In this document: positions 1 to 59,260 of the stretch, one piece after another
How the letters are laid out: each line of letters begins with the position of its first letter
Position numbering within the stretch: position 1 is the first letter of the stretch
NCBI RefSeq assembly: GCF_001294455.1
Contig: NZ_LIKT01000028.1
Span: 1 to 59,260 of the forward strand
Direction: 5' to 3'
Source: Phaeobacter sp. 11ANDIMAR09
Lineage (GTDB): Bacteria > Pseudomonadota > Alphaproteobacteria > Rhodobacterales > Rhodobacteraceae
Length of the DNA stretch: 59,260 bases
Notes under the pieces: generated by a model
Seen by the model: the letters and a program-made list of their open reading frames with translations, nothing else
Databases searched by the model: none
Told to the model about the DNA's origin: nothing
Program-made: the position numbers and the translations under genes

Positions 1-694
1 CGCCATGCATTTCCCACCAAGTGGGCCCAACCGCCCGGAACGTGCACAGATGGGGGATAAAAAGAACATGGCGAGAACACGCGAGCTCGATGTGTAACTT
101 TTGGGTCTGTGCGGCTTGAAACGTGTCACATTATGGAGGATGCGGCCCATTTGAGACAGCGGAATTTGTCACACTCGCCTGTCTCGTGAGGGTCTGCCCT
201 TTTGTGACGCGATATCGACAGCTGCCATTCATGCAGCGCGCGGCGAAAACCGACGGTGAGCCCGACTTGTACCTTGGATTTTCGTGCTGCGTGCGCTCGC
301 AGCAGCAAAATCGCCGCGCCTGCACTATTTTCGGTGCCGCTGCGCGGCGTGAAAACCAGCCGTTTAAGAATGCTGCAGCGAGATCTGTCACCCGAATTCA
401 CAGGCCGCAGGACGAAACAGATGAGCTAATAGGATGAACTGCCTTCCCACCGAACCGCTGCTATCGTGGTGGGATTGGCGGAGGAGAGGAGCATCCCTTT
501 AGCTCAATCTGAGGTCGAAAAAGCCGTGACAAATGGTTCTGACGTCGATACGAGTCGCAGGAGTGCAACCATAGGGGCGTTGATTTATTGAAGTTCGCGT
601 TGTTGGGTTGAGGGGCAACGTGGAGCTTTTTGCCAACTTAGGCTCTATTTTCAAAACTTAACGGTGAAAGCCGTGATCATTATTTGAGGTCGGT
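1..694. other. Intergenic stretch with no convincing gene
   Basis: Short open frames exist on both strands at about 123-437, but none has a ribosome binding site, a recognisable domain or consistent codon use. The last 20 bases hold the GAGG ribosome binding site (685-688) of the first real gene. The promoter of the protease/exporter operon must lie here, but I see no clear -35/-10 pair. Confidence 0.5.
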
Positions 695-1999
695 TTGATA
701 CAAAAATTTTTTCTGGTTTGGCTAATGTGCTTGGCCTCGATTGCGCGGGCTGATCTATTGGATCTTTCAGAGTATGGCGATTTCAAGAAGATTTACTACA
801 TCCCAGAAGCTTCCGCTGACAACGTCGAAGTGCGCTTATTCCTGCCGGTCGGTGAGGCGGATAGAACCGGGGCTGAAGGCCTTGCGCATTATCTTGAGCA
901 TTTGGTCGTCTGGTCCGCTGACAAAGTGCACGGCGAAGGCTTTCGCAATCGAGAAATGAATGCTTGGACCTCGCCTTTCTGGACAGCCTATTGGAACCGC
1001 GGCCCTAAAGATTCAACTGTGAATATGCTTCGCAATGCCCGTGCCGTGTTTGAGCCTGTGCAGCTTGACCAAGACTTTATGCTCACCGAACGGGACGTTG
1101 TTGAGCGGGAATTTGACCTTCGCTATCGTGATAATCCGACAGCGGTGCTCTATCGCGAGGCCTTTCATCATTTGTATGGCGATCATGGGCTTGGTCGCTC
1201 TGTCATGGGGACGCCTGATAGTCTTCGACAGTTGCCCGTCAAAGAGGCTTTGGCATTTCATCAGCAACGGTATAATGCGCAAGACGCATATCTGTTGATG
1301 TCTGGACCACTTACGAAGGAACAGATAATAGGGCAGATTGAGGAGCACTTACGTGGCTTGCCAAAACGCGCAGCCATTGCGCGAGGTTTTTCGTCGCCAC
1401 TGCCCCGCCCACCATCAAGTTCCCTAACGCTGAATCTACCAAAGCTGGAGCGTGAGCTGGTGCTTTTTGTTGGCCAAGCGCAGCCCCCAGTCGAATTTTC
1501 ACGCCGCAAGATTTGGTTCTCTCTGCTCCTATTGGAAGATATCCTGAATTCCTCTTTGCAGGGTGGACTAGCTAAGCCCTTATACTATGACCGTTTTACG
1601 GTTACCAAGATCAGCGCCAAACTCTATCTGCTGCCAACCGGTGATATTGGCTATGAGTTTTTCTTCGCCCCGGAAGATGGTATCTCTGCCCAACAGGCAT
1701 TGAGCCGCGTTCAAAATCTTCTGCACCAGCTGGCAGACGACAGCATTCCAGATGAAACGTTAAAATCGCTCCGGGGCCGCACCTTAGAACAGGTGCGTCG
1801 TTTTGAAAAAGATGATCCGCACTACGCTACAACGATCGCGCAACAGAGCATCTTGAACCTTGGTGAAGCACTTGATGTGAAAACCTATCACTATGAGCTG
1901 GGGCGGCCCAGCTTGTCAGACTTGACTGCGATCCTGGCTTCAATTGTTGCCAGCCCTTTTGCAACAACTGCAATCACCAATCCGGAGTTATCCCAATGA
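695..1999 (+). CDS. M16-family zinc peptidase, catalytic subunit, exported
   Basis: Predicted 434-residue zinc metallopeptidase of the M16 (pitrilysin/PqqF/processing peptidase) family. It starts at TTG with GAGG seven bases upstream. Residues 1-19 form a signal peptide (MIQKFFLVWLMCLASIARA), so it should act in the periplasm or at the membrane. The inverted zinc motif HxxEH is present as H65-Y-L-E68-H69, with a candidate third ligand among the Glu residues near 132-139. The length fits a one-half M16B subunit that pairs with a partner. The next gene overlaps by four bases (ATGA) and encodes that partner. With the following ABC and HlyD genes it forms a protease-exporter operon, so leader removal from an exported peptide is a reasonable but unproven role. 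General protein quality control is the alternative. Confidence 0.85.
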   Translation: MIQKFFLVWLMCLASIARADLLDLSEYGDFKKIYYIPEASADNVEVRLFLPVGEADRTGAEGLAHYLEHLVVWSADKVHGEGFRNREMNAWTSPFWTAYWNRGPKDSTVNMLRNARAVFEPVQLDQDFMLTERDVVEREFDLRYRDNPTAVLYREAFHHLYGDHGLGRSVMGTPDSLRQLPVKEALAFHQQRYNAQDAYLLMSGPLTKEQIIGQIEEHLRGLPKRAAIARGFSSPLPRPPSSSLTLNLPKLERELVLFVGQAQPPVEFSRRKIWFSLLLLEDILNSSLQGGLAKPLYYDRFTVTKISAKLYLLPTGDIGYEFFFAPEDGISAQQALSRVQNLLHQLADDSIPDETLKSLRGRTLEQVRRFEKDDPHYATTIAQQSILNLGEALDVKTYHYELGRPSLSDLTAILASIVASPFATTAITNPELSQ

Positions 2000-3372
2000 A
2001 GACCTTCTTCAGCGCTCTTTGCCGCGCCGCTATGGTCCTGTTCCTGTTGACCGGGCAGGTTGTTGCCTATGAAATCACAGAACAAAAAACGCCAGATGGC
2101 TATGATTTCACCTATGTCCATATGCCAAAGGCAAACCGTACAGCCGTTTCAATTGCCTGGGTTGGCGGCTACGGGTTTTTATCGTCTCGCAAAGAGAACA
2201 TCGAAGAGCTGGGCCCGATCCTGATGATCAATGGCGGTGCGGGCGGCCTCAGTCCGGATGAAGTCGTCGCACGGTTCAACGCCATTGACAGCGGCGCACG
2301 CCTTTATTTGGACGATGATGCCCTGCGTGGATTTATTGTGGCTCCGGCCAAGGACTTGGGCGAGGCCTCAACAATAGCCAACAAGGTTCTCGCCGAACCG
2401 ACCTTCGATCCGCGCTGGTTAAAGCGGTTCCAACGTAACTATGTTGAAAACGTCAGGGGGTATAGTAAAACCCCGAAAGGGCAGGCGTGGCTGTCGCTGC
2501 GTAATATCACTGTCGGAAACCACCCCCTGCGACAAGTGTGGAATGGTACTCCAACGCAGAATATTTCCAGTATAACCATCGACGACGTCAGCGACTGGTA
2601 CGCGCGTACCGTGACGACAGATGGCTTGGAGATCGCAGTTGCAGGGGATGCCAAACCGACGGCCGTTGCCGAAGCCATTGACACTGCGTTGCGCGCGCTG
2701 CCGAGCCAAAACGCACGCGAGGATTTGCCGCCTCTGCAAATGCACTATCCGGCCAAGACCATCCTGATCCATCGTCCCGAGGCAGAGAAATCCTTCATAC
2801 TGATCGGCGGCCCGATCCCCCCTTCTTACAGCGTGGATTACGAAGCCTTGCAGCTCGCCACCGGAGTGTTGGGGGTATCGGATCAGTCACGTTTGTTTAC
2901 AGCGGTCAGAAAAGAATTGCGTGCATCCTATGGGTTTAGTGCGCATTTTTCCGATTTCACGCGGGCCAACGGGATGCTCTATATGCAGGGCGAGGTCGAG
3001 ACCGCTAAGCTGCAAAAAGCACTGGAAACAGTTCAACGCACCTATGAAACCTTCCGTACAGTTGGCGTTGGCATGGTTGAGTTTCCATTTGCGCATCGCA
3101 TTTTCAAGAACCGTGTGCGCAGCAATATGGACAAACCCGATACCATCGCACATCTTTTGACCGAAGCGCAGTTGACAGGCCGGAGTTCTTCGTCGGGTTT
3201 GCAGTATCTCGAACGCGTAGAGGGCCTTTCACGCGCCGAAGTCAATGCAGCAATCCTGCGCCATTTTCCAAAGTTCGATGACATGGTGAAGATCGTCGTC
3301 AGCCCTGACAGAGACGCAGTCAAAGCGGATTGCGTCATCTCCGCTTTTTCGGACGCCGCCGACTGCCGTTGA
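1996..3372 (+). CDS. M16-family peptidase-like subunit without zinc site
   Basis: Predicted 458-residue M16-family partner subunit. The N-terminus (MKTFFSALCRAAMVLFLLTGQVVA) is a signal peptide. No HxxEH motif is visible, so it should not bind catalytic zinc. The C-terminal half keeps the family segment AVRKELRASYGFSA (starting near residue 302), whose Arg and Tyr shape the active site in two-chain M16B enzymes. In characterised heterodimers of this family, one chain brings the zinc motif and the other the Arg/Tyr pair, and the gene pair here fits that scheme. Start and upstream stop overlap as ATGA, implying translational coupling and equal amounts of both chains. Two Cys near the C-terminus could form a disulfide. 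Confidence 0.82.
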   Translation: MKTFFSALCRAAMVLFLLTGQVVAYEITEQKTPDGYDFTYVHMPKANRTAVSIAWVGGYGFLSSRKENIEELGPILMINGGAGGLSPDEVVARFNAIDSGARLYLDDDALRGFIVAPAKDLGEASTIANKVLAEPTFDPRWLKRFQRNYVENVRGYSKTPKGQAWLSLRNITVGNHPLRQVWNGTPTQNISSITIDDVSDWYARTVTTDGLEIAVAGDAKPTAVAEAIDTALRALPSQNAREDLPPLQMHYPAKTILIHRPEAEKSFILIGGPIPPSYSVDYEALQLATGVLGVSDQSRLFTAVRKELRASYGFSAHFSDFTRANGMLYMQGEVETAKLQKALETVQRTYETFRTVGVGMVEFPFAHRIFKNRVRSNMDKPDTIAHLLTEAQLTGRSSSSGLQYLERVEGLSRAEVNAAILRHFPKFDDMVKIVVSPDRDAVKADCVISAFSDAADCR

Positions 3373-3380
3373 GTTAATGC

Positions 3381-5060
3381 ATGACCAATGAAATGAGCCA
3401 TCAAAAGGAGAGCCTGCAGCCTAAAGAAATTCCTCTTTCTTGGTTTGGAAAAACACTTTGGAAGTTCACGCCGCTCTATGTTGAACTCGTCTTTCTGGCT
3501 GTTTGCACCCGGCTGTTGGGGTTGGTTGAACCCTTCATATTTCAGGTGATTATCGACCGAATACTACCTTTTGAACGTGAAGCGACTTTGGTCGTCGTAG
3601 TACTGATCTTTGCTGCCGTTAGTATTTTCCATATTGGGTTCAATATCCTGTCAAGTCTGCTAGGTATGCTTACCGCAAACCGTGTCACTAGTGAGCTTGG
3701 AAGACGAATATTTGAGCACTTGTTTCGGTTGCCATATGAGCATTTCAGAAGATGGCCCGTCGGCGAGACCATTGCTCGTATCAGTGAAACAGACACTATA
3801 CGGTCCTTCCTCGTTGGCACGACCACAGGCGTATTTCTCGATCTTCTCTTCGTAGTAATTTACCTTTCCGTACTCTTTGCACTTTCTCCTACTCTCACTG
3901 CTATTGTATTGATTTCCCTGCCGGTCCAAGCATTTGTGTACTTCGTTTTTGGACCCTTTTTGCGTCGTAGATTACGTGCACAATTTGATGCAGGAGCACG
4001 GCATCAGTCGAGAATGGTCGAAAATATTGGAGGCATAGCAGCGATCAAAGCGCTTAGTGCAGAAGATAAAATGCTCGACAGCCTTGATGAGACACTCCAC
4101 GCAAGCCTGGATGCAGGGTATCGAGTGGGCAAACTAAACATTGTCAGCAGCAATTTAGTTTATGCTGTCAGCCAAACACTCACAATCTTGATTATTTTTT
4201 TCGGAGCGAGGCTGGTGTTTTCAGGTGATCTAACCCTTGGCCAATTGATCGCTTTTCATCTTGTCACAGAGAAAATAGCATCACCAATAAGCAACTTCTC
4301 CGGTCTTTGGGAAAAGTGGCAGAACATCAGAATTTCCCGCCAACGGCTCGGAGATATCTTACTTTCTGCTCCAGAACCTTTTGGAACACTTCCAAGATTG
4401 CCGGAAAATGTTAAGCCCGAACTTAGATTTGAAAACGTATCCTTTGAATACCATCCCGGTGCACCAATACTGAAGCATTTTTCTTTTACAACTCAGCCTC
4501 AAAGCTTGACCCTTGTTGTGGGACCATCTGGCATTGGGAAAAGCACGTTTGGGCGTCTTGCGGCGGGCATCGAAAGTCCCGCGAAGGGAACCGTTCTATT
4601 GGGGGGTAATGATATCGCACAACACGAACCGCATGATGTGCGTACAAAGATCGCTTACGTTCCACAAGAACCCTACCTGTTTTCAGGAACGATACGCGAA
4701 AACCTCGTCCTGAGTGCAGCTAGTGCGAGCCCGACGCAAATTAGAGGTGCATTACGGGCAGCTGCTGCGGACGAGATGGTAGAACAACTCCCAATGGGGC
4801 TGGATACACAAGTCGGAGAACGCGGAGCCGCCTTGTCGGGTGGACAACGTCAGCGCGTTGCCATAGCTCGCTCACTGCTCAACAATCCCAAGGTATTGAT
4901 CCTGGATGAACCAACCAGTGCCCTAGATGATGCAGCACAAAACCGAATGATCTCAGAGATTCAGAGCCTTCGAAACCACATGACAGTAATCGTTATCACG
5001 CACCGTCCGGAGGTCTTCTCTAACGCAGATCAAGTCGTGAACTTCGAGGCTCTAAGATGA
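3381..5060 (+). CDS. Type I secretion ABC transporter (HlyB-like, no C39 domain)
   Basis: Predicted 559-residue half-transporter that would form a homodimer in the inner membrane and energise export through a tripartite channel. Residues about 20-310 form a six-helix transmembrane domain with HlyB-like wording (FQVIIDRILPF). The nucleotide-binding domain has Walker A GPSGIGKST (near residue 381), signature LSGGQRQR (near 486) and Walker B VLILDEPTSALD. Bacteriocin exporters often carry an N-terminal C39 peptidase that cuts double-Gly leaders; here the protein begins almost directly with the membrane domain, so that activity is absent. The M16 pair upstream or the zinc peptidase at 8683 may do this job. 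The ribosome binding site is weak. An alternative ATG lies 12 bases downstream. HlyD overlaps its stop codon. Confidence 0.88.
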   Translation: MTNEMSHQKESLQPKEIPLSWFGKTLWKFTPLYVELVFLAVCTRLLGLVEPFIFQVIIDRILPFEREATLVVVVLIFAAVSIFHIGFNILSSLLGMLTANRVTSELGRRIFEHLFRLPYEHFRRWPVGETIARISETDTIRSFLVGTTTGVFLDLLFVVIYLSVLFALSPTLTAIVLISLPVQAFVYFVFGPFLRRRLRAQFDAGARHQSRMVENIGGIAAIKALSAEDKMLDSLDETLHASLDAGYRVGKLNIVSSNLVYAVSQTLTILIIFFGARLVFSGDLTLGQLIAFHLVTEKIASPISNFSGLWEKWQNIRISRQRLGDILLSAPEPFGTLPRLPENVKPELRFENVSFEYHPGAPILKHFSFTTQPQSLTLVVGPSGIGKSTFGRLAAGIESPAKGTVLLGGNDIAQHEPHDVRTKIAYVPQEPYLFSGTIRENLVLSAASASPTQIRGALRAAAADEMVEQLPMGLDTQVGERGAALSGGQRQRVAIARSLLNNPKVLILDEPTSALDDAAQNRMISEIQSLRNHMTVIVITHRPEVFSNADQVVNFEALR

Positions 5061-6385
5061 CCCGGCACAGAGCCTCGCAAAATGTAGCATCGCCCACTTT
5101 GCATGGGACCATCATTTTCACTGTGTCAGTTTTCTTCGCTATCCTGATCATGTCTTATATGTTCAAAGTAGAGATCGTGGCCAAAGGGATCGGAAAGGTC
5201 GTTCCCATTGGAAGAGTGCAGGTTGTACAGCCCGAGTTTGGCGGGCAAATCCGAGCTATCCATGTACGTGATGGGATCCGTGTTTCCAAAGGTGAAGTGG
5301 TCATTGAGCTTGATCTAACCAACGCCCAAGCTGCACAGAACACACTAGAAGCGGAAGATGAGCGGTTGCGCATTGAGCGATACCGAATAGAAACTGTCAT
5401 TTCTGCTCTGTCACTGCATCAAGATCTAGACGATGGTACCGTCTTCCAAAAGATTACCGAGTTCAAAGAGTTCAGACCAAAGTCTCAGGTCAAATTTTTC
5501 AACGAACAGCGCGCGCTCATGAAGGCGGAATTGTCGGAGCTCTCTGACGCGCTTGCTCAGGTAGACGCCAGAATCCAAGCCAATGAAAAATCGAAATCCG
5601 TAACCCAAGCGGGTATCTCACGCATAGAAACCGCGCTAGTTACCCAGCAAGAACGACTTGTATCGGCGCAAAGCCTATTGGAAAAAGGTGCGACCAGTCG
5701 ATCAAGCTATCTTGACGTTCTCGATGGATTCAACCGCCTTGAAACAGAGAGAGAGGTGTTTTTGCGCGAGCTGGATGAAAAGGCAGCCTTGGGTACCGCT
5801 CATCTGGCCGAGCGATCTGGCATTCTCTCTGCCCTACGAAGTCGGCTTCAAACCAGGAGAGCCGAACTTGAAGCCAGGCGTGCAACCCTATCTGAAGAAC
5901 TCGTGACCAATCAAAGACGTCTTGAAAATACCAAGCTTATTGCGCCGGTATCTGGAACTGTAGATCAACTATCAGTGTTCACGATCGGTGGTATTGTTGA
6001 TGCGGGACAAGAGTTGCTGCGTGTTGTTCCTGAGGATCAGGAATTCGAGATTGAAGCCATTTTCCCGAACACCGATGTTGGATTTCTTGAGGTTGGCCAG
6101 CGCGTTAATATCAAACTGGACGCCTACCCTGCGGAACGTTTTGGCGCATTACGAGGATCAGTGACAAATATCTCAGCTGACGCGGTTGAAGTTGATGACA
6201 ATGTCTACGGGTTCGTTATCCGCATTCAACCTGAAACAATGGCGCTTGAGACACCGGCCAATAGCTATGCAATCCAGCCTGGCATGACATCTACCGTAGA
6301 TGCCATCACAGGTGACAGGCGGATTATTAGCTACTTCTTCGCGCCTATAGTTAAGGTTGTTCAGGAAAGTTTAGGGGAGAGGTAA
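5057..6385 (+). CDS. HlyD-family membrane fusion protein
   Basis: Predicted 442-residue periplasmic adaptor that links the ABC transporter to an outer-membrane TolC-type channel. It has one N-terminal membrane anchor (about residues 17-37), a lipoyl-type beta segment, a long coiled coil (about 85-290) and the HlyD C-terminal region ending in the typical TVDAITGDRRIISYFFAPI. ATGA overlap with the ABC gene indicates coupled translation. No TolC gene is present in the window, so a chromosomal copy would be needed. The gene ends the plus-strand operon and faces the peptide genes on the opposite strand. Confidence 0.9.
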   Translation: MTRHRASQNVASPTLHGTIIFTVSVFFAILIMSYMFKVEIVAKGIGKVVPIGRVQVVQPEFGGQIRAIHVRDGIRVSKGEVVIELDLTNAQAAQNTLEAEDERLRIERYRIETVISALSLHQDLDDGTVFQKITEFKEFRPKSQVKFFNEQRALMKAELSELSDALAQVDARIQANEKSKSVTQAGISRIETALVTQQERLVSAQSLLEKGATSRSSYLDVLDGFNRLETEREVFLRELDEKAALGTAHLAERSGILSALRSRLQTRRAELEARRATLSEELVTNQRRLENTKLIAPVSGTVDQLSVFTIGGIVDAGQELLRVVPEDQEFEIEAIFPNTDVGFLEVGQRVNIKLDAYPAERFGALRGSVTNISADAVEVDDNVYGFVIRIQPETMALETPANSYAIQPGMTSTVDAITGDRRIISYFFAPIVKVVQESLGER

Positions 6386-6429
6386 CAAGAGTTGGATCCG
6401 GTACCGAGAAGGCTCCCCTCGCAATAAAC

Positions 6430-6603
6430 TCAGTGTTTTCGAAGATAAGAGATCCCCAAAAACAATGCAAAGAAAACGGCAAAGAACGCAAAGTTTGCAA
6501 AGCTAAGAATTTCAGACCCAGAAGTGTAATTGGTAAATAGCGAAAAAAGAATTGTCGAGAGTACCGAAGCTACCCCAGTTTTTTTGATCATGTCGGAATT
6601 CAA
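6430..6603 (-). CDS. Small two-helix membrane protein, candidate immunity protein
   Basis: Reading the minus strand gives a 57-residue open frame. It starts at TTG (6603), with AAGGGAG placed seven bases upstream; an in-frame ATG at 6591 gives 53 residues but lacks a spaced ribosome binding site. The product begins MNSDMIKKTGVASV and has two hydrophobic segments, about residues 10-24 and 32-51, joined by a short polar NYTSGSE loop, and ends YLRKH. It resembles no family I recognise. It lies 66 bases downstream of the Gly-rich peptide gene on the same strand, the usual place for a bacteriocin immunity gene, and small double-span proteins are common among those. That role is inference from position and shape only. 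Confidence 0.55.
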   Translation of the reverse strand: MNSDMIKKTGVASVLSTILFSLFTNYTSGSEILSFANFAFFAVFFALFLGISYLRKH

Positions 6604-6631
6604 TGTTAATCTCCCTTGACTTTGAAGAATT

Positions 6632-6654
6632 CCCCGCCCTTTGGAAGGGCGAGG
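6632..6654 (-). promoter_or_regulatory. Stem-loop between peptide gene and membrane-protein gene
   Basis: A 10-bp stem (6632-6641 with 6645-6654, one G-U pair in minus-strand RNA) closes a three-base loop. It sits between the stop of the Gly-rich peptide and the ribosome binding site of the next gene. It is not followed by a clean U-run on the minus strand, so it may stabilise or process the peptide mRNA rather than terminate it. On the plus strand it is followed by a short T-rich stretch and may help end the exporter operon. Confidence 0.5.
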
Positions 6655-6669
6655 AGATTACTCTCTTTT

Positions 6670-6954
6670 TTACCGACCGAAACAGGCGTCACTACCAAGC
6701 CCACCAGCAACACCGCCAGACACCATACCTCCGAGCCCTCCAGCCGCACCGCCAGCTGCAGCACCTCCGGGACCTCCAAGCACTCCGCCTGCTACCGCAC
6801 CACCTGCAAGTCCGGCAACACCACCGATAGCAGCTCCTTCGGCAATATCTCCCACACATTCACTGATGCCACCACCTTCGCCGCCACCGCCGCCACCACC
6901 AAAGCTGATCGGTGCAAAAAGATCGGCAGGATAAATATCGTCATTGTTGAACAT
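6670..6954 (-). CDS. Gly/Ala-rich peptide, candidate secreted precursor
   Basis: This 94-residue product has AAGGA about eight bases before its ATG. The first 18 residues are acidic and hydrophobic (MFNNDDIYPADLFAPISF), like a leader. Then come seven Gly, E26, three Gly and ISEC, followed by about 50 residues of Gly-Gly pairs spaced by Ala, Val and Leu, a glycine-zipper pattern expected to make packed membrane helices, and a short tail SDACFGR. About 35 of 94 residues are Gly. There are exactly two Cys (C33 and C91), no Lys, and one Arg at the end. The composition resembles the pore-forming cores of class II microcins and other bacteriocins. Neighbours are tailoring-enzyme genes upstream, a two-helix membrane protein downstream, and a protease/exporter operon facing it. 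I propose it as the exported precursor; no known family matches by eye. Confidence 0.65.
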   Translation of the reverse strand: MFNNDDIYPADLFAPISFGGGGGGGEGGGISECVGDIAEGAAIGGVAGLAGGAVAGGVLGGPGGAAAGGAAGGLGGMVSGGVAGGLGSDACFGR

Positions 6955-7010
6955 TTTGTGTTCCTTTGGATTTTGGCAACCTTTTGTGTTATAATTGCCA
7001 TTGCTGTTTT

Positions 7011-7096
7011 CTGGGATTAGTCCCAGAGGCTCAAACGGGCGGTTGGTTGGTCTAGAACCAGCCGCCCAACTTACGATTACCTGATGGCAATCGTAA
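7011..7096 (-). terminator. Three stem-loops between hydroxylase gene and peptide gene
   Basis: Three inverted repeats follow the stop of the JmjC-like gene on the minus strand: TTACGATT/AATCGTAA (7071-7078 with 7089-7096), GGGCGG/CCGCCC with an inner TGGT/ACCA arm (7037-7067), and CTGGGA-TTAG-TCCCAG (7011-7026). None has a long U-run, but together they should end or reduce transcription from the enzyme operon. The peptide gene therefore probably has its own promoter at about 6975-7010, where I see only a loose -10-like TATAAC on the minus strand. Confidence 0.45.
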
Positions 7097-7109
7097 TCTC
7101 GGGAGGTCG

Positions 7110-8231
7110 CTAGTAACGCCAGAAGTAACTCACAGACATCGTCGGGCTATCCAATGCGAAGACTTGGTGGAACCAGCCCGCGGGCTGCACCAATAATTCG
7201 CCTGGATGCAGATCAACTGAAATCGATTTGGCCCCTTTGGCTTTCGGAAACAGATCATACCGGGGCTTATGCGGGTTGAACCAGCACGATTGATAGTAGC
7301 TGTAAGCCTTCTTGGGATACAACAAATCTGCCTGATCCGCAGAAAAAAGCTCCAACCGTTTACGCCCCATGACCTGGAATAGAAATCCCGTGGTTGGATC
7401 GCAGTGTAAAGCAGTTGCTGGTGTGTTTGTCGAAACGGACCCTAGCCAAAGCTGAGCCGGTATGAAATCCTCGCGATCAAAGAACATTGGCCCAAAATCA
7501 TCCCACATCTCATGTGGCATCTTCACACCTTCGGTATAGGCCTTATCCAAGGTCGTGTCGTTCTCAAGCTCTGGCTTTTCTTCAAAGAGACGCATTTGAT
7601 CAGCCAGCTCTCGCAATGTGATCTTCAGCTCTGAAGAACGACGGCAAACAATTGAATCGCCATATTTTTCGACCAGCCAATCAATTGTCCAATCCTTGCA
7701 GGGCGGTGAGGGCTCTAACCCTGTAATGATAGTCGGCAAACCTTCATCAATTGCTTCGAGCAACTGATGCTGAGATGGCAAATGAAGTCGCACCACTTCG
7801 TCAAGGTTCCGATGCCCTTTCTTCTTGTGTAGGGCGCGAAGGGCTGCAAGCCTGTCAATCGTAGTGTTTGAGGGCCTGACACAGGACATGCCGAGCTGGA
7901 ACGCTAGATCTAGATTGCCTTCGAGCTCGACGGTTCCAAGAATCTCAGGGCTGCGCCAATCTAGGATTTCGTAGTCTCTGAATATGGTTTCTAAAGTAGC
8001 AAGCGGAAAGGTCATTCTTGTGTCGACCGGGTGCTCATGAATAGGCCTGACGATCTTAAGCGCCTCGCCGAACACCGCTAGGAAATCAAGTTCCGGATGA
8101 TCAACTACCTGAACAAGAACTGTGCCCGAAATCTCATACGGATTCTCAAAACCTCCCTCCAGAAGCTGGATAAGTCCATTTACGGTCTCTTCTGCCGATG
8201 CGAACTCCGGCGCAGGATATGCAACGTTCAT
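7110..8231 (-). CDS. JmjC/cupin-8 Fe(II)/2-oxoglutarate oxygenase-like protein
   Basis: Predicted 373-residue cupin-fold oxygenase of the JmjC/cupin-8 group, the family of ribosomal oxygenases and FIH. The iron triad is visible as H276-x-D278 in TALHCDPTTGFLFQVMGRKR and H355 in PAGWFHQV. Such enzymes hydroxylate side chains of proteins or peptides using O2 and 2-oxoglutarate. The N-terminal 200 residues are less clear and may bind substrate. Its start overlaps the HlyC-like gene stop by four bases, so it belongs to the same operon as the two acyltransferase-like genes. The Gly-rich peptide encoded next is the natural candidate substrate. Substrate and product are not visible in the sequence. 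Other peptide or ribosomal targets remain possible. Confidence 0.78.
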   Translation of the reverse strand: MNVAYPAPEFASAEETVNGLIQLLEGGFENPYEISGTVLVQVVDHPELDFLAVFGEALKIVRPIHEHPVDTRMTFPLATLETIFRDYEILDWRSPEILGTVELEGNLDLAFQLGMSCVRPSNTTIDRLAALRALHKKKGHRNLDEVVRLHLPSQHQLLEAIDEGLPTIITGLEPSPPCKDWTIDWLVEKYGDSIVCRRSSELKITLRELADQMRLFEEKPELENDTTLDKAYTEGVKMPHEMWDDFGPMFFDREDFIPAQLWLGSVSTNTPATALHCDPTTGFLFQVMGRKRLELFSADQADLLYPKKAYSYYQSCWFNPHKPRYDLFPKAKGAKSISVDLHPGELLVQPAGWFHQVFALDSPTMSVSYFWRY

Positions 8232-8689
8232 GAGGAGGAAACTCTCTGGCTTGCGGTTTCATGTATTGCGGGGCGCTTCCAGTGATTTACTCGCCGAACA
8301 GAGCCATCTAGGTTCCGTCGAACACTTGACGCGGTTCGAACCTTTGGAAAAACGTTGTTCATCATATCGCGAACGTAGTGACGTACACCCCCATAGGGCG
8401 CGACCCAGTCATTCATGAACATGCGGTCACCACACTGCCACTCGTCTCTTGAAAGAGCCCGGCCAGTTGCGTGAATTTCCTTCTCAACGCTCTCGTTGAT
8501 CCAAGCCCAGGTGATCATGGCAGCAGGCACGCCGCGCTCGTCGAGATAAAACCTGATTTGGTGAGACCAGATGGCGGGAAGGATTTCCGTTCTGTAATAG
8601 TCCCCCAGCTTGTGTTGCCCATGGTAGGGTGAACGCGCAAGTAGTTCCAAAGCGAAGCCAGTGCTTGCATAACTATCCAAGTTCACCAT
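8228..8689 (-). CDS. HlyC-type toxin-activating acyltransferase homologue
   Basis: This 153-residue protein matches the RTX toxin-activating lysine acyltransferases (HlyC family) along most of its length. Both catalytic residues known from HlyC (His23 and Asp92) are kept: H23 in SPYHGQH and D94 in MNDWVAPYGG. Other family wording includes LPAIWSHQIRFYLDERGVPA and DEWQCGDR. HlyC enzymes move a fatty acyl group from acyl carrier protein to internal lysines of a protoxin. No RTX protoxin lies nearby, and the adjacent Gly-rich peptide has no lysine, so the acceptor must be another residue type, the peptide N-terminus, or another protein. It overlaps the upstream peptidase gene by seven bases and the downstream oxygenase gene by four, a tightly coupled operon. 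Confidence 0.85.
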   Translation of the reverse strand: MVNLDSYASTGFALELLARSPYHGQHKLGDYYRTEILPAIWSHQIRFYLDERGVPAAMITWAWINESVEKEIHATGRALSRDEWQCGDRMFMNDWVAPYGGVRHYVRDMMNNVFPKVRTASSVRRNLDGSVRRVNHWKRPAIHETASQRVSSS

Positions 8690-9927
8690 GCGATTTGTGC
8701 CTGCCTTGCGCTTCGCTCATTTTTGGAGCTCGCTGTTTTGGCGTGCGGTAGCCGTCGCTTCAAACTACGTTGCAAACGTAGATGATCGCCAAAGGGCGCT
8801 GCTTGCCGAGTGAATTCAACATGCTCTGGATTTTGGTCACTTTCATTCCAAGTGGCGTAGCCAATAGGCTTGTTTTCATCCCCAATCACCACATAAGCTG
8901 TTTGGGTTTGCAGGTGATGAAGCAGCCTATTGTAATATTTCGAAATAGACATTTCAGAGTGACCCAATAAGTAATCGAGATCGAGGTAGGTCATCATGCC
9001 GAGCGTACGGTACGCTTCAATTGCAGGAAGGTCGGATTTCTCCGTAGGTATTTCTGGGAAATAGTTTTTCATTAGGACGCTATCCGAATTTTGACGTTTC
9101 GTCGGGAAAGGCAATGGGTGGCCACCGAAGTACTCCGCAGCAAGTTTGTTCAACATCCTCCCCCCGTTCGCCCCGGCAGCATATATTTTGCTCAACTGTG
9201 TCGACTTGCAGCGTTGGAAGAGAGTTTGCGAAAAATACCGAGCCAATGGATAGTTCCAGGCATATTGATATTGTCGTTGACCATCCAATAGCGCCGCTTC
9301 GAGAGAAGACTTGTGTGCGCCAAAATAGGTATTATCGTCCGCATTGTAGGCGCTACAAATGGAAGCTGAGGACAGTTCATTGAATTGTAGAATGGCGAGT
9401 TCCGATATGAATGCGCACCATTCCCGCGCAACAGGCGGCATCTGCCCTTTTCCACTCTTCCAACTTGCCACAATTTGCACTGCGTGACCGAATTCATGAG
9501 CCATTGTGAGCAAGTCCGCAACGCAGCCTTGGTAGTGCAAACTGACAAACGGTAACTTCCTGTGACCAAGGTCATATGTGAACGGCATTGGATGCTTCGC
9601 CTTATTGGGCGCCAAACACCTTGGGGCGTCCGTCGAAACCCTAGCTATTTCGTCAGACAGCTCTGGTATCGCGATGCACAATGACGTTGCACACTGCGCC
9701 CATGCCTCGTCCGCCGTCATGCAGGAGTTGATACGCTCCTTCGAAACAATCCTTGAGGTGTTCATCGGCTCGACGATCCGCTCGAGGTGGGAAAGCACGT
9801 CCTTTTTCTCAAAGTCATTAAAAATACACCAATCACAAATGGTTTGTCGACTTCCCATAAGGGGGCTTCTATCCAACAGCGGCATGTCGGCTTCACCAAG
9901 GAGGCATTTTAACTCTAAAGGGAACAC
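8683..9927 (-). CDS. M3-like zinc peptidase fused to degenerate HlyC-like domain
   Basis: This 414-residue product starts at GTG 9927; a stop lies four codons upstream, and no strong ribosome binding site is present. Residues about 60-290 look like the catalytic half of an M3 (oligoendopeptidase F-like) metallopeptidase: H144-E-F-G-H148 is the zinc motif and E176 in FISELA is a plausible third ligand. The large N-terminal helical part of full-length M3 enzymes is missing. Residues about 303-400 read like a HlyC acyltransferase: GHSEMSISKYYNRLL, a strand pattern ending KPIGYATW, then AAPFGD. H323 aligns with HlyC His23, but the position of Asp92 is Arg (R374) and the middle part is shortened, so transfer activity is doubtful. 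It may bind the substrate or the active HlyC encoded next and couple acylation to cleavage. I know no described protein with this architecture. Confidence 0.75.
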   Translation of the reverse strand: MFPLELKCLLGEADMPLLDRSPLMGSRQTICDWCIFNDFEKKDVLSHLERIVEPMNTSRIVSKERINSCMTADEAWAQCATSLCIAIPELSDEIARVSTDAPRCLAPNKAKHPMPFTYDLGHRKLPFVSLHYQGCVADLLTMAHEFGHAVQIVASWKSGKGQMPPVAREWCAFISELAILQFNELSSASICSAYNADDNTYFGAHKSSLEAALLDGQRQYQYAWNYPLARYFSQTLFQRCKSTQLSKIYAAGANGGRMLNKLAAEYFGGHPLPFPTKRQNSDSVLMKNYFPEIPTEKSDLPAIEAYRTLGMMTYLDLDYLLGHSEMSISKYYNRLLHHLQTQTAYVVIGDENKPIGYATWNESDQNPEHVEFTRQAAPFGDHLRLQRSLKRRLPHAKTASSKNERSARQAQIAW

Positions 9928-10001
9928 GTAAAATTCTCACAAAAACATCCCTTCACAATAAACAACCCTGGAGGGAGATCAATGATTTTTTTGACGAGCA
10001 T
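9915..10001 (-). CDS. Possible 28-residue peptide gene overlapping the peptidase start
   Basis: An ATG at 10001 with AAGGTGAG nine bases upstream opens a 28-codon frame (MLVKKIIDLPPGLFIVKGCF, then a short Cys-containing tail) ending inside the first codons of the peptidase gene in another frame. The ribosome binding site is better than that of the GTG start at 9927. It could be a translation-coupling leader, a second small peptide (it has three Lys and three Cys), or the remnant of a frameshifted N-terminus of the peptidase. Nothing in the sequence decides between these. Confidence 0.3.
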   Translation of the reverse strand: MLVKKIIDLPPGLFIVKGCFCENFTCSL

Positions 10002-10257
10002 GAGGGAGCTCTCACCTTGCCAAAAATTCTACAGATTCTTTGTTCAAGAACTTGTAATTGTTTGATTTCTAAAAATAATATCCACGAGCGTCTCCTCGAA
10101 TCACTTCATTAGGTAGGGTTTTCCGTACCCCCCCCCGGGGCGAGTCAGGGGTCATCAAAATTGTCACCAACTCTCACTTAAATCACTCTGCCTAATTGCT
10201 GTGTCTCCGATTTAAAGTACTGTAAATTTGAGCCAAGTAGGCATGATGTCCATCAAA

Positions 10258-10295
10258 GGGGTCTGTTCCGGCTGAGTGCAGAATGACACCTTAAG
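10258..10295 (+). repeat. 38-bp Tn3-family terminal inverted repeat, solitary
   Basis: The sequence begins GGGGTCTGTTCC and ends TTAAG exactly 38 bases later, matching the length and end pattern of Tn3-family inverted repeats. It points into the remnant TnpA fragment at 10442, as the left repeat of the intact transposon at 11303 points to its tnpA. No matching opposite copy is visible in the window. It marks the boundary where the native peptide cluster stops and mobile DNA begins. Confidence 0.65.
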
Positions 10296-10441
10296 GCTTT
10301 CTGCACCTTTATTACTCATGATTTTTTCTCTGTGGCCGTCCTTGCGGCGGCCATGGCTGTTTTGGGTCCTGATGGTGGGTGTGAAGGTGGCAAGAAATAG
10401 GGTTGATTACTTCACATGGCGGAGTGGGCGCGCCCCCAGTT

Positions 10442-10548
10442 TTAGCCTGCCGTGAAAGCCTTACGCCACCTGTACTCACCGGTGAGTAGGATGTGGGCCC
10501 AACCGAGTGGCGAGATGTGCGCCAAGAGCTCAGGTTGGCAGTCGAGCC
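10442..10548 (-). pseudogene. Tn3 transposase C-terminal remnant
   Basis: The minus strand encodes LDCQPELLAHISPLGWAHIL and then LTGEYRWRKAFTAG before a stop, nearly the same as the C-terminus of the intact transposase encoded at 11350. The preceding reading frame is unrelated, because at about 10549 the DNA switches to an internal transposase segment in the opposite orientation. It is a dead fragment left by an inversion or deletion. Confidence 0.8.
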
Positions 10549-11302
10549 CGGCGCGGCGATACGCTGACTTTAAGCAGGCCTTGGTACCTCTCGCTGCCGT
10601 GCAAAACACGCCACGCTTGAGTATCCCGTTCGAGCCACATGAATGGTTGGATGATCGTAAGGCCCGTTTGAGAAATGGGCTTGAACGATTAGCGCACGCT
10701 GCCAGAAACGGGACAATCCCCGGCGGATCAATAGAAAATGGCACTCTCAAGCTTGACAGACTGTCCGCCGATGTTCCCGCTGAAGCAGATCAACTCGTGT
10801 TGGATTTATATCGCCGTATTCCTGATGTCCGCATCACAGATATTCTGCTGGATGTTGATAAGGCCACTGGGTTTACAGATGCCTTTACGCATTTGCGAAC
10901 CGGCGTTCCGTGCAAGGATAAGATTGGCTTGTTGAATGTCCTGCTGGCAGAGGGTTTGAACCTCGGGCTGAGCAAAATGGCGGAGGCGTCCAACACCCAC
11001 GAATATTTCCAGCTCTCACGTATATCGCGATGGCATATAGAAAGTGATGCTATCAATCGGGCACTCGCTATGGTGATCGAAGCGCAATCAGCGTTACCCA
11101 TGTCCAGATTCTGGGGTGCTGGCTTAACCGCTTCCAGCGACGGGCAATTCTTCCCGGCCACCCCTCAGGGCGAGGCGATGAACCTTATCAATGCCAAATA
11201 TGGCAACGGTCCCGGGCTGAAAGCCTACACCCACGTCTCGGATCAATTCGGGCCATTTGCCACTCAGAATATCCCGGCAACCGTGGGAGAGGCACCCTAT
11301 AT
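10549..11302 (+). pseudogene. Tn3 transposase internal remnant, inverted and cut
   Basis: The plus strand encodes about 250 residues of a Tn3-family transposase core (ADFKQALVPLAAVQNTPRLS at the beginning, then GLNLGLSKMAEASNTHEYFQ and DGQFFP), clearly related to but not identical with the equivalent part of the intact TnpA. It has no start of its own and stops matching at ATVGEAPYM, exactly where the terminal repeat of the intact transposon begins (11303). The intact element evidently inserted into an older relative. Confidence 0.85.
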
Positions 11303-11340
11303 GGGGTCTGATCCGGTAAGGGGCAGGATAGTACGCTAAG
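11303..11340 (+). repeat. Left 38-bp terminal inverted repeat of the transposon
   Basis: Starts GGGGTCTGATCC and ends GCTAAG. It lies 10 bases beyond the stop of tnpA, the normal arrangement in this family, and is the TnpA binding and cleavage site. Confidence 0.85.
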
Positions 11341-11349
11341 CCGGATTGG

Positions 11350-14235
11350 TTATCGTTTTGGCCATCTGTATTCGCCGGTTAGCAAAATATGCGCCCACCC
11401 GAGCGGTGAGATATGCGACAGGAGCTCTGGTGGGCAATCTCGACCATCGTGCAATCTTGCCGTAACCGCGCGCCCGAGATGATCCGTGTTCCAATAGATG
11501 ATGATCGCGGCCAATAGATTCAGGCCAGCCATCCTGTAGTGCTGACCTTCAGCCGTTCGGTCCCGGATTTCACCTTGCCTGCCAATCCGCAGAGCGTTCT
11601 TCAAAGCGTGATGCGCTTCACCCTTGTTCAAGCCAATCTGGGCACGGCGCTGCATGTCAGTGTCCAGCAACCATTCGACAATAAACAGGGTGCGCTCGAT
11701 GCGGCCGATCTCCCGCAGAGCAACTGCCAGCTCATGCTGACGCGGGTACGATGCGAACTTCTTCAGCAGTTGGCTGGGCGGCATGATCCCTGCCGCCATT
11801 GTCGCAACAGCGCGCAGGATGTCCGGCCAATTCTGGGCAATCAGGTTTTCCCGAATCTTGCTGCCGACCAAGCCGCGCAACTCCTTGGGGGCTGTTGAGG
11901 GCTCGAATACATACAAGCGTTTGGATGGCAGATCCCGGATACGCGGGATGAATCGATAGCCCAGCAGGGCCGAAACGGCAAAGACATGATCGGTGAATCC
12001 ACCGGTGTCGGTATATTGCTCTTTGATCCGCTTGCCGGTTTCATTCATGAGCAGGCCATCAAGGATGTAGGGCGCTTCGCTCACCGTAGCCGGAATGTTC
12101 TGGGTAGCGAATGGCCCGAACTGGTCGGATACGTGGGTATAGGCTTTCAACCCTGGCTCATTGCCGTATTTTGCATTGATCAGGTTCATCGCCTCACCCT
12201 GACGAGCCGCCGGGAAGAACTGACCATCACTGGACGCGGTGACACCTGCACCCCAGAACTTTGCCATCGGCAATCTGGATTGTGCGTCAATGACTGCCGC
12301 CAGTGCCCGGTTGATGGCATCGCTTTCGATGTGCCACCGGGACAGGCGTGACAGTTGAAGGTAATCATGGGTGTTGCTGGCTTCGGCCATTTTGCTCAGG
12401 CCGAGATTCAGCCCCTCTGCCAGCAGAACATTCAGCAGCCCAATCCTGTCCTTACAAGGCGCACCTGTTCGCAGATGGGTAAAGGCGTCTGTGAATCCAG
12501 TGGCCTCATCCACTTCCAGAAGCAGATCGGTGATGCGTATATCTGGAAGTTGGCGATAGAGATCGAGGACAAGCTCTTCCGCCTCGTCAGGTACGGCGGT
12601 TGTTAGTCGTTCGATCTTGAGCGCGCCATTCTCTATAGACCCGCCGGGGATGGCTCCGTGCCTGGCAGCCCGCGCTAAACGGTTCAGGCCGTCGGCTATC
12701 CGCACCTTTCGATCTGAAAGCCAAGTGACCGGATCAAGAGGCATTGTTAATCTGGGGATGGTGGTAACGGCTGAAATTGGCACAAGGACCTGCTTCAAAT
12801 CAGCGTAGCGCTTTGAATGTCCCAGCCAGATATCCCCGGAACGGAAAGCATCGCGTAGATGAAACAGCACGGCGACCTCCCAAAGGCGATGGTCATCCTC
12901 CGGCTGAGTTTTAAGATTTCGATGCCATTTCGAGTTTTTGCGCAGAAAATCTGTCGGTTTTGCCCGGTCGACTTTTCCACCAATTGACTCAGTGGCATTC
13001 ACCAAGGGAATGGCGACCGGGGCGGCCTTGATGTCCAGCGCTTTCAGCATGCGTGGGGCATAGCGCCGGAACCGGCGATGTCCTTGAACGACATGAGCAA
13101 GTGGGTCCGCAGCCATGGTGTTGGTCAATTGCGCCGACGTGGCAACCAGCTCCTCCAAGACCGGCCATCCAGGTGTGTCCGAAACGGTGGTTTCTAGGGA
13201 TGCACCATCGCTGTGCGCGGCAAGTAAGGCAGTTCCCAACTCTGTGAAGGAGCGCAGCGTTTGCTGGACAGCGACCTTTGCGTCGTCAACGCGGGAGTCG
13301 CACAGCCTCTTGGCATCTCGCCAAGTCTTTCCAACGATCCGATCATGGGTTTCGACAACAGCGTCGGCGATAGCAGCCCGCCACCCCACCGCGCAGACCG
13401 CTAGAATGGCCAACCGTCTGTCGCTGGTAATGTCCCGCAACCCGTCCGCGAAATACCGTTCACCCTGTCTGCGCACCCGGGCAATCCGATGAGGCGGTAC
13501 ATCGTCCAGAATTTCGGCCGGCAACTCGATAGCCTGCAAGAAATCCAATCGATCAAGCAGACGACTAGCACCTGCCGAGTTTTGTCCGACTTCAAACTGG
13601 CGCAACCAAACAAATCGGCTGACCCGTTCATCGACCAGTTCCGTCAGCAATGCATCCAATTGGAATTGCATCGCTTCACTGAGACGATCCGCAATACGGC
13701 TGTCGATCTTCCGTTCTGAGACAACCAAGGCATCCGCACAAAGCCGTTCAACAACAGAGACACCGGGCAGGACTGTATGCGTATGGCGGCATTGCTCGAC
13801 GAACCGCCGGGCCAAATCCAAACTGGATCGTGCCGTTTCTGCTTCCAGTGTCAGCCACGCTTTCAGATCACGTGCCCCCTGACCCGAGAACATCTTGTAT
13901 CCATAAATCTCCCGAAGATCGGCAAGATGTTCGCGCCGGGTTTCAGCCCGGTGCGCGTAATCCGTCAAATCCTCGGGCGCTATGCCCAGCTGTGCCGCCA
14001 GAAACTCGGTGATCTCGGATGGAATGACTTCTCCCGGCTGCAACAGCCGACCCGGATAGCGAAAGACACAGAGCTGCAAAGCAAACCCAATACGGTTTTG
14101 TGCCCGGCGTCGGGATCGGATGTGTTCGATGTCATCATCGGCAAGCGTATAATGCCGGAGCAGGGTCGCTTCATCGGATGGAAGATCAAATAGCGCCGCC
14201 CGTTGTCGGTCGCTCAAAATCTGGCGTCTTGGCAA
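11350..14235 (-). CDS. tnpA: Tn3-family transposase
   Basis: Predicted 961-residue transposase that cuts and joins at the 38-bp repeats and makes cointegrates by replication. I place the start at TTG 14235 (protein LPRRQILSDRQRAALF), with AGGAA just upstream; the frame stays open further but that part looks non-coding. The N-terminal DNA-binding region (about 1-250) is followed by the DDE catalytic domain (about 580-950), with characteristic wording GLNLGLSKMAEASN, WGAGVTASSDGQFFP, HISPLGWAHILLTGEYRW. The length is normal and no stop interrupts it, so it is probably active. It is divergent from tnpR, with the probable res site in the 160 bases between. Confidence 0.93.
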   Translation of the reverse strand: MPRRQILSDRQRAALFDLPSDEATLLRHYTLADDDIEHIRSRRRAQNRIGFALQLCVFRYPGRLLQPGEVIPSEITEFLAAQLGIAPEDLTDYAHRAETRREHLADLREIYGYKMFSGQGARDLKAWLTLEAETARSSLDLARRFVEQCRHTHTVLPGVSVVERLCADALVVSERKIDSRIADRLSEAMQFQLDALLTELVDERVSRFVWLRQFEVGQNSAGASRLLDRLDFLQAIELPAEILDDVPPHRIARVRRQGERYFADGLRDITSDRRLAILAVCAVGWRAAIADAVVETHDRIVGKTWRDAKRLCDSRVDDAKVAVQQTLRSFTELGTALLAAHSDGASLETTVSDTPGWPVLEELVATSAQLTNTMAADPLAHVVQGHRRFRRYAPRMLKALDIKAAPVAIPLVNATESIGGKVDRAKPTDFLRKNSKWHRNLKTQPEDDHRLWEVAVLFHLRDAFRSGDIWLGHSKRYADLKQVLVPISAVTTIPRLTMPLDPVTWLSDRKVRIADGLNRLARAARHGAIPGGSIENGALKIERLTTAVPDEAEELVLDLYRQLPDIRITDLLLEVDEATGFTDAFTHLRTGAPCKDRIGLLNVLLAEGLNLGLSKMAEASNTHDYLQLSRLSRWHIESDAINRALAAVIDAQSRLPMAKFWGAGVTASSDGQFFPAARQGEAMNLINAKYGNEPGLKAYTHVSDQFGPFATQNIPATVSEAPYILDGLLMNETGKRIKEQYTDTGGFTDHVFAVSALLGYRFIPRIRDLPSKRLYVFEPSTAPKELRGLVGSKIRENLIAQNWPDILRAVATMAAGIMPPSQLLKKFASYPRQHELAVALREIGRIERTLFIVEWLLDTDMQRRAQIGLNKGEAHHALKNALRIGRQGEIRDRTAEGQHYRMAGLNLLAAIIIYWNTDHLGRAVTARLHDGRDCPPELLSHISPLGWAHILLTGEYRWPKR

Positions 14236-14396
14236 TTCTAATTCCTGTATGTGGGGGATTGGCTTGTCCGTAAGGGGATCGCTGAGCGGGCGAATTCCCG
14301 CCGCACATCCCTTCAACAAAACTGGCTCAAAGAGCGTCTCATATAGATGGTACGATAAAAATTGCAATGAAGGGGCCTTATTCGTACAGTTCGGCC
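14236..14396. promoter_or_regulatory. tnpA-tnpR divergent region, probable res site
   Basis: In Tn3-type elements with divergent tnpA and tnpR the resolution site and both promoters lie between them. The stretch contains AT-rich segments with TACGATAAAA and TTCGTACAGT that could be parts of resolvase half-sites, but I cannot assign subsites I, II and III with confidence. Confidence 0.45.
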
Positions 14397-14972
14397 ATGA
14401 ACACCACACTTATCGGATACGCCCGCTGCTCCACTGACAACCAGGACCTCACCGCACAGAAACAAGCGCTGGAAAGTCTCGGCGTTGCCCCGGATCATAT
14501 CTATACCGACCACGGGCTGACCGGCACCAACCGCACTCGTCCTGGTCTGGATCAGGCCATTGCCGCCGTGCGGGAAGGTGACACGCTGGTGGTTCCAAAA
14601 CTCGACCGGCTGGCCCGATCTGTTCCTGATGCCCGCGCCATAGCTGATCAACTCCAGGAGAAAGGCGTCAAGCTGGCTCTTGGAGCGTCCATCTATGATC
14701 CGACCGATCCAATGGGAAAAATGTTCTTCAACATCCTTGCCACCTTTGCCGAGTTCGAGGCCGATCTGATCCGCATGCGGACCCGCGAAGGCATGGCTAT
14801 CGCTCGTGCCAAGGGAAAACTGCGTGGCAAGCAGCCGAAGTTATCAGACAAACAGCAGAAGGAACTTTGCCGTATGCACGGCACTGGCGACTATTCCATC
14901 AGCGATCTGGCCGAGGTGTTTTCCGTGTCCAGGCCAACCGTTTACAGAACATTGAACAGGCACAAGACCTAA
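14397..14972 (+). CDS. tnpR: Serine resolvase
   Basis: Predicted 191-residue small serine recombinase that resolves transposon cointegrates at res. S12 in GYARCSTDNQ is the catalytic serine; the resolvase domain runs to about residue 140 (KLDRLARSVPDA, MGKMFFNILATFAEFEADLI) and a helix-turn-helix follows (YSISDLAEVFSVSRPTVYRT). The start is the ATG at 14397, which gives the usual N-terminus MNTTLIGYARCS. Confidence 0.93.
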   Translation: MNTTLIGYARCSTDNQDLTAQKQALESLGVAPDHIYTDHGLTGTNRTRPGLDQAIAAVREGDTLVVPKLDRLARSVPDARAIADQLQEKGVKLALGASIYDPTDPMGKMFFNILATFAEFEADLIRMRTREGMAIARAKGKLRGKQPKLSDKQQKELCRMHGTGDYSISDLAEVFSVSRPTVYRTLNRHKT

Positions 14973-15041
14973 CCAATCTTACACCATAAGATTTCACGGT
15001 TAGTTTGAATCAGATCAGTGTTCAAAGTGGAAACCCACACA

Positions 15042-15500
15042 CTATTCTATCCGATCAGGCAATCCCCTGCCATTGTTCCACCAGCGGTTCGGGTTGTCAC
15101 TTTTGGGGTTATAGGCGGCGCGGCTTGCCCAATCCTCCCGGACAAATATCACGGGTTCTTCGTAGTGATGCGCGTGGATGATTGCATCCATTACGCTTGA
15201 TAGAGTGTCCAGGTCCCGCTCAACAGATATCTTCAGTTCGACCATCGGGTAAGTTTCGGTCGCTCCTGGTTCAAACCCTTCCACATGCGTTGTCGTTGTC
15301 GATCCAGGCTCGGGCTGGGTGGTTTCCTTTCCAACCGCTGAAATGCTGGCATTGCGCTGATACCGGCCAAAGCTCAACGGATGGATTTTCATGATCTCAT
15401 CCAGAATGCGATCTGTGTCTTGCGGCAAAGTCTGCACCTCGATGGTCCATACGGGAACAAGCCGACCTGACTCGGCTTTGTATTCCGTCAAATCAATCAT
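15042..15500 (-). CDS. CutA/YqfO-like small protein, copy 1
   Basis: A 152-residue protein starting at ATG 15500 after a good AAGGAG. The motif HAHHYEEPVIFV near residue 115 resembles the HPYEEP signature of CutA1 and of the middle domain of NIF3/YqfO proteins, both small ferredoxin-like trimeric folds linked to metals. It ends with an unusual tail containing SDNPNRWWNN. The protein encoded at 16438 has the same layout (HVHEEP, DNPNKYWNR), so the two are diverged paralogues. They flank an EamA permease gene in the transposon cargo. Function unknown; a role in binding or sensing a metal or small ligand is only suggested by the fold. Confidence 0.55.
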   Translation of the reverse strand: MIDLTEYKAESGRLVPVWTIEVQTLPQDTDRILDEIMKIHPLSFGRYQRNASISAVGKETTQPEPGSTTTTHVEGFEPGATETYPMVELKISVERDLDTLSSVMDAIIHAHHYEEPVIFVREDWASRAAYNPKSDNPNRWWNNGRGLPDRIE

Positions 15501-15589
15501 TAAGAATTCTCCTTGTTGTTTCAAACGGGGTGTAGGTTCTCGCTTCCTGCTTCATGAGGGCAGCGCCTCGACCACCACCGTCATGGCCC

Positions 15590-16441
15590 TCATTTCTGAT
15601 TTTTCGCGGCCATCAGAACCGCGACCAGAACCAACATGCCCCCTGCTATGGTGCGGACATGCGGCACTTCAGAAAGAACCAGAAATGCCAGCACCGGTGC
15701 AAGGGGTACTTCAAGCGTACTCAAAAGCGCGGTCTGACCAGATGGGACACGTTTCGCGCCTTCGGCGAGCGTGACCGAGGCGATGGCAAACACCAGGCCA
15801 AAGGCGCTTAGTATCAGGATTTCCGATAGCGGAATGCCAAACGGATTGCCCAAGCCAAACGCGACGGGCGCAAGCAACAGGGAAGACAAAGCAGCCGGTC
15901 CCGCGCCGGGCGTTGACGGAAACTTGCGATAGATGACCATCAGAATCGCCATGGCAAAGGCCATGCCAAAGGCCAGGAGATCACCGCGAAGGTTTATCCG
16001 CCCGAGCGATCCCGAGACGATAATTGCGACGCCTCCAAGCGCCAGAAGCGAGCCGAAAACAACCGTTTTGGACGCTTTCTCACCTACCCAGAGCCATGCA
16101 AGAAGCGCCGCCAGCATCGGGGCCGTGGCATAAATCATGGAAACGTTGGCGATTGTGGTCAGTTTGAACGCGGCTATGAAGGCTGCTGTGCCAAGCGCAC
16201 CCACAATGGCAACTGCGATACCGCTGATCCCCATTTTCGCGAAGTTGTCGCGGACCTGCCCGCGATACCAGACCCATAGCGTCGTAAACCCGGCAGAGAA
16301 CACGCCGCGCCAAAAGATGATGTCCCATGGTGCTGCTGACACACCTTTGGAAAACAGCCCGGCGGTGCTGAAGGTGATGGCGGAAACAACGACGAGCATG
16401 CCCCCCAACCCATATTGGGATTGCGTTGCCTGCGCAGTCAT
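15590..16441 (-). CDS. EamA-family (DMT) permease
   Basis: Predicted 283-residue inner-membrane protein with ten transmembrane helices in two EamA repeats, the drug/metabolite transporter superfamily. Family wording includes GLFSKGVSAAPWDIIFWRG and, in the second repeat, PSGQTALLSTLEVPLAPVLAFL. Members usually export amino acids, metabolites or toxic compounds. Its ATG overlaps the stop of the upstream CutA-like gene (ATGA), and copy 1 follows 89 bases downstream, so all three are probably one operon transcribed away from the ArsR-type regulator. Substrate not predictable. Confidence 0.85.
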   Translation of the reverse strand: MTAQATQSQYGLGGMLVVVSAITFSTAGLFSKGVSAAPWDIIFWRGVFSAGFTTLWVWYRGQVRDNFAKMGISGIAVAIVGALGTAAFIAAFKLTTIANVSMIYATAPMLAALLAWLWVGEKASKTVVFGSLLALGGVAIIVSGSLGRINLRGDLLAFGMAFAMAILMVIYRKFPSTPGAGPAALSSLLLAPVAFGLGNPFGIPLSEILILSAFGLVFAIASVTLAEGAKRVPSGQTALLSTLEVPLAPVLAFLVLSEVPHVRTIAGGMLVLVAVLMAAKNQK

Positions 16442-16905
16442 CCCTCTTGTCCCTTGCCAGCAATTGCAGTGCCATGGATGTCCTGCGCATCAGGCCGGTT
16501 CCAATACTTGTTTGGATTGTCTTTGTCGCCGGTGTACTTTGACCGTGTGCCCCAACACTCACTGATGCGTATTGTCGGCTCTTCATGTACATGGTTTGCG
16601 ATGATGATCGCAAGTGTCTGTTCAAGAAGCTGTTTATCTGGTGCGATTGAAATCGTGATGTCCAATACGGACACGGATTGAATCGTCTGTTCGGCCCCCG
16701 CATGTGACCCGTCCAAGGCGCGAAACTGTTGTTCCCCTTCTGCTGACACATGCAGACAGCAGTCGTAATGCCCCTGTTTCAGCTCGACGCCCTCGCGCAA
16801 CGCTGCAAGCAAAGGCTCTTTCCCCTGCATGGGTGTCTGGATCACCAGCACCCATTCTTTTTCAAGAAAAGCATCTTTCATATCCACTTCGGCCAACCCG
16901 ACCAT
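16438..16905 (-). CDS. CutA/YqfO-like small protein, copy 2
   Basis: A 155-residue protein, start ATG 16905 preceded by AAGGGGAAACAG. It has GHYDCCLHVSAEGEQQFRAL and NHVHEEPTIRISECWGTR followed by DNPNKYWNR, parallel to copy 1 at 15042. The paired Cys in YDCCLH are not in copy 1. It is the first gene of the operon running into the EamA permease and lies next to the divergent ArsR-type regulator, so it is likely under that regulator. Confidence 0.55.
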   Translation of the reverse strand: MVGLAEVDMKDAFLEKEWVLVIQTPMQGKEPLLAALREGVELKQGHYDCCLHVSAEGEQQFRALDGSHAGAEQTIQSVSVLDITISIAPDKQLLEQTLAIIIANHVHEEPTIRISECWGTRSKYTGDKDNPNKYWNRPDAQDIHGTAIAGKGQEG

Positions 16906-16940
16906 CTGTTTCCCCTTACTTGTTTTCTCGGGTCTAACAG

Positions 16941-16974
16941 TTGACGGATGCGGCATGCTTCGGATATTTCCGAA
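16941..16974 (+). promoter_or_regulatory. Promoter with palindromic operator for the ArsR-type gene
   Basis: TTGACG (16941-16946) and ATATTT (16964-16969) are 17 bases apart and form a plausible sigma70 promoter. A perfect palindrome TTCGGA-TATT-TCCGAA (16959-16974) covers the -10. Transcription would begin at about 16976, one base before the ATG at 16977, so the message may be leaderless. The location suits autoregulation and control of the divergent cargo operon. Confidence 0.55.
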
Positions 16975-16976
16975 AT

Positions 16977-17684
16977 ATGCATGATGAACCTCCCATGTCG
17001 CGCGTGGGTGCTCTGATCGGTTCCCCGGCACGCGCATTGATACTGACCGAGCTTTTTGACGGCCGGGCGCTGACAGCCACCGAACTCGCCGGTGTTGCGA
17101 ATGTTTCTCCCGCAACTGCGAGCGAGCATCTGAGCCTTTTGTTGTCGGGTGGATTGGTTACACGAGAGAAGAGTGGACGGCATAATTATTACCGTCTCGC
17201 ATCGCCCGAAATCGCGAACGTTCTTGAACAACTGGCCGTGCAAACAGCAAACATCGACCCAGCCGCGAAACCCATCCGAAAAGCCCGAACGCCAATCCAG
17301 AATGCCCGAATGTGCTATGATCACATTGCCGGACGTCTAGGGGTTTCGATTGCAGATGCTTTGGTGAAAAGAGGCGCCTTGATCGCTCTGGACACGGATT
17401 ATGAACTAACCCCAAAGGGTGAAGCGTTATTTGATGCCTGGGGGATCAACCCTGCTGATCTGAAACGGTCAAAACGCGTTTTCGCACGACAATGCCTGGA
17501 TTGGAGCGAACGCCGCCATCATGTCTCAGGTACTGTAGGGGCTGCTCTTGCTAACCTCGCGTTCGACAAAGGCTGGATAACACGTGCCAAAGAGCGCCGA
17601 GTTCTGATCGTTACGCCGCTAGGGCAGCGAGAAATGAAGACCCATCTCGGCATTACGGTTGGTCAAAATGAAACAACGGTTTAG
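16977..17684 (+). CDS. ArsR-type winged-helix regulator
   Basis: Predicted 235-residue transcriptional regulator. Residues about 8-85 form an ArsR/SmtB winged helix (ALIGSPARALILTELFDGRALTATELAGVANVSPATASEHLSL split over helix-turn-helix, then the wing LVTREKSGRHNYYRLA). The C-terminal 130 residues are an extension seen in a subgroup of these repressors; no Cys-rich metal site is obvious apart from C106 and C178. I choose ATG 16977 because the promoter predicts a leaderless start there; ATG 16995 (MSRVGAL) is the alternative. It probably represses itself and the divergent CutA-like/EamA operon. The inducer is unknown. Confidence 0.8.
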   Translation: MHDEPPMSRVGALIGSPARALILTELFDGRALTATELAGVANVSPATASEHLSLLLSGGLVTREKSGRHNYYRLASPEIANVLEQLAVQTANIDPAAKPIRKARTPIQNARMCYDHIAGRLGVSIADALVKRGALIALDTDYELTPKGEALFDAWGINPADLKRSKRVFARQCLDWSERRHHVSGTVGAALANLAFDKGWITRAKERRVLIVTPLGQREMKTHLGITVGQNETTV

Positions 17685-17698
17685 CGACCAGTTTCAGC

Positions 17699-17736
17699 TT
17701 TAGCGTACTATCCTGCCCTCTACTGGAACAGACCCC
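17699..17736 (-). repeat. Right 38-bp terminal inverted repeat of the transposon
   Basis: The reverse complement starts GGGGTCTGTTCC and matches the left repeat at 34 of 38 positions. It begins 14 bases after the ArsR-type stop codon and abuts an IS30 transposase fragment. Confidence 0.85.
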
Positions 17737-18503
17737 AACTGGTGCGTAATCCTGAGCTTCAGGACGCTGTGATTGATCGGCTCCAAGAAGGTTGGTCACC
17801 TGAACAGATTGCCGGTCGTTTAAAGCTTGAAGGCTACACGGCGACCGTCAGTCACGAAACCATTTATGCCTATATCTACAGCCCGGATGGTCAGTCACAA
17901 GCGTTGGCGCGTTATCTTCCTGAGCGCCGCAAAAAGAGAAAACCGCGCTATGCCCGAACACCGCGCGGTATGATGTTTCCTCTGGAGCGCTCTATCCACA
18001 ACAGGCCTGATCACATCAAATCCCGCGAGACATTTGGAGAATGGGAGGGTGATTTGATGATCTTCCGGCGCGAGCACGGGAAAGCAAACGTCGCATCGTT
18101 GGTCGAACGAAAGACCCGATTTGCAGTTTTGTTCCGCAACAATGACCGCAGCTCGAAACACTTCATTGCGAAACTCATGAACGTGATGGAGCCCCTCCCC
18201 CAGTCCGCCAGGCAATCGATAACATTTGATCGAGGAATTGAGTTCTCAGGCTGGAGGAAGCTGGAAGCCGGGATTGGAACGAGTGCATGGTTCTGTGATC
18301 CGCAGGCCCCCTGGCAGAAAGGGTCCGTTGAAAACTTGAACAAACGAGCACGAAGGTACTTGCCCCGCGACACCCCAATCGCTGCACTCTCAAACCGCGA
18401 TATGAAGGCGATTTGTGACCGCCTGAATGGCACCCCCAGAAAGTGCCTTGGATGGCGAACACCAACAGAGGCATTCGCCGAAGAACTTAGAAAACTAGGA
18501 TAG
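17737..18503 (+). pseudogene. IS30-family transposase, N-terminus missing
   Basis: About 253 residues of an IS30 transposase: the end of the N-terminal helix-turn-helix region (GWSPEQIAGRLKLEG), then the DDE domain with FGEWEGDLMIF, ITFDRGIEFSGW and FCDPQAPWQKGSVENLNKRA, ending NGTPRKCLGWRTPTEAFAEE. The first ~70 residues are absent because the transposon repeat ends at 17736. Catalytic acidic residues survive, but without its DNA-binding start it should be inactive. Confidence 0.85.
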
Positions 18504-18528
18504 AGAAATGTCGCAACCTAACTTGAGT

Positions 18529-18819
18529 TCACACGTTTGCATCGGTCTTGTTCAACGTCTCGCCCAAAATCTTCTGTGCATGCCTCGCCTCGATGCAAAT
18601 TGCCGGAAGCCCTTCCGCCTTCAAGGCATGAAAGAACCAAGTGCCAAGAGGACCAGTTTCAAAAACGACTCTCAGGGGTTCGTGTGCGTGTTTGCGAACT
18701 GTCTTTGCAATAACCTCTGGATCAGAGGGGCATTTCCCGCGCCATATTCTTTTGCCGTCTTCCCGGATCGCAATCGCGGTATCCTTCAACGAAACGTCAA
18801 GCCCTATATGTTGGCCCAT
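18529..18819 (-). pseudogene. IS110-family transposase, N-terminal fragment
   Basis: From ATG 18819, with GGAGATTGAAA upstream, the minus strand encodes MGQHIGLDVSLKDTAIAIRE and continues to HAQKILGETLNKTDA, the RuvC-like DEDD N-terminus of IS110 transposases. The match ends near 18533 and the rest (about 250 residues) is absent. It is a dead fragment between two IS30 pieces. Confidence 0.8.
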
Positions 18820-18935
18820 TTTCAATCTCCATTTGTTGCTCCGAACAAGACCCTTTCGGATCACGCTCTGAACATACCGAAGAAAAAACATTCGGATGCC
18901 ATGGCAGAACGCCGACGAGACAGAGCGATTACCCC

Positions 18936-19154
18936 ATGTTCTGTGATCCCTCCTCACCCTGGCAAAAAGGCACTGTCGAGAATACCAACCGACGCGCCAG
19001 ACGCTGGCTGCCCCGCAAACGTGACATCAGAGCGATGACCGATCACGACATGAAGCAGATCTGCGACCGCCTGAACAATACGCCCCGCAAATGCCTCGGA
19101 TGGAAGACACCGGCCGAAGTCTTCCAAGAAAAGATGTTGGAGGAAATGCGATGA
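18936..19154 (+). pseudogene. IS30-family transposase, C-terminal fragment
   Basis: The 72-codon frame FCDPSSPWQKGTVENTNRRA to VFQEKMLEEMR is the C-terminal third of an IS30 transposase, different in sequence from the IS30 piece at 17737, so it comes from a second element. No start and no N-terminal part exist. Fourteen bases after its stop begins an 18-base sequence repeated at 47107, probably this element's end. Confidence 0.8.
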
Positions 19155-19167
19155 CCACCCTACCCTG

Positions 19168-19185
19168 AGGCCAACAAGAGTCGCA
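19168..19185. repeat. 18-bp repeat shared with 47107-47124
   Basis: AGGCCAACAAGAGTCGCA occurs here and again, identical and in the same orientation, at 47107-47124. Here it lies just after an IS30 transposase fragment, where the terminal inverted repeat of IS30 elements normally lies. Confidence 0.6.
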
Positions 19186-19286
19186 CATGCGCTTAAACTG
19201 TACTTACGGATAGCTCATGCTTACGTTTGCGCACTAAACCTCAACGGTTGCGCCCAAGACATTTCACTCAGCTTAGACTTACAGTT

Positions 19287-19302
19287 CTCTAAAACTTTAG
19301 AG
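19287..19302. promoter_or_regulatory. Inverted repeat overlapping the first exopolysaccharide RBS
   Basis: CTCTAAA-AC-TTTAGAG is a perfect 7-bp inverted repeat whose right arm runs into the ribosome binding site (AGAGGA, 19299-19304) of the pyruvyl transferase gene. It may be an operator or a small RNA hairpin that hides the ribosome binding site. Confidence 0.4.
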
Positions 19303-19309
19303 GATTAAC

Positions 19310-20563
19310 ATGATTACACTTTTAAATGCCGCTCCCGACACTGGAAACCAGGGCGTAAGTGCCCTCTGCCATGCGACCGTTTCAGGTCTGTCACGCCGAG
19401 GCGCGTCAAATATTACGGTCGCGGACCATGGGCGCGGTTTACGTCAGGCGGATTGGGGCTATGCGACGGTCAACCTTGTTGGCCTCACTCATAACCGCCG
19501 CCTCTGGCGCGGAGATAATCTGCGTGCGGCACATGTTTGGACGCGAGCAGGTGGAGGTCCGAACACGCCCGCACGAACGGTTGCAAGATCTCGCGCAGTT
19601 CTTGATATCTCTGGCGGGGACAGTTTCACGGATGTTTACGGTCCCAAGCGGTTCCGCGCCATGATCCTTACCAAGCGATTGGCTCTAAACGCCGGTGTGC
19701 CACTCATCCTTTTACCGCAGAAACTCGGGCCCTTCTCCAACCCGGCCTTTAAAGCAGAAGCCGTCGCAATTCTGCGTGCGGCCACTGCCGTCTGGGTACG
19801 AGACACTCTCAGCTTTGACTTTCTTCGCGAAGCATTGGGAGCTGACTTCGATCCAAACCGGCACCGTCTGGGTGTCGACGTCGCGGTGGCTTTGCCCAAG
19901 GCACGACCAAATAAGTTGCAATCTTCGGCCTCAAGTTGGTTCAGAGCGCCCCGAGACTTCCCCCTGGCGGGACTGAATGTCTCCGGTCTTCTGTGCAATG
20001 ACAAGGAGGCGGCCCGTCAGAATTTTGGCTTGAGAGATTTTCATACCAACCAGACCGATGCCCTGGCGCAAGAGTTGCTAAAACAAAATCCGGATCTTCG
20101 CTTGTTGCTAATTTCTCATGTGCATCGCCCCGGCGGTGACGTAGAAAGTGATCTGGACGCAGCGCGGGGTCTACAGGCACGGCTTGGTGCCTTGGGAGAG
20201 GGCCGTGTTTTGGTCCTGGAAGACCAGCTGAACGCAATGGAATTGAAATGGGTGCTGTCCCGGCTGGACTGGTTTGCCGGAGCGCGAATGCATGCAACAA
20301 TTGGTGCGTTTTCCTCCGGGGTGCCAACCCTCGGGTTAGGCTACACGGACAAGGCACAAGGGGTGTTTGACGAGTGCGGCATTGGCGAAGAAGTTGTGGA
20401 TCTTCGCTCTGCCAATGCCCGCCGGCTGGCCGAAAGAGCTGCGGCTTCTTTTTCCAATCGGTGCAATCTCAAGGCTGATCTTGCCAGCCGTATTGAGGGG
20501 ATCAAAGCACGAGCCAACCATGAGATGAGTGTGATTGCCCGCCAGGCAGGCATTGCATGCTGA
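19310..20563 (+). CDS. Polysaccharide pyruvyl transferase family protein
   Basis: Predicted 417-residue enzyme of the polysaccharide pyruvyl transferase family (PF04230, ExoV/CsaB type), which adds pyruvate ketals to sugars from phosphoenolpyruvate. The N-terminus ITLLNAAPDTGNQGVSALCHAT, the middle VLDISGGDSFTDVYG and LPQKLGPFSN, and the C-terminal ARMHATIGAFSSGVPTLGLG are typical. AGAGGA is correctly placed before ATG 19310. It is the first gene of a long same-strand exopolysaccharide operon and overlaps the flippase gene by seven bases. Some members have other transfer roles, so the exact reaction is not certain. Confidence 0.87.
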   Translation: MITLLNAAPDTGNQGVSALCHATVSGLSRRGASNITVADHGRGLRQADWGYATVNLVGLTHNRRLWRGDNLRAAHVWTRAGGGPNTPARTVARSRAVLDISGGDSFTDVYGPKRFRAMILTKRLALNAGVPLILLPQKLGPFSNPAFKAEAVAILRAATAVWVRDTLSFDFLREALGADFDPNRHRLGVDVAVALPKARPNKLQSSASSWFRAPRDFPLAGLNVSGLLCNDKEAARQNFGLRDFHTNQTDALAQELLKQNPDLRLLLISHVHRPGGDVESDLDAARGLQARLGALGEGRVLVLEDQLNAMELKWVLSRLDWFAGARMHATIGAFSSGVPTLGLGYTDKAQGVFDECGIGEEVVDLRSANARRLAERAAASFSNRCNLKADLASRIEGIKARANHEMSVIARQAGIAC

Positions 20564-21801
20564 TCGCAGCGCGGGCTTCATCCGGGAAAACGATGGTATG
20601 GATAATACCAATCCTTGCAGAGGCAGCTGCGCTAGGCCGCTCAGTGGTTTTTGCCTGGGTTCTCGGGCCAAGCGAGTTGGGCCAAGCAATGATCCTGGCC
20701 CTGACCGTTAGGCTTGCGGAAATGGCAAGTGACGTGGGTGTGGACCGGCTGATACTGCAAGCCGAGGATGGTGGCTCTTGCGGCTTTCAGTCCAAAATGC
20801 ACGGCGTCACCATCGCAAGAGGGCTGATTGCGGCTCTGGTCCTGCTTGCCGCAGCACCTATCCTTTCCGCAGTGTTCACGGATGGTCCATCGCCTGCATC
20901 ATACGCATGGCTGGCGGCTATTCTGGCGCTGCGCGGGATGGTACATCTGGACTTTCGCCGCAGTGAGCGCCTGTTCCGCTACAAGCGGATGGCGTTGATC
21001 GAAGGCGGTGCAACCGTTGCCATGATCATTTGCGTAGTACCAGCCGCAGTGATTTTCGCAGACCATCGGGCGATGCCGGCTGTGCTGATCGCGCATGCGG
21101 CCGTATATGCTGTCCTCTCTCATCTCGTGGCCACAAGGCGGTATCGCGTTCGATTTTCCGTCAGCGCCTTTTTGCGGGTCTGGCGCTTTGGCGCACCGTT
21201 GATTTCGAATGCCGTGCTTCTGTTTGTGATCTTCTATGCAGATCGGCTGATCGTGTCCAAGGCCTATGACTGGGCCACCCTGGCCGTATATGGCGTGGCC
21301 CTGCAACTGGCTTTGCTGCCTGCACAGATTACAGGTCGGGCCGCCGCATCCTTGGTCCTACCAAGACTTCGGATTGCCATCCGCCGCAATGCTCTGGCCT
21401 TGACCTGGCAGCCTGTATTTACACTGCATGTCTTGCTCGCCACCTCCATGACGGCGGGGTTTGTCCTGCTATCTCCCTCTTTCATTGCATTTGTCTATGG
21501 CTCGGGCTTTCGGCCAGATGCCGCACTGGTATTGGCGCTAGGAGGCGCTGCCGGGTTCCGCATTCTTAGAACCCCCTATTCGCAGCTGGCCATCGCAACC
21601 GGGCGCACCGGGGATCCGGCAAGGGCAAATCTGGTGCGGGCTCTGGCCCTCATCCCTGCGGCGGTTTTTGCAGTTGTCGGCCTTCCGCTTGCGGCAATCG
21701 CCGCCGCGGCTGCTCTTGGAGAAGCCGGAGCATCGTTGCGCGCATATCTACTTGCTCGTCCCACGTTCAGCACTTCAGAAAAAGAGGAGGTTTTCGCATG
21801 A
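20557..21801 (+). CDS. Polysaccharide flippase (Wzx/MATE-like)
   Basis: Predicted 414-residue membrane protein with about twelve hydrophobic segments and the N-terminal pattern GRSVVFAWVLGPSELGQAMI found in lipopolysaccharide/O-antigen flippases of the MOP superfamily. It would move undecaprenyl-linked repeat units across the inner membrane. It overlaps the genes on both sides. A Wzy-type polymerase and a Wzc-like copolymerase in the same operon support a Wzx/Wzy-dependent pathway. Confidence 0.83.
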   Translation: MLIAARASSGKTMVWIIPILAEAAALGRSVVFAWVLGPSELGQAMILALTVRLAEMASDVGVDRLILQAEDGGSCGFQSKMHGVTIARGLIAALVLLAAAPILSAVFTDGPSPASYAWLAAILALRGMVHLDFRRSERLFRYKRMALIEGGATVAMIICVVPAAVIFADHRAMPAVLIAHAAVYAVLSHLVATRRYRVRFSVSAFLRVWRFGAPLISNAVLLFVIFYADRLIVSKAYDWATLAVYGVALQLALLPAQITGRAAASLVLPRLRIAIRRNALALTWQPVFTLHVLLATSMTAGFVLLSPSFIAFVYGSGFRPDAALVLALGGAAGFRILRTPYSQLAIATGRTGDPARANLVRALALIPAAVFAVVGLPLAAIAAAAALGEAGASLRAYLLARPTFSTSEKEEVFA

Positions 21802-23057
21802 ACACCGACCCAATTACCGCGATTGTTGCAGGTAACATGTGCACCGGCTGCGGTGCCTGTGCCGGGGCCTTCCCCAACGCGATCCGTATGATTGAGGATC
21901 CGGTGCACGGGCGGCGGCCTGTGGTAGAAAACACCGGCGCGGGACGACAGGCTGCCAAATCGGCGCTGGCGGTTTGTGCCGGGGTGTCCAGCGATTGGTC
22001 CGATTTGCAACTTGAGGACAGGATCGACGCAGATTGGGGGCCTGTTTTAGGCGCTTGGGAGGCATGGGCTAGCGACCCGGAGATCCGCCGCCAAGGGTCT
22101 TCGGGGGGGGCGGTGACAGCCTTGGCCTGCCACGCGTTGTCGGCAGGCACAGCCGACGGAGTGGCCCATATCGCAGCACGGCGGGATGACCCGCGTTTGA
22201 ATGAGGCCGTGATCAGCAAGAACCGCGAGGGGCTGATGCGGGGCACCGGGTCACGCTATGCCCAGGCAAGCCCGGCCGAAACACTGGGCAAAATCGCCCG
22301 CCAGAACGACCAGGTCGTATTTATTGGAAAACCATGCGATGTCGCGTCAGCGCATCAAGCTATGCGATCGCAGGCTGATCTCGCGGCCAAAATTCCGCTT
22401 ACGATCGCGATTTTCTGCGCCGGAGCTCCAAACCTGAAGGCGACAGAGCGGCTGTTGGACAGGCTGGAGGTTCCCAAGAACGCGAATGTGGTGGACTTGC
22501 GTTATCGCGGGAATGGCTGGCCAGGCATGATGCAGGCCATGTGGAAGGACCCGCAAGGCATCTTGCATAAGAGCAAGAACATTACTTATGCCGAAGGCTG
22601 GGGTAAGTACCTGCAATCAGAACGTCGCTGGCGCTGCCGGATTTGCTCGGATCATACGGGCGCCTTTGCGGATATTTCGGTTGGGGATCCCTGGCACGCC
22701 CCTCCGTCTGGCGAACAGGACAAGGGGCGTTCGCTTGTCATTGCCAGAACCAAGCGGGGAAAAGAGTTTATCGAGGCGGCCATACGAGGCAAAGCACTCG
22801 TGGCAGTACCAAGACCTCGCGATGTGATCGCGCAGGCCCAACCCAATCTGAAAAATACGCATGGGGCTGTCTGGGGCCGCTCTCTGGCCATACGGGCCGT
22901 GGGGCTGCGAGCGCCCAGAACCTTGGGCCAGCCGCTCTTTTCCTTGTGGATGGGTCTGCCCCTGAAACAGAAAATCCAATCAGTTCTTGGCACCTGGAAA
23001 CGCATATTGCGCGAGCGCCTGTGGCGCAAAGTGATTATCTCGGACATTCAGAAATGA
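21798..23057 (+). CDS. FrhB-like (F420 hydrogenase beta-subunit family) protein
   Basis: Predicted 419-residue protein of the coenzyme F420 hydrogenase/dehydrogenase beta-subunit family, which appears in many surface-polysaccharide clusters with unclear reactions. The N-terminus has a ferredoxin-like MCTGCGACAGAFP: three Cys fit CxxCxxC but the fourth position is Phe. A second conserved block is RRWRCRICSDHTGAFADISV with GDPW. The family usually carries FAD and Fe-S centres; the missing Cys suggests an altered cluster. It overlaps its neighbours by four bases each. It may reduce or modify a sugar or pyruvyl group; this is not visible from sequence. Confidence 0.82.
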   Translation: MNTDPITAIVAGNMCTGCGACAGAFPNAIRMIEDPVHGRRPVVENTGAGRQAAKSALAVCAGVSSDWSDLQLEDRIDADWGPVLGAWEAWASDPEIRRQGSSGGAVTALACHALSAGTADGVAHIAARRDDPRLNEAVISKNREGLMRGTGSRYAQASPAETLGKIARQNDQVVFIGKPCDVASAHQAMRSQADLAAKIPLTIAIFCAGAPNLKATERLLDRLEVPKNANVVDLRYRGNGWPGMMQAMWKDPQGILHKSKNITYAEGWGKYLQSERRWRCRICSDHTGAFADISVGDPWHAPPSGEQDKGRSLVIARTKRGKEFIEAAIRGKALVAVPRPRDVIAQAQPNLKNTHGAVWGRSLAIRAVGLRAPRTLGQPLFSLWMGLPLKQKIQSVLGTWKRILRERLWRKVIISDIQK

Positions 23058-24031
23058 AGCTGGCGGTCCTCCTTTCCACAGGGCGGACGTCCAATCTGGA
23101 TGTCCTGAGGCTGGGTCTGGCCGGTTGTGTCATTGTCAGTCATGCGTGGCCCCTCGCACTTGGTCCCAGCACTGCAGAGCCACTGGCGCAGCTCACGGGC
23201 CGATCACTTGGCGGTTGGGCCGTGCTGTTGTTTTTCTTTCTGTCCGGCCTGCTGGTAACGGGAAGCGCTGAGCGCAAGACGATGTCGGCCTTCTGGCAAG
23301 CACGCGCCAAACGGATTTTCCCCGGATTAGGAGCAGCTTTGCTCGTCACGTTGGCGCTGGCATACGCCAGCGGAGCCGTGCCACAGGCGGATCAAGCTGT
23401 CGTTTGGTTCCTGCGCGCATTTACTCTGATGTCGATCGAACATCAGATTCCGGGTGCCTTTGCAGAGAACCCTTATCCCGGTGTTGTGAACGGCCCGCTG
23501 TGGAGCTTGTTTCATGAAGTAGCAGCCTATGTCCTCTGTGTCCTTCTCGTCCGCTCTGGCCTTGCCCGCCATGTGCTGGCTGTTGCGGGGCTTACGCTGG
23601 CCGCCGGAGCCGCAACCTGGTGGAGCGGGTATCTGGCCGGGCGCCTCGCGGTGTTCATCCCCTTGCTCTATGCCTTTCTGCTGGGCATGGCTGCCTACCG
23701 CCTGCGCCATATCATCAAGGTGAGACCTGCGCTTGTTGCCGTAGCTGGCCTGGCCGCTCTGGGTCTGCCCGGCGCTTTGTCCATTGGGGCTGTGTGCCTT
23801 GCAACGCTGGGAGCTGCACTCTGCCTGCCGCAGATTAAGCTGCATGCAGATTATTCCTATGGTCTCTATATCTATGGCTGGCCGGTTACGCAGTTTGCGA
23901 TCCATCTGTTGCCGGGCACGGGGCCGGTTGCCTTGGCCATCCTCAGCCTTGCTGCAACATTTCCTTTTGCCGTTTTAAGTTGGCACCTGGTCGAAGCGCC
24001 AATGATGTCGCGTCGACCTGTGCAGGTGTAA
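23054..24031 (+). CDS. Acyltransferase-3 family membrane protein
   Basis: Predicted 325-residue integral membrane O-acyltransferase of the acyltransferase-3 (OafA/NodX) family, which puts acetyl or similar groups on sugars. Start at ATG 23054 overlaps the previous stop as ATGA. The N-terminus LDVLRLGLAGCVIVSHAWPL carries the conserved His after the first helix; GPLWSLFHEVAAYVLC is the second family motif. About ten membrane helices follow. It probably decorates the polymer made by this operon. Confidence 0.85.
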   Translation: MKLAVLLSTGRTSNLDVLRLGLAGCVIVSHAWPLALGPSTAEPLAQLTGRSLGGWAVLLFFFLSGLLVTGSAERKTMSAFWQARAKRIFPGLGAALLVTLALAYASGAVPQADQAVVWFLRAFTLMSIEHQIPGAFAENPYPGVVNGPLWSLFHEVAAYVLCVLLVRSGLARHVLAVAGLTLAAGAATWWSGYLAGRLAVFIPLLYAFLLGMAAYRLRHIIKVRPALVAVAGLAALGLPGALSIGAVCLATLGAALCLPQIKLHADYSYGLYIYGWPVTQFAIHLLPGTGPVALAILSLAATFPFAVLSWHLVEAPMMSRRPVQV

Positions 24032-24034
24032 ATC

Positions 24035-25342
24035 ATGGTGGCAAGGGTTTCATCATCACGCGGGATAATGGGCGTTCCAACTGCGATTGCAGTCTTTTTC
24101 CTAGCGGTCATGCTGCCTACAGCTGTCTCTCTCAACCTTGGAGGTCTCCGGCTTTCTGCCTACCGGGTTGTTCTGATTGTTCTCTTCCTGCCGATGCTTG
24201 TGCAGCTATTGTCAGGGCAAAGAGGCCGGATCACCATTTTTGACATCTTGCTCCTTTTGCACTGCACTTGGGCCGTTATTGCGTTGATCAAATGGGGTGG
24301 GCTTGGGCAAGGAATTGAGTCCGGCGGCATCTATTTTGTAGAATGCGCCGGGGCCTATCTGGTCGGCCGATTGTACATTAGGTCCTATGAGGACTTTGCC
24401 GCAGTGGCACAGGCCTATGTCGCCGTTGTGGTCGCCACGCTTTTTTTTACGATCCCCGAAGCGCTGACCGGCATTCACATTCTTCACGACAGCATCTCAG
24501 GTGCATTCGGAGGTGCGCGGGCGCCGTTCATTGAACCGCGAATGGGTATCGAACGCACCTTTGGTCCCTTCGATCACCCTATCCTCTACGGGGTGTTCTG
24601 CGCTTCGGCTTTCTCGCTTGCTTACTTTGTGGTTGCTGAGCGGAGGTTCAGCAATCTGAGGGGCATGGCCAAGGTGTTTGGTGTTGGCCTTGCAACCTTT
24701 ATGTCCGCATCAGGCGGCCCTTATCTGGTCCTGATGATGCAAGGCTTTGTTGCCCTCTGGGAGCGCGCATTCAGCCGCGTGCAAGGCCGCTGGGCCGCGC
24801 TCTTTTCACTGATGGCACTCGCCTATATTGCGATTGATCTGTTCTCAACAAAAACACCCTTCCACGTGTTCGTGAACAATTTCACCTTTTCCAAACAATC
24901 CGCCTACAACCGAATTCTACTGTTTGAATATGGCACAGCCGAAGTCGCCAGACATCCCGTTTTTGGAATTGGTCTGGGAGATTGGGAGCGCCCAGCATGG
25001 ATGTCGGACAGCATGGACAACTTCTGGCTGGTGACTGCTGTGCGCTACGGGCTGCCTGCGTTCTTCCTATTGGTCGCAATGTTGCTTGGACTGATTTGGG
25101 CCGCAGGACAGCGCAAGAGTTTACCAACGGAATGGCGCCGGGCCCGGCATGCCTGGGCTTTTACCCTATTCGGGATCAGCGTTGCCGCGGCAACGGTCCA
25201 TCTTTGGAACGCCCTGTTTGTCTTGTTCTTCTTCCTAATCGGTGCGGGCGCCTGGCTGCAGGACGCGCGCCCTGGGAAAACCAGACTACCACTTCATACC
25301 CCCCCTGCGGTCTCCAGAGTACGACCGCAGCGCTTGCTTTAA
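24035..25342 (+). CDS. O-antigen polymerase/ligase-like protein (Wzy type)
   Basis: Predicted 435-residue polytopic membrane protein with roughly eleven helices and a large periplasmic loop (about 130-190) holding EPRMGIERTFGPFDHPILYG, the pattern of the O-antigen ligase/polymerase family. FGIGLGDWERPAWMSD near residue 310 is a second family feature. It would join repeat units in the periplasm. The start is three bases after the acyltransferase stop. Sequence divergence is high in this family, so ligase cannot be excluded. Confidence 0.75.
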   Translation: MVARVSSSRGIMGVPTAIAVFFLAVMLPTAVSLNLGGLRLSAYRVVLIVLFLPMLVQLLSGQRGRITIFDILLLLHCTWAVIALIKWGGLGQGIESGGIYFVECAGAYLVGRLYIRSYEDFAAVAQAYVAVVVATLFFTIPEALTGIHILHDSISGAFGGARAPFIEPRMGIERTFGPFDHPILYGVFCASAFSLAYFVVAERRFSNLRGMAKVFGVGLATFMSASGGPYLVLMMQGFVALWERAFSRVQGRWAALFSLMALAYIAIDLFSTKTPFHVFVNNFTFSKQSAYNRILLFEYGTAEVARHPVFGIGLGDWERPAWMSDSMDNFWLVTAVRYGLPAFFLLVAMLLGLIWAAGQRKSLPTEWRRARHAWAFTLFGISVAAATVHLWNALFVLFFFLIGAGAWLQDARPGKTRLPLHTPPAVSRVRPQRLL

Positions 25343-25364
25343 CCCTTTCAGGAAGGCCACGACT

Positions 25365-26303
25365 ATGGATCTCTCAATTGTCATCGTGAACTGGAATACC
25401 CGGGATATGCTTCGAGATTGTTTGCAGTCCGTTGATGCCGGGAAGGGCTCTTTGAAGCTTGAAGTCTTTGTTGTTGATAATGCATCCAGCGATGCCTCCG
25501 CAGAAATGGTCCGTGCAGAGTTTCCCCACGTTCACCTCATTGAAAACAAAAAGAACCTCGGCTTTGCTGCGGGTAACAATGTCGCCCTAAAGAAAGCCGT
25601 GGGCCGGTTTGTTATGTTGCTGAATACCGACACGCTGGTGCATGGCAATGTTCTATCCGAAGCGGTTGCATGGCTGGACACACATCCAGACGTCGGTGTA
25701 ATCGGCCCGCGGGTTCTGAATTCGGATGGCTCAGTTCAGCCCTCTTGCAGCGCTTTTCCGTCATTGAAGTTCCTGACGATGCAGGTGTTTGGCCTGACTA
25801 AAATTGCGCGGCTGGACAAGTACAGAATGACCGGCTGGGACCGTTCGTCAGAGCGGAAAGTAGATGTGATCTCAGGCTCCGCAATGTTTGTTCGGCGCAC
25901 TGCGATGGATGACGTCGGTCTCTTGGACGAGGCATTTTTCTTCTACGGTGAAGAAACCGATTGGTGCCACCGTTTTGGCCGCGCAGGTTGGAAGCTTGTC
26001 TTTGTCCCAATCCCGGAAGTGACGCATTTTGGCGGCGGTGCTGTCGGCAAGCTCAATCACAAGCGGGATGTCATGATGACGGAAGGTACAACCCGGTTGC
26101 ACCGGAAACATAGTGGGCTTGTAGCGGGGATCATCTGCTTTGCGATCCTGTGCCTTCACAATCTGTCCAGAGCCGCGTTTTGGTCTCTGTTGAGCCTTGC
26201 AAACCGAAAAGGTGCAAAGGACCGCGCCCGCCATTTCCTCTCCGTGGTAGCGGACCTGCGGAAAGCCTGGCCTGCCAACAAGCAACAGGCGGTGCGGTCA
26301 TGA
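25365..26303 (+). CDS. Glycosyltransferase family 2
   Basis: Predicted 312-residue cytoplasmic glycosyltransferase. GT-A fold signs: MDLSIVIVNWNTRDMLRDCL at the start, VVDNASSDASAEMV, the metal-binding LLNTDTLV (DxD-like), and FFYGEETDWCHRFGRAGW near residue 190. This pattern is common in rhamnosyltransferase-type GT2 proteins. CAGGAAGG precedes ATG 25365. The next gene overlaps by four bases. Sugar specificity cannot be read from sequence. Confidence 0.87.
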   Translation: MDLSIVIVNWNTRDMLRDCLQSVDAGKGSLKLEVFVVDNASSDASAEMVRAEFPHVHLIENKKNLGFAAGNNVALKKAVGRFVMLLNTDTLVHGNVLSEAVAWLDTHPDVGVIGPRVLNSDGSVQPSCSAFPSLKFLTMQVFGLTKIARLDKYRMTGWDRSSERKVDVISGSAMFVRRTAMDDVGLLDEAFFFYGEETDWCHRFGRAGWKLVFVPIPEVTHFGGGAVGKLNHKRDVMMTEGTTRLHRKHSGLVAGIICFAILCLHNLSRAAFWSLLSLANRKGAKDRARHFLSVVADLRKAWPANKQQAVRS

Positions 26304-27499
26304 AGGTTCTTTTGATTGCCCCGAATATTGACGCCACTGATGTAGGAGAAGCCTTTGTTGCCTTCAAATGGGCCCAGGCCTTATCGTCCCGTACAGATCT
26401 GACCGTTTTGGCCTTTCAAAGGCCGGGACGCCAAAGCCTGGCGGCTCAATTGCCGGGTGCAAGGGTCGTGACCTGGCCCGAGCCGTCGTGGGCTCTGAAA
26501 CATGAACGCCTCAATGCTATGCTCAAACCCGCTTGGCCTGTCTTTGCTCGCAAAGTGCGCAACTGGATTGCCTCCGCTTGCAACGCTGGAGAACGCTTTG
26601 ACATCGCCCATCAGCTAATGCCGCAAGCAGCCCGCTATGCATCACCACTACGTCATTTCGCCATACCATACATCGTTGGACCACTAGGGGGCGCGCTCGA
26701 TACACCAGCCGCCTTTCAAGCCGAAGCTGCCAGCGCACCTTTGTTTACCCGCCTCCGGAAACTTGATGCGTTTCGCTTTCGCAATGACCCCTGGTTGCGC
26801 GCAAGCTACGCGCGGGCGGCCTGTGTGCTGGGTGTCGCCCCATACGTTCAAAACGTCCTCGGAGATATTCCGCTAAAGCGGTTCGAGCCTGTACTCGAGC
26901 TTGGAACCGACGACGTGGAGCCACAACGGATGCGAGATCAGGAGCCTGGCCACCTTAGCTTGTTGCATGTGGGGCGTGCGGTGCGCACCAAGGGGCTACG
27001 GGACGCGGTGCGGGCGCTTGCGCATCTGAAGGATCTGCCGAATGTCACCTTAACCAGCGCAGGAGCCGGAGAAGAGCTGGAAGTGTGCCGCGCGGAAGCT
27101 GACCGGCTGGGTGTTGCGGACCGCGTCCGGTTTCTAGGCAAGGTCTCGAGGGAAGAGGTTGAGCACCTCTACGCCACCCATGATGTCTTTTGCTTCCCTT
27201 CCTTTCGCGAGCCAGCCGGAGGCGTGCTGTATGAAGCGATGCGTCATGGCTTGCCAGTGATAACGGCCGACAGAGGTGGTCCAGGCTGGATCGTAGATGA
27301 TGGCTGTGGGATCCGGATCCCTGTTACCACACCGAAAGAATTTGCGACTGAAATCGCATCAGCCGCGAGACGGCTTGCAGCTTCGCCATCAGCCCGCAAC
27401 ACGCTTGGTACGAACGCAAGAAGCAAAGTTCTTCTTGAGGGGCAATGGGACGCAAAGGCTGCTCGGTTAGTTCATCTGTATAAAGACGTACTGACATAG
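26300..27499 (+). CDS. Glycosyltransferase family 4
   Basis: Predicted 399-residue GT-B glycosyltransferase. The C-terminal donor domain has LLHVGRAVRTKGLRDAVRAL, VRFLGKVSREEVEHLY and FPSFREPAGGVLYEAMRHGL, with the EX7E-type motif of GT4. Start at ATG 26300 overlaps the previous stop (ATGA). It adds one sugar of the repeat unit from a nucleotide sugar on the cytoplasmic face. A 140-base gap follows before the PssD-like gene. Confidence 0.88.
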   Translation: MKVLLIAPNIDATDVGEAFVAFKWAQALSSRTDLTVLAFQRPGRQSLAAQLPGARVVTWPEPSWALKHERLNAMLKPAWPVFARKVRNWIASACNAGERFDIAHQLMPQAARYASPLRHFAIPYIVGPLGGALDTPAAFQAEAASAPLFTRLRKLDAFRFRNDPWLRASYARAACVLGVAPYVQNVLGDIPLKRFEPVLELGTDDVEPQRMRDQEPGHLSLLHVGRAVRTKGLRDAVRALAHLKDLPNVTLTSAGAGEELEVCRAEADRLGVADRVRFLGKVSREEVEHLYATHDVFCFPSFREPAGGVLYEAMRHGLPVITADRGGPGWIVDDGCGIRIPVTTPKEFATEIASAARRLAASPSARNTLGTNARSKVLLEGQWDAKAARLVHLYKDVLT

Positions 27500-27642
27500 C
27501 AGAAAGAAACAGATTGTACCCAAGAGTATAGTTCGACCTCACCCTATTACTCAAAGAGGAGTTCTTTTTACAATTTAAGTCAAATAGTTGCTGGATGCTA
27601 TGGTGGTCTCAAGAACGAATTGAAAAACTTGGGAGCTCCGAA

Positions 27643-28110
27643 ATGCATAGACCTAACCACTCGCGCCCCGTTGTCCTCGCTGTCTCGTCTGGCGGGGGCC
27701 ACTGGGTTCAGTTGCAGCATCTTTCTCCAGCCTTCGATGGCGCAGAAGTACACTATGCAACAACGGACTCTTCAGCGGTTGAAAACGCTGGCACGAACCA
27801 CGTGCATGTCTATCCCGATGCGAACAAGGACACCCCCCTTCGGCTGATCGCATGTGTGCTTCGCTTGGCCTGGCTGGTCCTGCGCATTCGACCAGATGCA
27901 GTTGTGTCAACGGGTGCTGCAGGCGGCTTTGTCGCCATCCGGCTGGCCAGAATGCTTGGCGCGCGAACCATGTTTATCGATTCAATTGCAAACGCTCGGA
28001 AGCTGTCGATTTCGGCAGGCCTTTCTCTCGGGGTTGCCGACCGAGTGCTGTCTCAATGGCCCGAGGTCGCCAAAGAAACTGGCGCGGAATACCAGGGGGC
28101 TTTGATCTGA
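27643..28110 (+). CDS. PssD/Alg14-like glycosyltransferase subunit
   Basis: Predicted 155-residue protein like PssD, Cps14F and eukaryotic Alg14, the membrane-anchoring, acceptor-binding half of a split GT28-type transferase. It has LAVSSGGGHWVQLQHL at the N-terminus and VVSTGAAGGFVAIRLARMLG in the middle. I start it at ATG 27643 after GGGAG; the frame is open further upstream but without family similarity. The catalytic partner is the next gene. Confidence 0.85.
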   Translation: MHRPNHSRPVVLAVSSGGGHWVQLQHLSPAFDGAEVHYATTDSSAVENAGTNHVHVYPDANKDTPLRLIACVLRLAWLVLRIRPDAVVSTGAAGGFVAIRLARMLGARTMFIDSIANARKLSISAGLSLGVADRVLSQWPEVAKETGAEYQGALI

Positions 28111-28139
28111 ACACGTTTCAATAAAGTGAGGTTTCAGCA

Positions 28140-28682
28140 ATGATTTTTGCTACTGTAGGCACACAGTTGCCATTCGATCGCATGCTTACGAGTTTGGACA
28201 ACTGGGCGGCGCACAATCCAAACATTCCAGTCTTCGCCCAGACGGGCAGCAGTTCCGGTTCTTTTCCTCATCTTAAAACAGTCTCCAGTCTTAGCCAGGT
28301 TGAATTTGGAGACTATTTCGAACGGGCACGGCTGGTTGTAGCGCATGCAGGAATGGGCACCATTCTTTCGGCTGCTGAAGTTGGCAAACCTCTTATCCTG
28401 ATGCCCCGCAGGCTGAAGTTCAACGAACATCGCACGGATCATCAGCATGACACCGCCCAGGAAATGGCGAGACTGCCTAATGTCACTGTCGTGCAGGATG
28501 GTGTGGCCCTTCGTGAAGAGTTGGACCGGGCCTTGAACTGCAACTTCGAATTGCGCCCCTCCACGACCTCCAATGAAGCGCCCGAATTGGAGCAGCTCTT
28601 GCGTGCAATCCGGGATTTCGTCTGGAACCGGCCAACTCAGTTGCACTCAACCGAATCCGCAGATCAAAGCGGTGCCGCATGA
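28140..28682 (+). CDS. PssE/Alg13-like glycosyltransferase subunit
   Basis: Predicted 180-residue catalytic half of the split transferase (GT28 C-terminal domain): MIFATVGTQLPFDRMLTSLD, then VVAHAGMGTILSAAEVGKPL and HQHDTAQEMA. In characterised homologues it binds the nucleotide sugar and works only with its PssD/Alg14 partner, encoded 29 bases upstream. It overlaps the next glycosyltransferase gene by four bases. Confidence 0.87.
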   Translation: MIFATVGTQLPFDRMLTSLDNWAAHNPNIPVFAQTGSSSGSFPHLKTVSSLSQVEFGDYFERARLVVAHAGMGTILSAAEVGKPLILMPRRLKFNEHRTDHQHDTAQEMARLPNVTVVQDGVALREELDRALNCNFELRPSTTSNEAPELEQLLRAIRDFVWNRPTQLHSTESADQSGAA

Positions 28683-29521
28683 GGAAGGCGACAATCCTTA
28701 TTCCCGCGCATAATGAGGAAGCGGTCATCGCGCGTACTCTTTGGTATCTTGCCAAAGGACTCCGGCTTGATGACTTCCGCGTTGTTGTCATTGCCAACGG
28801 ATGTTCCGATGCGACGGCGGCCCGGGTGCGCGCAGTCATGCCGCATGCAGAGGTCATCGAGACGGAGCGCCGCGGGAAATGCCATGCTCTGAACCTCGGG
28901 TTTAAAGCCTCCTGCAAGTCAGCGCCAATCGTCTGCCTTGATGCAGATCTGGATGTGACCTCAGAATCGCTGGCAGCATTGCTGGCACCACTGAACAGCG
29001 GAACTGCCCTGGCCTCTTGCGGCAAGATGGAGGTCATAACGTCTGAATCCTCTGCCGCCGTACGTGCTTTCTATCATGGATGGCGGTCAAACCCATATTT
29101 CAGTCAGGGCAAATTCGGAGGCCTGTTTGCGCTTTCGCCGGAAGGCGCTGCACGTGTGTTTCCTCTGCCCGAAATCATTGGTGACGACGAATACATCCGC
29201 CGGAGTTTCGACCAACGGGAAGTTGCCTTTGTGCCGGATTGCCGCTTTTCGGCTCGGGCCCCCGTTGGGCTTCCCGAGCTTATCAGGGTCAGACGTCGCA
29301 GCATCAGAGGGGCGAAGCAGGTCACCGGCCTTGGCAAGCCCAGCCCAGAGCGCAAGAGCATCGCAATAATGCTGCGTCGCGCATTGGTCTCCCGCACGGA
29401 CACTTTGCCCATCGCCTTCTATTTGCTTGTAATGAGCTGGGTGCGGCTGTGCCTGATGTTTGAAGGCCAAGCCACTCACCTGCGTTGGGAACGCGATCTT
29501 TCTTCGCGCGCCGCTGGGTGA
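28679..29521 (+). CDS. Glycosyltransferase family 2
   Basis: Predicted 280-residue GT2 protein: ATILIPAHNEEAVIARTLWY, VIANGCSDATAARV, IVCLDADLDVTSESL (DxD) and IIGDDEYIRRSFDQREV. One hydrophobic segment near the C-terminus could tether it to the membrane. It overlaps the PssE-like gene by four bases. The gene for the copolymerase follows five bases after its stop. Confidence 0.85.
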   Translation: MRKATILIPAHNEEAVIARTLWYLAKGLRLDDFRVVVIANGCSDATAARVRAVMPHAEVIETERRGKCHALNLGFKASCKSAPIVCLDADLDVTSESLAALLAPLNSGTALASCGKMEVITSESSAAVRAFYHGWRSNPYFSQGKFGGLFALSPEGAARVFPLPEIIGDDEYIRRSFDQREVAFVPDCRFSARAPVGLPELIRVRRRSIRGAKQVTGLGKPSPERKSIAIMLRRALVSRTDTLPIAFYLLVMSWVRLCLMFEGQATHLRWERDLSSRAAG

Positions 29522-29525
29522 CGGA

Positions 29526-31586
29526 ATGGCTTTAACCGCACCCGCCGCCCCGCAAGTACATCAGCAACAGAACCCGGTCGTTGCAGAGGTCGAAGCCCCC
29601 GAACCAAATCCGGTTCACAGCGTCATTCGGATTATGAGAGGGCGCTGGAAGCAAACCTGCGGCAAGGCGTTGCTGCTGGGATCCGCGATGGCCGTCTTCG
29701 GCTTTCTCGCCGGTGTGAAACTGTATGAATCGCAGGCCATTCTTCGGGTTTTCCCCCAGGAATCCAACATCCTATACGCCACCGGCGACAGTTCGGTTCT
29801 CAAGACTTTCGATAGCTTTGTTAAGGCGGAAACCACCTATGTGGCGTCCCCGCCGGTCATGTTGCGCGCCGCTCAAACGCTTTCGTCCCAGCTGCCCGAA
29901 AATGCCGATCCCATAAGCCAGTCCAACCTGTCCGCCTCGATCGAAATCAGACGGTCCGACAGCTTGATCGTTCTGAAAACCAAAAGCCAGATTGCGGAAT
30001 TCGCGCAGGACAAACTGGATGCCGTCGTTAATTCATACCTTCAACTGAAGACCGAGGCCGAAGCCGCACGATCAGAGGTGCGCCTGTCCGAACTGCGCAT
30101 TCGGGAAGAGGAACTTGCGCTGCGCCTCACCAAGCTTAGGGCAACCCAGCTTGAGGTCGGCGGTGAGTTCGGCAGAAACGCGATAACAAAAGCCCATATC
30201 GAAAAGCTCGCCAAGATTGACAGGCTGGCGGCCCGCAAGGCCGAAGTCGCAGCCACACTTGCGGCGCTGGAAGCCAACAGCGGTGGCGCGTCCGCTGATA
30301 CCTCTGACGAGGAAATCATGCGGGCGACGCTTTTGGATCGGGCGATGGCCGATCTCAACTTCGAGCGCGCCAAACTGATGAGCGAACTGGCCGCCCTGCA
30401 AGCTGGCTACAACGGTCAAAGCAACATTCGCTTCCAGCTCAAGGAAGAGGCCCTGCGTGATGAAATCAATGTCATTGCAACAGCCCTGGCCGACCGGCGC
30501 GAACAAATCAAAGTTCTGGGCCAGACCGGCGCGCTGACAAATGCTTCGGCAGAAGGGGACGACACCAGCATTCCCGAAATCCGCAGTTTGTATTCAAAGG
30601 TCGAGCGCCAGCTGGAAGAGGCCCGGCTTGACGCACGGGACCTGAACCGTCGACGTATCGAACTGGACCAGGTCGAACATGACATCAATGAAGCACAGGA
30701 TCTGTTAGCGGAAACGCGTCGGGCGCTTGAGGTGATCAGGCTGGAATCCGGGCGCTCGCTCCCCGGTTACGCCGTTCTGATGTCACCCGCTTCGATGCCT
30801 CTCAATCCAGCAAGCGACAGCCGCAAGATGCTAGCGGCCTCTGGTCTTGCTGGTGGGGCTGGTCTGGCGCTGATGATGTCTCTCATCCTTGGTTTCAAGG
30901 ACGGACGGCTGCGGTTTGCAGAGAGCCTCACCCCCGTCAAGCACCGCTTGCCGGTATTGCAGGTCTCTGCAGCTGAAGACGCGGACCGGCACGCTGCAGA
31001 TCTGCTGCGCAACGAATTGCAATTGCACCCGCTGCGCAAACCGCGACTGGTTGGAAAGGCGCCGGTCATCGCTGTGACCCGAGCCGGGTCAGGGTCGACC
31101 ATCGAACTGGCCCGCGCCCTTGCCGAAAGCTATGCCCGCGCGCGCATGAGCACGCTGATCATAGAAGCGGATATCGCTCAGGCCTCTCAATCGGCGTCCG
31201 CAAACCGCTGGCGAAGCTTTTTGTCCGGAGATTTCCCTGAGGTCATTGTCGAGAAAGGCAAAGCAGGCGTCTGGGAATTGCCGGACGGGCCAAAGAACAA
31301 TCTCAATGACACCTCCGTTTCGGCGCCGATGGTGCGCCACGCCATCACGGAACTGGTGCGCTCTGTCGACATCATTGTGATTTCGGCGGGCAGCCTGTCC
31401 GACCGCCTGTCCAGTCAATTTGTTCTGTCCGCGTCTGACGTTGGCGTTCTCGCCATGACGCCCACCGACCCCAAAGATGCGGTTTTCGCCCAAATCGAGC
31501 GGTTGGACGGCCTGCCCCGCCATGGGGGTGTGGCCGTCATGCGCAAGGCCCTGCCCGGCGACCCGTGGCTGGCCGTTCCCACCTGA
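29526..31586 (+). CDS. Wzc-like polysaccharide copolymerase with decayed kinase site
   Basis: Predicted 686-residue inner-membrane protein controlling chain length and export. ATG 29526 is chosen because similarity begins after it. A membrane helix (about 55-75), a Wzz-type periplasmic domain with long coiled coils (about 170-430) and a second helix (about 440-460) are followed by a cytoplasmic domain shaped like a BY tyrosine kinase. Its nucleotide motifs are poor: AGSGSTIE lacks the Walker A lysine, LIIEAD lacks the first Asp of Walker A', and there is no C-terminal Tyr cluster. It is therefore probably a structural copolymerase without autokinase activity. It precedes the priming transferase gene. 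Confidence 0.82.
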   Translation: MALTAPAAPQVHQQQNPVVAEVEAPEPNPVHSVIRIMRGRWKQTCGKALLLGSAMAVFGFLAGVKLYESQAILRVFPQESNILYATGDSSVLKTFDSFVKAETTYVASPPVMLRAAQTLSSQLPENADPISQSNLSASIEIRRSDSLIVLKTKSQIAEFAQDKLDAVVNSYLQLKTEAEAARSEVRLSELRIREEELALRLTKLRATQLEVGGEFGRNAITKAHIEKLAKIDRLAARKAEVAATLAALEANSGGASADTSDEEIMRATLLDRAMADLNFERAKLMSELAALQAGYNGQSNIRFQLKEEALRDEINVIATALADRREQIKVLGQTGALTNASAEGDDTSIPEIRSLYSKVERQLEEARLDARDLNRRRIELDQVEHDINEAQDLLAETRRALEVIRLESGRSLPGYAVLMSPASMPLNPASDSRKMLAASGLAGGAGLALMMSLILGFKDGRLRFAESLTPVKHRLPVLQVSAAEDADRHAADLLRNELQLHPLRKPRLVGKAPVIAVTRAGSGSTIELARALAESYARARMSTLIIEADIAQASQSASANRWRSFLSGDFPEVIVEKGKAGVWELPDGPKNNLNDTSVSAPMVRHAITELVRSVDIIVISAGSLSDRLSSQFVLSASDVGVLAMTPTDPKDAVFAQIERLDGLPRHGGVAVMRKALPGDPWLAVPT

Positions 31587-31612
31587 GTTTGTTGTTTATT
31601 CGGAGATTGCCA

Positions 31613-32257
31613 ATGACGATGTCATCAATTGAAACCTCGAAACAAGCCCGCGCCTGGATTGGTGTGAGCCCAAAACGCCTTCTCGATCTTACCCTTTCCC
31701 TGGCAGCCTTGGCTGTCGCCTGGCCGCTGATCGTTCTGACCGCGGCGGCTGTCGCCTTGAGCTCCCGCGGCCCCGTCTTCTTTGTACAGAGGCGGGTCGG
31801 CTTGGACGGCAACCCGTTCAACATGATCAAGTTCCGGTCCATGCTCCAGGATGCGGAAGCGAACAGAGAGCAGCTTGCGGAGCTAAGCGACCGCGAAGGA
31901 TTGTGCCTGAAGATCAAACACGACCCCCGGATCACCCGTGTCGGCCGGTTTCTCCGCCGCTGGTCCCTGGATGAGCTGCCGCAGCTCTTCAATGTAATCA
32001 AAGGCGACATGTCCCTGGTCGGGCCGCGCCCTGCTCTGATCGAGGAGGGCGCAGAGTACCCGGAGCGGGCGCATCTCCGCCACCGCGTTCTGCCTGGCAT
32101 TACGGGGCTTTGGCAGGTCTCGGGGCGCGCCGAAGTCGGGTTCGAGGAAATGATCGACTTGGACCTGGCCTATGTCCGCAATTATAACCTCAGGACTGAC
32201 ATTACCATCCTGTTTCGGACTTTCCGCGCCGTTTGGGATGGCAGGGGCGCCTATTGA
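31613..32257 (+). CDS. Undecaprenyl-phosphate sugar phosphotransferase
   Basis: Predicted 214-residue small-form bacterial sugar transferase (PF02397) that places the first sugar-phosphate on undecaprenyl phosphate. ATG 31613 follows CGGAGATTGCCA. One N-terminal membrane helix (about 20-42), then FVQRRVGLDGNPFNMIKFRS, the catalytic RRWSLDELPQLFNVIKGDMS with SLVGPRPAL, and GITGLWQVSGRAEVGFEEMI. It starts repeat-unit assembly for the operon. Confidence 0.92.
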   Translation: MTMSSIETSKQARAWIGVSPKRLLDLTLSLAALAVAWPLIVLTAAAVALSSRGPVFFVQRRVGLDGNPFNMIKFRSMLQDAEANREQLAELSDREGLCLKIKHDPRITRVGRFLRRWSLDELPQLFNVIKGDMSLVGPRPALIEEGAEYPERAHLRHRVLPGITGLWQVSGRAEVGFEEMIDLDLAYVRNYNLRTDITILFRTFRAVWDGRGAY

Positions 32258-32373
32258 TGAGGGCCCGCAGCCCTAAGGCGACAGCTCTGCGTCCACACGA
32301 ATTACACATATCGCTGAACCAGTCGGGGCTCGCACCTTTGGCGTCAGCCTAAGACCAAACAATCAGGGAAGAA

Positions 32374-35300
32374 ATGACCATGACAAACCTGCTGCAGGAT
32401 ACCGATGAAAGGCTCACCTTCGGGCAATACACCGTCTCGGATCACTGGGAGGGGGATGTCGACGAAGACGGAAGTCCGGTTTTGTCGACAACGGTCGAAA
32501 CGATTGAGAGCGTCCCCTACGAGCTGGAATTCAACCTGGCGGCCAACCTGTCTGCCAATGTCGAAAGCGTCACAATTGAAGTGGTGTTTGGCGGCGAAAG
32601 CATCGGGAGTTTTGTTCACGAGGGTGGTGTCTTTGAAACCTACACCTTCAGTTTGACCGGCACCGGGCAGGCTACCGAACTCGAATTCAGAATTCTGGAT
32701 GACTCGTCGGATGGAAAGGGGTCGATTGATACCTCTGGCGTTGTCCCGTCATACGAAAGCACCGTGGACTTTATGGGCAGCGAGGTCACCGTTGACGCCT
32801 TCGCTCCCGGCCAGAACTTCATCTACCAGGTCTTGAATGGGCAGCTTGTCAAATTCGATCTTGAAACAAACAGCTATACCCAAACGGAGACTTCCGCTGC
32901 GGTCAATGTAAACGCAATCGGTTACTCCAGCGAGGTTGACCTGATTTATGGTCTCGCCAGATCCGACGGGACCGACGCCGAGGGCAATGCGATTTCAAGA
33001 AATGACGTCATCGCAATGGACGCCACTGGCGCGACTTACAAAGTTTCGCCTGGGATCATGGGGTCCTATATCGGCGACGTTGACGACCAGGGCAATCTGT
33101 GGACCTTCAGCGGTAACCTGTCCACCGCGGTGGTCTATGATTTGTCGGAAACCGGGCCAGATGGCGCGCTGGTGTCTCAGGTCATTAATATGCCATCGCT
33201 GGGTATCCCCACCCGTGGTCTTGCGGATCTGGCCTATGATGCGAACACCCAAACTTTCTACGGGGTTGCCCATGGCGGATCGCACGGCGCCGACGGGGTG
33301 CTGGTCTCTGTCGACATCTCCGAAGTGAGCCTGGGCGGTGAGCCGATTGTAACCACCCAAACCCTTGCTGGCGCAATTGTGGATGGCGAAGTGAAGCCCG
33401 GCATTCCGGCAAGCGCATATGGCGCAACCATCGTCGATGCAGATGGCAACGTCTATGCTGGCGCCAATAACACAGATCATGATCTGGATCCGACAACCAC
33501 AAATGCTGGCGGGTTTTACCGGATCATCACCGGGGAAGACGGAGCACTCTATATGGAGCTCTTGGCCGAAGCCCCAAGAGTTTACAGCAATGATGGCGCA
33601 ATGGATACGCGCGGTGTGGATCCTTTCCTTGGCATTGACACCACGTCGACCGTATTGCTGCGCACGCCGGTCTTGTCGGTTGCGGTGGCCGAAGATGATA
33701 CACTGAAGCTTGCCGCCAAGGGCGCCGCGATGGTGGTTGACCTGCTCGCGAATGACGAGGTCTCCGAAGGCGGCGCTTTAACATTGACCCATATTGACGG
33801 ACAAGCGGTCGAGGTCGGCGCCACTTTCACACTGGCAAACGGCGAAATCGCAACCTACCTCGGCAACGGGTTTTTGGAGGTTACGCCTGGCAGCGAACCG
33901 CGCGATGTCACCGCCGAAATTTCCTACACCGTGGAAAGCGACGCCGAAATTTCAGATACCGCAACGTTGACAATTACGACCTCTCCCGTACAGGGCACGG
34001 CCGGAAATGATCACATGGTTGGGTTTACGGACCAGGACGGCACCCAGATTGACGGGTCAGACGGGCCGGATGATGTGATCTTGGGATATGGCGGCAATGA
34101 CAAGATTTTCGCAGGCGACGGCAACGACGATATCTACGGCGGTTTTGGCAATGATTTCATTCGGGCGCAATCGGGCGATGATGTGATCTACGGCGAGGCG
34201 GGTCGCGACGTGCTGGATGGAGGTACCGGCGCCGATGTCATGTATGGTGGCACGGGCAATGATATCTACTTTGTAGACCATGCAGATGATGTGGTGTCCG
34301 AAGCCGGAGGCGATGGAACCGATACTGTGAAATCGAAGGTCAGCTTTACGCTGGACGATGGCCTGGAAAACCTATGGCTTCTCAGAGGATCAGACGCAGT
34401 CACTGCCACAGGCAATGACCTGCGCAACATGATTGTCGGGAACGAGTGGGACAATGTGATTGATGGTGAGGCTGGGAACGACAACCTGATTGCCGGGGCC
34501 GGGAACGACACTGTTTTTGGTGGCGAGGGTCACGACAAGCTGCACGGTGGGGATGGCGTCGATGAATTGTGGGGGCAGGAAGGCAACGACAAACTGCATG
34601 GTGGCGCTGGGGCGGATACAGTCCATGGCGGCGATGGCAATGACATCCTTTGCCCCGGTCTTGGTGATGACATCATGTATGGTGGAGCTGGCAACGATCT
34701 GCTGTCAGGCAATGCAGGTGCAGATACCGCTTACGGTGGGACAGGAAACGACACCTATAAAGTTTCAGATCCGCTCGACACGATCGTGGAGTATGAAGGC
34801 GAAGGCCATGATGTCGTGCATGCAAAGGCGGATGTGACGCTGTCAGAGAATGTCGAAGATGTTTTCCTGTTTGGCAGTGATGACTACAGCGCAACTGGAA
34901 ATTCGGGCGCAAACCGTCTGCTGGGCAACTCGGGCAGCAATACGTTGTTAGGAATGGCAGGGAACGACCACATAAACGGCCGCCAGGGAAATGACAGCAT
35001 TCACGGCGGTGCCGGAATAGACAAGCTGCACGGCGGCACAGGTAGCGATGAACTTTCCGGAGGCGCAGGGGCTGACACGATCAGCGGTGAACAGGGCGCG
35101 GATCTGATCTTGGGTGGAAGAGAGAACGACCTGCTTTACGGAGGAGCCGACGCTGACACCTTTGAGTTCCGCAACGGCGACGGACAAGATGTGATCGGTG
35201 ATTTCGACGTGACCACAGATGTCATTCATTTGGTAGGTGTCAGCGCTGATGAACTGACCTGGCACAACGGCATCAATGGTATCAGCCTATCATACGGGCA

Positions 35301-35376
35301 GGAAGACGAGGTTCTGTTCAGTGGCCTAACGCAGGACGCTGCCTCAGAAATAAATTTCTTTCTGCTTGATGGCTGA
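32374..35376 (+). CDS. Large RTX calcium-binding repeat protein
   Basis: A 1000-residue acidic protein with AGGGAAGAA before its ATG and no signal peptide. Residues about 1-110 form a beta-rich domain, 130-440 resemble a repeat-propeller module (DGTDAEGNAISRN, YDANTQTFYGVAHGG), 440-530 a cadherin/VCBS-like domain, and about 540-940 many GGxGxDxxx RTX nonapeptides (GGNDKIFAGDGNDDIYGG and so on). The C-terminus is a type I secretion signal-like segment (SEINFFLLDG). Proteins of this kind are secreted and bind Ca2+ outside the cell. As the last gene of the polysaccharide operon it may be a matrix protein or polysaccharide-modifying factor. The exporter at 3381 is one possible route, but 26 kb and a transposon separate them. 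Confidence 0.88.
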   Translation: MTMTNLLQDTDERLTFGQYTVSDHWEGDVDEDGSPVLSTTVETIESVPYELEFNLAANLSANVESVTIEVVFGGESIGSFVHEGGVFETYTFSLTGTGQATELEFRILDDSSDGKGSIDTSGVVPSYESTVDFMGSEVTVDAFAPGQNFIYQVLNGQLVKFDLETNSYTQTETSAAVNVNAIGYSSEVDLIYGLARSDGTDAEGNAISRNDVIAMDATGATYKVSPGIMGSYIGDVDDQGNLWTFSGNLSTAVVYDLSETGPDGALVSQVINMPSLGIPTRGLADLAYDANTQTFYGVAHGGSHGADGVLVSVDISEVSLGGEPIVTTQTLAGAIVDGEVKPGIPASAYGATIVDADGNVYAGANNTDHDLDPTTTNAGGFYRIITGEDGALYMELLAEAPRVYSNDGAMDTRGVDPFLGIDTTSTVLLRTPVLSVAVAEDDTLKLAAKGAAMVVDLLANDEVSEGGALTLTHIDGQAVEVGATFTLANGEIATYLGNGFLEVTPGSEPRDVTAEISYTVESDAEISDTATLTITTSPVQGTAGNDHMVGFTDQDGTQIDGSDGPDDVILGYGGNDKIFAGDGNDDIYGGFGNDFIRAQSGDDVIYGEAGRDVLDGGTGADVMYGGTGNDIYFVDHADDVVSEAGGDGTDTVKSKVSFTLDDGLENLWLLRGSDAVTATGNDLRNMIVGNEWDNVIDGEAGNDNLIAGAGNDTVFGGEGHDKLHGGDGVDELWGQEGNDKLHGGAGADTVHGGDGNDILCPGLGDDIMYGGAGNDLLSGNAGADTAYGGTGNDTYKVSDPLDTIVEYEGEGHDVVHAKADVTLSENVEDVFLFGSDDYSATGNSGANRLLGNSGSNTLLGMAGNDHINGRQGNDSIHGGAGIDKLHGGTGSDELSGGAGADTISGEQGADLILGGRENDLLYGGADADTFEFRNGDGQDVIGDFDVTTDVIHLVGVSADELTWHNGINGISLSYGQEDEVLFSGLTQDAASEINFFLLDG

Positions 35377-35523
35377 CAGGCAAGACACAGCCGGTCATGC
35401 GGGGAAGCTATCTTGATCTGAAGAACCAGAATGGCATGTGTTTGCTGAGCGTATATCTCGCCAAGCGCTTAAAACAAACAGAAAATAAAAATCGAGATGT
35501 GACTGTCTTCAGGAGGAGGAAAA

Positions 35524-35694
35524 ATGACTACCCGACTTGTTCAACGATCTGAAACGCACGTTCAATCAAAGAAAATCCAACACCGTGACGGACGGCCAAA
35601 CGGGAACAACACCTCCGCCCGCTCTTGCAGTGGTTCTGTCGCATCATTTTCGGATTTTGGTTGCGGCTGTTTTCCGGTAAGCGTCTGTGCCTAA
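35524..35694 (+). pseudogene. Start of a native gene cut by an IS6 fragment
   Basis: A very strong AGGAGGAGGAAAA precedes ATG 35524. The first ~30 codons (MTTRLVQRSETHVQSKKIQH, then RDGRPNG) look like a genuine N-terminus; the rest (SGSVASFSDFGCGCFPVSVC) is translation into IS6-type DNA that begins near 35620. The original product is not recognisable. It lies 147 bases after the RTX gene and was probably part of the same region. Confidence 0.5.
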
Positions 35695-35720
35695 ACTTTT
35701 CTTATGGGTATGATTTCACG

Positions 35721-35987
35721 ATGATCGACTTCAGGGGCAGCCACTACCCGAAATCCGTGGTGCTGTTCGCAGTGACATTCTATCTGCGCTACCCTGTTTC
35801 GTATCGGGATCTGGAAGAAATCATGGCTGAACGTGGGGTGGATGTCGACCACGCCAGCTTGAACCGTTGGGTGGTCACGTGGCAATCGGCGTTGTGTGGA
35901 TCGGTGCTGGCCCAGAACGAGGCAAACCCGTCGCTCAGACACTTTGAACCGGCTACGCACATGATCGATGCAGGCCCGTCGACGTGA
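35721..35987 (+). pseudogene. IS6-family transposase, N-terminal fragment
   Basis: MIDFRGSHYPKSVVLFAVTF, YLRYPVSYRDLEEIMAERGV and DVDHASLNRWV are the zinc/helix-turn-helix N-terminus of IS6-family transposases. After about 85 residues the frame ends at a junction with an IS3 fragment. The DDE domain is missing, so it is inactive. Confidence 0.85.
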
Positions 35988-35992
35988 GGGGC

Positions 35993-36235
35993 TCAAAAGT
36001 TTCCCGATGCGGCCTCCTTTAGGATCAGCTTGTCCAATGTCAGGTCAGAAACCGCACGACGAAGGCGCTCGTTCTCTTTCTGCAGTCGTTTGAGTTCCTT
36101 GAGTTGTTCCGTGCCCATTCCGCCATACTTCTTTTTCCAACGATAATAGGTTTGTTCAGTCACGCTGATCTGTCGGATCGCATCAATCCGGGGCATGCCT
36201 TGTCCCATCAGGACTTCAACCTGCCGTAACTTCAC
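35993..36235 (-). CDS. IS3-family transposase OrfA
   Basis: An 80-residue helix-turn-helix protein with a coiled coil (DAIRQISVTEQTYYRWKKKY, then LKRLQKENERLRRAV) ending LILKEAASGNF, the normal end of OrfA in IS3-type elements. The expected start, about 12 codons upstream (KRPKPEEIVVKLRQ), now has ATC instead of ATG, so only the internal GTG at 36235 remains. OrfB is absent, and no complete IS3 can be formed. The region to about 36320 holds the element's end. Confidence 0.78.
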   Translation of the reverse strand: MKLRQVEVLMGQGMPRIDAIRQISVTEQTYYRWKKKYGGMGTEQLKELKRLQKENERLRRAVSDLTLDKLILKEAASGNF

Positions 36236-36323
36236 GACAATTTCTTCGGGCTTCGGTCTCTTGATCGCTATCTCTGGTCCTCCGCTTTCCTAACTATAGG
36301 GGCGGACCACTTCAAAGGGGGAG

Positions 36324-36452
36324 GCTCATGCCGATCGGATCATTTTCATGGATCACGGCCAAATCATTGAACAGAACGCGCCCGAGGAGTTCTTCAAAAG
36401 CCCACAGTCAGATCGCGCCAAACTGTTCCTTAAGCAGATACTCTCACATTGA
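36324..36452 (+). pseudogene. C-terminal remnant of an amino-acid ABC transporter ATPase
   Basis: The frame reads HADRIIFMDHGQIIEQNAPE and EFFKSPQSDRAKLFLKQIL before TGA, the standard end of GlnQ/HisP-type ATPases of polar amino-acid uptake systems. Everything upstream, including Walker motifs, was removed by the IS3 fragment. No permease gene is visible nearby. Confidence 0.8.
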
Positions 36453-36516
36453 GAATGGTTTTTGTGTACGGTATTGCCAAGTTGTTAGTGGGGGCTCATC
36501 CAATTAGGTGGGCGAG

Positions 36517-37227
36517 ATGAAGAAACCATCTGAGATGCCGCGCCTGAAAGGCTTCCGTTTTCCCCGCGAAATCATTGCATATGCTATCTAGGTCTACCGT
36601 CGCTTTGCGCTCAGCACCGCGGATGTCGAAGATCTGCTGGCAGAACGAGGCGTGATCGTGAGCAGGGAGGCCATTCGGCTGTGGGTGAATTGGTTTGGCA
36701 AATATTTTGCTGATTGCGTTAAACGAGATCGGCCAACTGCAGCAGACAAATGGCACCTGGACGAAGTTGTGGTTCCGATCAACGGCGTAAAATACTGGCT
36801 TTGGAGGGCGGTTGATGCAAACGGCGACGTGCTCGATATTCTGATCCAGCGCCATCGGAATGCTAAGGCTGCGAAGCGGTTTCTGAAACGGCTGATCGCT
36901 CGGTTTGGTGAGCCACGCGTCGTGATCACGGACAAATTGCGGAGCTATTTCAAGCCGATCCGTGACCTAACCCCAGATACGGATCACCGGGCGCTCTAGG
37001 GGCTCAACAATCGCATCGAGGGATCACACCGACCACCCCGGAAACGCGAGAAGATAATGGGGCGATTCAAATCTCCCCGCCAAGTGCAGAGATTCCTCAC
37101 TGCCCACGACCAGATCAATATCGTTTTCCGCCCCCGCCGTTACAATCTCCCCGCACTATCATACCGCCACGCCCGATCCGATGCCTTCGACCTATGGGCA
37201 GACTACGCACGAGAAATGACCCCCTGA
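36517..37227 (+). pseudogene. IS6-family transposase with two stop codons
   Basis: A 236-codon frame closely similar to the intact transposase encoded at 39177 (MPRLKGFRFPREIIAYA, KWHLDEVVVPINGVKYWLWR, VITDKLRSYF). Two in-frame TAG codons, at 36589-36591 and 36997-36999, kill it. The DDE residues are otherwise present, so inactivation is recent. Confidence 0.9.
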
Positions 37228-37230
37228 CTT

Positions 37231-38070
37231 AGGGTTTGTTGACGTTCAGGATTCCCATTTGATCTGACTTCTGATTCAAGGTTGCAAACAATGGGGAGCA
37301 ACCTTGACCCGACGCGTATTGACCGATGCCCTATGGGCGATTGTCGAACCCTTTTGCCTTGGAACGTCAAAACATCCCGGCCAGACCGGGCGCGATCCCC
37401 GTCTTTTCTTGGAAGCTGTTCTTTGGATTGTTCGGACGGGGGCGCAGTGGCGCGAACTTCCAGATGAGTTTGGCAAGTGGAACTCGGTATTCAAACGGTT
37501 CCGCAGGTGGGTAAAGGCCGATGCTTTCTACAGCATGTTCAGAAGCTTAAGCTCAGACGCCGACTTTGAGTATGCAATGATTGATGGTTCCATCGTTAAA
37601 GTCCACCGCTCCGGTCAAGGCGCAAAAGGGGGACTCTGCGCCAGGCCATAGGGCGTTCGCGTGGTGGGATCACAACCAAGATATTGGCTCTGACGGATGC
37701 CCTGGGAAACCTAGCCGATTTTCGTCTGATGCCGGGGCAAGCGCATGATTTACGTGCAGTGCCAGATCTCATCGCAAATCTGGAGGCTGATCATATGCTG
37801 GCTGATCGCGCCTTTGACGCTGACTGGTTGCGAATGGCGCTGACAGAAAGAGGCATTACCCCTGTTATCCCGCCAAAATCCAACCGCAGGTTCCCCGCGA
37901 CCTTCGACAAGGAGACTTATAAATGGAGGCACTTGATCGAGAATTACTTCGGCAAACTAAAGGAAAACAGGGGGATTGCGATGCGTACGTGCAAAACAGA
38001 TCAGATCTTCGCCGCATTCATTTCTATGGCCGCAACTCTCATTCAGATAAGATGAACGTCAACAGGCCCT
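37231..38070 (+). mobile_element. IS5-family (IS427-type) insertion sequence
   Basis: An 840-bp element with 17-bp inverted ends AGGGTTTGTTGACGTTC (37231-37247) and GAACGTCAACAGGCCCT (38054-38070), matching at 15 of 17 positions. It inserted just three bases after the stop of the IS6 transposase pseudogene. Confidence 0.85.
37304..38055 (+). CDS. IS5-family transposase made by -1 frameshift
   Basis: Two frames form one DDE transposase: the first (37304-37651) starts MTRRVLTDALWAIVEPFCLG and includes AMIDGSIVKVHR; the second continues with LRQAIGRSRGGITTKILALT, DALGNLADFRLMPGQAHD and ends with YKWRHLIENYFGKLKENRGI. The switch is at AAAAGGGGG (37624-37632), where a -1 slip joins them, as is usual in the IS427 subgroup. 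It appears intact and may be active. Confidence 0.85.
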
Positions 38071-38158
38071 AGTTAAGTCAGGCCAAATTCGAGCTGACGC
38101 AACCAACTTGGCAATGCCCATCAAATGGTGCGCCGGTTTTCATTGATCAACAATCTCG

Positions 38159-38887
38159 CTAACAATCATCGTGGTGTTTCACTCTTTCTTTTGAAATTGA
38201 AGGGATCGGCTCCCCAGCCCATTCGAACGTCCAGGTGTCGCCTTGACGAACATTCTGGACCAAATGCGGTCGCAGAGCGACCAGGCATTGTCCCCCATCG
38301 TGTCGGCTGGAGGGATAGAGTAGCCCGTTTCCGCCTGAACCAAGCACGTCCTGCGCAAGGGTTTGACCGATCGGGTAAGCGACCGCGGTATCGGGACTCA
38401 TTGCATCCTCCCCTGCCCCGCCATTGAGATCGTGCAGTCGCGTTGTGAACCCTGCGAGCAGTTCACGGTAGGCCGTGATGTTCTCGTAGATGCCGGTCGC
38501 CTCGAGTTCGCGCGTCAGGTGCCAAGCCACTTCGGCCTGCGCTGTTTCAATGGAATTCTCCCCATAGCTTGCGTACCAGGCGCCGCGCTCCGGTCCGTTA
38601 AATCGGTTGCCGGTCGCCTTGGTGTAGCAAAAGGCGGCATTCACATAGCTCCATCCGTATCCAGCCGCCTCGGTCAGAAGCTCGGCTGGATCGAGGCCGC
38701 CGGGCACGGGAAGTGTGACCGTGCGGCGTGCGGAGGTGAAGCCCTCAATCTCTTCCAGGATTGCCAGGTCGTCCTCATCGTCCGCCAAGGGAGCCATCGC
38801 GGGCTCGTCAATGTAGGCAGTCGAGATCAGACGAACTGTCGTTGGATCCGTAAACTCTACCTCATCGAGATCTCTAGCTCTGATCAC
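38159..38887 (-). CDS. RES-domain toxin of a Xre/RES toxin-antitoxin pair
   Basis: Predicted 242-residue RES-domain protein. Known RES toxins break down cellular NAD+. Family marks are TGNRFNGPERGAWYASYG (R95 and E100 region) and IETAQAEVAWHL. Start is GTG 38887, overlapping the antitoxin stop as GTGA, the usual coupling in these pairs; longer versions would read into the antitoxin frame. The gene is full length, yet its antitoxin has lost its N-terminal half (see 38884), so the toxin may be weak, silent or restrained by the remaining antitoxin domain. Confidence 0.85.
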   Translation of the reverse strand: MIRARDLDEVEFTDPTTVRLISTAYIDEPAMAPLADDEDDLAILEEIEGFTSARRTVTLPVPGGLDPAELLTEAAGYGWSYVNAAFCYTKATGNRFNGPERGAWYASYGENSIETAQAEVAWHLTRELEATGIYENITAYRELLAGFTTRLHDLNGGAGEDAMSPDTAVAYPIGQTLAQDVLGSGGNGLLYPSSRHDGGQCLVALRPHLVQNVRQGDTWTFEWAGEPIPSISKERVKHHDDC

Positions 38888-39125
38888 ACGCCGCCCCGGA
38901 GTGCATCTATGTGTTGTCGAACCTTCATCATTGCCGGGATGCCACCTGCGCACATGATCTGAACTGGACTCTTTCCATTAAACCCAGGGCCGGAGTTTGC
39001 AGTTTTTGGCCATCCATAGGTCAAAGGACCATTGAACAGGAGCCGCAGGCCTTTGAAGAGGCCGATTAACAGACTCGCACGTGTGACCTTGTCTTGGTCG
39101 AGAACGCCCTTGTAGATGCCAGACT
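38884..39125 (-). pseudogene. Xre/MbcA/ParS-type antitoxin, N-terminus lost to IS6
   Basis: About 80 residues remain: LIGLFKGLRLLFNGPLTYGW, GFNGKSPVQIMCAGG and MMKVRQHIDALRGGV, the C-terminal toxin-binding domain of RES antitoxins. The N-terminal Xre DNA-binding domain is replaced by IS6 sequence from 39126. A GTG/ATG inside the IS could still give a fusion (open frame up to 39210), so toxin binding may survive without operator binding. Confidence 0.8.
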
Positions 39126-39934
39126 GGGATTGCCAACTTATTCTGCAGTGATCATGGAAGTCCCGTCTGGCTTTTGTCACACAGCCATTTCGAGAGCATA
39201 GCTCTGCCACAAATCGAAGGCATCAGATCTGGCGTGACGGTACGAGATGGCGGAAAGGCGATAGCGGCGGGGTCTGAAAATCGTATTGATCTGGTCATGG
39301 GCGGCGAGGAACCTCTGGGCTTGCCTCGCGGATTTGAACCGGCCAATGAACTTCTCTCGTTTTCGGGTCGGACGGTGAGAGCCCTCTATCCGGTTATTCA
39401 GCCCCTTATGTGCGCGGTGATCTGCGTCCGGTGCCAGCTGGCGGATCGGCTTGATATAGCTTCTGAGCTTGTCCGTCATGATCACGCGAGGCGTGCCAAA
39501 TCGGGCGAACAGCCGTTGTAGAAAGCGCTTGGCTGCTTTGCCATTTCGTCTTGTTTGCACCAGAATGTCGAGCACATCGCCGTTGCTATCCACGGCCCGC
39601 CACAACCACATCTTCACACCATTGATCGGGACGACGACCTCGTCCAGATGCCACTTGTCTGCTGCAGCAGGCCGCTCACGTTTAACGCAATGCTCGAAAT
39701 GCCGGCCAAACCGGTTAACCCATTTGCGTATGGCTTCCCGGCTAACCATTACACCCCGCTCAGCAAGCAGGTCTTCGACATCTGCCGTGCTTAGCGCGAA
39801 GCGGTGGTACGTCCAGACCGCATAAGCGATAATCTCACGCGGGAAACGGTAGCCTTTCAGGCGAGGCATTTTGGCTGGTAGTGTCATCGAGACCGATTAG
39901 CCTCACCGAACAGCATCAGCAAGTTGGCAATGCC
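39126..39934. mobile_element. IS6-family insertion sequence, intact
   Basis: 809 bp with short inverted ends GGGATTGCCAACTT (39126-39139) and AAGTTGGCAATGCC (39921-39934), matching at 13 of 14 positions. The flanking octamers (GCCAGACT and GCCTAAAC) do not repeat exactly, so it may be a recombination product rather than a simple insertion. Confidence 0.82.
39177..39887 (-). CDS. IS6-family transposase
   Basis: Predicted 236-residue DDE transposase: N-terminal RFALSTADVEDLLAERGVMV helix-turn-helix, DDE domain with KWHLDEVVVPINGVKMWLWR, VIMTDKLRSYIKPIRQ and HKGLNNRIEGSHRPTR. No interruption. It is the intact relative of the stop-containing copy at 36517 and could mobilise both. Confidence 0.93.
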   Translation of the reverse strand: MTLPAKMPRLKGYRFPREIIAYAVWTYHRFALSTADVEDLLAERGVMVSREAIRKWVNRFGRHFEHCVKRERPAAADKWHLDEVVVPINGVKMWLWRAVDSNGDVLDILVQTRRNGKAAKRFLQRLFARFGTPRVIMTDKLRSYIKPIRQLAPDADHRAHKGLNNRIEGSHRPTRKREKFIGRFKSARQAQRFLAAHDQINTIFRPRRYRLSAISYRHARSDAFDLWQSYALEMAV

Positions 39935-40047
39935 GCCTAAACGGCCTTTCCACCCAATCTGGTAAACACTATAGGCAGTCGGCCCCTGTCCCTTGGTTTT
40001 CATGTAACATAGAGGCAAAAGAGTGTGTTTGAATGTTACCTGAATCT

Positions 40048-40788
40048 TCAAATGAGCTCAAACAGTCGGCCGCATAGGTTTTTCTGGCGCGTCAGTTGAA
40101 GCGCCCGCACCACTTCGAACATCATTGCCTGATTTGAGGTCACGACCGGCTTGTCCAGTTCCTGTTCAATGTCTTCGATGGCTTCGACAGCTCGCATGTC
40201 GGTGCAGCTTAGAACAATGACTTCGGCCTCGGGGTGGTCGGCGGCGCAGGCTAGGTCAAATACCTCATCCGGAGTGAGCTCGCCCTGCCCGTAGTTGCCA
40301 AGCTCGCGCCCGATATCCGCACATTTGACCGTCTCAATCTGGTTCTGCGCCAAAAATGCCATGGCCTGAGTATTGATCTCACCAAGATAGGGAGAAGAAA
40401 AACCAACCTTTTTGGCGCCGATTGTTTTGATTGCCGCGACTAGTGCGGCCGCCGCGGTAAATGAATGCGCGCCAGAGGCTGCCTTGATGCCCCGTGCAAG
40501 TTGCGCGTCAAAAGATGGCCCGTGCGTCAGCGTGGCCGATGTGCAGCCATATAGCACCACATCGGGCCTAACCCCTGCAATCATCTTCAGATCATGACTG
40601 ATATCCGAGGCGCCAAGCCCAGCCATCTGGTCAGAGCCCGGGATCTCATCTACATCGTACCCCCCCATGCGCTGGAAATGAACCGTGGTGTCGGGGCAGC
40701 GCATCAGCATCATATCGGCTTCGAGATTGGTGTTGGTGAATGGGACAAGAACTCCGATCTTGGCCCGAGTACGAGTTTCATATGTCAA
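40048..40788 (-). CDS. Asp/Glu racemase or maleate isomerase-like protein
   Basis: Predicted 246-residue enzyme of the aspartate/glutamate/hydantoin racemase superfamily, nearest in look to maleate isomerase and arylmalonate decarboxylase. Two Cys sit in the usual catalytic places: VLYGCTSATLTHG (near residue 80) and VLSCTDMRAVEAI (near 195). It is the last gene of a minus-strand operon after HyuA and HyuB, so a hydantoin racemase or an isomerase acting on a pathway intermediate is likely. Exact substrate unknown. Confidence 0.82.
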   Translation of the reverse strand: MTYETRTRAKIGVLVPFTNTNLEADMMLMRCPDTTVHFQRMGGYDVDEIPGSDQMAGLGASDISHDLKMIAGVRPDVVLYGCTSATLTHGPSFDAQLARGIKAASGAHSFTAAAALVAAIKTIGAKKVGFSSPYLGEINTQAMAFLAQNQIETVKCADIGRELGNYGQGELTPDEVFDLACAADHPEAEVIVLSCTDMRAVEAIEDIEQELDKPVVTSNQAMMFEVVRALQLTRQKNLCGRLFELI

Positions 40789-40890
40789 ATCAGTACCTCC
40801 TGTTGATCCAGCGCCGGGCGTATATATGTGCGTTGTGAACTGGGTTATGGGGCAGTTCCGGCCACGTGCGGGGGCTGGCCGGAACCTCAG

Positions 40891-42576
40891 TTAGTCTTTG
40901 CCAGCAACAGGTCCATAAGCTGCAGCACCAACCTCGCTCACCAGACCACGTTTGAGATCCAGCGCCAGCGCCTCGGACGCACGTTCGGACGGTGCGCCAA
41001 AGCCGCCACCGCCGGGAGTGTCAAAGATCAGGTAGTCACCTGGCGCCACCCGCAGCTCTCCCTTGCCGGGAATATCCATGTCACCTTCTCGAAAGCGGAT
41101 ACGCCCCGGAGCGCCGGGATGTCCGCCCATGCGTCCAAGGGCCGGAAATTTGAGCCGCTCAACCGACAGAAACACAATGAAGGGAGCGTCATTTGACGAT
41201 GTCATCTCAATCCGCTGTCCAAGACCGCCGCGGAATTTGCCCGGGCCGCCGGAGTCCGGTAACAGCTCACGCCGCCACATCACCACCGGGGCGACACTTT
41301 CGGTGATTTCAACCTGTGATCCAAACACGCCAGACGGATAGGCTGTGGCCGACAATCCATCCGCATGAGGTCGCGCCCCAGTCCCACCGTTGTGAACAGG
41401 CTCAATCGCAAATTCGCGTCCGCCATTTGCGGCAACCTCTGGGGCATGGCGCATCGGCAGGTCAAACATGCAGCTTGCGCCTTCAGCCGGAACTCTGTCA
41501 GGTAGAGCCTGATGCAGACAGCCAAGGACCAGATCGGGCGTGACTTGACCCAGGGTGTGCCGCATTGCAACGGGCGCTGGGTGCTGGGCATTTAGGATGC
41601 AGTTCTTGGGCCCTTCGACGGTGAATGGCGCCAGAGACCCCGCATTGTTGGGAATGTCCGGACCGACCAGGCAGCGCAGCGCAAAAACTGTGTAAGCCGT
41701 AGCATAGTTCAGCGGCACATTGATGCCCTTTTTGGAAAGGCCTGAGGTCCCGGTGAAATCCACATGCATACTGTTTTTGGTCACGGTCAGTGTTGCGTGC
41801 AACTCCAGCTCATTCTCATAGCCATCCATCTTTAGCATGTTTTTATAGACGCCGGTCGGCACCTCTGAGATTGCCTCAATCGCCCCTTTCCGCGAGATCT
41901 CGATGATGTAGTCCCCAAGGGCATAAAGATCATCTGTGCCGAATTCCTCCATCATTGCGACCAGTCGGTTCACCCCCGCTTCACAACAGGCAATCAGCGC
42001 ATAGATATCACCTTCGTTGGCAACGGGCTCACGCGAGTTGGCGCGCACGATATCCATCAACAGTGCATTGGGCGTACCTGCCTCGACCAGCTTGCAAGGC
42101 GGGATCAGCAGGCCCTCATCATAGATGTCAGAGCCTTCTGGCCCCATGCCTAATCCACCCAGATCGACCAAATGCGAGGTGCAGGAAGTAAAGCCCACCA
42201 CCCTGCCCTCCTTGAAGGCTGGCATCATCAGTAAAAAATCGTTCAGATGCCCCGAGGCAAGCCAAGGATCATTCGTCATGTAGATATCGCCGGGCTTCAT
42301 GTCTTCCAGGGCAAAGCGCCCCCGCAGATGCAAAACCGCTTCGGCCATGGTGTTGATATGGCCCGGCGTGCCGGTCACTGCCTGGGCCAGCATGCGACCA
42401 TCGACATCAAAAATCCCGGCGGAAATGTCACCACATTCGCGCACGATCGGCGAAAAGGCCGCGCGGATCAGGGTTTGCCCCTGCTCTTCGACGACCGACA
42501 GCAGGCGGTTCCACATGACTTGCAAGCGCGCCGCAGAAAGGGGAGATGCTTTGGCCTGAGAGAGATCAACACTCAT
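40891..42576 (-). CDS. hyuB: Hydantoinase B/oxoprolinase-type subunit
   Basis: Predicted 561-residue HyuB-type subunit of an ATP-dependent ring-opening amidohydrolase (hydantoinase/5-oxoprolinase) or related carboxylase. Family marks: GHINTMAEAVLHLR, DIYMTNDPWLASGHLNDFLL, a Gly-rich end DTPGGGGFGAPSERA. It overlaps hyuA by four bases; the two chains form one enzyme in known systems. Confidence 0.9.
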   Translation of the reverse strand: MSVDLSQAKASPLSAARLQVMWNRLLSVVEEQGQTLIRAAFSPIVRECGDISAGIFDVDGRMLAQAVTGTPGHINTMAEAVLHLRGRFALEDMKPGDIYMTNDPWLASGHLNDFLLMMPAFKEGRVVGFTSCTSHLVDLGGLGMGPEGSDIYDEGLLIPPCKLVEAGTPNALLMDIVRANSREPVANEGDIYALIACCEAGVNRLVAMMEEFGTDDLYALGDYIIEISRKGAIEAISEVPTGVYKNMLKMDGYENELELHATLTVTKNSMHVDFTGTSGLSKKGINVPLNYATAYTVFALRCLVGPDIPNNAGSLAPFTVEGPKNCILNAQHPAPVAMRHTLGQVTPDLVLGCLHQALPDRVPAEGASCMFDLPMRHAPEVAANGGREFAIEPVHNGGTGARPHADGLSATAYPSGVFGSQVEITESVAPVVMWRRELLPDSGGPGKFRGGLGQRIEMTSSNDAPFIVFLSVERLKFPALGRMGGHPGAPGRIRFREGDMDIPGKGELRVAPGDYLIFDTPGGGGFGAPSERASEALALDLKRGLVSEVGAAAYGPVAGKD

Positions 42577-44684
42577 AGTGCGCCTCCTTTCTGAGTTTGG
42601 ATCAGGACAAGATTTCCGATGGCATCCACCTCGGCAGTGAAATCAACTGAGACAAGCGTTGTGGTCTGGGGTTCATGGATCAATGCCGGTCCTGGAACGA
42701 TATCACCGGGGCTAAGATCCGCACGCGCAACAAAAGCGGCTTCTTTGGTGGTGCCGTCGACGTCACAGGTGATTGGGCGGGTTTCGTAGGCGACAAAGGC
42801 CTTATTATCAGGAGCCTGAGGCGCAGGCGGGATTCGACCATCTTTCGTGGCAACCCGGACTGACCAGTTCAGGATCTCGATCTTCATGCCCGGAACCGGG
42901 CGCGAGAACTGCTTGCGGTATTCATCCTCGAATGCCGTGGTCAAAGGTGCCACATCAGCCGAAGACAGCAAGCGATCCGGCAATGCGATTTCAATTTCAT
43001 GGCCTTGTCCGTTGTAGCGCATGAAGGCAGTGCGTAGCACCTCGACCTCGGCGTTGCCCGCCTCCTGCGAAACAACTCCCTTGGCCTCGGCAACCATGTT
43101 CTCGAACAGCTGGTTGATGTCGTCCAAATCCATACTGCCCAACAGCGCATAGCGCGACCTGACAATTTCGAACGACACGGGCGCAAAGAGAAATCCAACA
43201 GCCGACCCCACCCCCGGGTTGGGCGGAATTACAATGCGTGACACCCCGGCTGAACGCGCTACACGCGTGGCATGCAACGGGCCGTTGCCGCCAAAGGCAA
43301 TCATGGTGCGTGGCCCCAGATCCTTGCCAGATTCCACAGCATGCATCCTGCCCGCGGATGCCATGCTCTCATCCACGATGCGGCTTACCCCGTCAGCAGT
43401 GGCTACAGCGTCCAAATTCAGTCGTGAGCCAATCACACGGGTCAGTGCCTCTTTGGAACCCTCAGGGTCCAGCTCAATGTGACCTTCGGCAAAGGTATCT
43501 GGCACGATGTACCCTAGGGTTATGTCGCTATCAGTGACCGTGGGTTCGGTGCCGCCACGTTTAAAGGCCACCGGTCCCGGTTCAGAACCCGCTGATCTGG
43601 GGCCAACCGTCAAGCGGCCCAGCCGGTCCACACCCGCGATGGATCCTCCGCCTGCGCCGATTTCGATCATTTCAATCACCGGAATACGAACCGGCATGCC
43701 AGATCCCTTGATGAACCGGGCGGCACGGGCGATTTCGAACGCGCGCGAAGTTTGTGGGCGAGCATTGTCGATCAGGCAGAGTTTGGCCGTGGTGCCACCG
43801 ACATCAAATGACAAAACCTCATCTAGGCCCGCATGGGCAGCAACGCGGGCCGCCAGAATAGCCCCACCCGCCGGGCCGCTTTCAACCAGCCGGATTGGAA
43901 AACGAGAAGCAGTCTGGACCGTGCACATTCCCCCGCCTGCGGTCATCATCAGGATCGGACAGGTGACGCCTTCAGCTTCGAACTGAGCCACGAACCGGGC
44001 AAGATAGCTTTCCATCAGCGGCTGGATATAGGCATTGGCAACTGTGGTGCAAAGACGGTCGAACTCGCGTGCCTCGGGGCTGACCTCGGATGAAATCGAG
44101 ACCGTCAGACCGGGGCGGCGTTCAGCAAGCAGGTCGCGGAGCCTGATTTCATGTGCCGGATTGGCGTAGGCATGCATCAGGCAAATGGCGATGGCGTCCA
44201 CACCGCTACGATCAATCTGCGCAAGCAGAGCATCAATCGCCCCATCCTCCATTGGGATGAGAACCTCCCCCTCGGCGGACATACGCTCGCTGATGACAAA
44301 AGACCGTTCGCGCGGCACCAGCAGATCGGGCTTTTCAAGATTGATATCATACTGCGAATACCGACGCTCGTAACCGATATCAAGAATATCGCGAAAACCT
44401 TCGGTGCAGATGGTTGCAACCTCAGCGCCGCGCCGCTCGATCAAGGCATTTGTTGCCAGTGTCGTTCCATGGATAAATCCCGTCACGTCTGACAGTTTGC
44501 GCGCGGCGGTCTCAGTCACCCGCCTTGCCCCCTCCATGGCGCCATCGGCGGGGTTTGCATGGGTTGTTAGTGTTTTGGTTGAGGCAAGGATTCTGTCCTC
44601 ACCTTCAAGCAAAACCGTGTCGGTAAAGGTTCCACCGATATCAATGGCAATGCGAAGGGGCTGCGCCCCTGAAGTTGCGTTCAT
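42573..44684 (-). CDS. hyuA: Hydantoinase A/oxoprolinase-type subunit
   Basis: Predicted 703-residue HyuA-type subunit with an actin-like ATPase fold: RIAIDIGGTFTDTVLLEGED at the N-terminus (phosphate loop 1), SFDVGGTTAKLCLID (phosphate 2) and MIAFGGNGPLHATRVA. Start placed at ATG 44684 after AGGA, where family similarity begins; the frame is open 28 codons further. With HyuB it should hydrolyse a cyclic amide (hydantoin, oxoproline or similar) at the cost of ATP. Confidence 0.9.
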   Translation of the reverse strand: MNATSGAQPLRIAIDIGGTFTDTVLLEGEDRILASTKTLTTHANPADGAMEGARRVTETAARKLSDVTGFIHGTTLATNALIERRGAEVATICTEGFRDILDIGYERRYSQYDINLEKPDLLVPRERSFVISERMSAEGEVLIPMEDGAIDALLAQIDRSGVDAIAICLMHAYANPAHEIRLRDLLAERRPGLTVSISSEVSPEAREFDRLCTTVANAYIQPLMESYLARFVAQFEAEGVTCPILMMTAGGGMCTVQTASRFPIRLVESGPAGGAILAARVAAHAGLDEVLSFDVGGTTAKLCLIDNARPQTSRAFEIARAARFIKGSGMPVRIPVIEMIEIGAGGGSIAGVDRLGRLTVGPRSAGSEPGPVAFKRGGTEPTVTDSDITLGYIVPDTFAEGHIELDPEGSKEALTRVIGSRLNLDAVATADGVSRIVDESMASAGRMHAVESGKDLGPRTMIAFGGNGPLHATRVARSAGVSRIVIPPNPGVGSAVGFLFAPVSFEIVRSRYALLGSMDLDDINQLFENMVAEAKGVVSQEAGNAEVEVLRTAFMRYNGQGHEIEIALPDRLLSSADVAPLTTAFEDEYRKQFSRPVPGMKIEILNWSVRVATKDGRIPPAPQAPDNKAFVAYETRPITCDVDGTTKEAAFVARADLSPGDIVPGPALIHEPQTTTLVSVDFTAEVDAIGNLVLIQTQKGGAL

Positions 44685-44889
44685 TTGGTTAGTCCTGCTG
44701 ATTGAATGTCCGTATGCGACGCGTCCCAATGGGGGACCAATCAGCATTCCGGCACGACGCAGTCGCAACCTGTGGACCGGCGATCCAGGCGTTTGATATT
44801 TCTGTTAGGTTTCATGTCAGAAGCTCTTGGTAGCCCTGTGCTTAGTCGGCCCGCCCAAGGTGCGAGCCTCTCTATTGCACTCAGCGCCG

Positions 44890-45348
44890 TCATTGACAGC
44901 GCGCGATCATTTCGACCTCAACCGCGGCATTGCCCGGCAAAGAGGACACTCCGACAGCTGATCGTGCGTGAAGACCGACATCCCCCATCACCGCGGAAAT
45001 CAGATCAGAGGCCCCGTTTGCGACCTTGGGGTGGTCGGCAAACCCCTGTGCGGCGTTCACGAAAACGGTCAGCTTGGAGATCTGTGTGACCTTGTTTAGA
45101 TCTCCCACAGCCTCCTGAAGGGCAGAGAGCAGCCGCAGAGCACAAAGCCCTGCCGCAGCCCGTCCGGCATTCAGGTCCAGTTCCGCCCCGACCTGGCCAA
45201 TGTATTGCAGCTCTGTGCCCTTTTTGGGGGTCTGTCCGGCCAGATAGATGATATCACCATCCCGAACCCATGGGCGATAATGTGCTGCGGGTTCAGGTGG
45301 CGGCGGCAGAACAAGGCCAAGCTCTTCGAGGCGGTTTTTGATTGTCAT
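44890..45348 (-). CDS. RidA/YjgF-family protein
   Basis: Predicted 152-residue RidA-superfamily protein: HYRPWVRDGDIIYLAGQTPK, QISKLTVFVNAAQGFADHPK and HARSAVGVSSLPGNAAVEVE with the conserved substrate-site Arg (ARSAVG). Such proteins hydrolyse reactive imines made by PLP enzymes. A PLP-enzyme gene lies 19 bases upstream in the same operon, which fits. Confidence 0.9.
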   Translation of the reverse strand: MTIKNRLEELGLVLPPPPEPAAHYRPWVRDGDIIYLAGQTPKKGTELQYIGQVGAELDLNAGRAAAGLCALRLLSALQEAVGDLNKVTQISKLTVFVNAAQGFADHPKVANGASDLISAVMGDVGLHARSAVGVSSLPGNAAVEVEMIARCQ

Positions 45349-45367
45349 GGTGAAGTTTCCTTGCCGA

Positions 45368-46309
45368 TCAGCCGATGACGGAATTCAGGGCTTGTTCCAA
45401 ATCTGCAATGAGCTCATCAATATTTTCGATACCAACAGAAAGACGGAGCAAATCACGCGGGGTTGGTGAATCTGCGCTCTCCATACCGGCCCGGTGTTCG
45501 ATCACGGTTTCAGTACTGCCAAACGAAATGGCCTGCCGGATGACCCGGACTTGTGCAGCAATCGATTTGGCCGCATTCTCCCCCCCTTTCAGACGAAATG
45601 AGAGCATTCCACCAAAGCCACCGTTCATCTGACGACATGCAATCTGATGCTGTGGATGACTCGGCAAACCGGGGTAGAGAACCTTTTCAACGGCGGGGTG
45701 CGCCTGCAGAAACTGGGCCATCTTCAGCGCATTGGCCGAACTGGTTTTGACCCGCAGAGCCAAGGTTCGCATCCCGCGTAGCAAGAGCCAGGCCTCAAAG
45801 CTGCCGACAACGCCCCCATAGGCATTCCGAAGTGCCGCCATTTCCTTGAGAACATGCTCTTTTCCAGGTGCAACAATCGCCGCTCCTGCAATCAGATCCC
45901 CATGCCCATTCAGATACTTACTGCAAGAATGGATCACGATGTCCGCCCCATGGGCGATGGGCTGTGTCAGGATTGGGGTGGAGACCGTGCTGTCGATTGC
46001 CACCAAACACCCCGCCGCATGTGCAACCTCGGCAATGGCCTCAATGTCAGATACGATCCAGGTCGGGTTGCTCGGGGTTTCCACCCAGATGAGCTTGGTC
46101 TTGCCCGGTAAAATGGCGGCAGCAACCGCCGACGCGTCAAAGTCGGGAAGGAAGCTGAAGGTCAGCCCCCAGAGGCGACCATGCTGGTTCGCCCAATCTC
46201 GCAGGCCGGAATAAACGGCGGCAGGCAGGATCACGTGATCCCCTGGCGCCAGGCGTTGGAAAACAGTGGTGATCGCTGACATCCCTGAAGGGGGTGTTGT
46301 CACATAAAG
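45368..46309 (-). pseudogene. Cys/Met-metabolism PLP enzyme, N-terminus removed by IS6
   Basis: About 313 residues of a cystathionine beta-lyase/gamma-synthase type enzyme remain: TTPPSGMSAITTVFQRLAPG, VAIDSTVSTPILTQP, and HSCSKYLNGHGD with the PLP lysine. Full-length family members are near 390-400 residues; the first ~75, containing part of the tetramer and active-site region, are replaced at about 46310 by the IS6 element. Frame remains open into IS DNA up to 46369. Probably inactive. As the first gene of the operon its own promoter is also gone. Confidence 0.82.
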
Positions 46310-46353
46310 CTGTCCTCGTTGCCGACGTCGACATTTGCTCGTAGGCATCTCGG

Positions 46354-47055
46354 ATGAGCACACAATCAATCAGCTACAAGCGTCATCGTTTTCCACCAGC
46401 GATTATCACTCACGCTGTTTGGCTATATTGTCGTTTCAACCTCAGCCTTCGCGAGGTTGAAGAGATGTTTCTGGAACGTGGGATTGATGTTTCGTACGAG
46501 ACCATCCGCAGATGGGTTGCGAAATTTGGCCCATCCATTGCGCGCAAATTGCGTCAGCGACAGCCAGTGCCCGGCGACATTTGGCATCTGGACGAAGTCG
46601 TCGTGAAGATCAAAGGCAGGAGATTTTGGCTGTGGCGGGCCGTTGATCAGAACGGCGTTGTTTTGGATGAAATTCTTCAACGAAAGCGCGATAAGAAAGC
46701 AGCGAAACGCCTGTTTCACAGGTTGATGAAAAAGCAGGAGCGCGCGCCAAAACGTATCATCACGGACAAGCTGAGGTCTTATGGTGCAGCCAAACGTGAG
46801 ATCGCGCCGGGCGTTGAGCATCGGTCGCACAAAGGCCTCAACAACCGGGCCGAGAACAGCCACTTGGCATTTCGAAAGCGGGAAAGGGCGATGCAGGGAT
46901 ATCGCTCGCCAGGAAACCTACAGCGGTTCGTATCAATTCACTCTGCCATCCGAAATTGCTTCTCCGTTCCAGCCCGCCGTCGCTCTGCCTTAACAATTCG
47001 ATACCACCGTCTCGAGGCTTTCGACGCTTGGAATGCCGTCACACGGGCAGCTTGA
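46354..47055 (+). CDS. IS6-family transposase (second type)
   Basis: Predicted 233-residue transposase: SYKRHRFPPAIITHAVWLYC, SLREVEEMFLERGIDVSYET, DIWHLDEVVVKIKGRRFWLW, RIITDKLRSYGAAKREIAPG, SHKGLNNRAENSHLAFRKRE. It is IS6-like but clearly different from the copies at 36517 and 39177. Only about 40 bases separate its start from the broken PLP gene, and no clear inverted ends are visible, so the element itself is probably truncated on the left. Confidence 0.9.
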   Translation: MSTQSISYKRHRFPPAIITHAVWLYCRFNLSLREVEEMFLERGIDVSYETIRRWVAKFGPSIARKLRQRQPVPGDIWHLDEVVVKIKGRRFWLWRAVDQNGVVLDEILQRKRDKKAAKRLFHRLMKKQERAPKRIITDKLRSYGAAKREIAPGVEHRSHKGLNNRAENSHLAFRKRERAMQGYRSPGNLQRFVSIHSAIRNCFSVPARRRSALTIRYHRLEAFDAWNAVTRAA

Positions 47056-47106
47056 AATACGAGCATCGGGATTTTTCCTTGGTCACGCTGTTAAGGTGAC
47101 AACACC

Positions 47107-47124
47107 AGGCCAACAAGAGTCGCA
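47107..47124. repeat. 18-bp repeat shared with 19168-19185
   Basis: Identical copy of AGGCCAACAAGAGTCGCA in the same orientation, 52 bases after the IS6 transposase stop. It is probably a leftover end of the same kind of IS30 element seen at 19168. Confidence 0.55.
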
Positions 47125-47210
47125 GTTCATGTATCGCTCACAAGGGAGCGCGCTACCTGCACCTGCCTATCCCCTACATTGTTGCGGATTAAGGCTTTCC
47201 TTGGTTGAAA

Positions 47211-47226
47211 ATATTGGATACAATAT
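47211..47226. promoter_or_regulatory. GntR operator candidate A
   Basis: ATATTG-GATA-CAATAT is a perfect palindrome with a 4-base centre, containing the 10-base core TTGTATCCAA in reverse. It lies 32 bases upstream of the dehydrogenase start at 47258. Three more copies of the core lie at 49664, 54115 and 57709. Confidence 0.7.
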
Positions 47227-47257
47227 CCACAAACTCCGATCCAAAAGCGAGACAGAC

Positions 47258-48772
47258 ATGACCTTCTCTCCCCACGGGAAACACCTGATTGCAGGTAACT
47301 GGGTGTCAGCCGAGGCGACCTTTGCCTCCAGCCCGGCGCATGGACCCAGCCATAACTATGCCATTGGGCGTATCCAAGATGTCGAGGCAGCCGTGCAGGC
47401 GGCTGAGCAGGCCTTTTGGGATTTTGGCTATTCCTCTCGTGAAACCCGCGCCAAGTTTCTGAACGCCATTGCCGATGAAATCGAGGCCCGTGGCGATTCC
47501 ATCACCGAGATCGGCACCCAGGAAACCGGTCTGCCCGAAGCCCGCCTGCAGGGCGAGCGTGGCCGCACCACAGGTCAGCTGCGTATGTTTGCCAATCATA
47601 TCGAGGAGGGGGAGTACCTCGATTGTCGCCATGACGAAGCGCTGCCCGAGCGCCAACCACTGCCACGTCCTGATTTGAAGATGGTCCAGCGCCCCATCGG
47701 TCCGGTCGCGGTCTTTGGTGCGTCCAACTTTCCCCTGGCCTTCTCGACCGCCGGCGGTGACACCGCAGCGGCGCTGGCGGCAGGCTGCCCGGTTGTGGTT
47801 AAAGGTCACTCCGCCCACCCCGGCACCGGTGAAATCATTGCCGAAGCCATTCATGCAGCCATTGTAAAATGCGGCATGAACCCCGGCGTGTTCAGCCTTA
47901 TTCAGGGGGGGGACCGCAAGGTGGGCTCGGCTCTGGTCCAGCACCCGCTGATCAAGGCCGTGGGCTTTACCGGCTCATTGGCAGGTGGTCGTGCGCTGTT
48001 TGATCTTTGCGCGGCGCGCCCCGAGCCAATCCCCTTCTTTGGTGAACTGGGCTCGGTCAATCCGATGTTCATTCTGGAAGGCGCGCTGACAAAACGCGGG
48101 ACGGAAATTGGCGAAGGCTGGGCCGGGTCGCTCTGCATGGGGGCCGGTCAGTTCTGCACCAACCCCGGAATCGCGATTGTGCGGGCCGGTGGCGCGGCAG
48201 AGGCCTTTGCAACGGCGGCGCAGAAGGCCTTGGGCGAGATGTCTGCCCAGACCATGCTGACCGATGGGATCGCCGCAGCCTATCGCGACGGGCAGAAGCG
48301 TATCGTCAATACCGGTGGTGTGCAGGAACTGCTGACAACAACCTGCGATTTGCGCGATGCGACGCCCTACCTCTATCAGACCACTGCTAAGAACTGGCTG
48401 GCAAACGAAGCCCTAGCCGAGGAGGTCTTTGGCCCGCTTGGTCTCATCGTGGTTGCCGAAGATGACGCGGAAATGCGCGACATCGCCCTGGGTTTGCAGG
48501 GGCAGCTGACCTGCACGCTACACATGGACGACAGCGATATGGAGGCCGCAAAAAGGCTGATGCCGGTGCTGGAGCGCAAGGCTGGCCGTATCCTGGCCAA
48601 TGGTTTCCCAACGGGCGTTGAGGTCAGCGACACCATGGTGCATGGCGGCCCCTACCCGGCCTCTACAAACTTTGGCGCCACCTCGGTTGGTACTCTGTCG
48701 ATCCGCCGCTTCCTGCGTCCGGTCTGCTATCAGAACCTTGCGGATCAGCTGGTTCCAGAGCAGTCGGTATAA
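47258..48772 (+). CDS. 2-oxoglutarate semialdehyde dehydrogenase
   Basis: Predicted 504-residue aldehyde dehydrogenase of the 2,5-dioxovalerate/2-oxoglutarate semialdehyde group, which makes 2-oxoglutarate with NAD(P)+. Marks: IGPVAVFGASNFPLAFSTAG, the catalytic Glu region FGELGSVNPMFI and the nucleophile Cys in GAGQFCTNPGIAIV. Start at ATG 47258 follows the GntR operator closely. This is the last step of hydroxyproline breakdown, and the other steps are encoded between 49704 and 54000. Confidence 0.92.
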   Translation: MTFSPHGKHLIAGNWVSAEATFASSPAHGPSHNYAIGRIQDVEAAVQAAEQAFWDFGYSSRETRAKFLNAIADEIEARGDSITEIGTQETGLPEARLQGERGRTTGQLRMFANHIEEGEYLDCRHDEALPERQPLPRPDLKMVQRPIGPVAVFGASNFPLAFSTAGGDTAAALAAGCPVVVKGHSAHPGTGEIIAEAIHAAIVKCGMNPGVFSLIQGGDRKVGSALVQHPLIKAVGFTGSLAGGRALFDLCAARPEPIPFFGELGSVNPMFILEGALTKRGTEIGEGWAGSLCMGAGQFCTNPGIAIVRAGGAAEAFATAAQKALGEMSAQTMLTDGIAAAYRDGQKRIVNTGGVQELLTTTCDLRDATPYLYQTTAKNWLANEALAEEVFGPLGLIVVAEDDAEMRDIALGLQGQLTCTLHMDDSDMEAAKRLMPVLERKAGRILANGFPTGVEVSDTMVHGGPYPASTNFGATSVGTLSIRRFLRPVCYQNLADQLVPEQSV

Positions 48773-48778
48773 ACAAGA

Positions 48779-48808
48779 TCCCGTTGCGCAGCGTCCTGCG
48801 CAACGGGA
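48779..48808. terminator. Strong stem-loop after the dehydrogenase gene
   Basis: A perfect 13-bp stem TCCCGTTGCGCAG/CTGCGCAACGGGA with loop CGTC begins seven bases after the stop codon. The following bases are not a T-run, so it may end transcription together with Rho or protect the mRNA 3' end. It also separates the convergent gntR gene. Confidence 0.65.
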
Positions 48809-48881
48809 CACGCCAATGATCTCTCTTTGATCGTACCGGGCCGAGGTCGCTGTGTTACGGCACTGAGGCCGCTTGTCCGTC

Positions 48882-49553
48882 TTAGCGCGATGGTGTTTTG
48901 CGTTGCGCAGCGATCATTTCCAAAAGCTCGGTCTTGGTGCGCAGGATATGCTGTTCCAGCAGTGCCGTTCCCGCCGCAACCTCGCCGTTGCGGGCAAGGG
49001 CCAACAACTGGCGGTGCTCTTCCTTGGCGGGTTCTCGCTGCTTCATCACGCTGAGATGGATACGGACATAGCGGTCTGAATGCAGGCTCAGCCGCTCCAG
49101 AAATTCATTCGACATCCGCCGGTCCGCTGCCGCATAGAGCGCCATGTGATAGCTATAATTGAGCTTGCCCCACTGGCTGATGTCATCGGAATTTTCCATC
49201 TCGGTCAAAATCCGTTCACAGGTCGCAAAGTCGGCCTCGCCCATCTGAGGTATGGATCGGCGAAACAGATCAAGCTCGATCAGCAGGCGCAGGTCAAAGA
49301 TTTCGCCGATCTCGGGCAGCGAGTGCTTCACCACGGAGCCGCCACGGTTGTTTTCCCACAGGACCAGGCCTTCGGCATTGAGACGTTTCAGCGCCTCGCG
49401 CACTGGCATACGCGACACATCGTATTCCTCAGCCAAAAGCTCTTGGCGGATCGCCTCGCCCTCTGCCAGCTCTCCACTCAGGATGCGTTCCCTCAGATCA
49501 CTAGCAATCATTTCAGGTAGGCTCTGTTTCTTGACCACGCGCGCGCCTGCCAT
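48882..49553 (-). CDS. GntR-family (FCD) regulator of the hydroxyproline genes
   Basis: Predicted 223-residue repressor. The winged helix (about 10-75: SLPEMIASDLRERILSGELA, then VSRMPVREALKRLNAEGLV) is followed by an alpha-helical FCD ligand domain with metal-site candidates (Asp in IFDLRLLIE, His residues in YHMAL and RIHLSV). I start at ATG 49553 after GAGGGAG. It is encoded among the genes of hydroxyproline use, and a shared palindromic site lies before four of their transcription units including its own divergent promoter, so it most likely controls them with hydroxyproline or an intermediate as inducer. Confidence 0.87.
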   Translation of the reverse strand: MAGARVVKKQSLPEMIASDLRERILSGELAEGEAIRQELLAEEYDVSRMPVREALKRLNAEGLVLWENNRGGSVVKHSLPEIGEIFDLRLLIELDLFRRSIPQMGEADFATCERILTEMENSDDISQWGKLNYSYHMALYAAADRRMSNEFLERLSLHSDRYVRIHLSVMKQREPAKEEHRQLLALARNGEVAAGTALLEQHILRTKTELLEMIAAQRKTPSR

Positions 49554-49660
49554 CGTAACTCCCTCATTTGTATTTTGGATCAAATCTACGCAGCATCACG
49601 GGGATACATCAACTCCGTTGCCAGATAAACGCTTCGTTCGGATTGAAACTTGATGCAAGT

Positions 49661-49676
49661 GTATTGTATCCAATAT
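49661..49676. promoter_or_regulatory. GntR operator candidate B
   Basis: GTATTG-TATC-CAATAT contains the core TTGTATCCAA (49664-49673) in a nearly perfect palindrome. It lies between the divergent gntR (start 49553) and Ldh2-family (start 49704) genes and can control both. Confidence 0.7.
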
Positions 49677-49703
49677 CCTGAAATTCAGATAAGGGCAGTT
49701 TGC

Positions 49704-50717
49704 ATGGTAAAAATGAAACAACTTGCGTTGCAGGAAATCAAGAGCCTGAGCCTGTCGGTACTGGATCGTGCTGGTTATGGTTCGGCGCATGCGCAGTCCA
49801 TCGCGGCGATGCTCTATACTTGCCAGCTGGATGACTGTCAGTCGCATGGGCTGTTTCGCCTGCTTATGTGTGCTCAAACGATGCAGGCGGGCAAGATTGA
49901 CGGCCATGTTGCCCCTGTGATCGAGACCGGAGACAATGCCATTGTAAGGGCAGATGCCCGAGGTGGAATGTCGCTCTTGGCTTTCGAACAGGCCCTGCCC
50001 TCTTTGATTGAAAAGACCCGCAAAAACGGTATTGCCGCCCTAGCGGTGAACAACTGTTTTCATTTCTCGGCGCTTTGGCCTGAGGTTGAAGCGCTCTCGT
50101 CCCAGGGGTTGGCTGCAATGGCCATGGTCCCCAGCCATTCCTGGGTCGCTCCTGCGGGCGGAAAGCGAGGATCGCTTGGCACCAACCCTCTGGCCTTTTC
50201 TTGGCCCCGCCGTAGTAGGGATCCCTTTACTTTTGACTTTGCCACCAGTGGTTTTGCAAGAGGTGAGATCGAACTCTACAAACGTGCAGGCAAGCCGCTG
50301 CCCGAAGGGGTTGCCATCGATAAGGCAGGGAACCCCACGACGGATCCCCAGGCCGCCCTGGATGGCGCCATGCTGACCTTTGGCGGTTACAAAGGATCGG
50401 CACTGTCGATCATGATCGAACTGCTGGCAGGGCCACTGATTGATGATCTCACCAGCCTTGAGAGTATGGAGTTTGCTGCGGGCACCGGCGGAGCCCCCTA
50501 TCATGGGGAAATCCTACTGGCCTTTGATCCGGCCCATTTCAGTGGCGGCAGGGTCGCTGAGAATGACGCCCGCGCCGAGCGACTGTTTGCGGATATTGTC
50601 GATCAGGGTGCCCGGCTGCCATCGCAGCGCCGCTTTGCGGCCCGGGCGCGCAACCTGGCGCGCGGCTATGTGGAAATTCCGCAGGCGCTATATGAGGACC
50701 TGCAGGCGATGTGCTGA
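49704..50717 (+). CDS. Ldh2-family reductase (pyrroline-2-carboxylate type)
   Basis: Predicted 337-residue NAD(P)H-dependent oxidoreductase of the malate/L-lactate/ureidoglycolate dehydrogenase family. Members near hydroxyproline genes are delta1-pyrroline-2-carboxylate reductases. Marks: CQLDDCQSHGLFRLLMCAQT with the conserved SHG His, NNCFHFSALWPEVEALSSQG, GTNPLAFSWPR and GGYKGSALSIMIELL. ATG 49704 follows AAGGG. A 3-hydroxyproline dehydratase is not in the window, so its substrate could come from another pathway or from spontaneous products. Confidence 0.85.
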   Translation: MVKMKQLALQEIKSLSLSVLDRAGYGSAHAQSIAAMLYTCQLDDCQSHGLFRLLMCAQTMQAGKIDGHVAPVIETGDNAIVRADARGGMSLLAFEQALPSLIEKTRKNGIAALAVNNCFHFSALWPEVEALSSQGLAAMAMVPSHSWVAPAGGKRGSLGTNPLAFSWPRRSRDPFTFDFATSGFARGEIELYKRAGKPLPEGVAIDKAGNPTTDPQAALDGAMLTFGGYKGSALSIMIELLAGPLIDDLTSLESMEFAAGTGGAPYHGEILLAFDPAHFSGGRVAENDARAERLFADIVDQGARLPSQRRFAARARNLARGYVEIPQALYEDLQAMC

Positions 50718-50734
50718 AGAAGCAATTTGCAAAG

Positions 50735-50759
50735 AAAGAGGTGCCTCTGGCACCTCTTT
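50735..50759. terminator. Bidirectional terminator
   Basis: AAAGAGGTGCC-TCT-GGCACCTCTTT, an 11-bp perfect stem with a three-base loop and A/T-rich flanks, lies between the convergent Ldh2-family and D-amino-acid dehydrogenase genes and serves both. Confidence 0.85.
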
Positions 50760-50764
50760 CTCTG

Positions 50765-52003
50765 TTAAAAGCGATCTGCGCGATAGGGGGTCAGCGGGAT
50801 AGCGGTCTTGCGATCGGCCACAAGATCGCGCACCAGTTCGGCTGTTGCAGAGGACTGGGTCAGCCCCAGATGGCCATGGCCAAAGGCATAGACAACATGT
50901 CTGGAGGCTTTAGCGTGGCCAATAATCGGCAGCGTGTCTGGCAGCGATGGACGAAAGCCCATCCATTGGCTGCCACCGCTGGTCTGAAGCCCTGGCAGGA
51001 AACGCGCCGCCTTTTCCAGCAGCACATCGGCACGCTTGTAATTGGGTGGCAAATTCAATCCGCCCAGCTCTACCGCACCGCCGACGCGCACACCGCCATT
51101 GATGCGGCTAACCACAAAACCGTGGTTGCCAAAGGTCAGATGGGTCCGCAGATCAAAGGACCCAGCCGGTAGGGTGGTGTTATAGCCCCGCTCAGTCTCC
51201 AGCGGGATGGAGTCGCCCAGTGTTTTGGCCAGCTTATGGGACCAGGCGCCCGCAGCCAAAACAACCTTATCCGCGAAGATGTCCCCGGCACGACAGCTCA
51301 GTGCAACACCTGATTCCGTCGCCGTCAAACGCTGCACCTCATCCTGGATCACCTCTCCGCCGGCCCGGGCCAATACCTGGGCCAGATGGTCGACCCAGGC
51401 CTTTGGGTCCGAGGTGTTAATCCAGTCCGGCGTATAGCCTGCATGGGTAAAGCGGCGGTCCAGTCCGGGCTGAACTTCGGCAATGGCCTCGGGGGTTTCG
51501 AAAAACTCGAAGGTGATCCCGTGCCGCCGCCGGATTTCCCAGCCGGGATGGCTGTCGCGAAATTGCTTTTCGCCCTCAAAGAGCTGCATCTGACCGTTTC
51601 TCTGGATCAGAGCCTCGCCTTTGGTGCTGACGATTTGACGTTCCAGCGCGGCCTTGGACAGGTTCATTAGGGCGCTTTGCGCAACTATCGACGCATCATG
51701 GCGATCCTGCCAGCTGGCCCGCCAAAACCGCAACATCCAGGGCGCAATCTTCAGCGCATAGCGCGGCGGAACCGAAAGAGGCCCCAAGGGATCCAACAGC
51801 CATTTTGGCGCCTTGCGCATGATGCCCGGCGCCGCCAGCGGCATCACATCAGTAAAGGCAAAGGCTCCGGCATTCCCCTGCGAGGCCTCAGCCGCGATAC
51901 CTTTGCGGTCCAGAACCTTGACCCTGTGACCCTGCCGAACCAGTTCGACAGCGATGCTGATCCCGACAACGCCTGCACCGAGAACAATGATATCTTGCGA
52001 CAT
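50765..52003 (-). CDS. DadA-like FAD D-hydroxyproline dehydrogenase
   Basis: Predicted 412-residue FAD oxidoreductase of the DadA/DAO family. N-terminal dinucleotide fold DIIVLGAGVVGISIAVELVR, C-terminal family block GFRPSLPDTLPIIGHAKASR and GHGHLGLTQSSATAELV. In hydroxyproline pathways such an enzyme oxidises cis-4-hydroxy-D-proline to pyrroline-4-hydroxy-2-carboxylate and passes electrons to the respiratory chain. It is encoded 70 bases after the epimerase gene on the same strand. Confidence 0.87.
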   Translation of the reverse strand: MSQDIIVLGAGVVGISIAVELVRQGHRVKVLDRKGIAAEASQGNAGAFAFTDVMPLAAPGIMRKAPKWLLDPLGPLSVPPRYALKIAPWMLRFWRASWQDRHDASIVAQSALMNLSKAALERQIVSTKGEALIQRNGQMQLFEGEKQFRDSHPGWEIRRRHGITFEFFETPEAIAEVQPGLDRRFTHAGYTPDWINTSDPKAWVDHLAQVLARAGGEVIQDEVQRLTATESGVALSCRAGDIFADKVVLAAGAWSHKLAKTLGDSIPLETERGYNTTLPAGSFDLRTHLTFGNHGFVVSRINGGVRVGGAVELGGLNLPPNYKRADVLLEKAARFLPGLQTSGGSQWMGFRPSLPDTLPIIGHAKASRHVVYAFGHGHLGLTQSSATAELVRDLVADRKTAIPLTPYRADRF

Positions 52004-52073
52004 GGGGTTTGCCTTTTGATTGGAGCCAGGACACGAGGCAGAGATCTGCCCCGTGACATGTCAAACAGAGTGT

Positions 52074-53003
52074 CTACAGGGTGATGCCGCTGCGAAACGG
52101 GTCATTCTCGGCAAAGATGAGCCTGCTGTCGGCCATCACATGTGCCTGCCCGGTGATGCGCGGGATCACACCTCCTGCGGACCCTGGCTGATAGGACAGC
52201 TGGTAAGAGCTGCCAATCACGCTTTCCAGGGTGATCTCTTCTCCCGCGGCAAGCTGATCCTTGGCAGCCAGACAGGCGGCAAAGGCAGAGCTGCCCGTTC
52301 CACAGGGAGAGCGGTCATATTCATCATCCGGACACAGAACAAAGTTGCGGCGCAGTACGGCGTCACAGGGGCTGTCGCCGCTCAGGATCACATGATCCAC
52401 CCGCTGGCCATCTGGTCCCGCCAGCCCGGCTTGGTGGCAGGCAGCGCGGATCTGTACCGCGAGTTCTGTCAGGGGCGGGATCTGCTCGGCTGAGACCTCA
52501 ATCGGCGATCGGGCGATGAAGAACCAATTGCCGCCATAGGCCATATCGCCGGTAAAGGTACCCTGGCCCTTCACTTCGACTGTGACGTCGGGATGGACCA
52601 CCCGGCTTTCGATATTGGTGACGGAAACGGTGTTATTGTCGTGCAGGTCTATAGTGACCACCCCGGCCGGCGTCTCGAACTTATGGGTGCCGATGTCGAT
52701 GCGCCCCAAATGGGCCAGAGTGACCGCCAGACCAATGGTGCCATGACCACACATGCCCAAAACCGCATCGGCATCAAAATAGATCACACCAGTCACGCAG
52801 TCGGGATCAATAGGCTCGACCAAAAGGGCACCAACCATGCCGGCCTGGCCGCGCGGCTCAAACAGGATCGCGTTGCAAAATTCCTGATGGTCTTCCGACA
52901 GCTCTGTTGCGCGCGCCGATAGCGGCCCTGACCCAAGGTCAGGACCGCCATCCAGAATAACCCGTGTGGGCATTCCGCCTGTATGGCTGTCGATCACATG
53001 CAT
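52074..53003 (-). CDS. 4-hydroxyproline 2-epimerase
   Basis: Predicted 309-residue proline racemase-superfamily enzyme. Both catalytic Cys are present, in VLGMCGHGTIGLAV and YDRSPCGTGSSAF, which marks an epimerase rather than the trans-3-hydroxyproline dehydratase (that has Thr in place of one Cys). It turns trans-4-hydroxy-L-proline into cis-4-hydroxy-D-proline, the first step. Its start overlaps the DapA-family gene by ten bases. Confidence 0.92.
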   Translation of the reverse strand: MHVIDSHTGGMPTRVILDGGPDLGSGPLSARATELSEDHQEFCNAILFEPRGQAGMVGALLVEPIDPDCVTGVIYFDADAVLGMCGHGTIGLAVTLAHLGRIDIGTHKFETPAGVVTIDLHDNNTVSVTNIESRVVHPDVTVEVKGQGTFTGDMAYGGNWFFIARSPIEVSAEQIPPLTELAVQIRAACHQAGLAGPDGQRVDHVILSGDSPCDAVLRRNFVLCPDDEYDRSPCGTGSSAFAACLAAKDQLAAGEEITLESVIGSSYQLSYQPGSAGGVIPRITGQAHVMADSRLIFAENDPFRSGITL

Positions 53004-53953
53004 TCAGCGATCACTCCGCCCTGCTTGCTCCAGTCCGCAAACCAGTTCCGGAACAAGGTATACTGCTGTTCGCAATAGTTGCGTTGCGCATCCGATAGCA
53101 CATCGGTTTCGTTGAAGTGCAGGCGGTATTCTTCTTCACCGTTCAGCACCAGCAGGTACTTGTAGTAGAGAACCAGGTCGGTGCCCTCGTCAAAGCTGGC
53201 CAGCACGCCAAAGGCCTCTTCCAGCTCAAGCGCGCGCATACGGGCTTCGGCATGGCCGGCGGCGGCTTTCTGCGCCAGGGCCGCCAGAAGCAACGCTTCT
53301 TTTGGCAGGGCGGTGCCAATGCCGGTGATCGACCCGGTGGCGCCACAGTTGACAAAACCGTGGTAGACTTCGGTATCGACACCAACCATCAGTGTCACCT
53401 GATCGTCCTGGCTGGTGATGTTTTCAGCGGCGTAGCGCAGATCATCCTTGCCGCCAAATTCCTTGAACCCAATCAGGTTCTTATGCTCGGCGCGGAGGGC
53501 AAAGAACAGTTCCGCGCGGGTGGCAAAACCATAGACCGGGCTGTTGTAGATGATCGCGGGCACATCAGGCGCTGCGCCCAGAATGGCCTTGAAGTGGTTC
53601 TTTTGCGCCGCAATCGAGGTGCCGCGCGACAGGACACGGGGGATCACCATCAGCCCAGCAGCGCCGACTTTTTGCGCATGGGCGGCATGGGCCGCGGCAG
53701 ATTTTGAGTTGATTGCGCCGGTGCCAACAACAACCGGCAGACCCGCGTCAACCAGGCGTTCCACACCCTTCATACGTTCTTCGTCGCTCAGCAGCGGCCA
53801 ATCTCCCATCGAGCCGCAGTAGACCACCGCCGACATGCCGGCCGCGATCATCTCTTTGCCCTTCTTGACCAGCGCGTCGTAGTCCGGCGTGCGGTCGGCT
53901 TTGCAGGGGGTCATCAGGGCAGGCATGGTGCCCGAAAAAACGTTCTGAGACAT
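52994..53953 (-). CDS. Pyrroline-4-hydroxy-2-carboxylate deaminase (DapA family)
   Basis: Predicted 319-residue Schiff-base lyase of the dihydrodipicolinate synthase family. MPALMTPCKADRTPDYDALV, the Tyr of AIIYNSPVYGF and the Schiff-base Lys of LIGFKEFGG are visible. In this gene context it removes ammonia and water from pyrroline-4-hydroxy-2-carboxylate to give 2-oxoglutarate semialdehyde. Start ATG 53953 follows AGGAACTGTT; the frame is open upstream but without similarity. First gene of the minus-strand operon 53953-50765, with operator C 160 bases upstream. Confidence 0.88.
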   Translation of the reverse strand: MSQNVFSGTMPALMTPCKADRTPDYDALVKKGKEMIAAGMSAVVYCGSMGDWPLLSDEERMKGVERLVDAGLPVVVGTGAINSKSAAAHAAHAQKVGAAGLMVIPRVLSRGTSIAAQKNHFKAILGAAPDVPAIIYNSPVYGFATRAELFFALRAEHKNLIGFKEFGGKDDLRYAAENITSQDDQVTLMVGVDTEVYHGFVNCGATGSITGIGTALPKEALLLAALAQKAAAGHAEARMRALELEEAFGVLASFDEGTDLVLYYKYLLVLNGEEEYRLHFNETDVLSDAQRNYCEQQYTLFRNWFADWSKQGGVIAECM

Positions 53954-54279
53954 AACAGTTCCTATCTGTTTCGCCAGCACAAGGGCCTGGCGTCTGTTTG
54001 GGCTCTGACCAAGGGGGCGGCGGCTGCCACCCCTGGCAAGCGATGTCACTTCAGCAGGCTGATTCCGGTGGATTTCACGCACAGAAGTAGTGGTCTGTCA
54101 GCATATTGCACAAATTGTATCCAAAATCCAATATCTATTTTCGTGTCACGGCCGAAAATACTTCCACCCGATACCGGCCCTTCAAGCGCTGCATAGCTGG
54201 TCTGCAAAGACAGGCTCTTCTTAGGATACCTTGTGGTTGTTAGGTCTGCGTTAGAAGCACGTAACCAAGGAGAGCTTTT
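53954..54279. promoter_or_regulatory. Promoter region with GntR operator candidate C
   Basis: The core TTGTATCCAA lies at 54115-54124, followed by AATCCAATAT, a layout shared exactly with the site at 57709. The rest of the 326 bases contains no convincing gene. It should hold the promoter of the minus-strand catabolic operon and that of the plus-strand small protein at 54280. TTAGGATACC at about 54221 is a weaker, partial match. Confidence 0.6.
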
Positions 54280-54375
54280 ATGTCCCTGCAAGTCCGAAAT
54301 GGTATTCAGTACTCCGGCTTTGTCCTGGCCGGTTTGTCGATGATTCTGACTGTCTCAATCATCTCATACCTGTGA
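54280..54375 (+). CDS. 31-residue single-span membrane protein
   Basis: GGAGAGCTTTT precedes an ATG opening a 31-codon frame: MSLQVRNGIQYSGFVLAGLS followed by MILTVSIISYL. The last 20 residues are one hydrophobic helix. It is followed by a strong terminator at 54422, so it looks like a real small gene with its own transcript, placed between the catabolic operon and the TRAP transporter. Small single-span proteins often regulate transporters; no function can be read from the sequence. Confidence 0.55.
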   Translation: MSLQVRNGIQYSGFVLAGLSMILTVSIISYL

Positions 54376-54421
54376 GCTGCCAGTGCCGGCGGCAAAGCCG
54401 TTTCCAGATCCCAAAACAATG

Positions 54422-54446
54422 AAAACCGGCGATAAACGCCGGTTTT
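54422..54446. terminator. Bidirectional terminator
   Basis: AAAACCGGCG-ATAAA-CGCCGGTTTT, a perfect 10-bp stem with A-run and T-run on its two sides, followed by CTTT. It ends the small-protein transcript (plus) and the TRAP operon (minus). Confidence 0.92.
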
Positions 54447-54494
54447 CTTTCGGGTATTCCCCTCCCCAGCGCTTACCGGGGATATCTGCGACCT

Positions 54495-55784
54495 TTAGCC
54501 CAAAAGCAGTTCCGGCAGCCACAGAGCCAGCGATGGAACAAAGGTGGTCAACATCAGCGTTGGCAACCAAGCAAAGACGATAAAGACCAAAGTCGGCCAG
54601 AGCATCTTGGCCACTGGGGTGTCGGTGATCTGCGCGCCAAGGTAGAGCAGTGGTGCCGTCGGCGGCGTGATGTTGGCCATGCCGAGGTTCACACCAATCA
54701 CCGCCGCAAAATGGATCGGGTCCATGCCAACGCTTTGCGCAATCGGCAGCAGGATGGGTGTCGACAGCAGCAGGCCCGAGATATCGTCCATCAGCATCCC
54801 AATCAGGATCATCACGACATTGATCATCAGCAAGATCACGATTGGGTTGTCAGAAACGGAATAGACCAGATCCTTGGCAATCTGTGGCGCGCCCTGGGCA
54901 ATCAGATTGTCCGAGACGATCAGCACCATAAAGATCATGGTCATGACCACGCCGATGGTGATGCCCGAGCTCTTGATGGTTTCCGCCAGGGTTTTCCAAG
55001 TCAGGCCCTTGTAGAAATAGATTGCAACCGGGATCGCATAGACCACGGCGATGCCTGCGGCCTCGGTTGGGGTCATGATGCCACCATAGATGCCGCCCAG
55101 GATGATGATTGGCATCATCAGGGCCGGACCGGCAACGCGACCCTGTGCTTTTAGTGTTGGCAGAAATGGCCTGGGGCGTTGCGTCAGCTGAATATCGTCA
55201 TATTTGCGCAGCATGAACTGGTTGGTGATGATCAACAATGTGATCAGGATGATCGCCGGGATCACTGTCGACAGGAAGCATTTCAGCACGTGCTGCTGCG
55301 CCACCCAGCCATACAGAATATGCGAGGAACTTGGCGGGATCAGCAGCCCCAGCGGGCTGGCGGAGACAAGCAAGGCCGCGGATTGCCCAGCCGGGTAATT
55401 TGCCTTGCGCAGATGCGGCATCATGATGCCACCAATACAGGTGAGTGTCGCGTTTGCGGCTCCAGAAATCGAGCCAAACACGCCACAGGCCAGAACCGCT
55501 GCGGCAGCAAGGCCGCCTTTGAGGTGGCCAATGAACATTTCCGCCAGGGATACCAGCGGCGCCGCAATCCGACCCTTTTCCATGACGCCGCCGGCAATCA
55601 TGAACAGTGGGATCGCCAATAGAACCAGCGAGCGGATGCCGGTCGCACCAGTTGGCAGATAGCCGGTGATGGATTGATCCCCTACCAGGGCGATAAACAT
55701 CAGCACCGATCCAAAGGCGACAAAGACGCTGACACCCAGCAACAGCATGGCGCAGACGATGACGAGGCTTCCAATAATAATCAC
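54495..55784 (-). CDS. dctM: TRAP transporter large permease (DctM)
   Basis: Predicted 429-residue inner-membrane protein with about twelve helices, the ion-coupled large subunit. Typical wording: TGYLPTGATGIRSLVLLAIP, CGVFGSISGAANATLTCIGG and GVNLGMANITPPTAPLLYLG. Start is GTG 55784, overlapping the dctQ stop as GTGA. The linked catabolic genes suggest hydroxyproline as substrate. Confidence 0.92.
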   Translation of the reverse strand: MIIIGSLVIVCAMLLLGVSVFVAFGSVLMFIALVGDQSITGYLPTGATGIRSLVLLAIPLFMIAGGVMEKGRIAAPLVSLAEMFIGHLKGGLAAAAVLACGVFGSISGAANATLTCIGGIMMPHLRKANYPAGQSAALLVSASPLGLLIPPSSSHILYGWVAQQHVLKCFLSTVIPAIILITLLIITNQFMLRKYDDIQLTQRPRPFLPTLKAQGRVAGPALMMPIIILGGIYGGIMTPTEAAGIAVVYAIPVAIYFYKGLTWKTLAETIKSSGITIGVVMTMIFMVLIVSDNLIAQGAPQIAKDLVYSVSDNPIVILLMINVVMILIGMLMDDISGLLLSTPILLPIAQSVGMDPIHFAAVIGVNLGMANITPPTAPLLYLGAQITDTPVAKMLWPTLVFIVFAWLPTLMLTTFVPSLALWLPELLLG

Positions 55785-56338
55785 TGTGCAAGGCCCTCGG
55801 CTTGGTCTGATTTAAGAGGCAGTCCCAGCCCTTTGCGGATGTGGACGTAGAGATAGGCGGCGGAATACATCGACATGAAGCCAAAGGCGATCATGATCGC
55901 AATGCGCCAGGAGACAAAGGGAATGCGCAGGGCCGGCGTAGAGCGCAAACGCGGGAAGGAGAAATCATCGGCCAGCGACAAGTAGCAAGCATAAACGATA
56001 AACAGGGTCACGATCAGCTCGATCGCCAACACCACAAAGCCACGCCACCAGATTGCGCGGGGGTTCTGGATGATGATCCCCAGGATATCCGCGCTGATGT
56101 GCAGCCTGCGTTCCGACGCCAGCACCGCCCCGGCAAAGAAACCAACGATACTGATCGCCAGCAACCATTCTTCGTAGGCAAAGAGATCGCCCCCGAAGCC
56201 ATATCGCACGATAACAACGGCCCCAAAGGTGACCCCCATCAAGGCGCCGGAAAAAATGACGATGGCTTTCATTATGACCAAGGCCCAATTCATCGGAACT
56301 CCGATGAACCTGGGCAGTTCATCCGTTACGCGTGTCAT
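55781..56338 (-). CDS. dctQ: TRAP transporter small permease (DctQ)
   Basis: Predicted 185-residue four-helix membrane subunit. Helix-two/three region VGFFAGAVLASERRLHISAD carries the conserved Arg-His segment of DctQ proteins. GAGGAGGG precedes its ATG. Translation is coupled to dctM. Confidence 0.87.
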   Translation of the reverse strand: MTRVTDELPRFIGVPMNWALVIMKAIVIFSGALMGVTFGAVVIVRYGFGGDLFAYEEWLLAISIVGFFAGAVLASERRLHISADILGIIIQNPRAIWWRGFVVLAIELIVTLFIVYACYLSLADDFSFPRLRSTPALRIPFVSWRIAIMIAFGFMSMYSAAYLYVHIRKGLGLPLKSDQAEGLAQ

Positions 56339-56469
56339 GTTTCCCTCCTCGTTTCCGGGTGTTCAGTGACTTTGTCAGCGGGCCTGTCAAAGCGGAACAA
56401 GATACGCAGGTCTGGCCTTTGGTATCTTTTGATCAGTCAGCTGTCTGATCACTGCTGCCCGGAAATGTC

Positions 56470-56504
56470 AATCAGGGCTGACGGTATCACCGCCAGCCCT
56501 GATT
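56470..56504 (-). promoter_or_regulatory. Stem-loop between dctP and dctQ
   Basis: AATCAGGGCTG and CAGCCCTGATT form an 11-bp stem, with a smaller inner CGGT/ACCG hairpin (56482-56492). It starts seven bases after the dctP stop. Such structures commonly make the binding protein more abundant than the permeases by partial termination or mRNA protection. Confidence 0.7.
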
Positions 56505-56510
56505 GGTATC

Positions 56511-57509
56511 TTATTTAACGGCGGCTTTGACGCGGTCCAGAGTGTCCTGGCCAACATCAGATGCCATTGCAGGCCAGATGTTTTCGCGCACGTGCTCGGC
56601 CATCGCCTGCTGCTCTTCAGGGGTCAGCTGCAGGATGGTGTAGCCTTTTTCGATCAGCTTCTCACCGAACTTGGCGTCATGCTCACGGTTGTAGGCAAAG
56701 AAGTCAGCCGAGGCTTTGGCCATCGCAGCCTGGATCACGTTACGCTGTTCGTCGTTCAGCTTTGCCAGGGCGCGCTCGGAACCGTAATAGAAGGTCTGCT
56801 CGAGGATCGAGTTGTACTCAACAAAGTGGGTGCCAACATCGGACTGGGCAAAGATCGAGTAGGTCGCGGTCTTGGTGCAGCAGATGGCGCCGTCAACAAT
56901 GCCGGACTGCAGCGCGGGGAAGATATCGCCCCAAGCCATAGTGGTGGCGCGGAAGCCCAGAAGCTCAACCATGGATTTCACGGTGTTGGACGACCAAACG
57001 CGGATGTTCATGCCCTTGTCGTCAAAGTTGTTCCAGTTGGTGGGCTCTTTGTTGGCGACGATGCCGACAAAACCTTCGGGGTTGGCGGCCATGACGCGCA
57101 CGCCATATTCATCGGTGATGCCCTGCAGGATCTGGTTGTAGGGCGAGTCCATGTCCAGCATGACGGTGTTGATCTGATCCCAGTTGCTGACCAGGAACGG
57201 CATGTTGAGGAAGTCGAGGCGCGGGTCGGTGTCAGAATAGATGAAGGCCGCAGCAAAATCGATGTTGCCACGCGCAACATCTTCAAACAGCGCCTCGCCC
57301 GAACCAAGCTGGTTGGCAGGGAAAACGGTCATCTCCAGACCAACACCCGCAGCATTCACGTCAGCTGCGACCTGCTCCATCATTTTGGTGCCCTGATGAT
57401 CAATCGGGAACACGCCGGCAAAGCGCAGTTTGATGTCGTCAGCAAAAGCAGGTGCTGCCAGCTGCAGGGCAAGCGTGCTGGCCGCAAGGGTTTTCAGCAG
57501 AGTTTTCAT
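56511..57509 (-). CDS. dctP: TRAP transporter substrate-binding protein (DctP)
   Basis: Predicted 332-residue periplasmic binding protein with a signal peptide (MKTLLKTLAASTLALQLAAP to AFA). DctP-family segments include NMPFLVSNWDQINTVMLDMD and KGMNIRVWSSNTVKSMVELL with the conserved Arg that holds a carboxylate, and AICCTKTATYSIF. Start ATG 57509 after GGAGACC. Operator D lies 200 bases upstream. It should deliver hydroxyproline or a related amino acid. Confidence 0.9.
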   Translation of the reverse strand: MKTLLKTLAASTLALQLAAPAFADDIKLRFAGVFPIDHQGTKMMEQVAADVNAAGVGLEMTVFPANQLGSGEALFEDVARGNIDFAAAFIYSDTDPRLDFLNMPFLVSNWDQINTVMLDMDSPYNQILQGITDEYGVRVMAANPEGFVGIVANKEPTNWNNFDDKGMNIRVWSSNTVKSMVELLGFRATTMAWGDIFPALQSGIVDGAICCTKTATYSIFAQSDVGTHFVEYNSILEQTFYYGSERALAKLNDEQRNVIQAAMAKASADFFAYNREHDAKFGEKLIEKGYTILQLTPEEQQAMAEHVRENIWPAMASDVGQDTLDRVKAAVK

Positions 57510-58085
57510 CTCATGGTCTCCATGTTGTGAGAGGGCAAACATCTCGAGCTAATTTTTGGCTCAGTCATTGGGGGCATTGGGCCGAAGGCGTCGATCACTC
57601 GGGCCGAACAAACGTAGTGGCACCGGGTTTCATTTGGTGAGAAACAGGGCGCACCAGAATCGGCTTTTGGTATCCTCCAATACGAAGCTCTCAGCTCTCT
57701 AAACCAATTTGTATCCAAAATCCAATATTTTGTTTCAATCTGTAGCAAGCCGTGGCAATCCCCGTTCGTTTCCTCTCTGTAGGCGGCACAGTTACGACAG
57801 TCCTTGGTGGGAAGACGTCACTTCTGCGACAGGCTGGCGCAAGGTTTCGACACCATTGGCCTACAAACCGCCAAACGACGCCTCTTGCCTCATCCAGACG
57901 GTGCGGTCGGGTTCGGAAAAATTGCCGGCTCAACAGATTTACCATTGACGGCTACTGGCCGTTTTGGCTCATAGCGGCCAGAATATCGGCGCAAGGATCG
58001 ATCACGATTACGGCCTCCGGGGAGCGCAACCATAAAGGGGGCCACAGATCCGGGGCTGTCGAACCAACGGAAAGACATACAAAAC
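57510..58085. promoter_or_regulatory. Divergent promoter region with GntR operator candidate D
   Basis: The core TTGTATCCAA at 57709-57718 is followed by AATCCAATAT, as at 54115. A partial match TTGGTATCC-TCCAATAC (57667-57683) lies 25 bases away and may be a second site. The stretch separates dctP (minus) from the nitrilase-family gene (plus). I see no gene in it. Confidence 0.6.
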
Positions 58086-58928
58086 ATGACTGCAGCCGAA
58101 ACTCTGACATTGCTGGCCTGTCAAATTGAGATTCCGCCAATGACAACAGCCGCTGAACGCGATGCGCATCTGGCGCAATCGGTGGCCAAAGTGCGCGCAA
58201 AAATCCTGCAAAGCGACCAAAAGATCGACCTTGTGGTCCTGCCCGAGCTGTCCAGCATCGATTATGCGCGCGAGACCTTTGCCGAATTGGATGAGATCGC
58301 CGAACCCCTACAGGGCGCCTCCTTTCAGGCCTGGCGCACGCTGGCAATCGAGTTTGGTGTCTTTATCTCCTTCAGCTTTGCCCGCCAAGGTGAAAACGGC
58401 CCATTTATCTGCATCGGCGTTGTCGGAGTTGATGGGCAGCTGGTTGGCTATTATGACAAGCTGCACCTCGCCCAATATGGCGCATCAATGGAAAAGGAGT
58501 ATTTCAAGCGCGGCAGCCGTCTCTGCGTGTTTGACGTCAAAGGCTTCCGGCTGGCACCGATCATCTGCTATGATATCAGAATTCCTGAACTCACCCGCAC
58601 GCTCGTCATCGATCATGGGGTCGATGTCATCCTGCACTGTGGCGCCTATTATCGCGACACCAGCTTCCATACCTGGCATCCCTTTGCCGTGACCCGCGCG
58701 CTTGAAAATCAGGTGTTCTTTCTGTCGCTGAACCGGGCCGGCGAGAATTACGGCAACTCGCTGTTCTGCCCACCCTGGCAGGACGAGAACACACCACCGA
58801 CCCAGTTTGCCCAGACCGCAGAAGAGTTCCGAGTGATCACGCTGGACCGCGCAACGTTGCGCCGCACGCGTGAAGAGTACACGTTTCTACTGGATCGGCG
58901 GGACAGCTATGACCTGGGCGTCAAATAA
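58086..58928 (+). CDS. Nitrilase-family carbon-nitrogen hydrolase
   Basis: Predicted 280-residue amidohydrolase. The Glu-Lys-Cys catalytic triad is visible: E in VVLPELSSIDYA, K in YYDKLHLAQYG and C in APIICYDIRIPEL. Family members act on amides, carbamoyl compounds or nitriles. Divergent from the TRAP operon across a region with the GntR core site, so it may belong to the same regulon. Its substrate is unknown. ATG 58086 has no strong ribosome binding site. Confidence 0.87.
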   Translation: MTAAETLTLLACQIEIPPMTTAAERDAHLAQSVAKVRAKILQSDQKIDLVVLPELSSIDYARETFAELDEIAEPLQGASFQAWRTLAIEFGVFISFSFARQGENGPFICIGVVGVDGQLVGYYDKLHLAQYGASMEKEYFKRGSRLCVFDVKGFRLAPIICYDIRIPELTRTLVIDHGVDVILHCGAYYRDTSFHTWHPFAVTRALENQVFFLSLNRAGENYGNSLFCPPWQDENTPPTQFAQTAEEFRVITLDRATLRRTREEYTFLLDRRDSYDLGVK

Positions 58929-59260
58929 CCTAGCCTTGACGCGGCATAGTAGCTGACACTACAAGGAGCGTTGGCAGTGAGCTTTAAAAGATTTCTCTGA
59001 CCTGTTGTGCCTGGCGCAACAGATCCCTCTACGCAGCAGGCCTCACCATGCATAATGGCGCGAAGGGTGGCGATGATAAAGCTAAGTGCGAGACCCTGGA
59101 TGGACCTGTCCCGCTTTTTTGCCGCCCCAAGTGCTCGTTTAAGCCACCAGGTCCAGATGACCTTGAGACCATGGCAGACGCCACGACGAACATTCTCAGT
59201 ATGCAGTCGCAAAGCGCCTTCCTTGCGGCGGAGCTTTCTAAACTTTGACCTGCCCCCCGA
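58929..59260. other. Right end, no convincing gene
   Basis: Short open frames on both strands (for example minus 59212-58907 with a hydrophobic ALSFIIATLRAIMHGE) have no ribosome binding site or recognisable domain. It may be decayed mobile DNA, but I cannot show it. Confidence 0.4.

What the first reader, a model, noticed from the sequence alone, without database searches (positions are those of the whole stretch)
695..10001. Possible new peptide (bacteriocin-like) biosynthesis and export system
Seen: a plus-strand operon (M16 protease pair, ABC exporter without C39 domain, HlyD) converges on minus-strand genes for a zinc peptidase/HlyC fusion, a HlyC acyltransferase, a JmjC oxygenase, a Gly/Ala-rich 94-residue peptide and a 57-residue two-helix protein. 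Known: each enzyme family acts on proteins or peptides. Inferred: they make, modify, cut, export and give immunity to a Gly-rich peptide. I know of no described class that combines HlyC-type acylation, JmjC hydroxylation and M16 processing.
Basis: partly seen in the sequence, partly recalled or inferred. Interest (0 to 1): 0.92.

Follow-up and report, generated by a model that had tools for sequence, protein, structure and literature searches.

The report
Glycine-zipper peptide maturation and export locus
A bacterium carries a gene set, also found in a few related bacteria, that appears to cut, chemically modify and export a small glycine-rich peptide resembling known membrane-attacking bacteriocins, using an enzyme combination not found described in the papers searched.

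Summary
In detail: all nine genes are at the stated places. I found 22 loci with the M3-like peptidase; a precursor was seen in 19 (of the other three, two run off their contig and one is broken). The precursors share, to differing degrees, a leader end like D-L-x-(S/A/G)-x-(V/I)-S-(F/Y), mostly followed by a Gly-rich core, in the window a glycine zipper. JmjC (6 of 22) and the M16 pair (7 of 22) are accessories. My reading: a RiPP-like, CDZ-like exported peptide system in which a cytosolic M3 peptidase, fused to a degenerate HlyC and partnered by an intact HlyC, cuts after S-F and probably fatty-acylates the new N-terminus. The usual HlyC target, lysine, is absent from the whole precursor in three loci with intact HlyC, the window among them. 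Residue +1 is Gly in 13 of 14 loci with intact HlyC and 0 of 5 without, but a prediction written down beforehand fitted only 2 of 3 new loci. The JmjC protein has an SCP2-like (lipid-binding) N-terminal fold. Killing, acylation and cleavage are inferred. Nine searches of an open paper library showed no description.

The parts
695..1999 (+). M16a: M16 peptidase with zinc motif HxxEH and signal-like N-terminus (TTG start)
   Evidence: Pfam M16_C 1.3e-8; HxxEH in 7 of 7 M16a examined
1996..3372 (+). M16b: partner without the zinc motif, signal-like N-terminus
   Evidence: Pfam M16_C 4.4e-18; HxxEH in 0 of 7 M16b examined
3381..5060 (+). HlyB-type ABC exporter, no C39 domain
   Evidence: besides the own genome, G063 and G220 among 295 genomes at E <= 1e-170
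5057..6385 (+). HlyD-type periplasmic adaptor
   Evidence: TIGR01843 1.9e-91, above cut-off
6430..6603 (-). 57-aa small membrane protein, candidate immunity protein (TTG start)
   Evidence: hydropathy; small hydrophobic ORFs after the precursor also in L086, L091, L092, L093, L148 and L160; no chance control was made
6670..6954 (-). 94-aa precursor peptide
   Evidence: leader compared over 19 loci; only match in own genome
6901..6954 (-). leader, residues 1-18, ending ADLFAPISF
6673..6900 (-). proposed core, residues 19-94: Gly run, two Cys, glycine zipper (13 overlapping GxxxGxxxG, no Lys)
7110..8231 (-). hydroxylase: N-terminal SCP2-like domain plus C-terminal JmjC domain, HxD...H intact
   Evidence: JMJD5 3.3e-20; SCP2
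8228..8689 (-). HlyC-type acyltransferase with His23 and Asp94
   Evidence: (ApxC 2.1e-20)
8683..9927 (-). M3-like metallopeptidase (HExxH + Glu169) fused to a degenerate HlyC-like domain
   Evidence: catalytic Asp absent from the HlyC-like domain in 9 of 9 fusion rows, His absent in 8 of 9, the window's own row having a His in that column

Best explanation
The locus makes and exports a ribosomal, leader-bearing, glycine-zipper peptide (RiPP-like, CDZ-like bacteriocin). Steps: (1) the 94-aa precursor carries a leader with the motif D-L-x-small-x-(V/I)-S-F [shown by comparison]. (2) The cytosolic M3-like/pseudo-HlyC fusion recognises it and cuts after S-F [inferred]. (3) The partner HlyC transfers a fatty acyl group to the N-terminal amine exposed by the cut, Gly in most systems [inferred]. 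(4) In some systems, the window's included, the SCP2-JmjC oxygenase binds the lipidated peptide and hydroxylates it [SCP2-like and JmjC domains shown, reaction inferred]. (5) The HlyB-type ABC exporter without C39 domain and HlyD secrete it [inferred from family]. (6) A small membrane protein downstream gives immunity and the periplasmic M16 pair trims or destroys peptide [inferred]. The product would insert into membranes of competitors, as glycine-zipper bacteriocins do [inferred].
For: Recurring locus at 22 places, precursor seen at 19. Leader positions not used for picking: Leu at -7 in 16 of 20 rows, Asp at -8 in 15 of 20. M3 HExxH and Glu169 intact in 21 of 21 rows aligned, the broken L096 left out. 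HlyC His/Asp dyad intact in 16 of 17. Gly at +1 in 13 of 14 loci with intact HlyC, 0 of 5 without; Fisher 0.0005, relatedness ignored. Sister loci L091 (HlyC His replaced by Gln; SF-SGN) and L093 (intact; SF-GGG), whose M3 halves are nearly identical. In the window's own genus G778 has no HlyC at the locus (no hit at E <= 1 in 15 kb) and reads SF-C. The pseudo-HlyC domain is missing where the locus has no HlyC: M3 proteins of 239-276 aa in L033, L084, L095, L148. No Lys in the whole precursor of three loci with intact HlyC: window, L031, L163. SCP2-like fold at the JmjC N-terminus. CDZ precedent for glycine-zipper peptides, T1SS and small membrane immunity protein (passages of PMC5380434).
Against: No biochemical evidence for any step. 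The prediction written before looking held in 2 of 3 new loci; L163 has intact HlyC but Ser at +1. Only 3 independent pairs exist on the tree; they nearly always agree (2.9 of 3 over 200 pairings) but the sign test cannot pass 0.25. Rows were picked with S-F/Y, so that part of the motif is circular. 8 of 15 cores in loci with intact HlyC do have Lys. G025 and G038, counted as without HlyC, carry more distant HlyC genes elsewhere in the genome (9.6e-9 and 1.5e-10). All characterised HlyC-type enzymes known to me act on lysine side chains. Small membrane ORFs were seen after the precursor in only 6 of 12 loci examined, without a chance control. Several cores (L031, L064, L084, L086b, L094) have 0 or 1 GxxxGxxxG.
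Confidence: 0.5

Rival explanations
1. HlyC acylates a side chain (Ser, Thr, Cys, or Lys where present) of the core or leader; the Gly run is only a flexible linker or export feature, and its association with HlyC comes from shared ancestry.
For: Counterexample L163 (intact HlyC, Ser at +1); 8 of 15 cores in loci with intact HlyC have at least one Lys; HlyC-type CdiC acylates a Lys (PMC8510554, passages).
Against: By reading, no residue other than the leader end and Gly is shared by the HlyC+ precursors; S-F is kept where the locus has no HlyC, so it is not a HlyC-specific acceptor; three precursors have no Lys.
Confidence: 0.3
2. The same machinery makes a surface, adhesion or matrix protein rather than an antibacterial peptide.
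For: Family members L095 and L033 are long acidic GNEGDE-type repeat proteins, L064 and L097 carry the same kind of repeats, and CdzC itself aggregates on the cell surface.
Against: Most cores are short and hypervariable with a small membrane protein alongside in several loci, as in bacteriocin loci; patchy distribution: 2 of 12 genomes of the window's genus have the M3 gene.
Confidence: 0.25
3. An ordinary CDZ-type glycine-zipper bacteriocin whose neighbours (HlyC, JmjC, M3, M16) are unrelated genes.
For: Gly-zipper core, type I exporter and small membrane protein resemble CDZ.
Against: M3-like and HlyC genes stay beside the precursor in distant genera and in a gammaproteobacterium, Vreelandella. 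The CDZ paper reports no obvious modification enzymes in the cdz cluster.
Confidence: 0.08
4. HlyC serves a large RTX toxin elsewhere in the genome and the small peptide is incidental.
For: HlyC family membership; a 1000-aa RTX-like ORF lies at 32374-35376 (read by eye).
Against: HlyC overlaps the M3 and JmjC genes and co-occurs with the precursor across genomes; I noticed no RTX gene in the ORF lists of the relatives' loci, which were read by eye and not searched for it.
Confidence: 0.03

Closest known systems
CDZ system of Caulobacter crescentus (CdzABCDI)
   Same: Small glycine-zipper peptides, type I ABC/HlyD exporter, small membrane immunity protein, alphaproteobacterial setting (passages).
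   Different: The paper reports no obvious modification enzymes in the cdz cluster and thinks CdzC/D likely unmodified; here an M3 peptidase, HlyC pair and in some loci JmjC or M16 are linked; two peptides in CDZ, usually one here; CdzI is predicted to have three membrane segments.
Toxin-activating acyltransferases HlyC/ApxC and the CDI acyltransferase CdiC
   Same: HlyC family with the His/Asp dyad; cdiC-less systems lack the acylated Lys (passages), the same kind of covariation as seen here at +1.
   Different: Known substrates are large proteins modified on Lys; here three precursors have no Lys, and the enzyme is paired with an M3 domain.
Lipidated RiPPs (selidamides, lipolanthines, nostolysamides)
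   Same: Ribosomal peptides that carry fatty acyl groups.
   Different: Selidamides recalled; lipolanthines seen in passages, nostolysamides in a listing with abstract start. Their lipidation routes, as I recall, are Lys-directed GNAT or polyketide ones, not HlyC with M3.
M16 heterodimers in RiPP maturation (PttP1/PttP2)
   Same: Paired M16 proteins (passages); here one of each pair has the zinc motif.
   Different: Here signal-like N-termini (read by eye) suggest a periplasmic site, and the pair is present in only 7 of 22 loci.
JMJD5/FIH-type JmjC hydroxylases
   Same: JmjC domain, profile match to JMJD5 3.3e-20.
   Different: Fused to an SCP2-like N-terminal domain; substrate would be an exported peptide.

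Membership tests
CDZ-like glycine-zipper bacteriocin | small peptide with GxxxGxxxG repeats | tested here: met
   13 overlapping GxxxGxxxG in the window core; 0 or 1 in L031, L064, L084, L086b, L094 and the two long-repeat members
CDZ-like glycine-zipper bacteriocin | dedicated ABC/HlyD type I exporter adjacent | tested here: met
CDZ-like glycine-zipper bacteriocin | no modification enzymes | tested here: not met
   HlyC, M3 and JmjC linked; so not filed as CDZ
CDZ-like glycine-zipper bacteriocin | contact-dependent killing and immunity | not testable with these tools
   needs competition assay
RiPP | genetically linked precursor with conserved leader and variable core | tested here: met
   19 of 22 loci
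RiPP | post-translational modification and leader removal | not testable with these tools
   needs mass spectrometry
HlyC/TAAT acyltransferase | profile match and His/Asp catalytic dyad | tested here: met
   9.8e-26; ApxC; 16 of 17
HlyC/TAAT acyltransferase | lysine side chain as acceptor | tested here: inconclusive
   no Lys in the linked precursor of window, L031, L163; another substrate cannot be excluded
M3 peptidase | HExxH plus downstream Glu, M3 fold | tested here: met
   21 of 21 rows; oligoendopeptidase F/Pz peptidase matches by profile and fold (best E 4.4e-4, TM-scores under 0.4)
JmjC oxygenase | HxD...H iron ligands | tested here: met
   window, L086, L087, L160 yes; L031 no
SCP2 lipid-binding domain | SCP2 fold | tested here: met
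   first 40 Foldseek rows are SCP2 proteins or alkylsulfatases, which by recall contain an SCP2 domain; best E 3.2e-4, 7 matches at E <= 0.001; the model is poor outside its N-terminus
double-glycine leader / C39 bacteriocin | C39 domain on exporter and GG cleavage site | tested here: not met
   no C39 reported; conserved leader end is S-F|G

The most novel reading that the evidence does not exclude
HlyC-type acyltransferases can act as protein N-terminal acyltransferases: an M3 peptidase carrying a degenerate HlyC domain, paired with or fused to a live HlyC, cuts a peptide and lipidates the fresh N-terminal residue in one complex, a bacterial counterpart in logic (tandem GNAT-like halves, N-terminal Gly) to eukaryotic N-myristoyltransferase, and a lipid-reading SCP2-JmjC oxygenase then hydroxylates the product: a new class of lipidated RiPP. 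The comparison with N-myristoyltransferase is recalled.
Probability: 0.35. Interest if true: 0.88.

Novelty: new variant of a known kind. Interest (0 to 1): 0.74.

Why it matters
It would add a class of exported, probably lipidated glycine-zipper peptides. It gives HlyC-type enzymes a small, lysine-free candidate substrate, so their acceptor rule becomes testable on a 94-residue peptide instead of a giant RTX toxin. It also links a peptidase, two HlyC domains and a lipid-binding-like hydroxylase in one pathway, and supplies a leader motif for finding more.

Tried and rejected
Plasmid collection: no match to the M3-HlyC protein by tblastn nor to the 9.3-kb locus by megablast. IMG/VR scan with the M3 alignment: 206 pattern stretches, no relative. 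Class sample: of 385 genomes only the own one plus a weak hit, 7.0e-11, in a 618-aa frame of PepF size. The 20 regions around HlyC hits fetched: only L064 belongs to the family. Most M3 matches (162 of 295 genomes) look like ordinary PepF-type peptidases (E >= 4.2e-5, listed frames mostly of about 610-650 aa); only G000, G063, G025, G038 are real relatives. In one search I kept 14 of 53 loci (E <= 9e-14) and dropped 39 (E >= 1e-7) as ordinary peptidases.

Idea that another acyltransferase replaces HlyC where +1 is Cys: the 207-aa gene in L148 matches phrog_308, internal virion protein (2e-12), but hhalign shows no relation to HlyC, Pfam, NCBIfam and PDB give nothing usable, and the 175-aa gene in L084 is not clearly related to it. 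Dropped as a claim. Strict rule 'intact HlyC means Gly at +1': broken by L163. Strict motif SFGGGG: absent from the four loci found later.

Alignment A5 placed the pseudo-HlyC rows on the live HlyC of L093. This shows the kinship (and served) but was no use for a model, so A7 was used instead. The JmjC model is poor outside its N-terminus.

Literature: nine searches of the PMC library showed no description of this system; papers outside that library were not searched. The Ruegeria pomeroyi killing paper (PMC7426152) mentions glycine zippers only in its reference list.
Full report
OBSERVATION. The plus-strand set M16a-M16b-ABC-HlyD (695-6385) converges on the minus-strand set M3/HlyC fusion - HlyC - JmjC - 94-aa peptide - 57-aa protein (9927-6430). 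Gene overlaps of a few bases on both strands suggest two operons. No C39 domain is reported for the ABC protein. To the right stand a fragment of a Tn3-family transposase (10452-11339) and a full Tn3 transposase gene (11350-14409), so the locus lies in mobile surroundings. No other copy of the peptide was found in the genome.

FINDING RELATIVES. The M3/HlyC fusion gave three real relatives besides the window among 295 family genomes. The HlyC protein gave two (G063, G326) at E < 1e-30 among 394. Further sampling added G778, of the window's genus (2 of 12 genomes of that genus have the M3 gene), and G957, G824 and G811 (G952 in that call proved to be the L097 locus again). Counting each place once gives 22 loci including the window: window, L031, L033, L064, L084-L097, L148, L160, L161, L163. 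Titles place the named ones mostly in Rhodobacteraceae, with Nitratireductor (L088, L090) and Vreelandella (L092), a gammaproteobacterium by recall.

WHAT IS CONSTANT AND WHAT IS NOT. A precursor was seen in 19 of 22 loci; L087 and L089 run off their contigs and L096 has broken frames. Anchored on the motif, positions not used for picking are conserved over 20 rows from 19 loci: Leu at -7 in 16, Asp at -8 in 15, a small residue (S/A/G) at -5 in 19, Gly at +2 in 18. S at -2 and F/Y at -1 were used for picking and are circular. Small ORFs with SFGGGG occur in 10 of 18 family loci and 0 of 58 controls (19 HlyC loci outside the family and 39 ordinary peptidase loci). That pattern was chosen after seeing some of the peptides, and the four loci found later do not have it in strict form (S-F-CGG, S-Y-GGD, S-F-GGH, S-F-SGG). 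JmjC is present in 6 of 22 (window, L031, L086, L087, L089, L160; incomplete in L089, iron ligands lost in L031). The M16 pair is present in 7 of 22 (window, L091-L094, L148, L163). The zinc motif is in 7 of 7 M16a and 0 of 7 M16b examined, a set that held the separate contig L152 and not L163. The HlyB-type exporter is present, whole or cut, in 14 of 22; four loci (L033, L064, L095, L097) have a much weaker-matching ABC/HlyD pair; four show none in the stretch held.

ENZYMES. M3-like: HExxH and the third ligand Glu169 in 21 of 21 rows, L096 left out as broken; profile and fold matches to oligoendopeptidase F and Pz peptidase (model mean pLDDT 73.7; fold matches weak in TM-score). Its C-terminal part is HlyC-like (ApxC match 2.4e-5 over the end of the profile, although fused rows that carry a live HlyC contribute to that profile; aligned to live HlyC). 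In that alignment the catalytic Asp is absent from 9 of 9 fusion rows and the His from 8 of 9; the window's own fusion has a His in that column. HlyC: dyad intact in 16 of 17; L091 has Gln for His. In L064, L091, L093, L097 and L163 the M3 part and HlyC form one chain. JmjC protein: best solved relatives JMJD5 and FIH. Its N-terminal domain, modelled at pLDDT about 72-87 for residues 11-80, matches SCP2 folds. SCP2 domains bind fatty acyl chains (recalled; entry 1pz4 with a C16 fatty acid is in the list). An SCP2 domain on the hydroxylase is what one would expect if its substrate is already lipidated; this is inference.

WHERE DOES HLYC ACT? The characterised HlyC-type enzymes that I know of acylate lysines; CdiC does, needs His37 and Asp107 for full activity, and cdiC-less systems lack the Lys (passages of PMC8510554). 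Here the whole precursor has no Lys in three of 14 loci with intact HlyC (window, L031, L163), and 7 of 15 cores have none (the second, 862-aa precursor of L064 was not counted). The residue after S-F is Gly in 13 of 14 loci with intact HlyC and in 0 of 5 whose locus has none or a His-less one (Cys in L084 and L148, Ser in L091, L095, L033); Fisher 0.0005, ignoring relatedness. No HlyC relative shows at E <= 1 in the stretches held of L033, L084, L095 and L148, but G025 (L095) and G038 (L033) carry distant HlyC genes elsewhere. On the M3 tree three independent pairs differ in HlyC state and nearly all random pairings agree at +1 (2.9 of 3), which cannot be significant. L091 and L093 have almost identical M3 parts but different HlyC domains and differ at +1 as expected. 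I wrote the prediction down before opening four new loci. One was a duplicate; of three new ones L160 (S-Y-GG) and L161 (S-F-GG) fit and L163 (S-F-S, then Gly) does not. Where the locus has no HlyC the pseudo-HlyC tail of the M3 protein is absent too (lengths 239-276 aa against 327 aa or more elsewhere, the 327 being cut at a contig end). Together this favours cleavage after S-F and acylation of the exposed N-terminal residue, but it is not proof.

WHAT THE PRODUCT DOES. The window core has 13 overlapping GxxxGxxxG patterns, 46% Gly and two Cys. CDZ of Caulobacter is a glycine-zipper two-peptide bacteriocin with a type I exporter and a small membrane immunity protein; its authors note no obvious modification enzymes and think CdzC/D likely unmodified (passages of PMC5380434). 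Small hydrophobic ORFs follow the precursor in 6 of 12 loci examined (no chance control) and in L160 (by eye); the window's is the 57-aa protein. A bacteriocin-like role is the best guess, but long acidic GNEGDE-type repeat proteins in L033 and L095 use the same kind of leader end beside an M3 protein, so a surface role is possible for part of the family.

NOVELTY. Nine searches of the open PMC library showed no description of this system. Filed as a new variant of known kinds (RiPP, glycine-zipper T1SS bacteriocin), not as a CDZ member because the 'no modification enzymes' feature is not met.

Noticed in passing
L033 4043-7168, L095 11004-14201, L064 12208-14796, L097 11718-12086: Exported-looking proteins with acidic GNEGDE repeats and a leader ending in S-F, near an M3 domain protein; similar 2OG oxygenase genes stand near in L033, L064, L096 and L097 (by reading; only the L064 one was tested: 2OG-FeII_Oxy_5 and TIGR02466). 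A sister system, perhaps hydroxylated.
   Followed up: partly
L091 1719-3305 and L093 3462-5048: Near-identical M3 halves joined to different HlyC domains: looks like a recent domain swap that went with a change in the precursor.
   Followed up: partly
L148 4066-4689: A gene matching phage internal virion proteins (phrog_308, 2e-12) sits where HlyC would be in another species of the window's genus; the ABC gene there is cut short.
   Followed up: partly
window 10452-14972: Tn3-family transposase fragment, full Tn3 transposase and a resolvase-like ORF (by eye) beside the locus.
   Followed up: no
window 32374-35376: 1000-aa RTX-repeat-like ORF at the end of what reads as a polysaccharide cluster (19310-32257); read by eye.
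   Followed up: no
L091 32-772 and L093 1135-2514: A prophage/tail-like gene with near-identical N-terminus lies directly upstream of both loci (by eye), hinting at a shared insertion point.
   Followed up: no
L152 1-4345: G220 carries an M16 pair and a 71% identical ABC exporter on a short contig; the rest of its locus was not found.
   Followed up: partly
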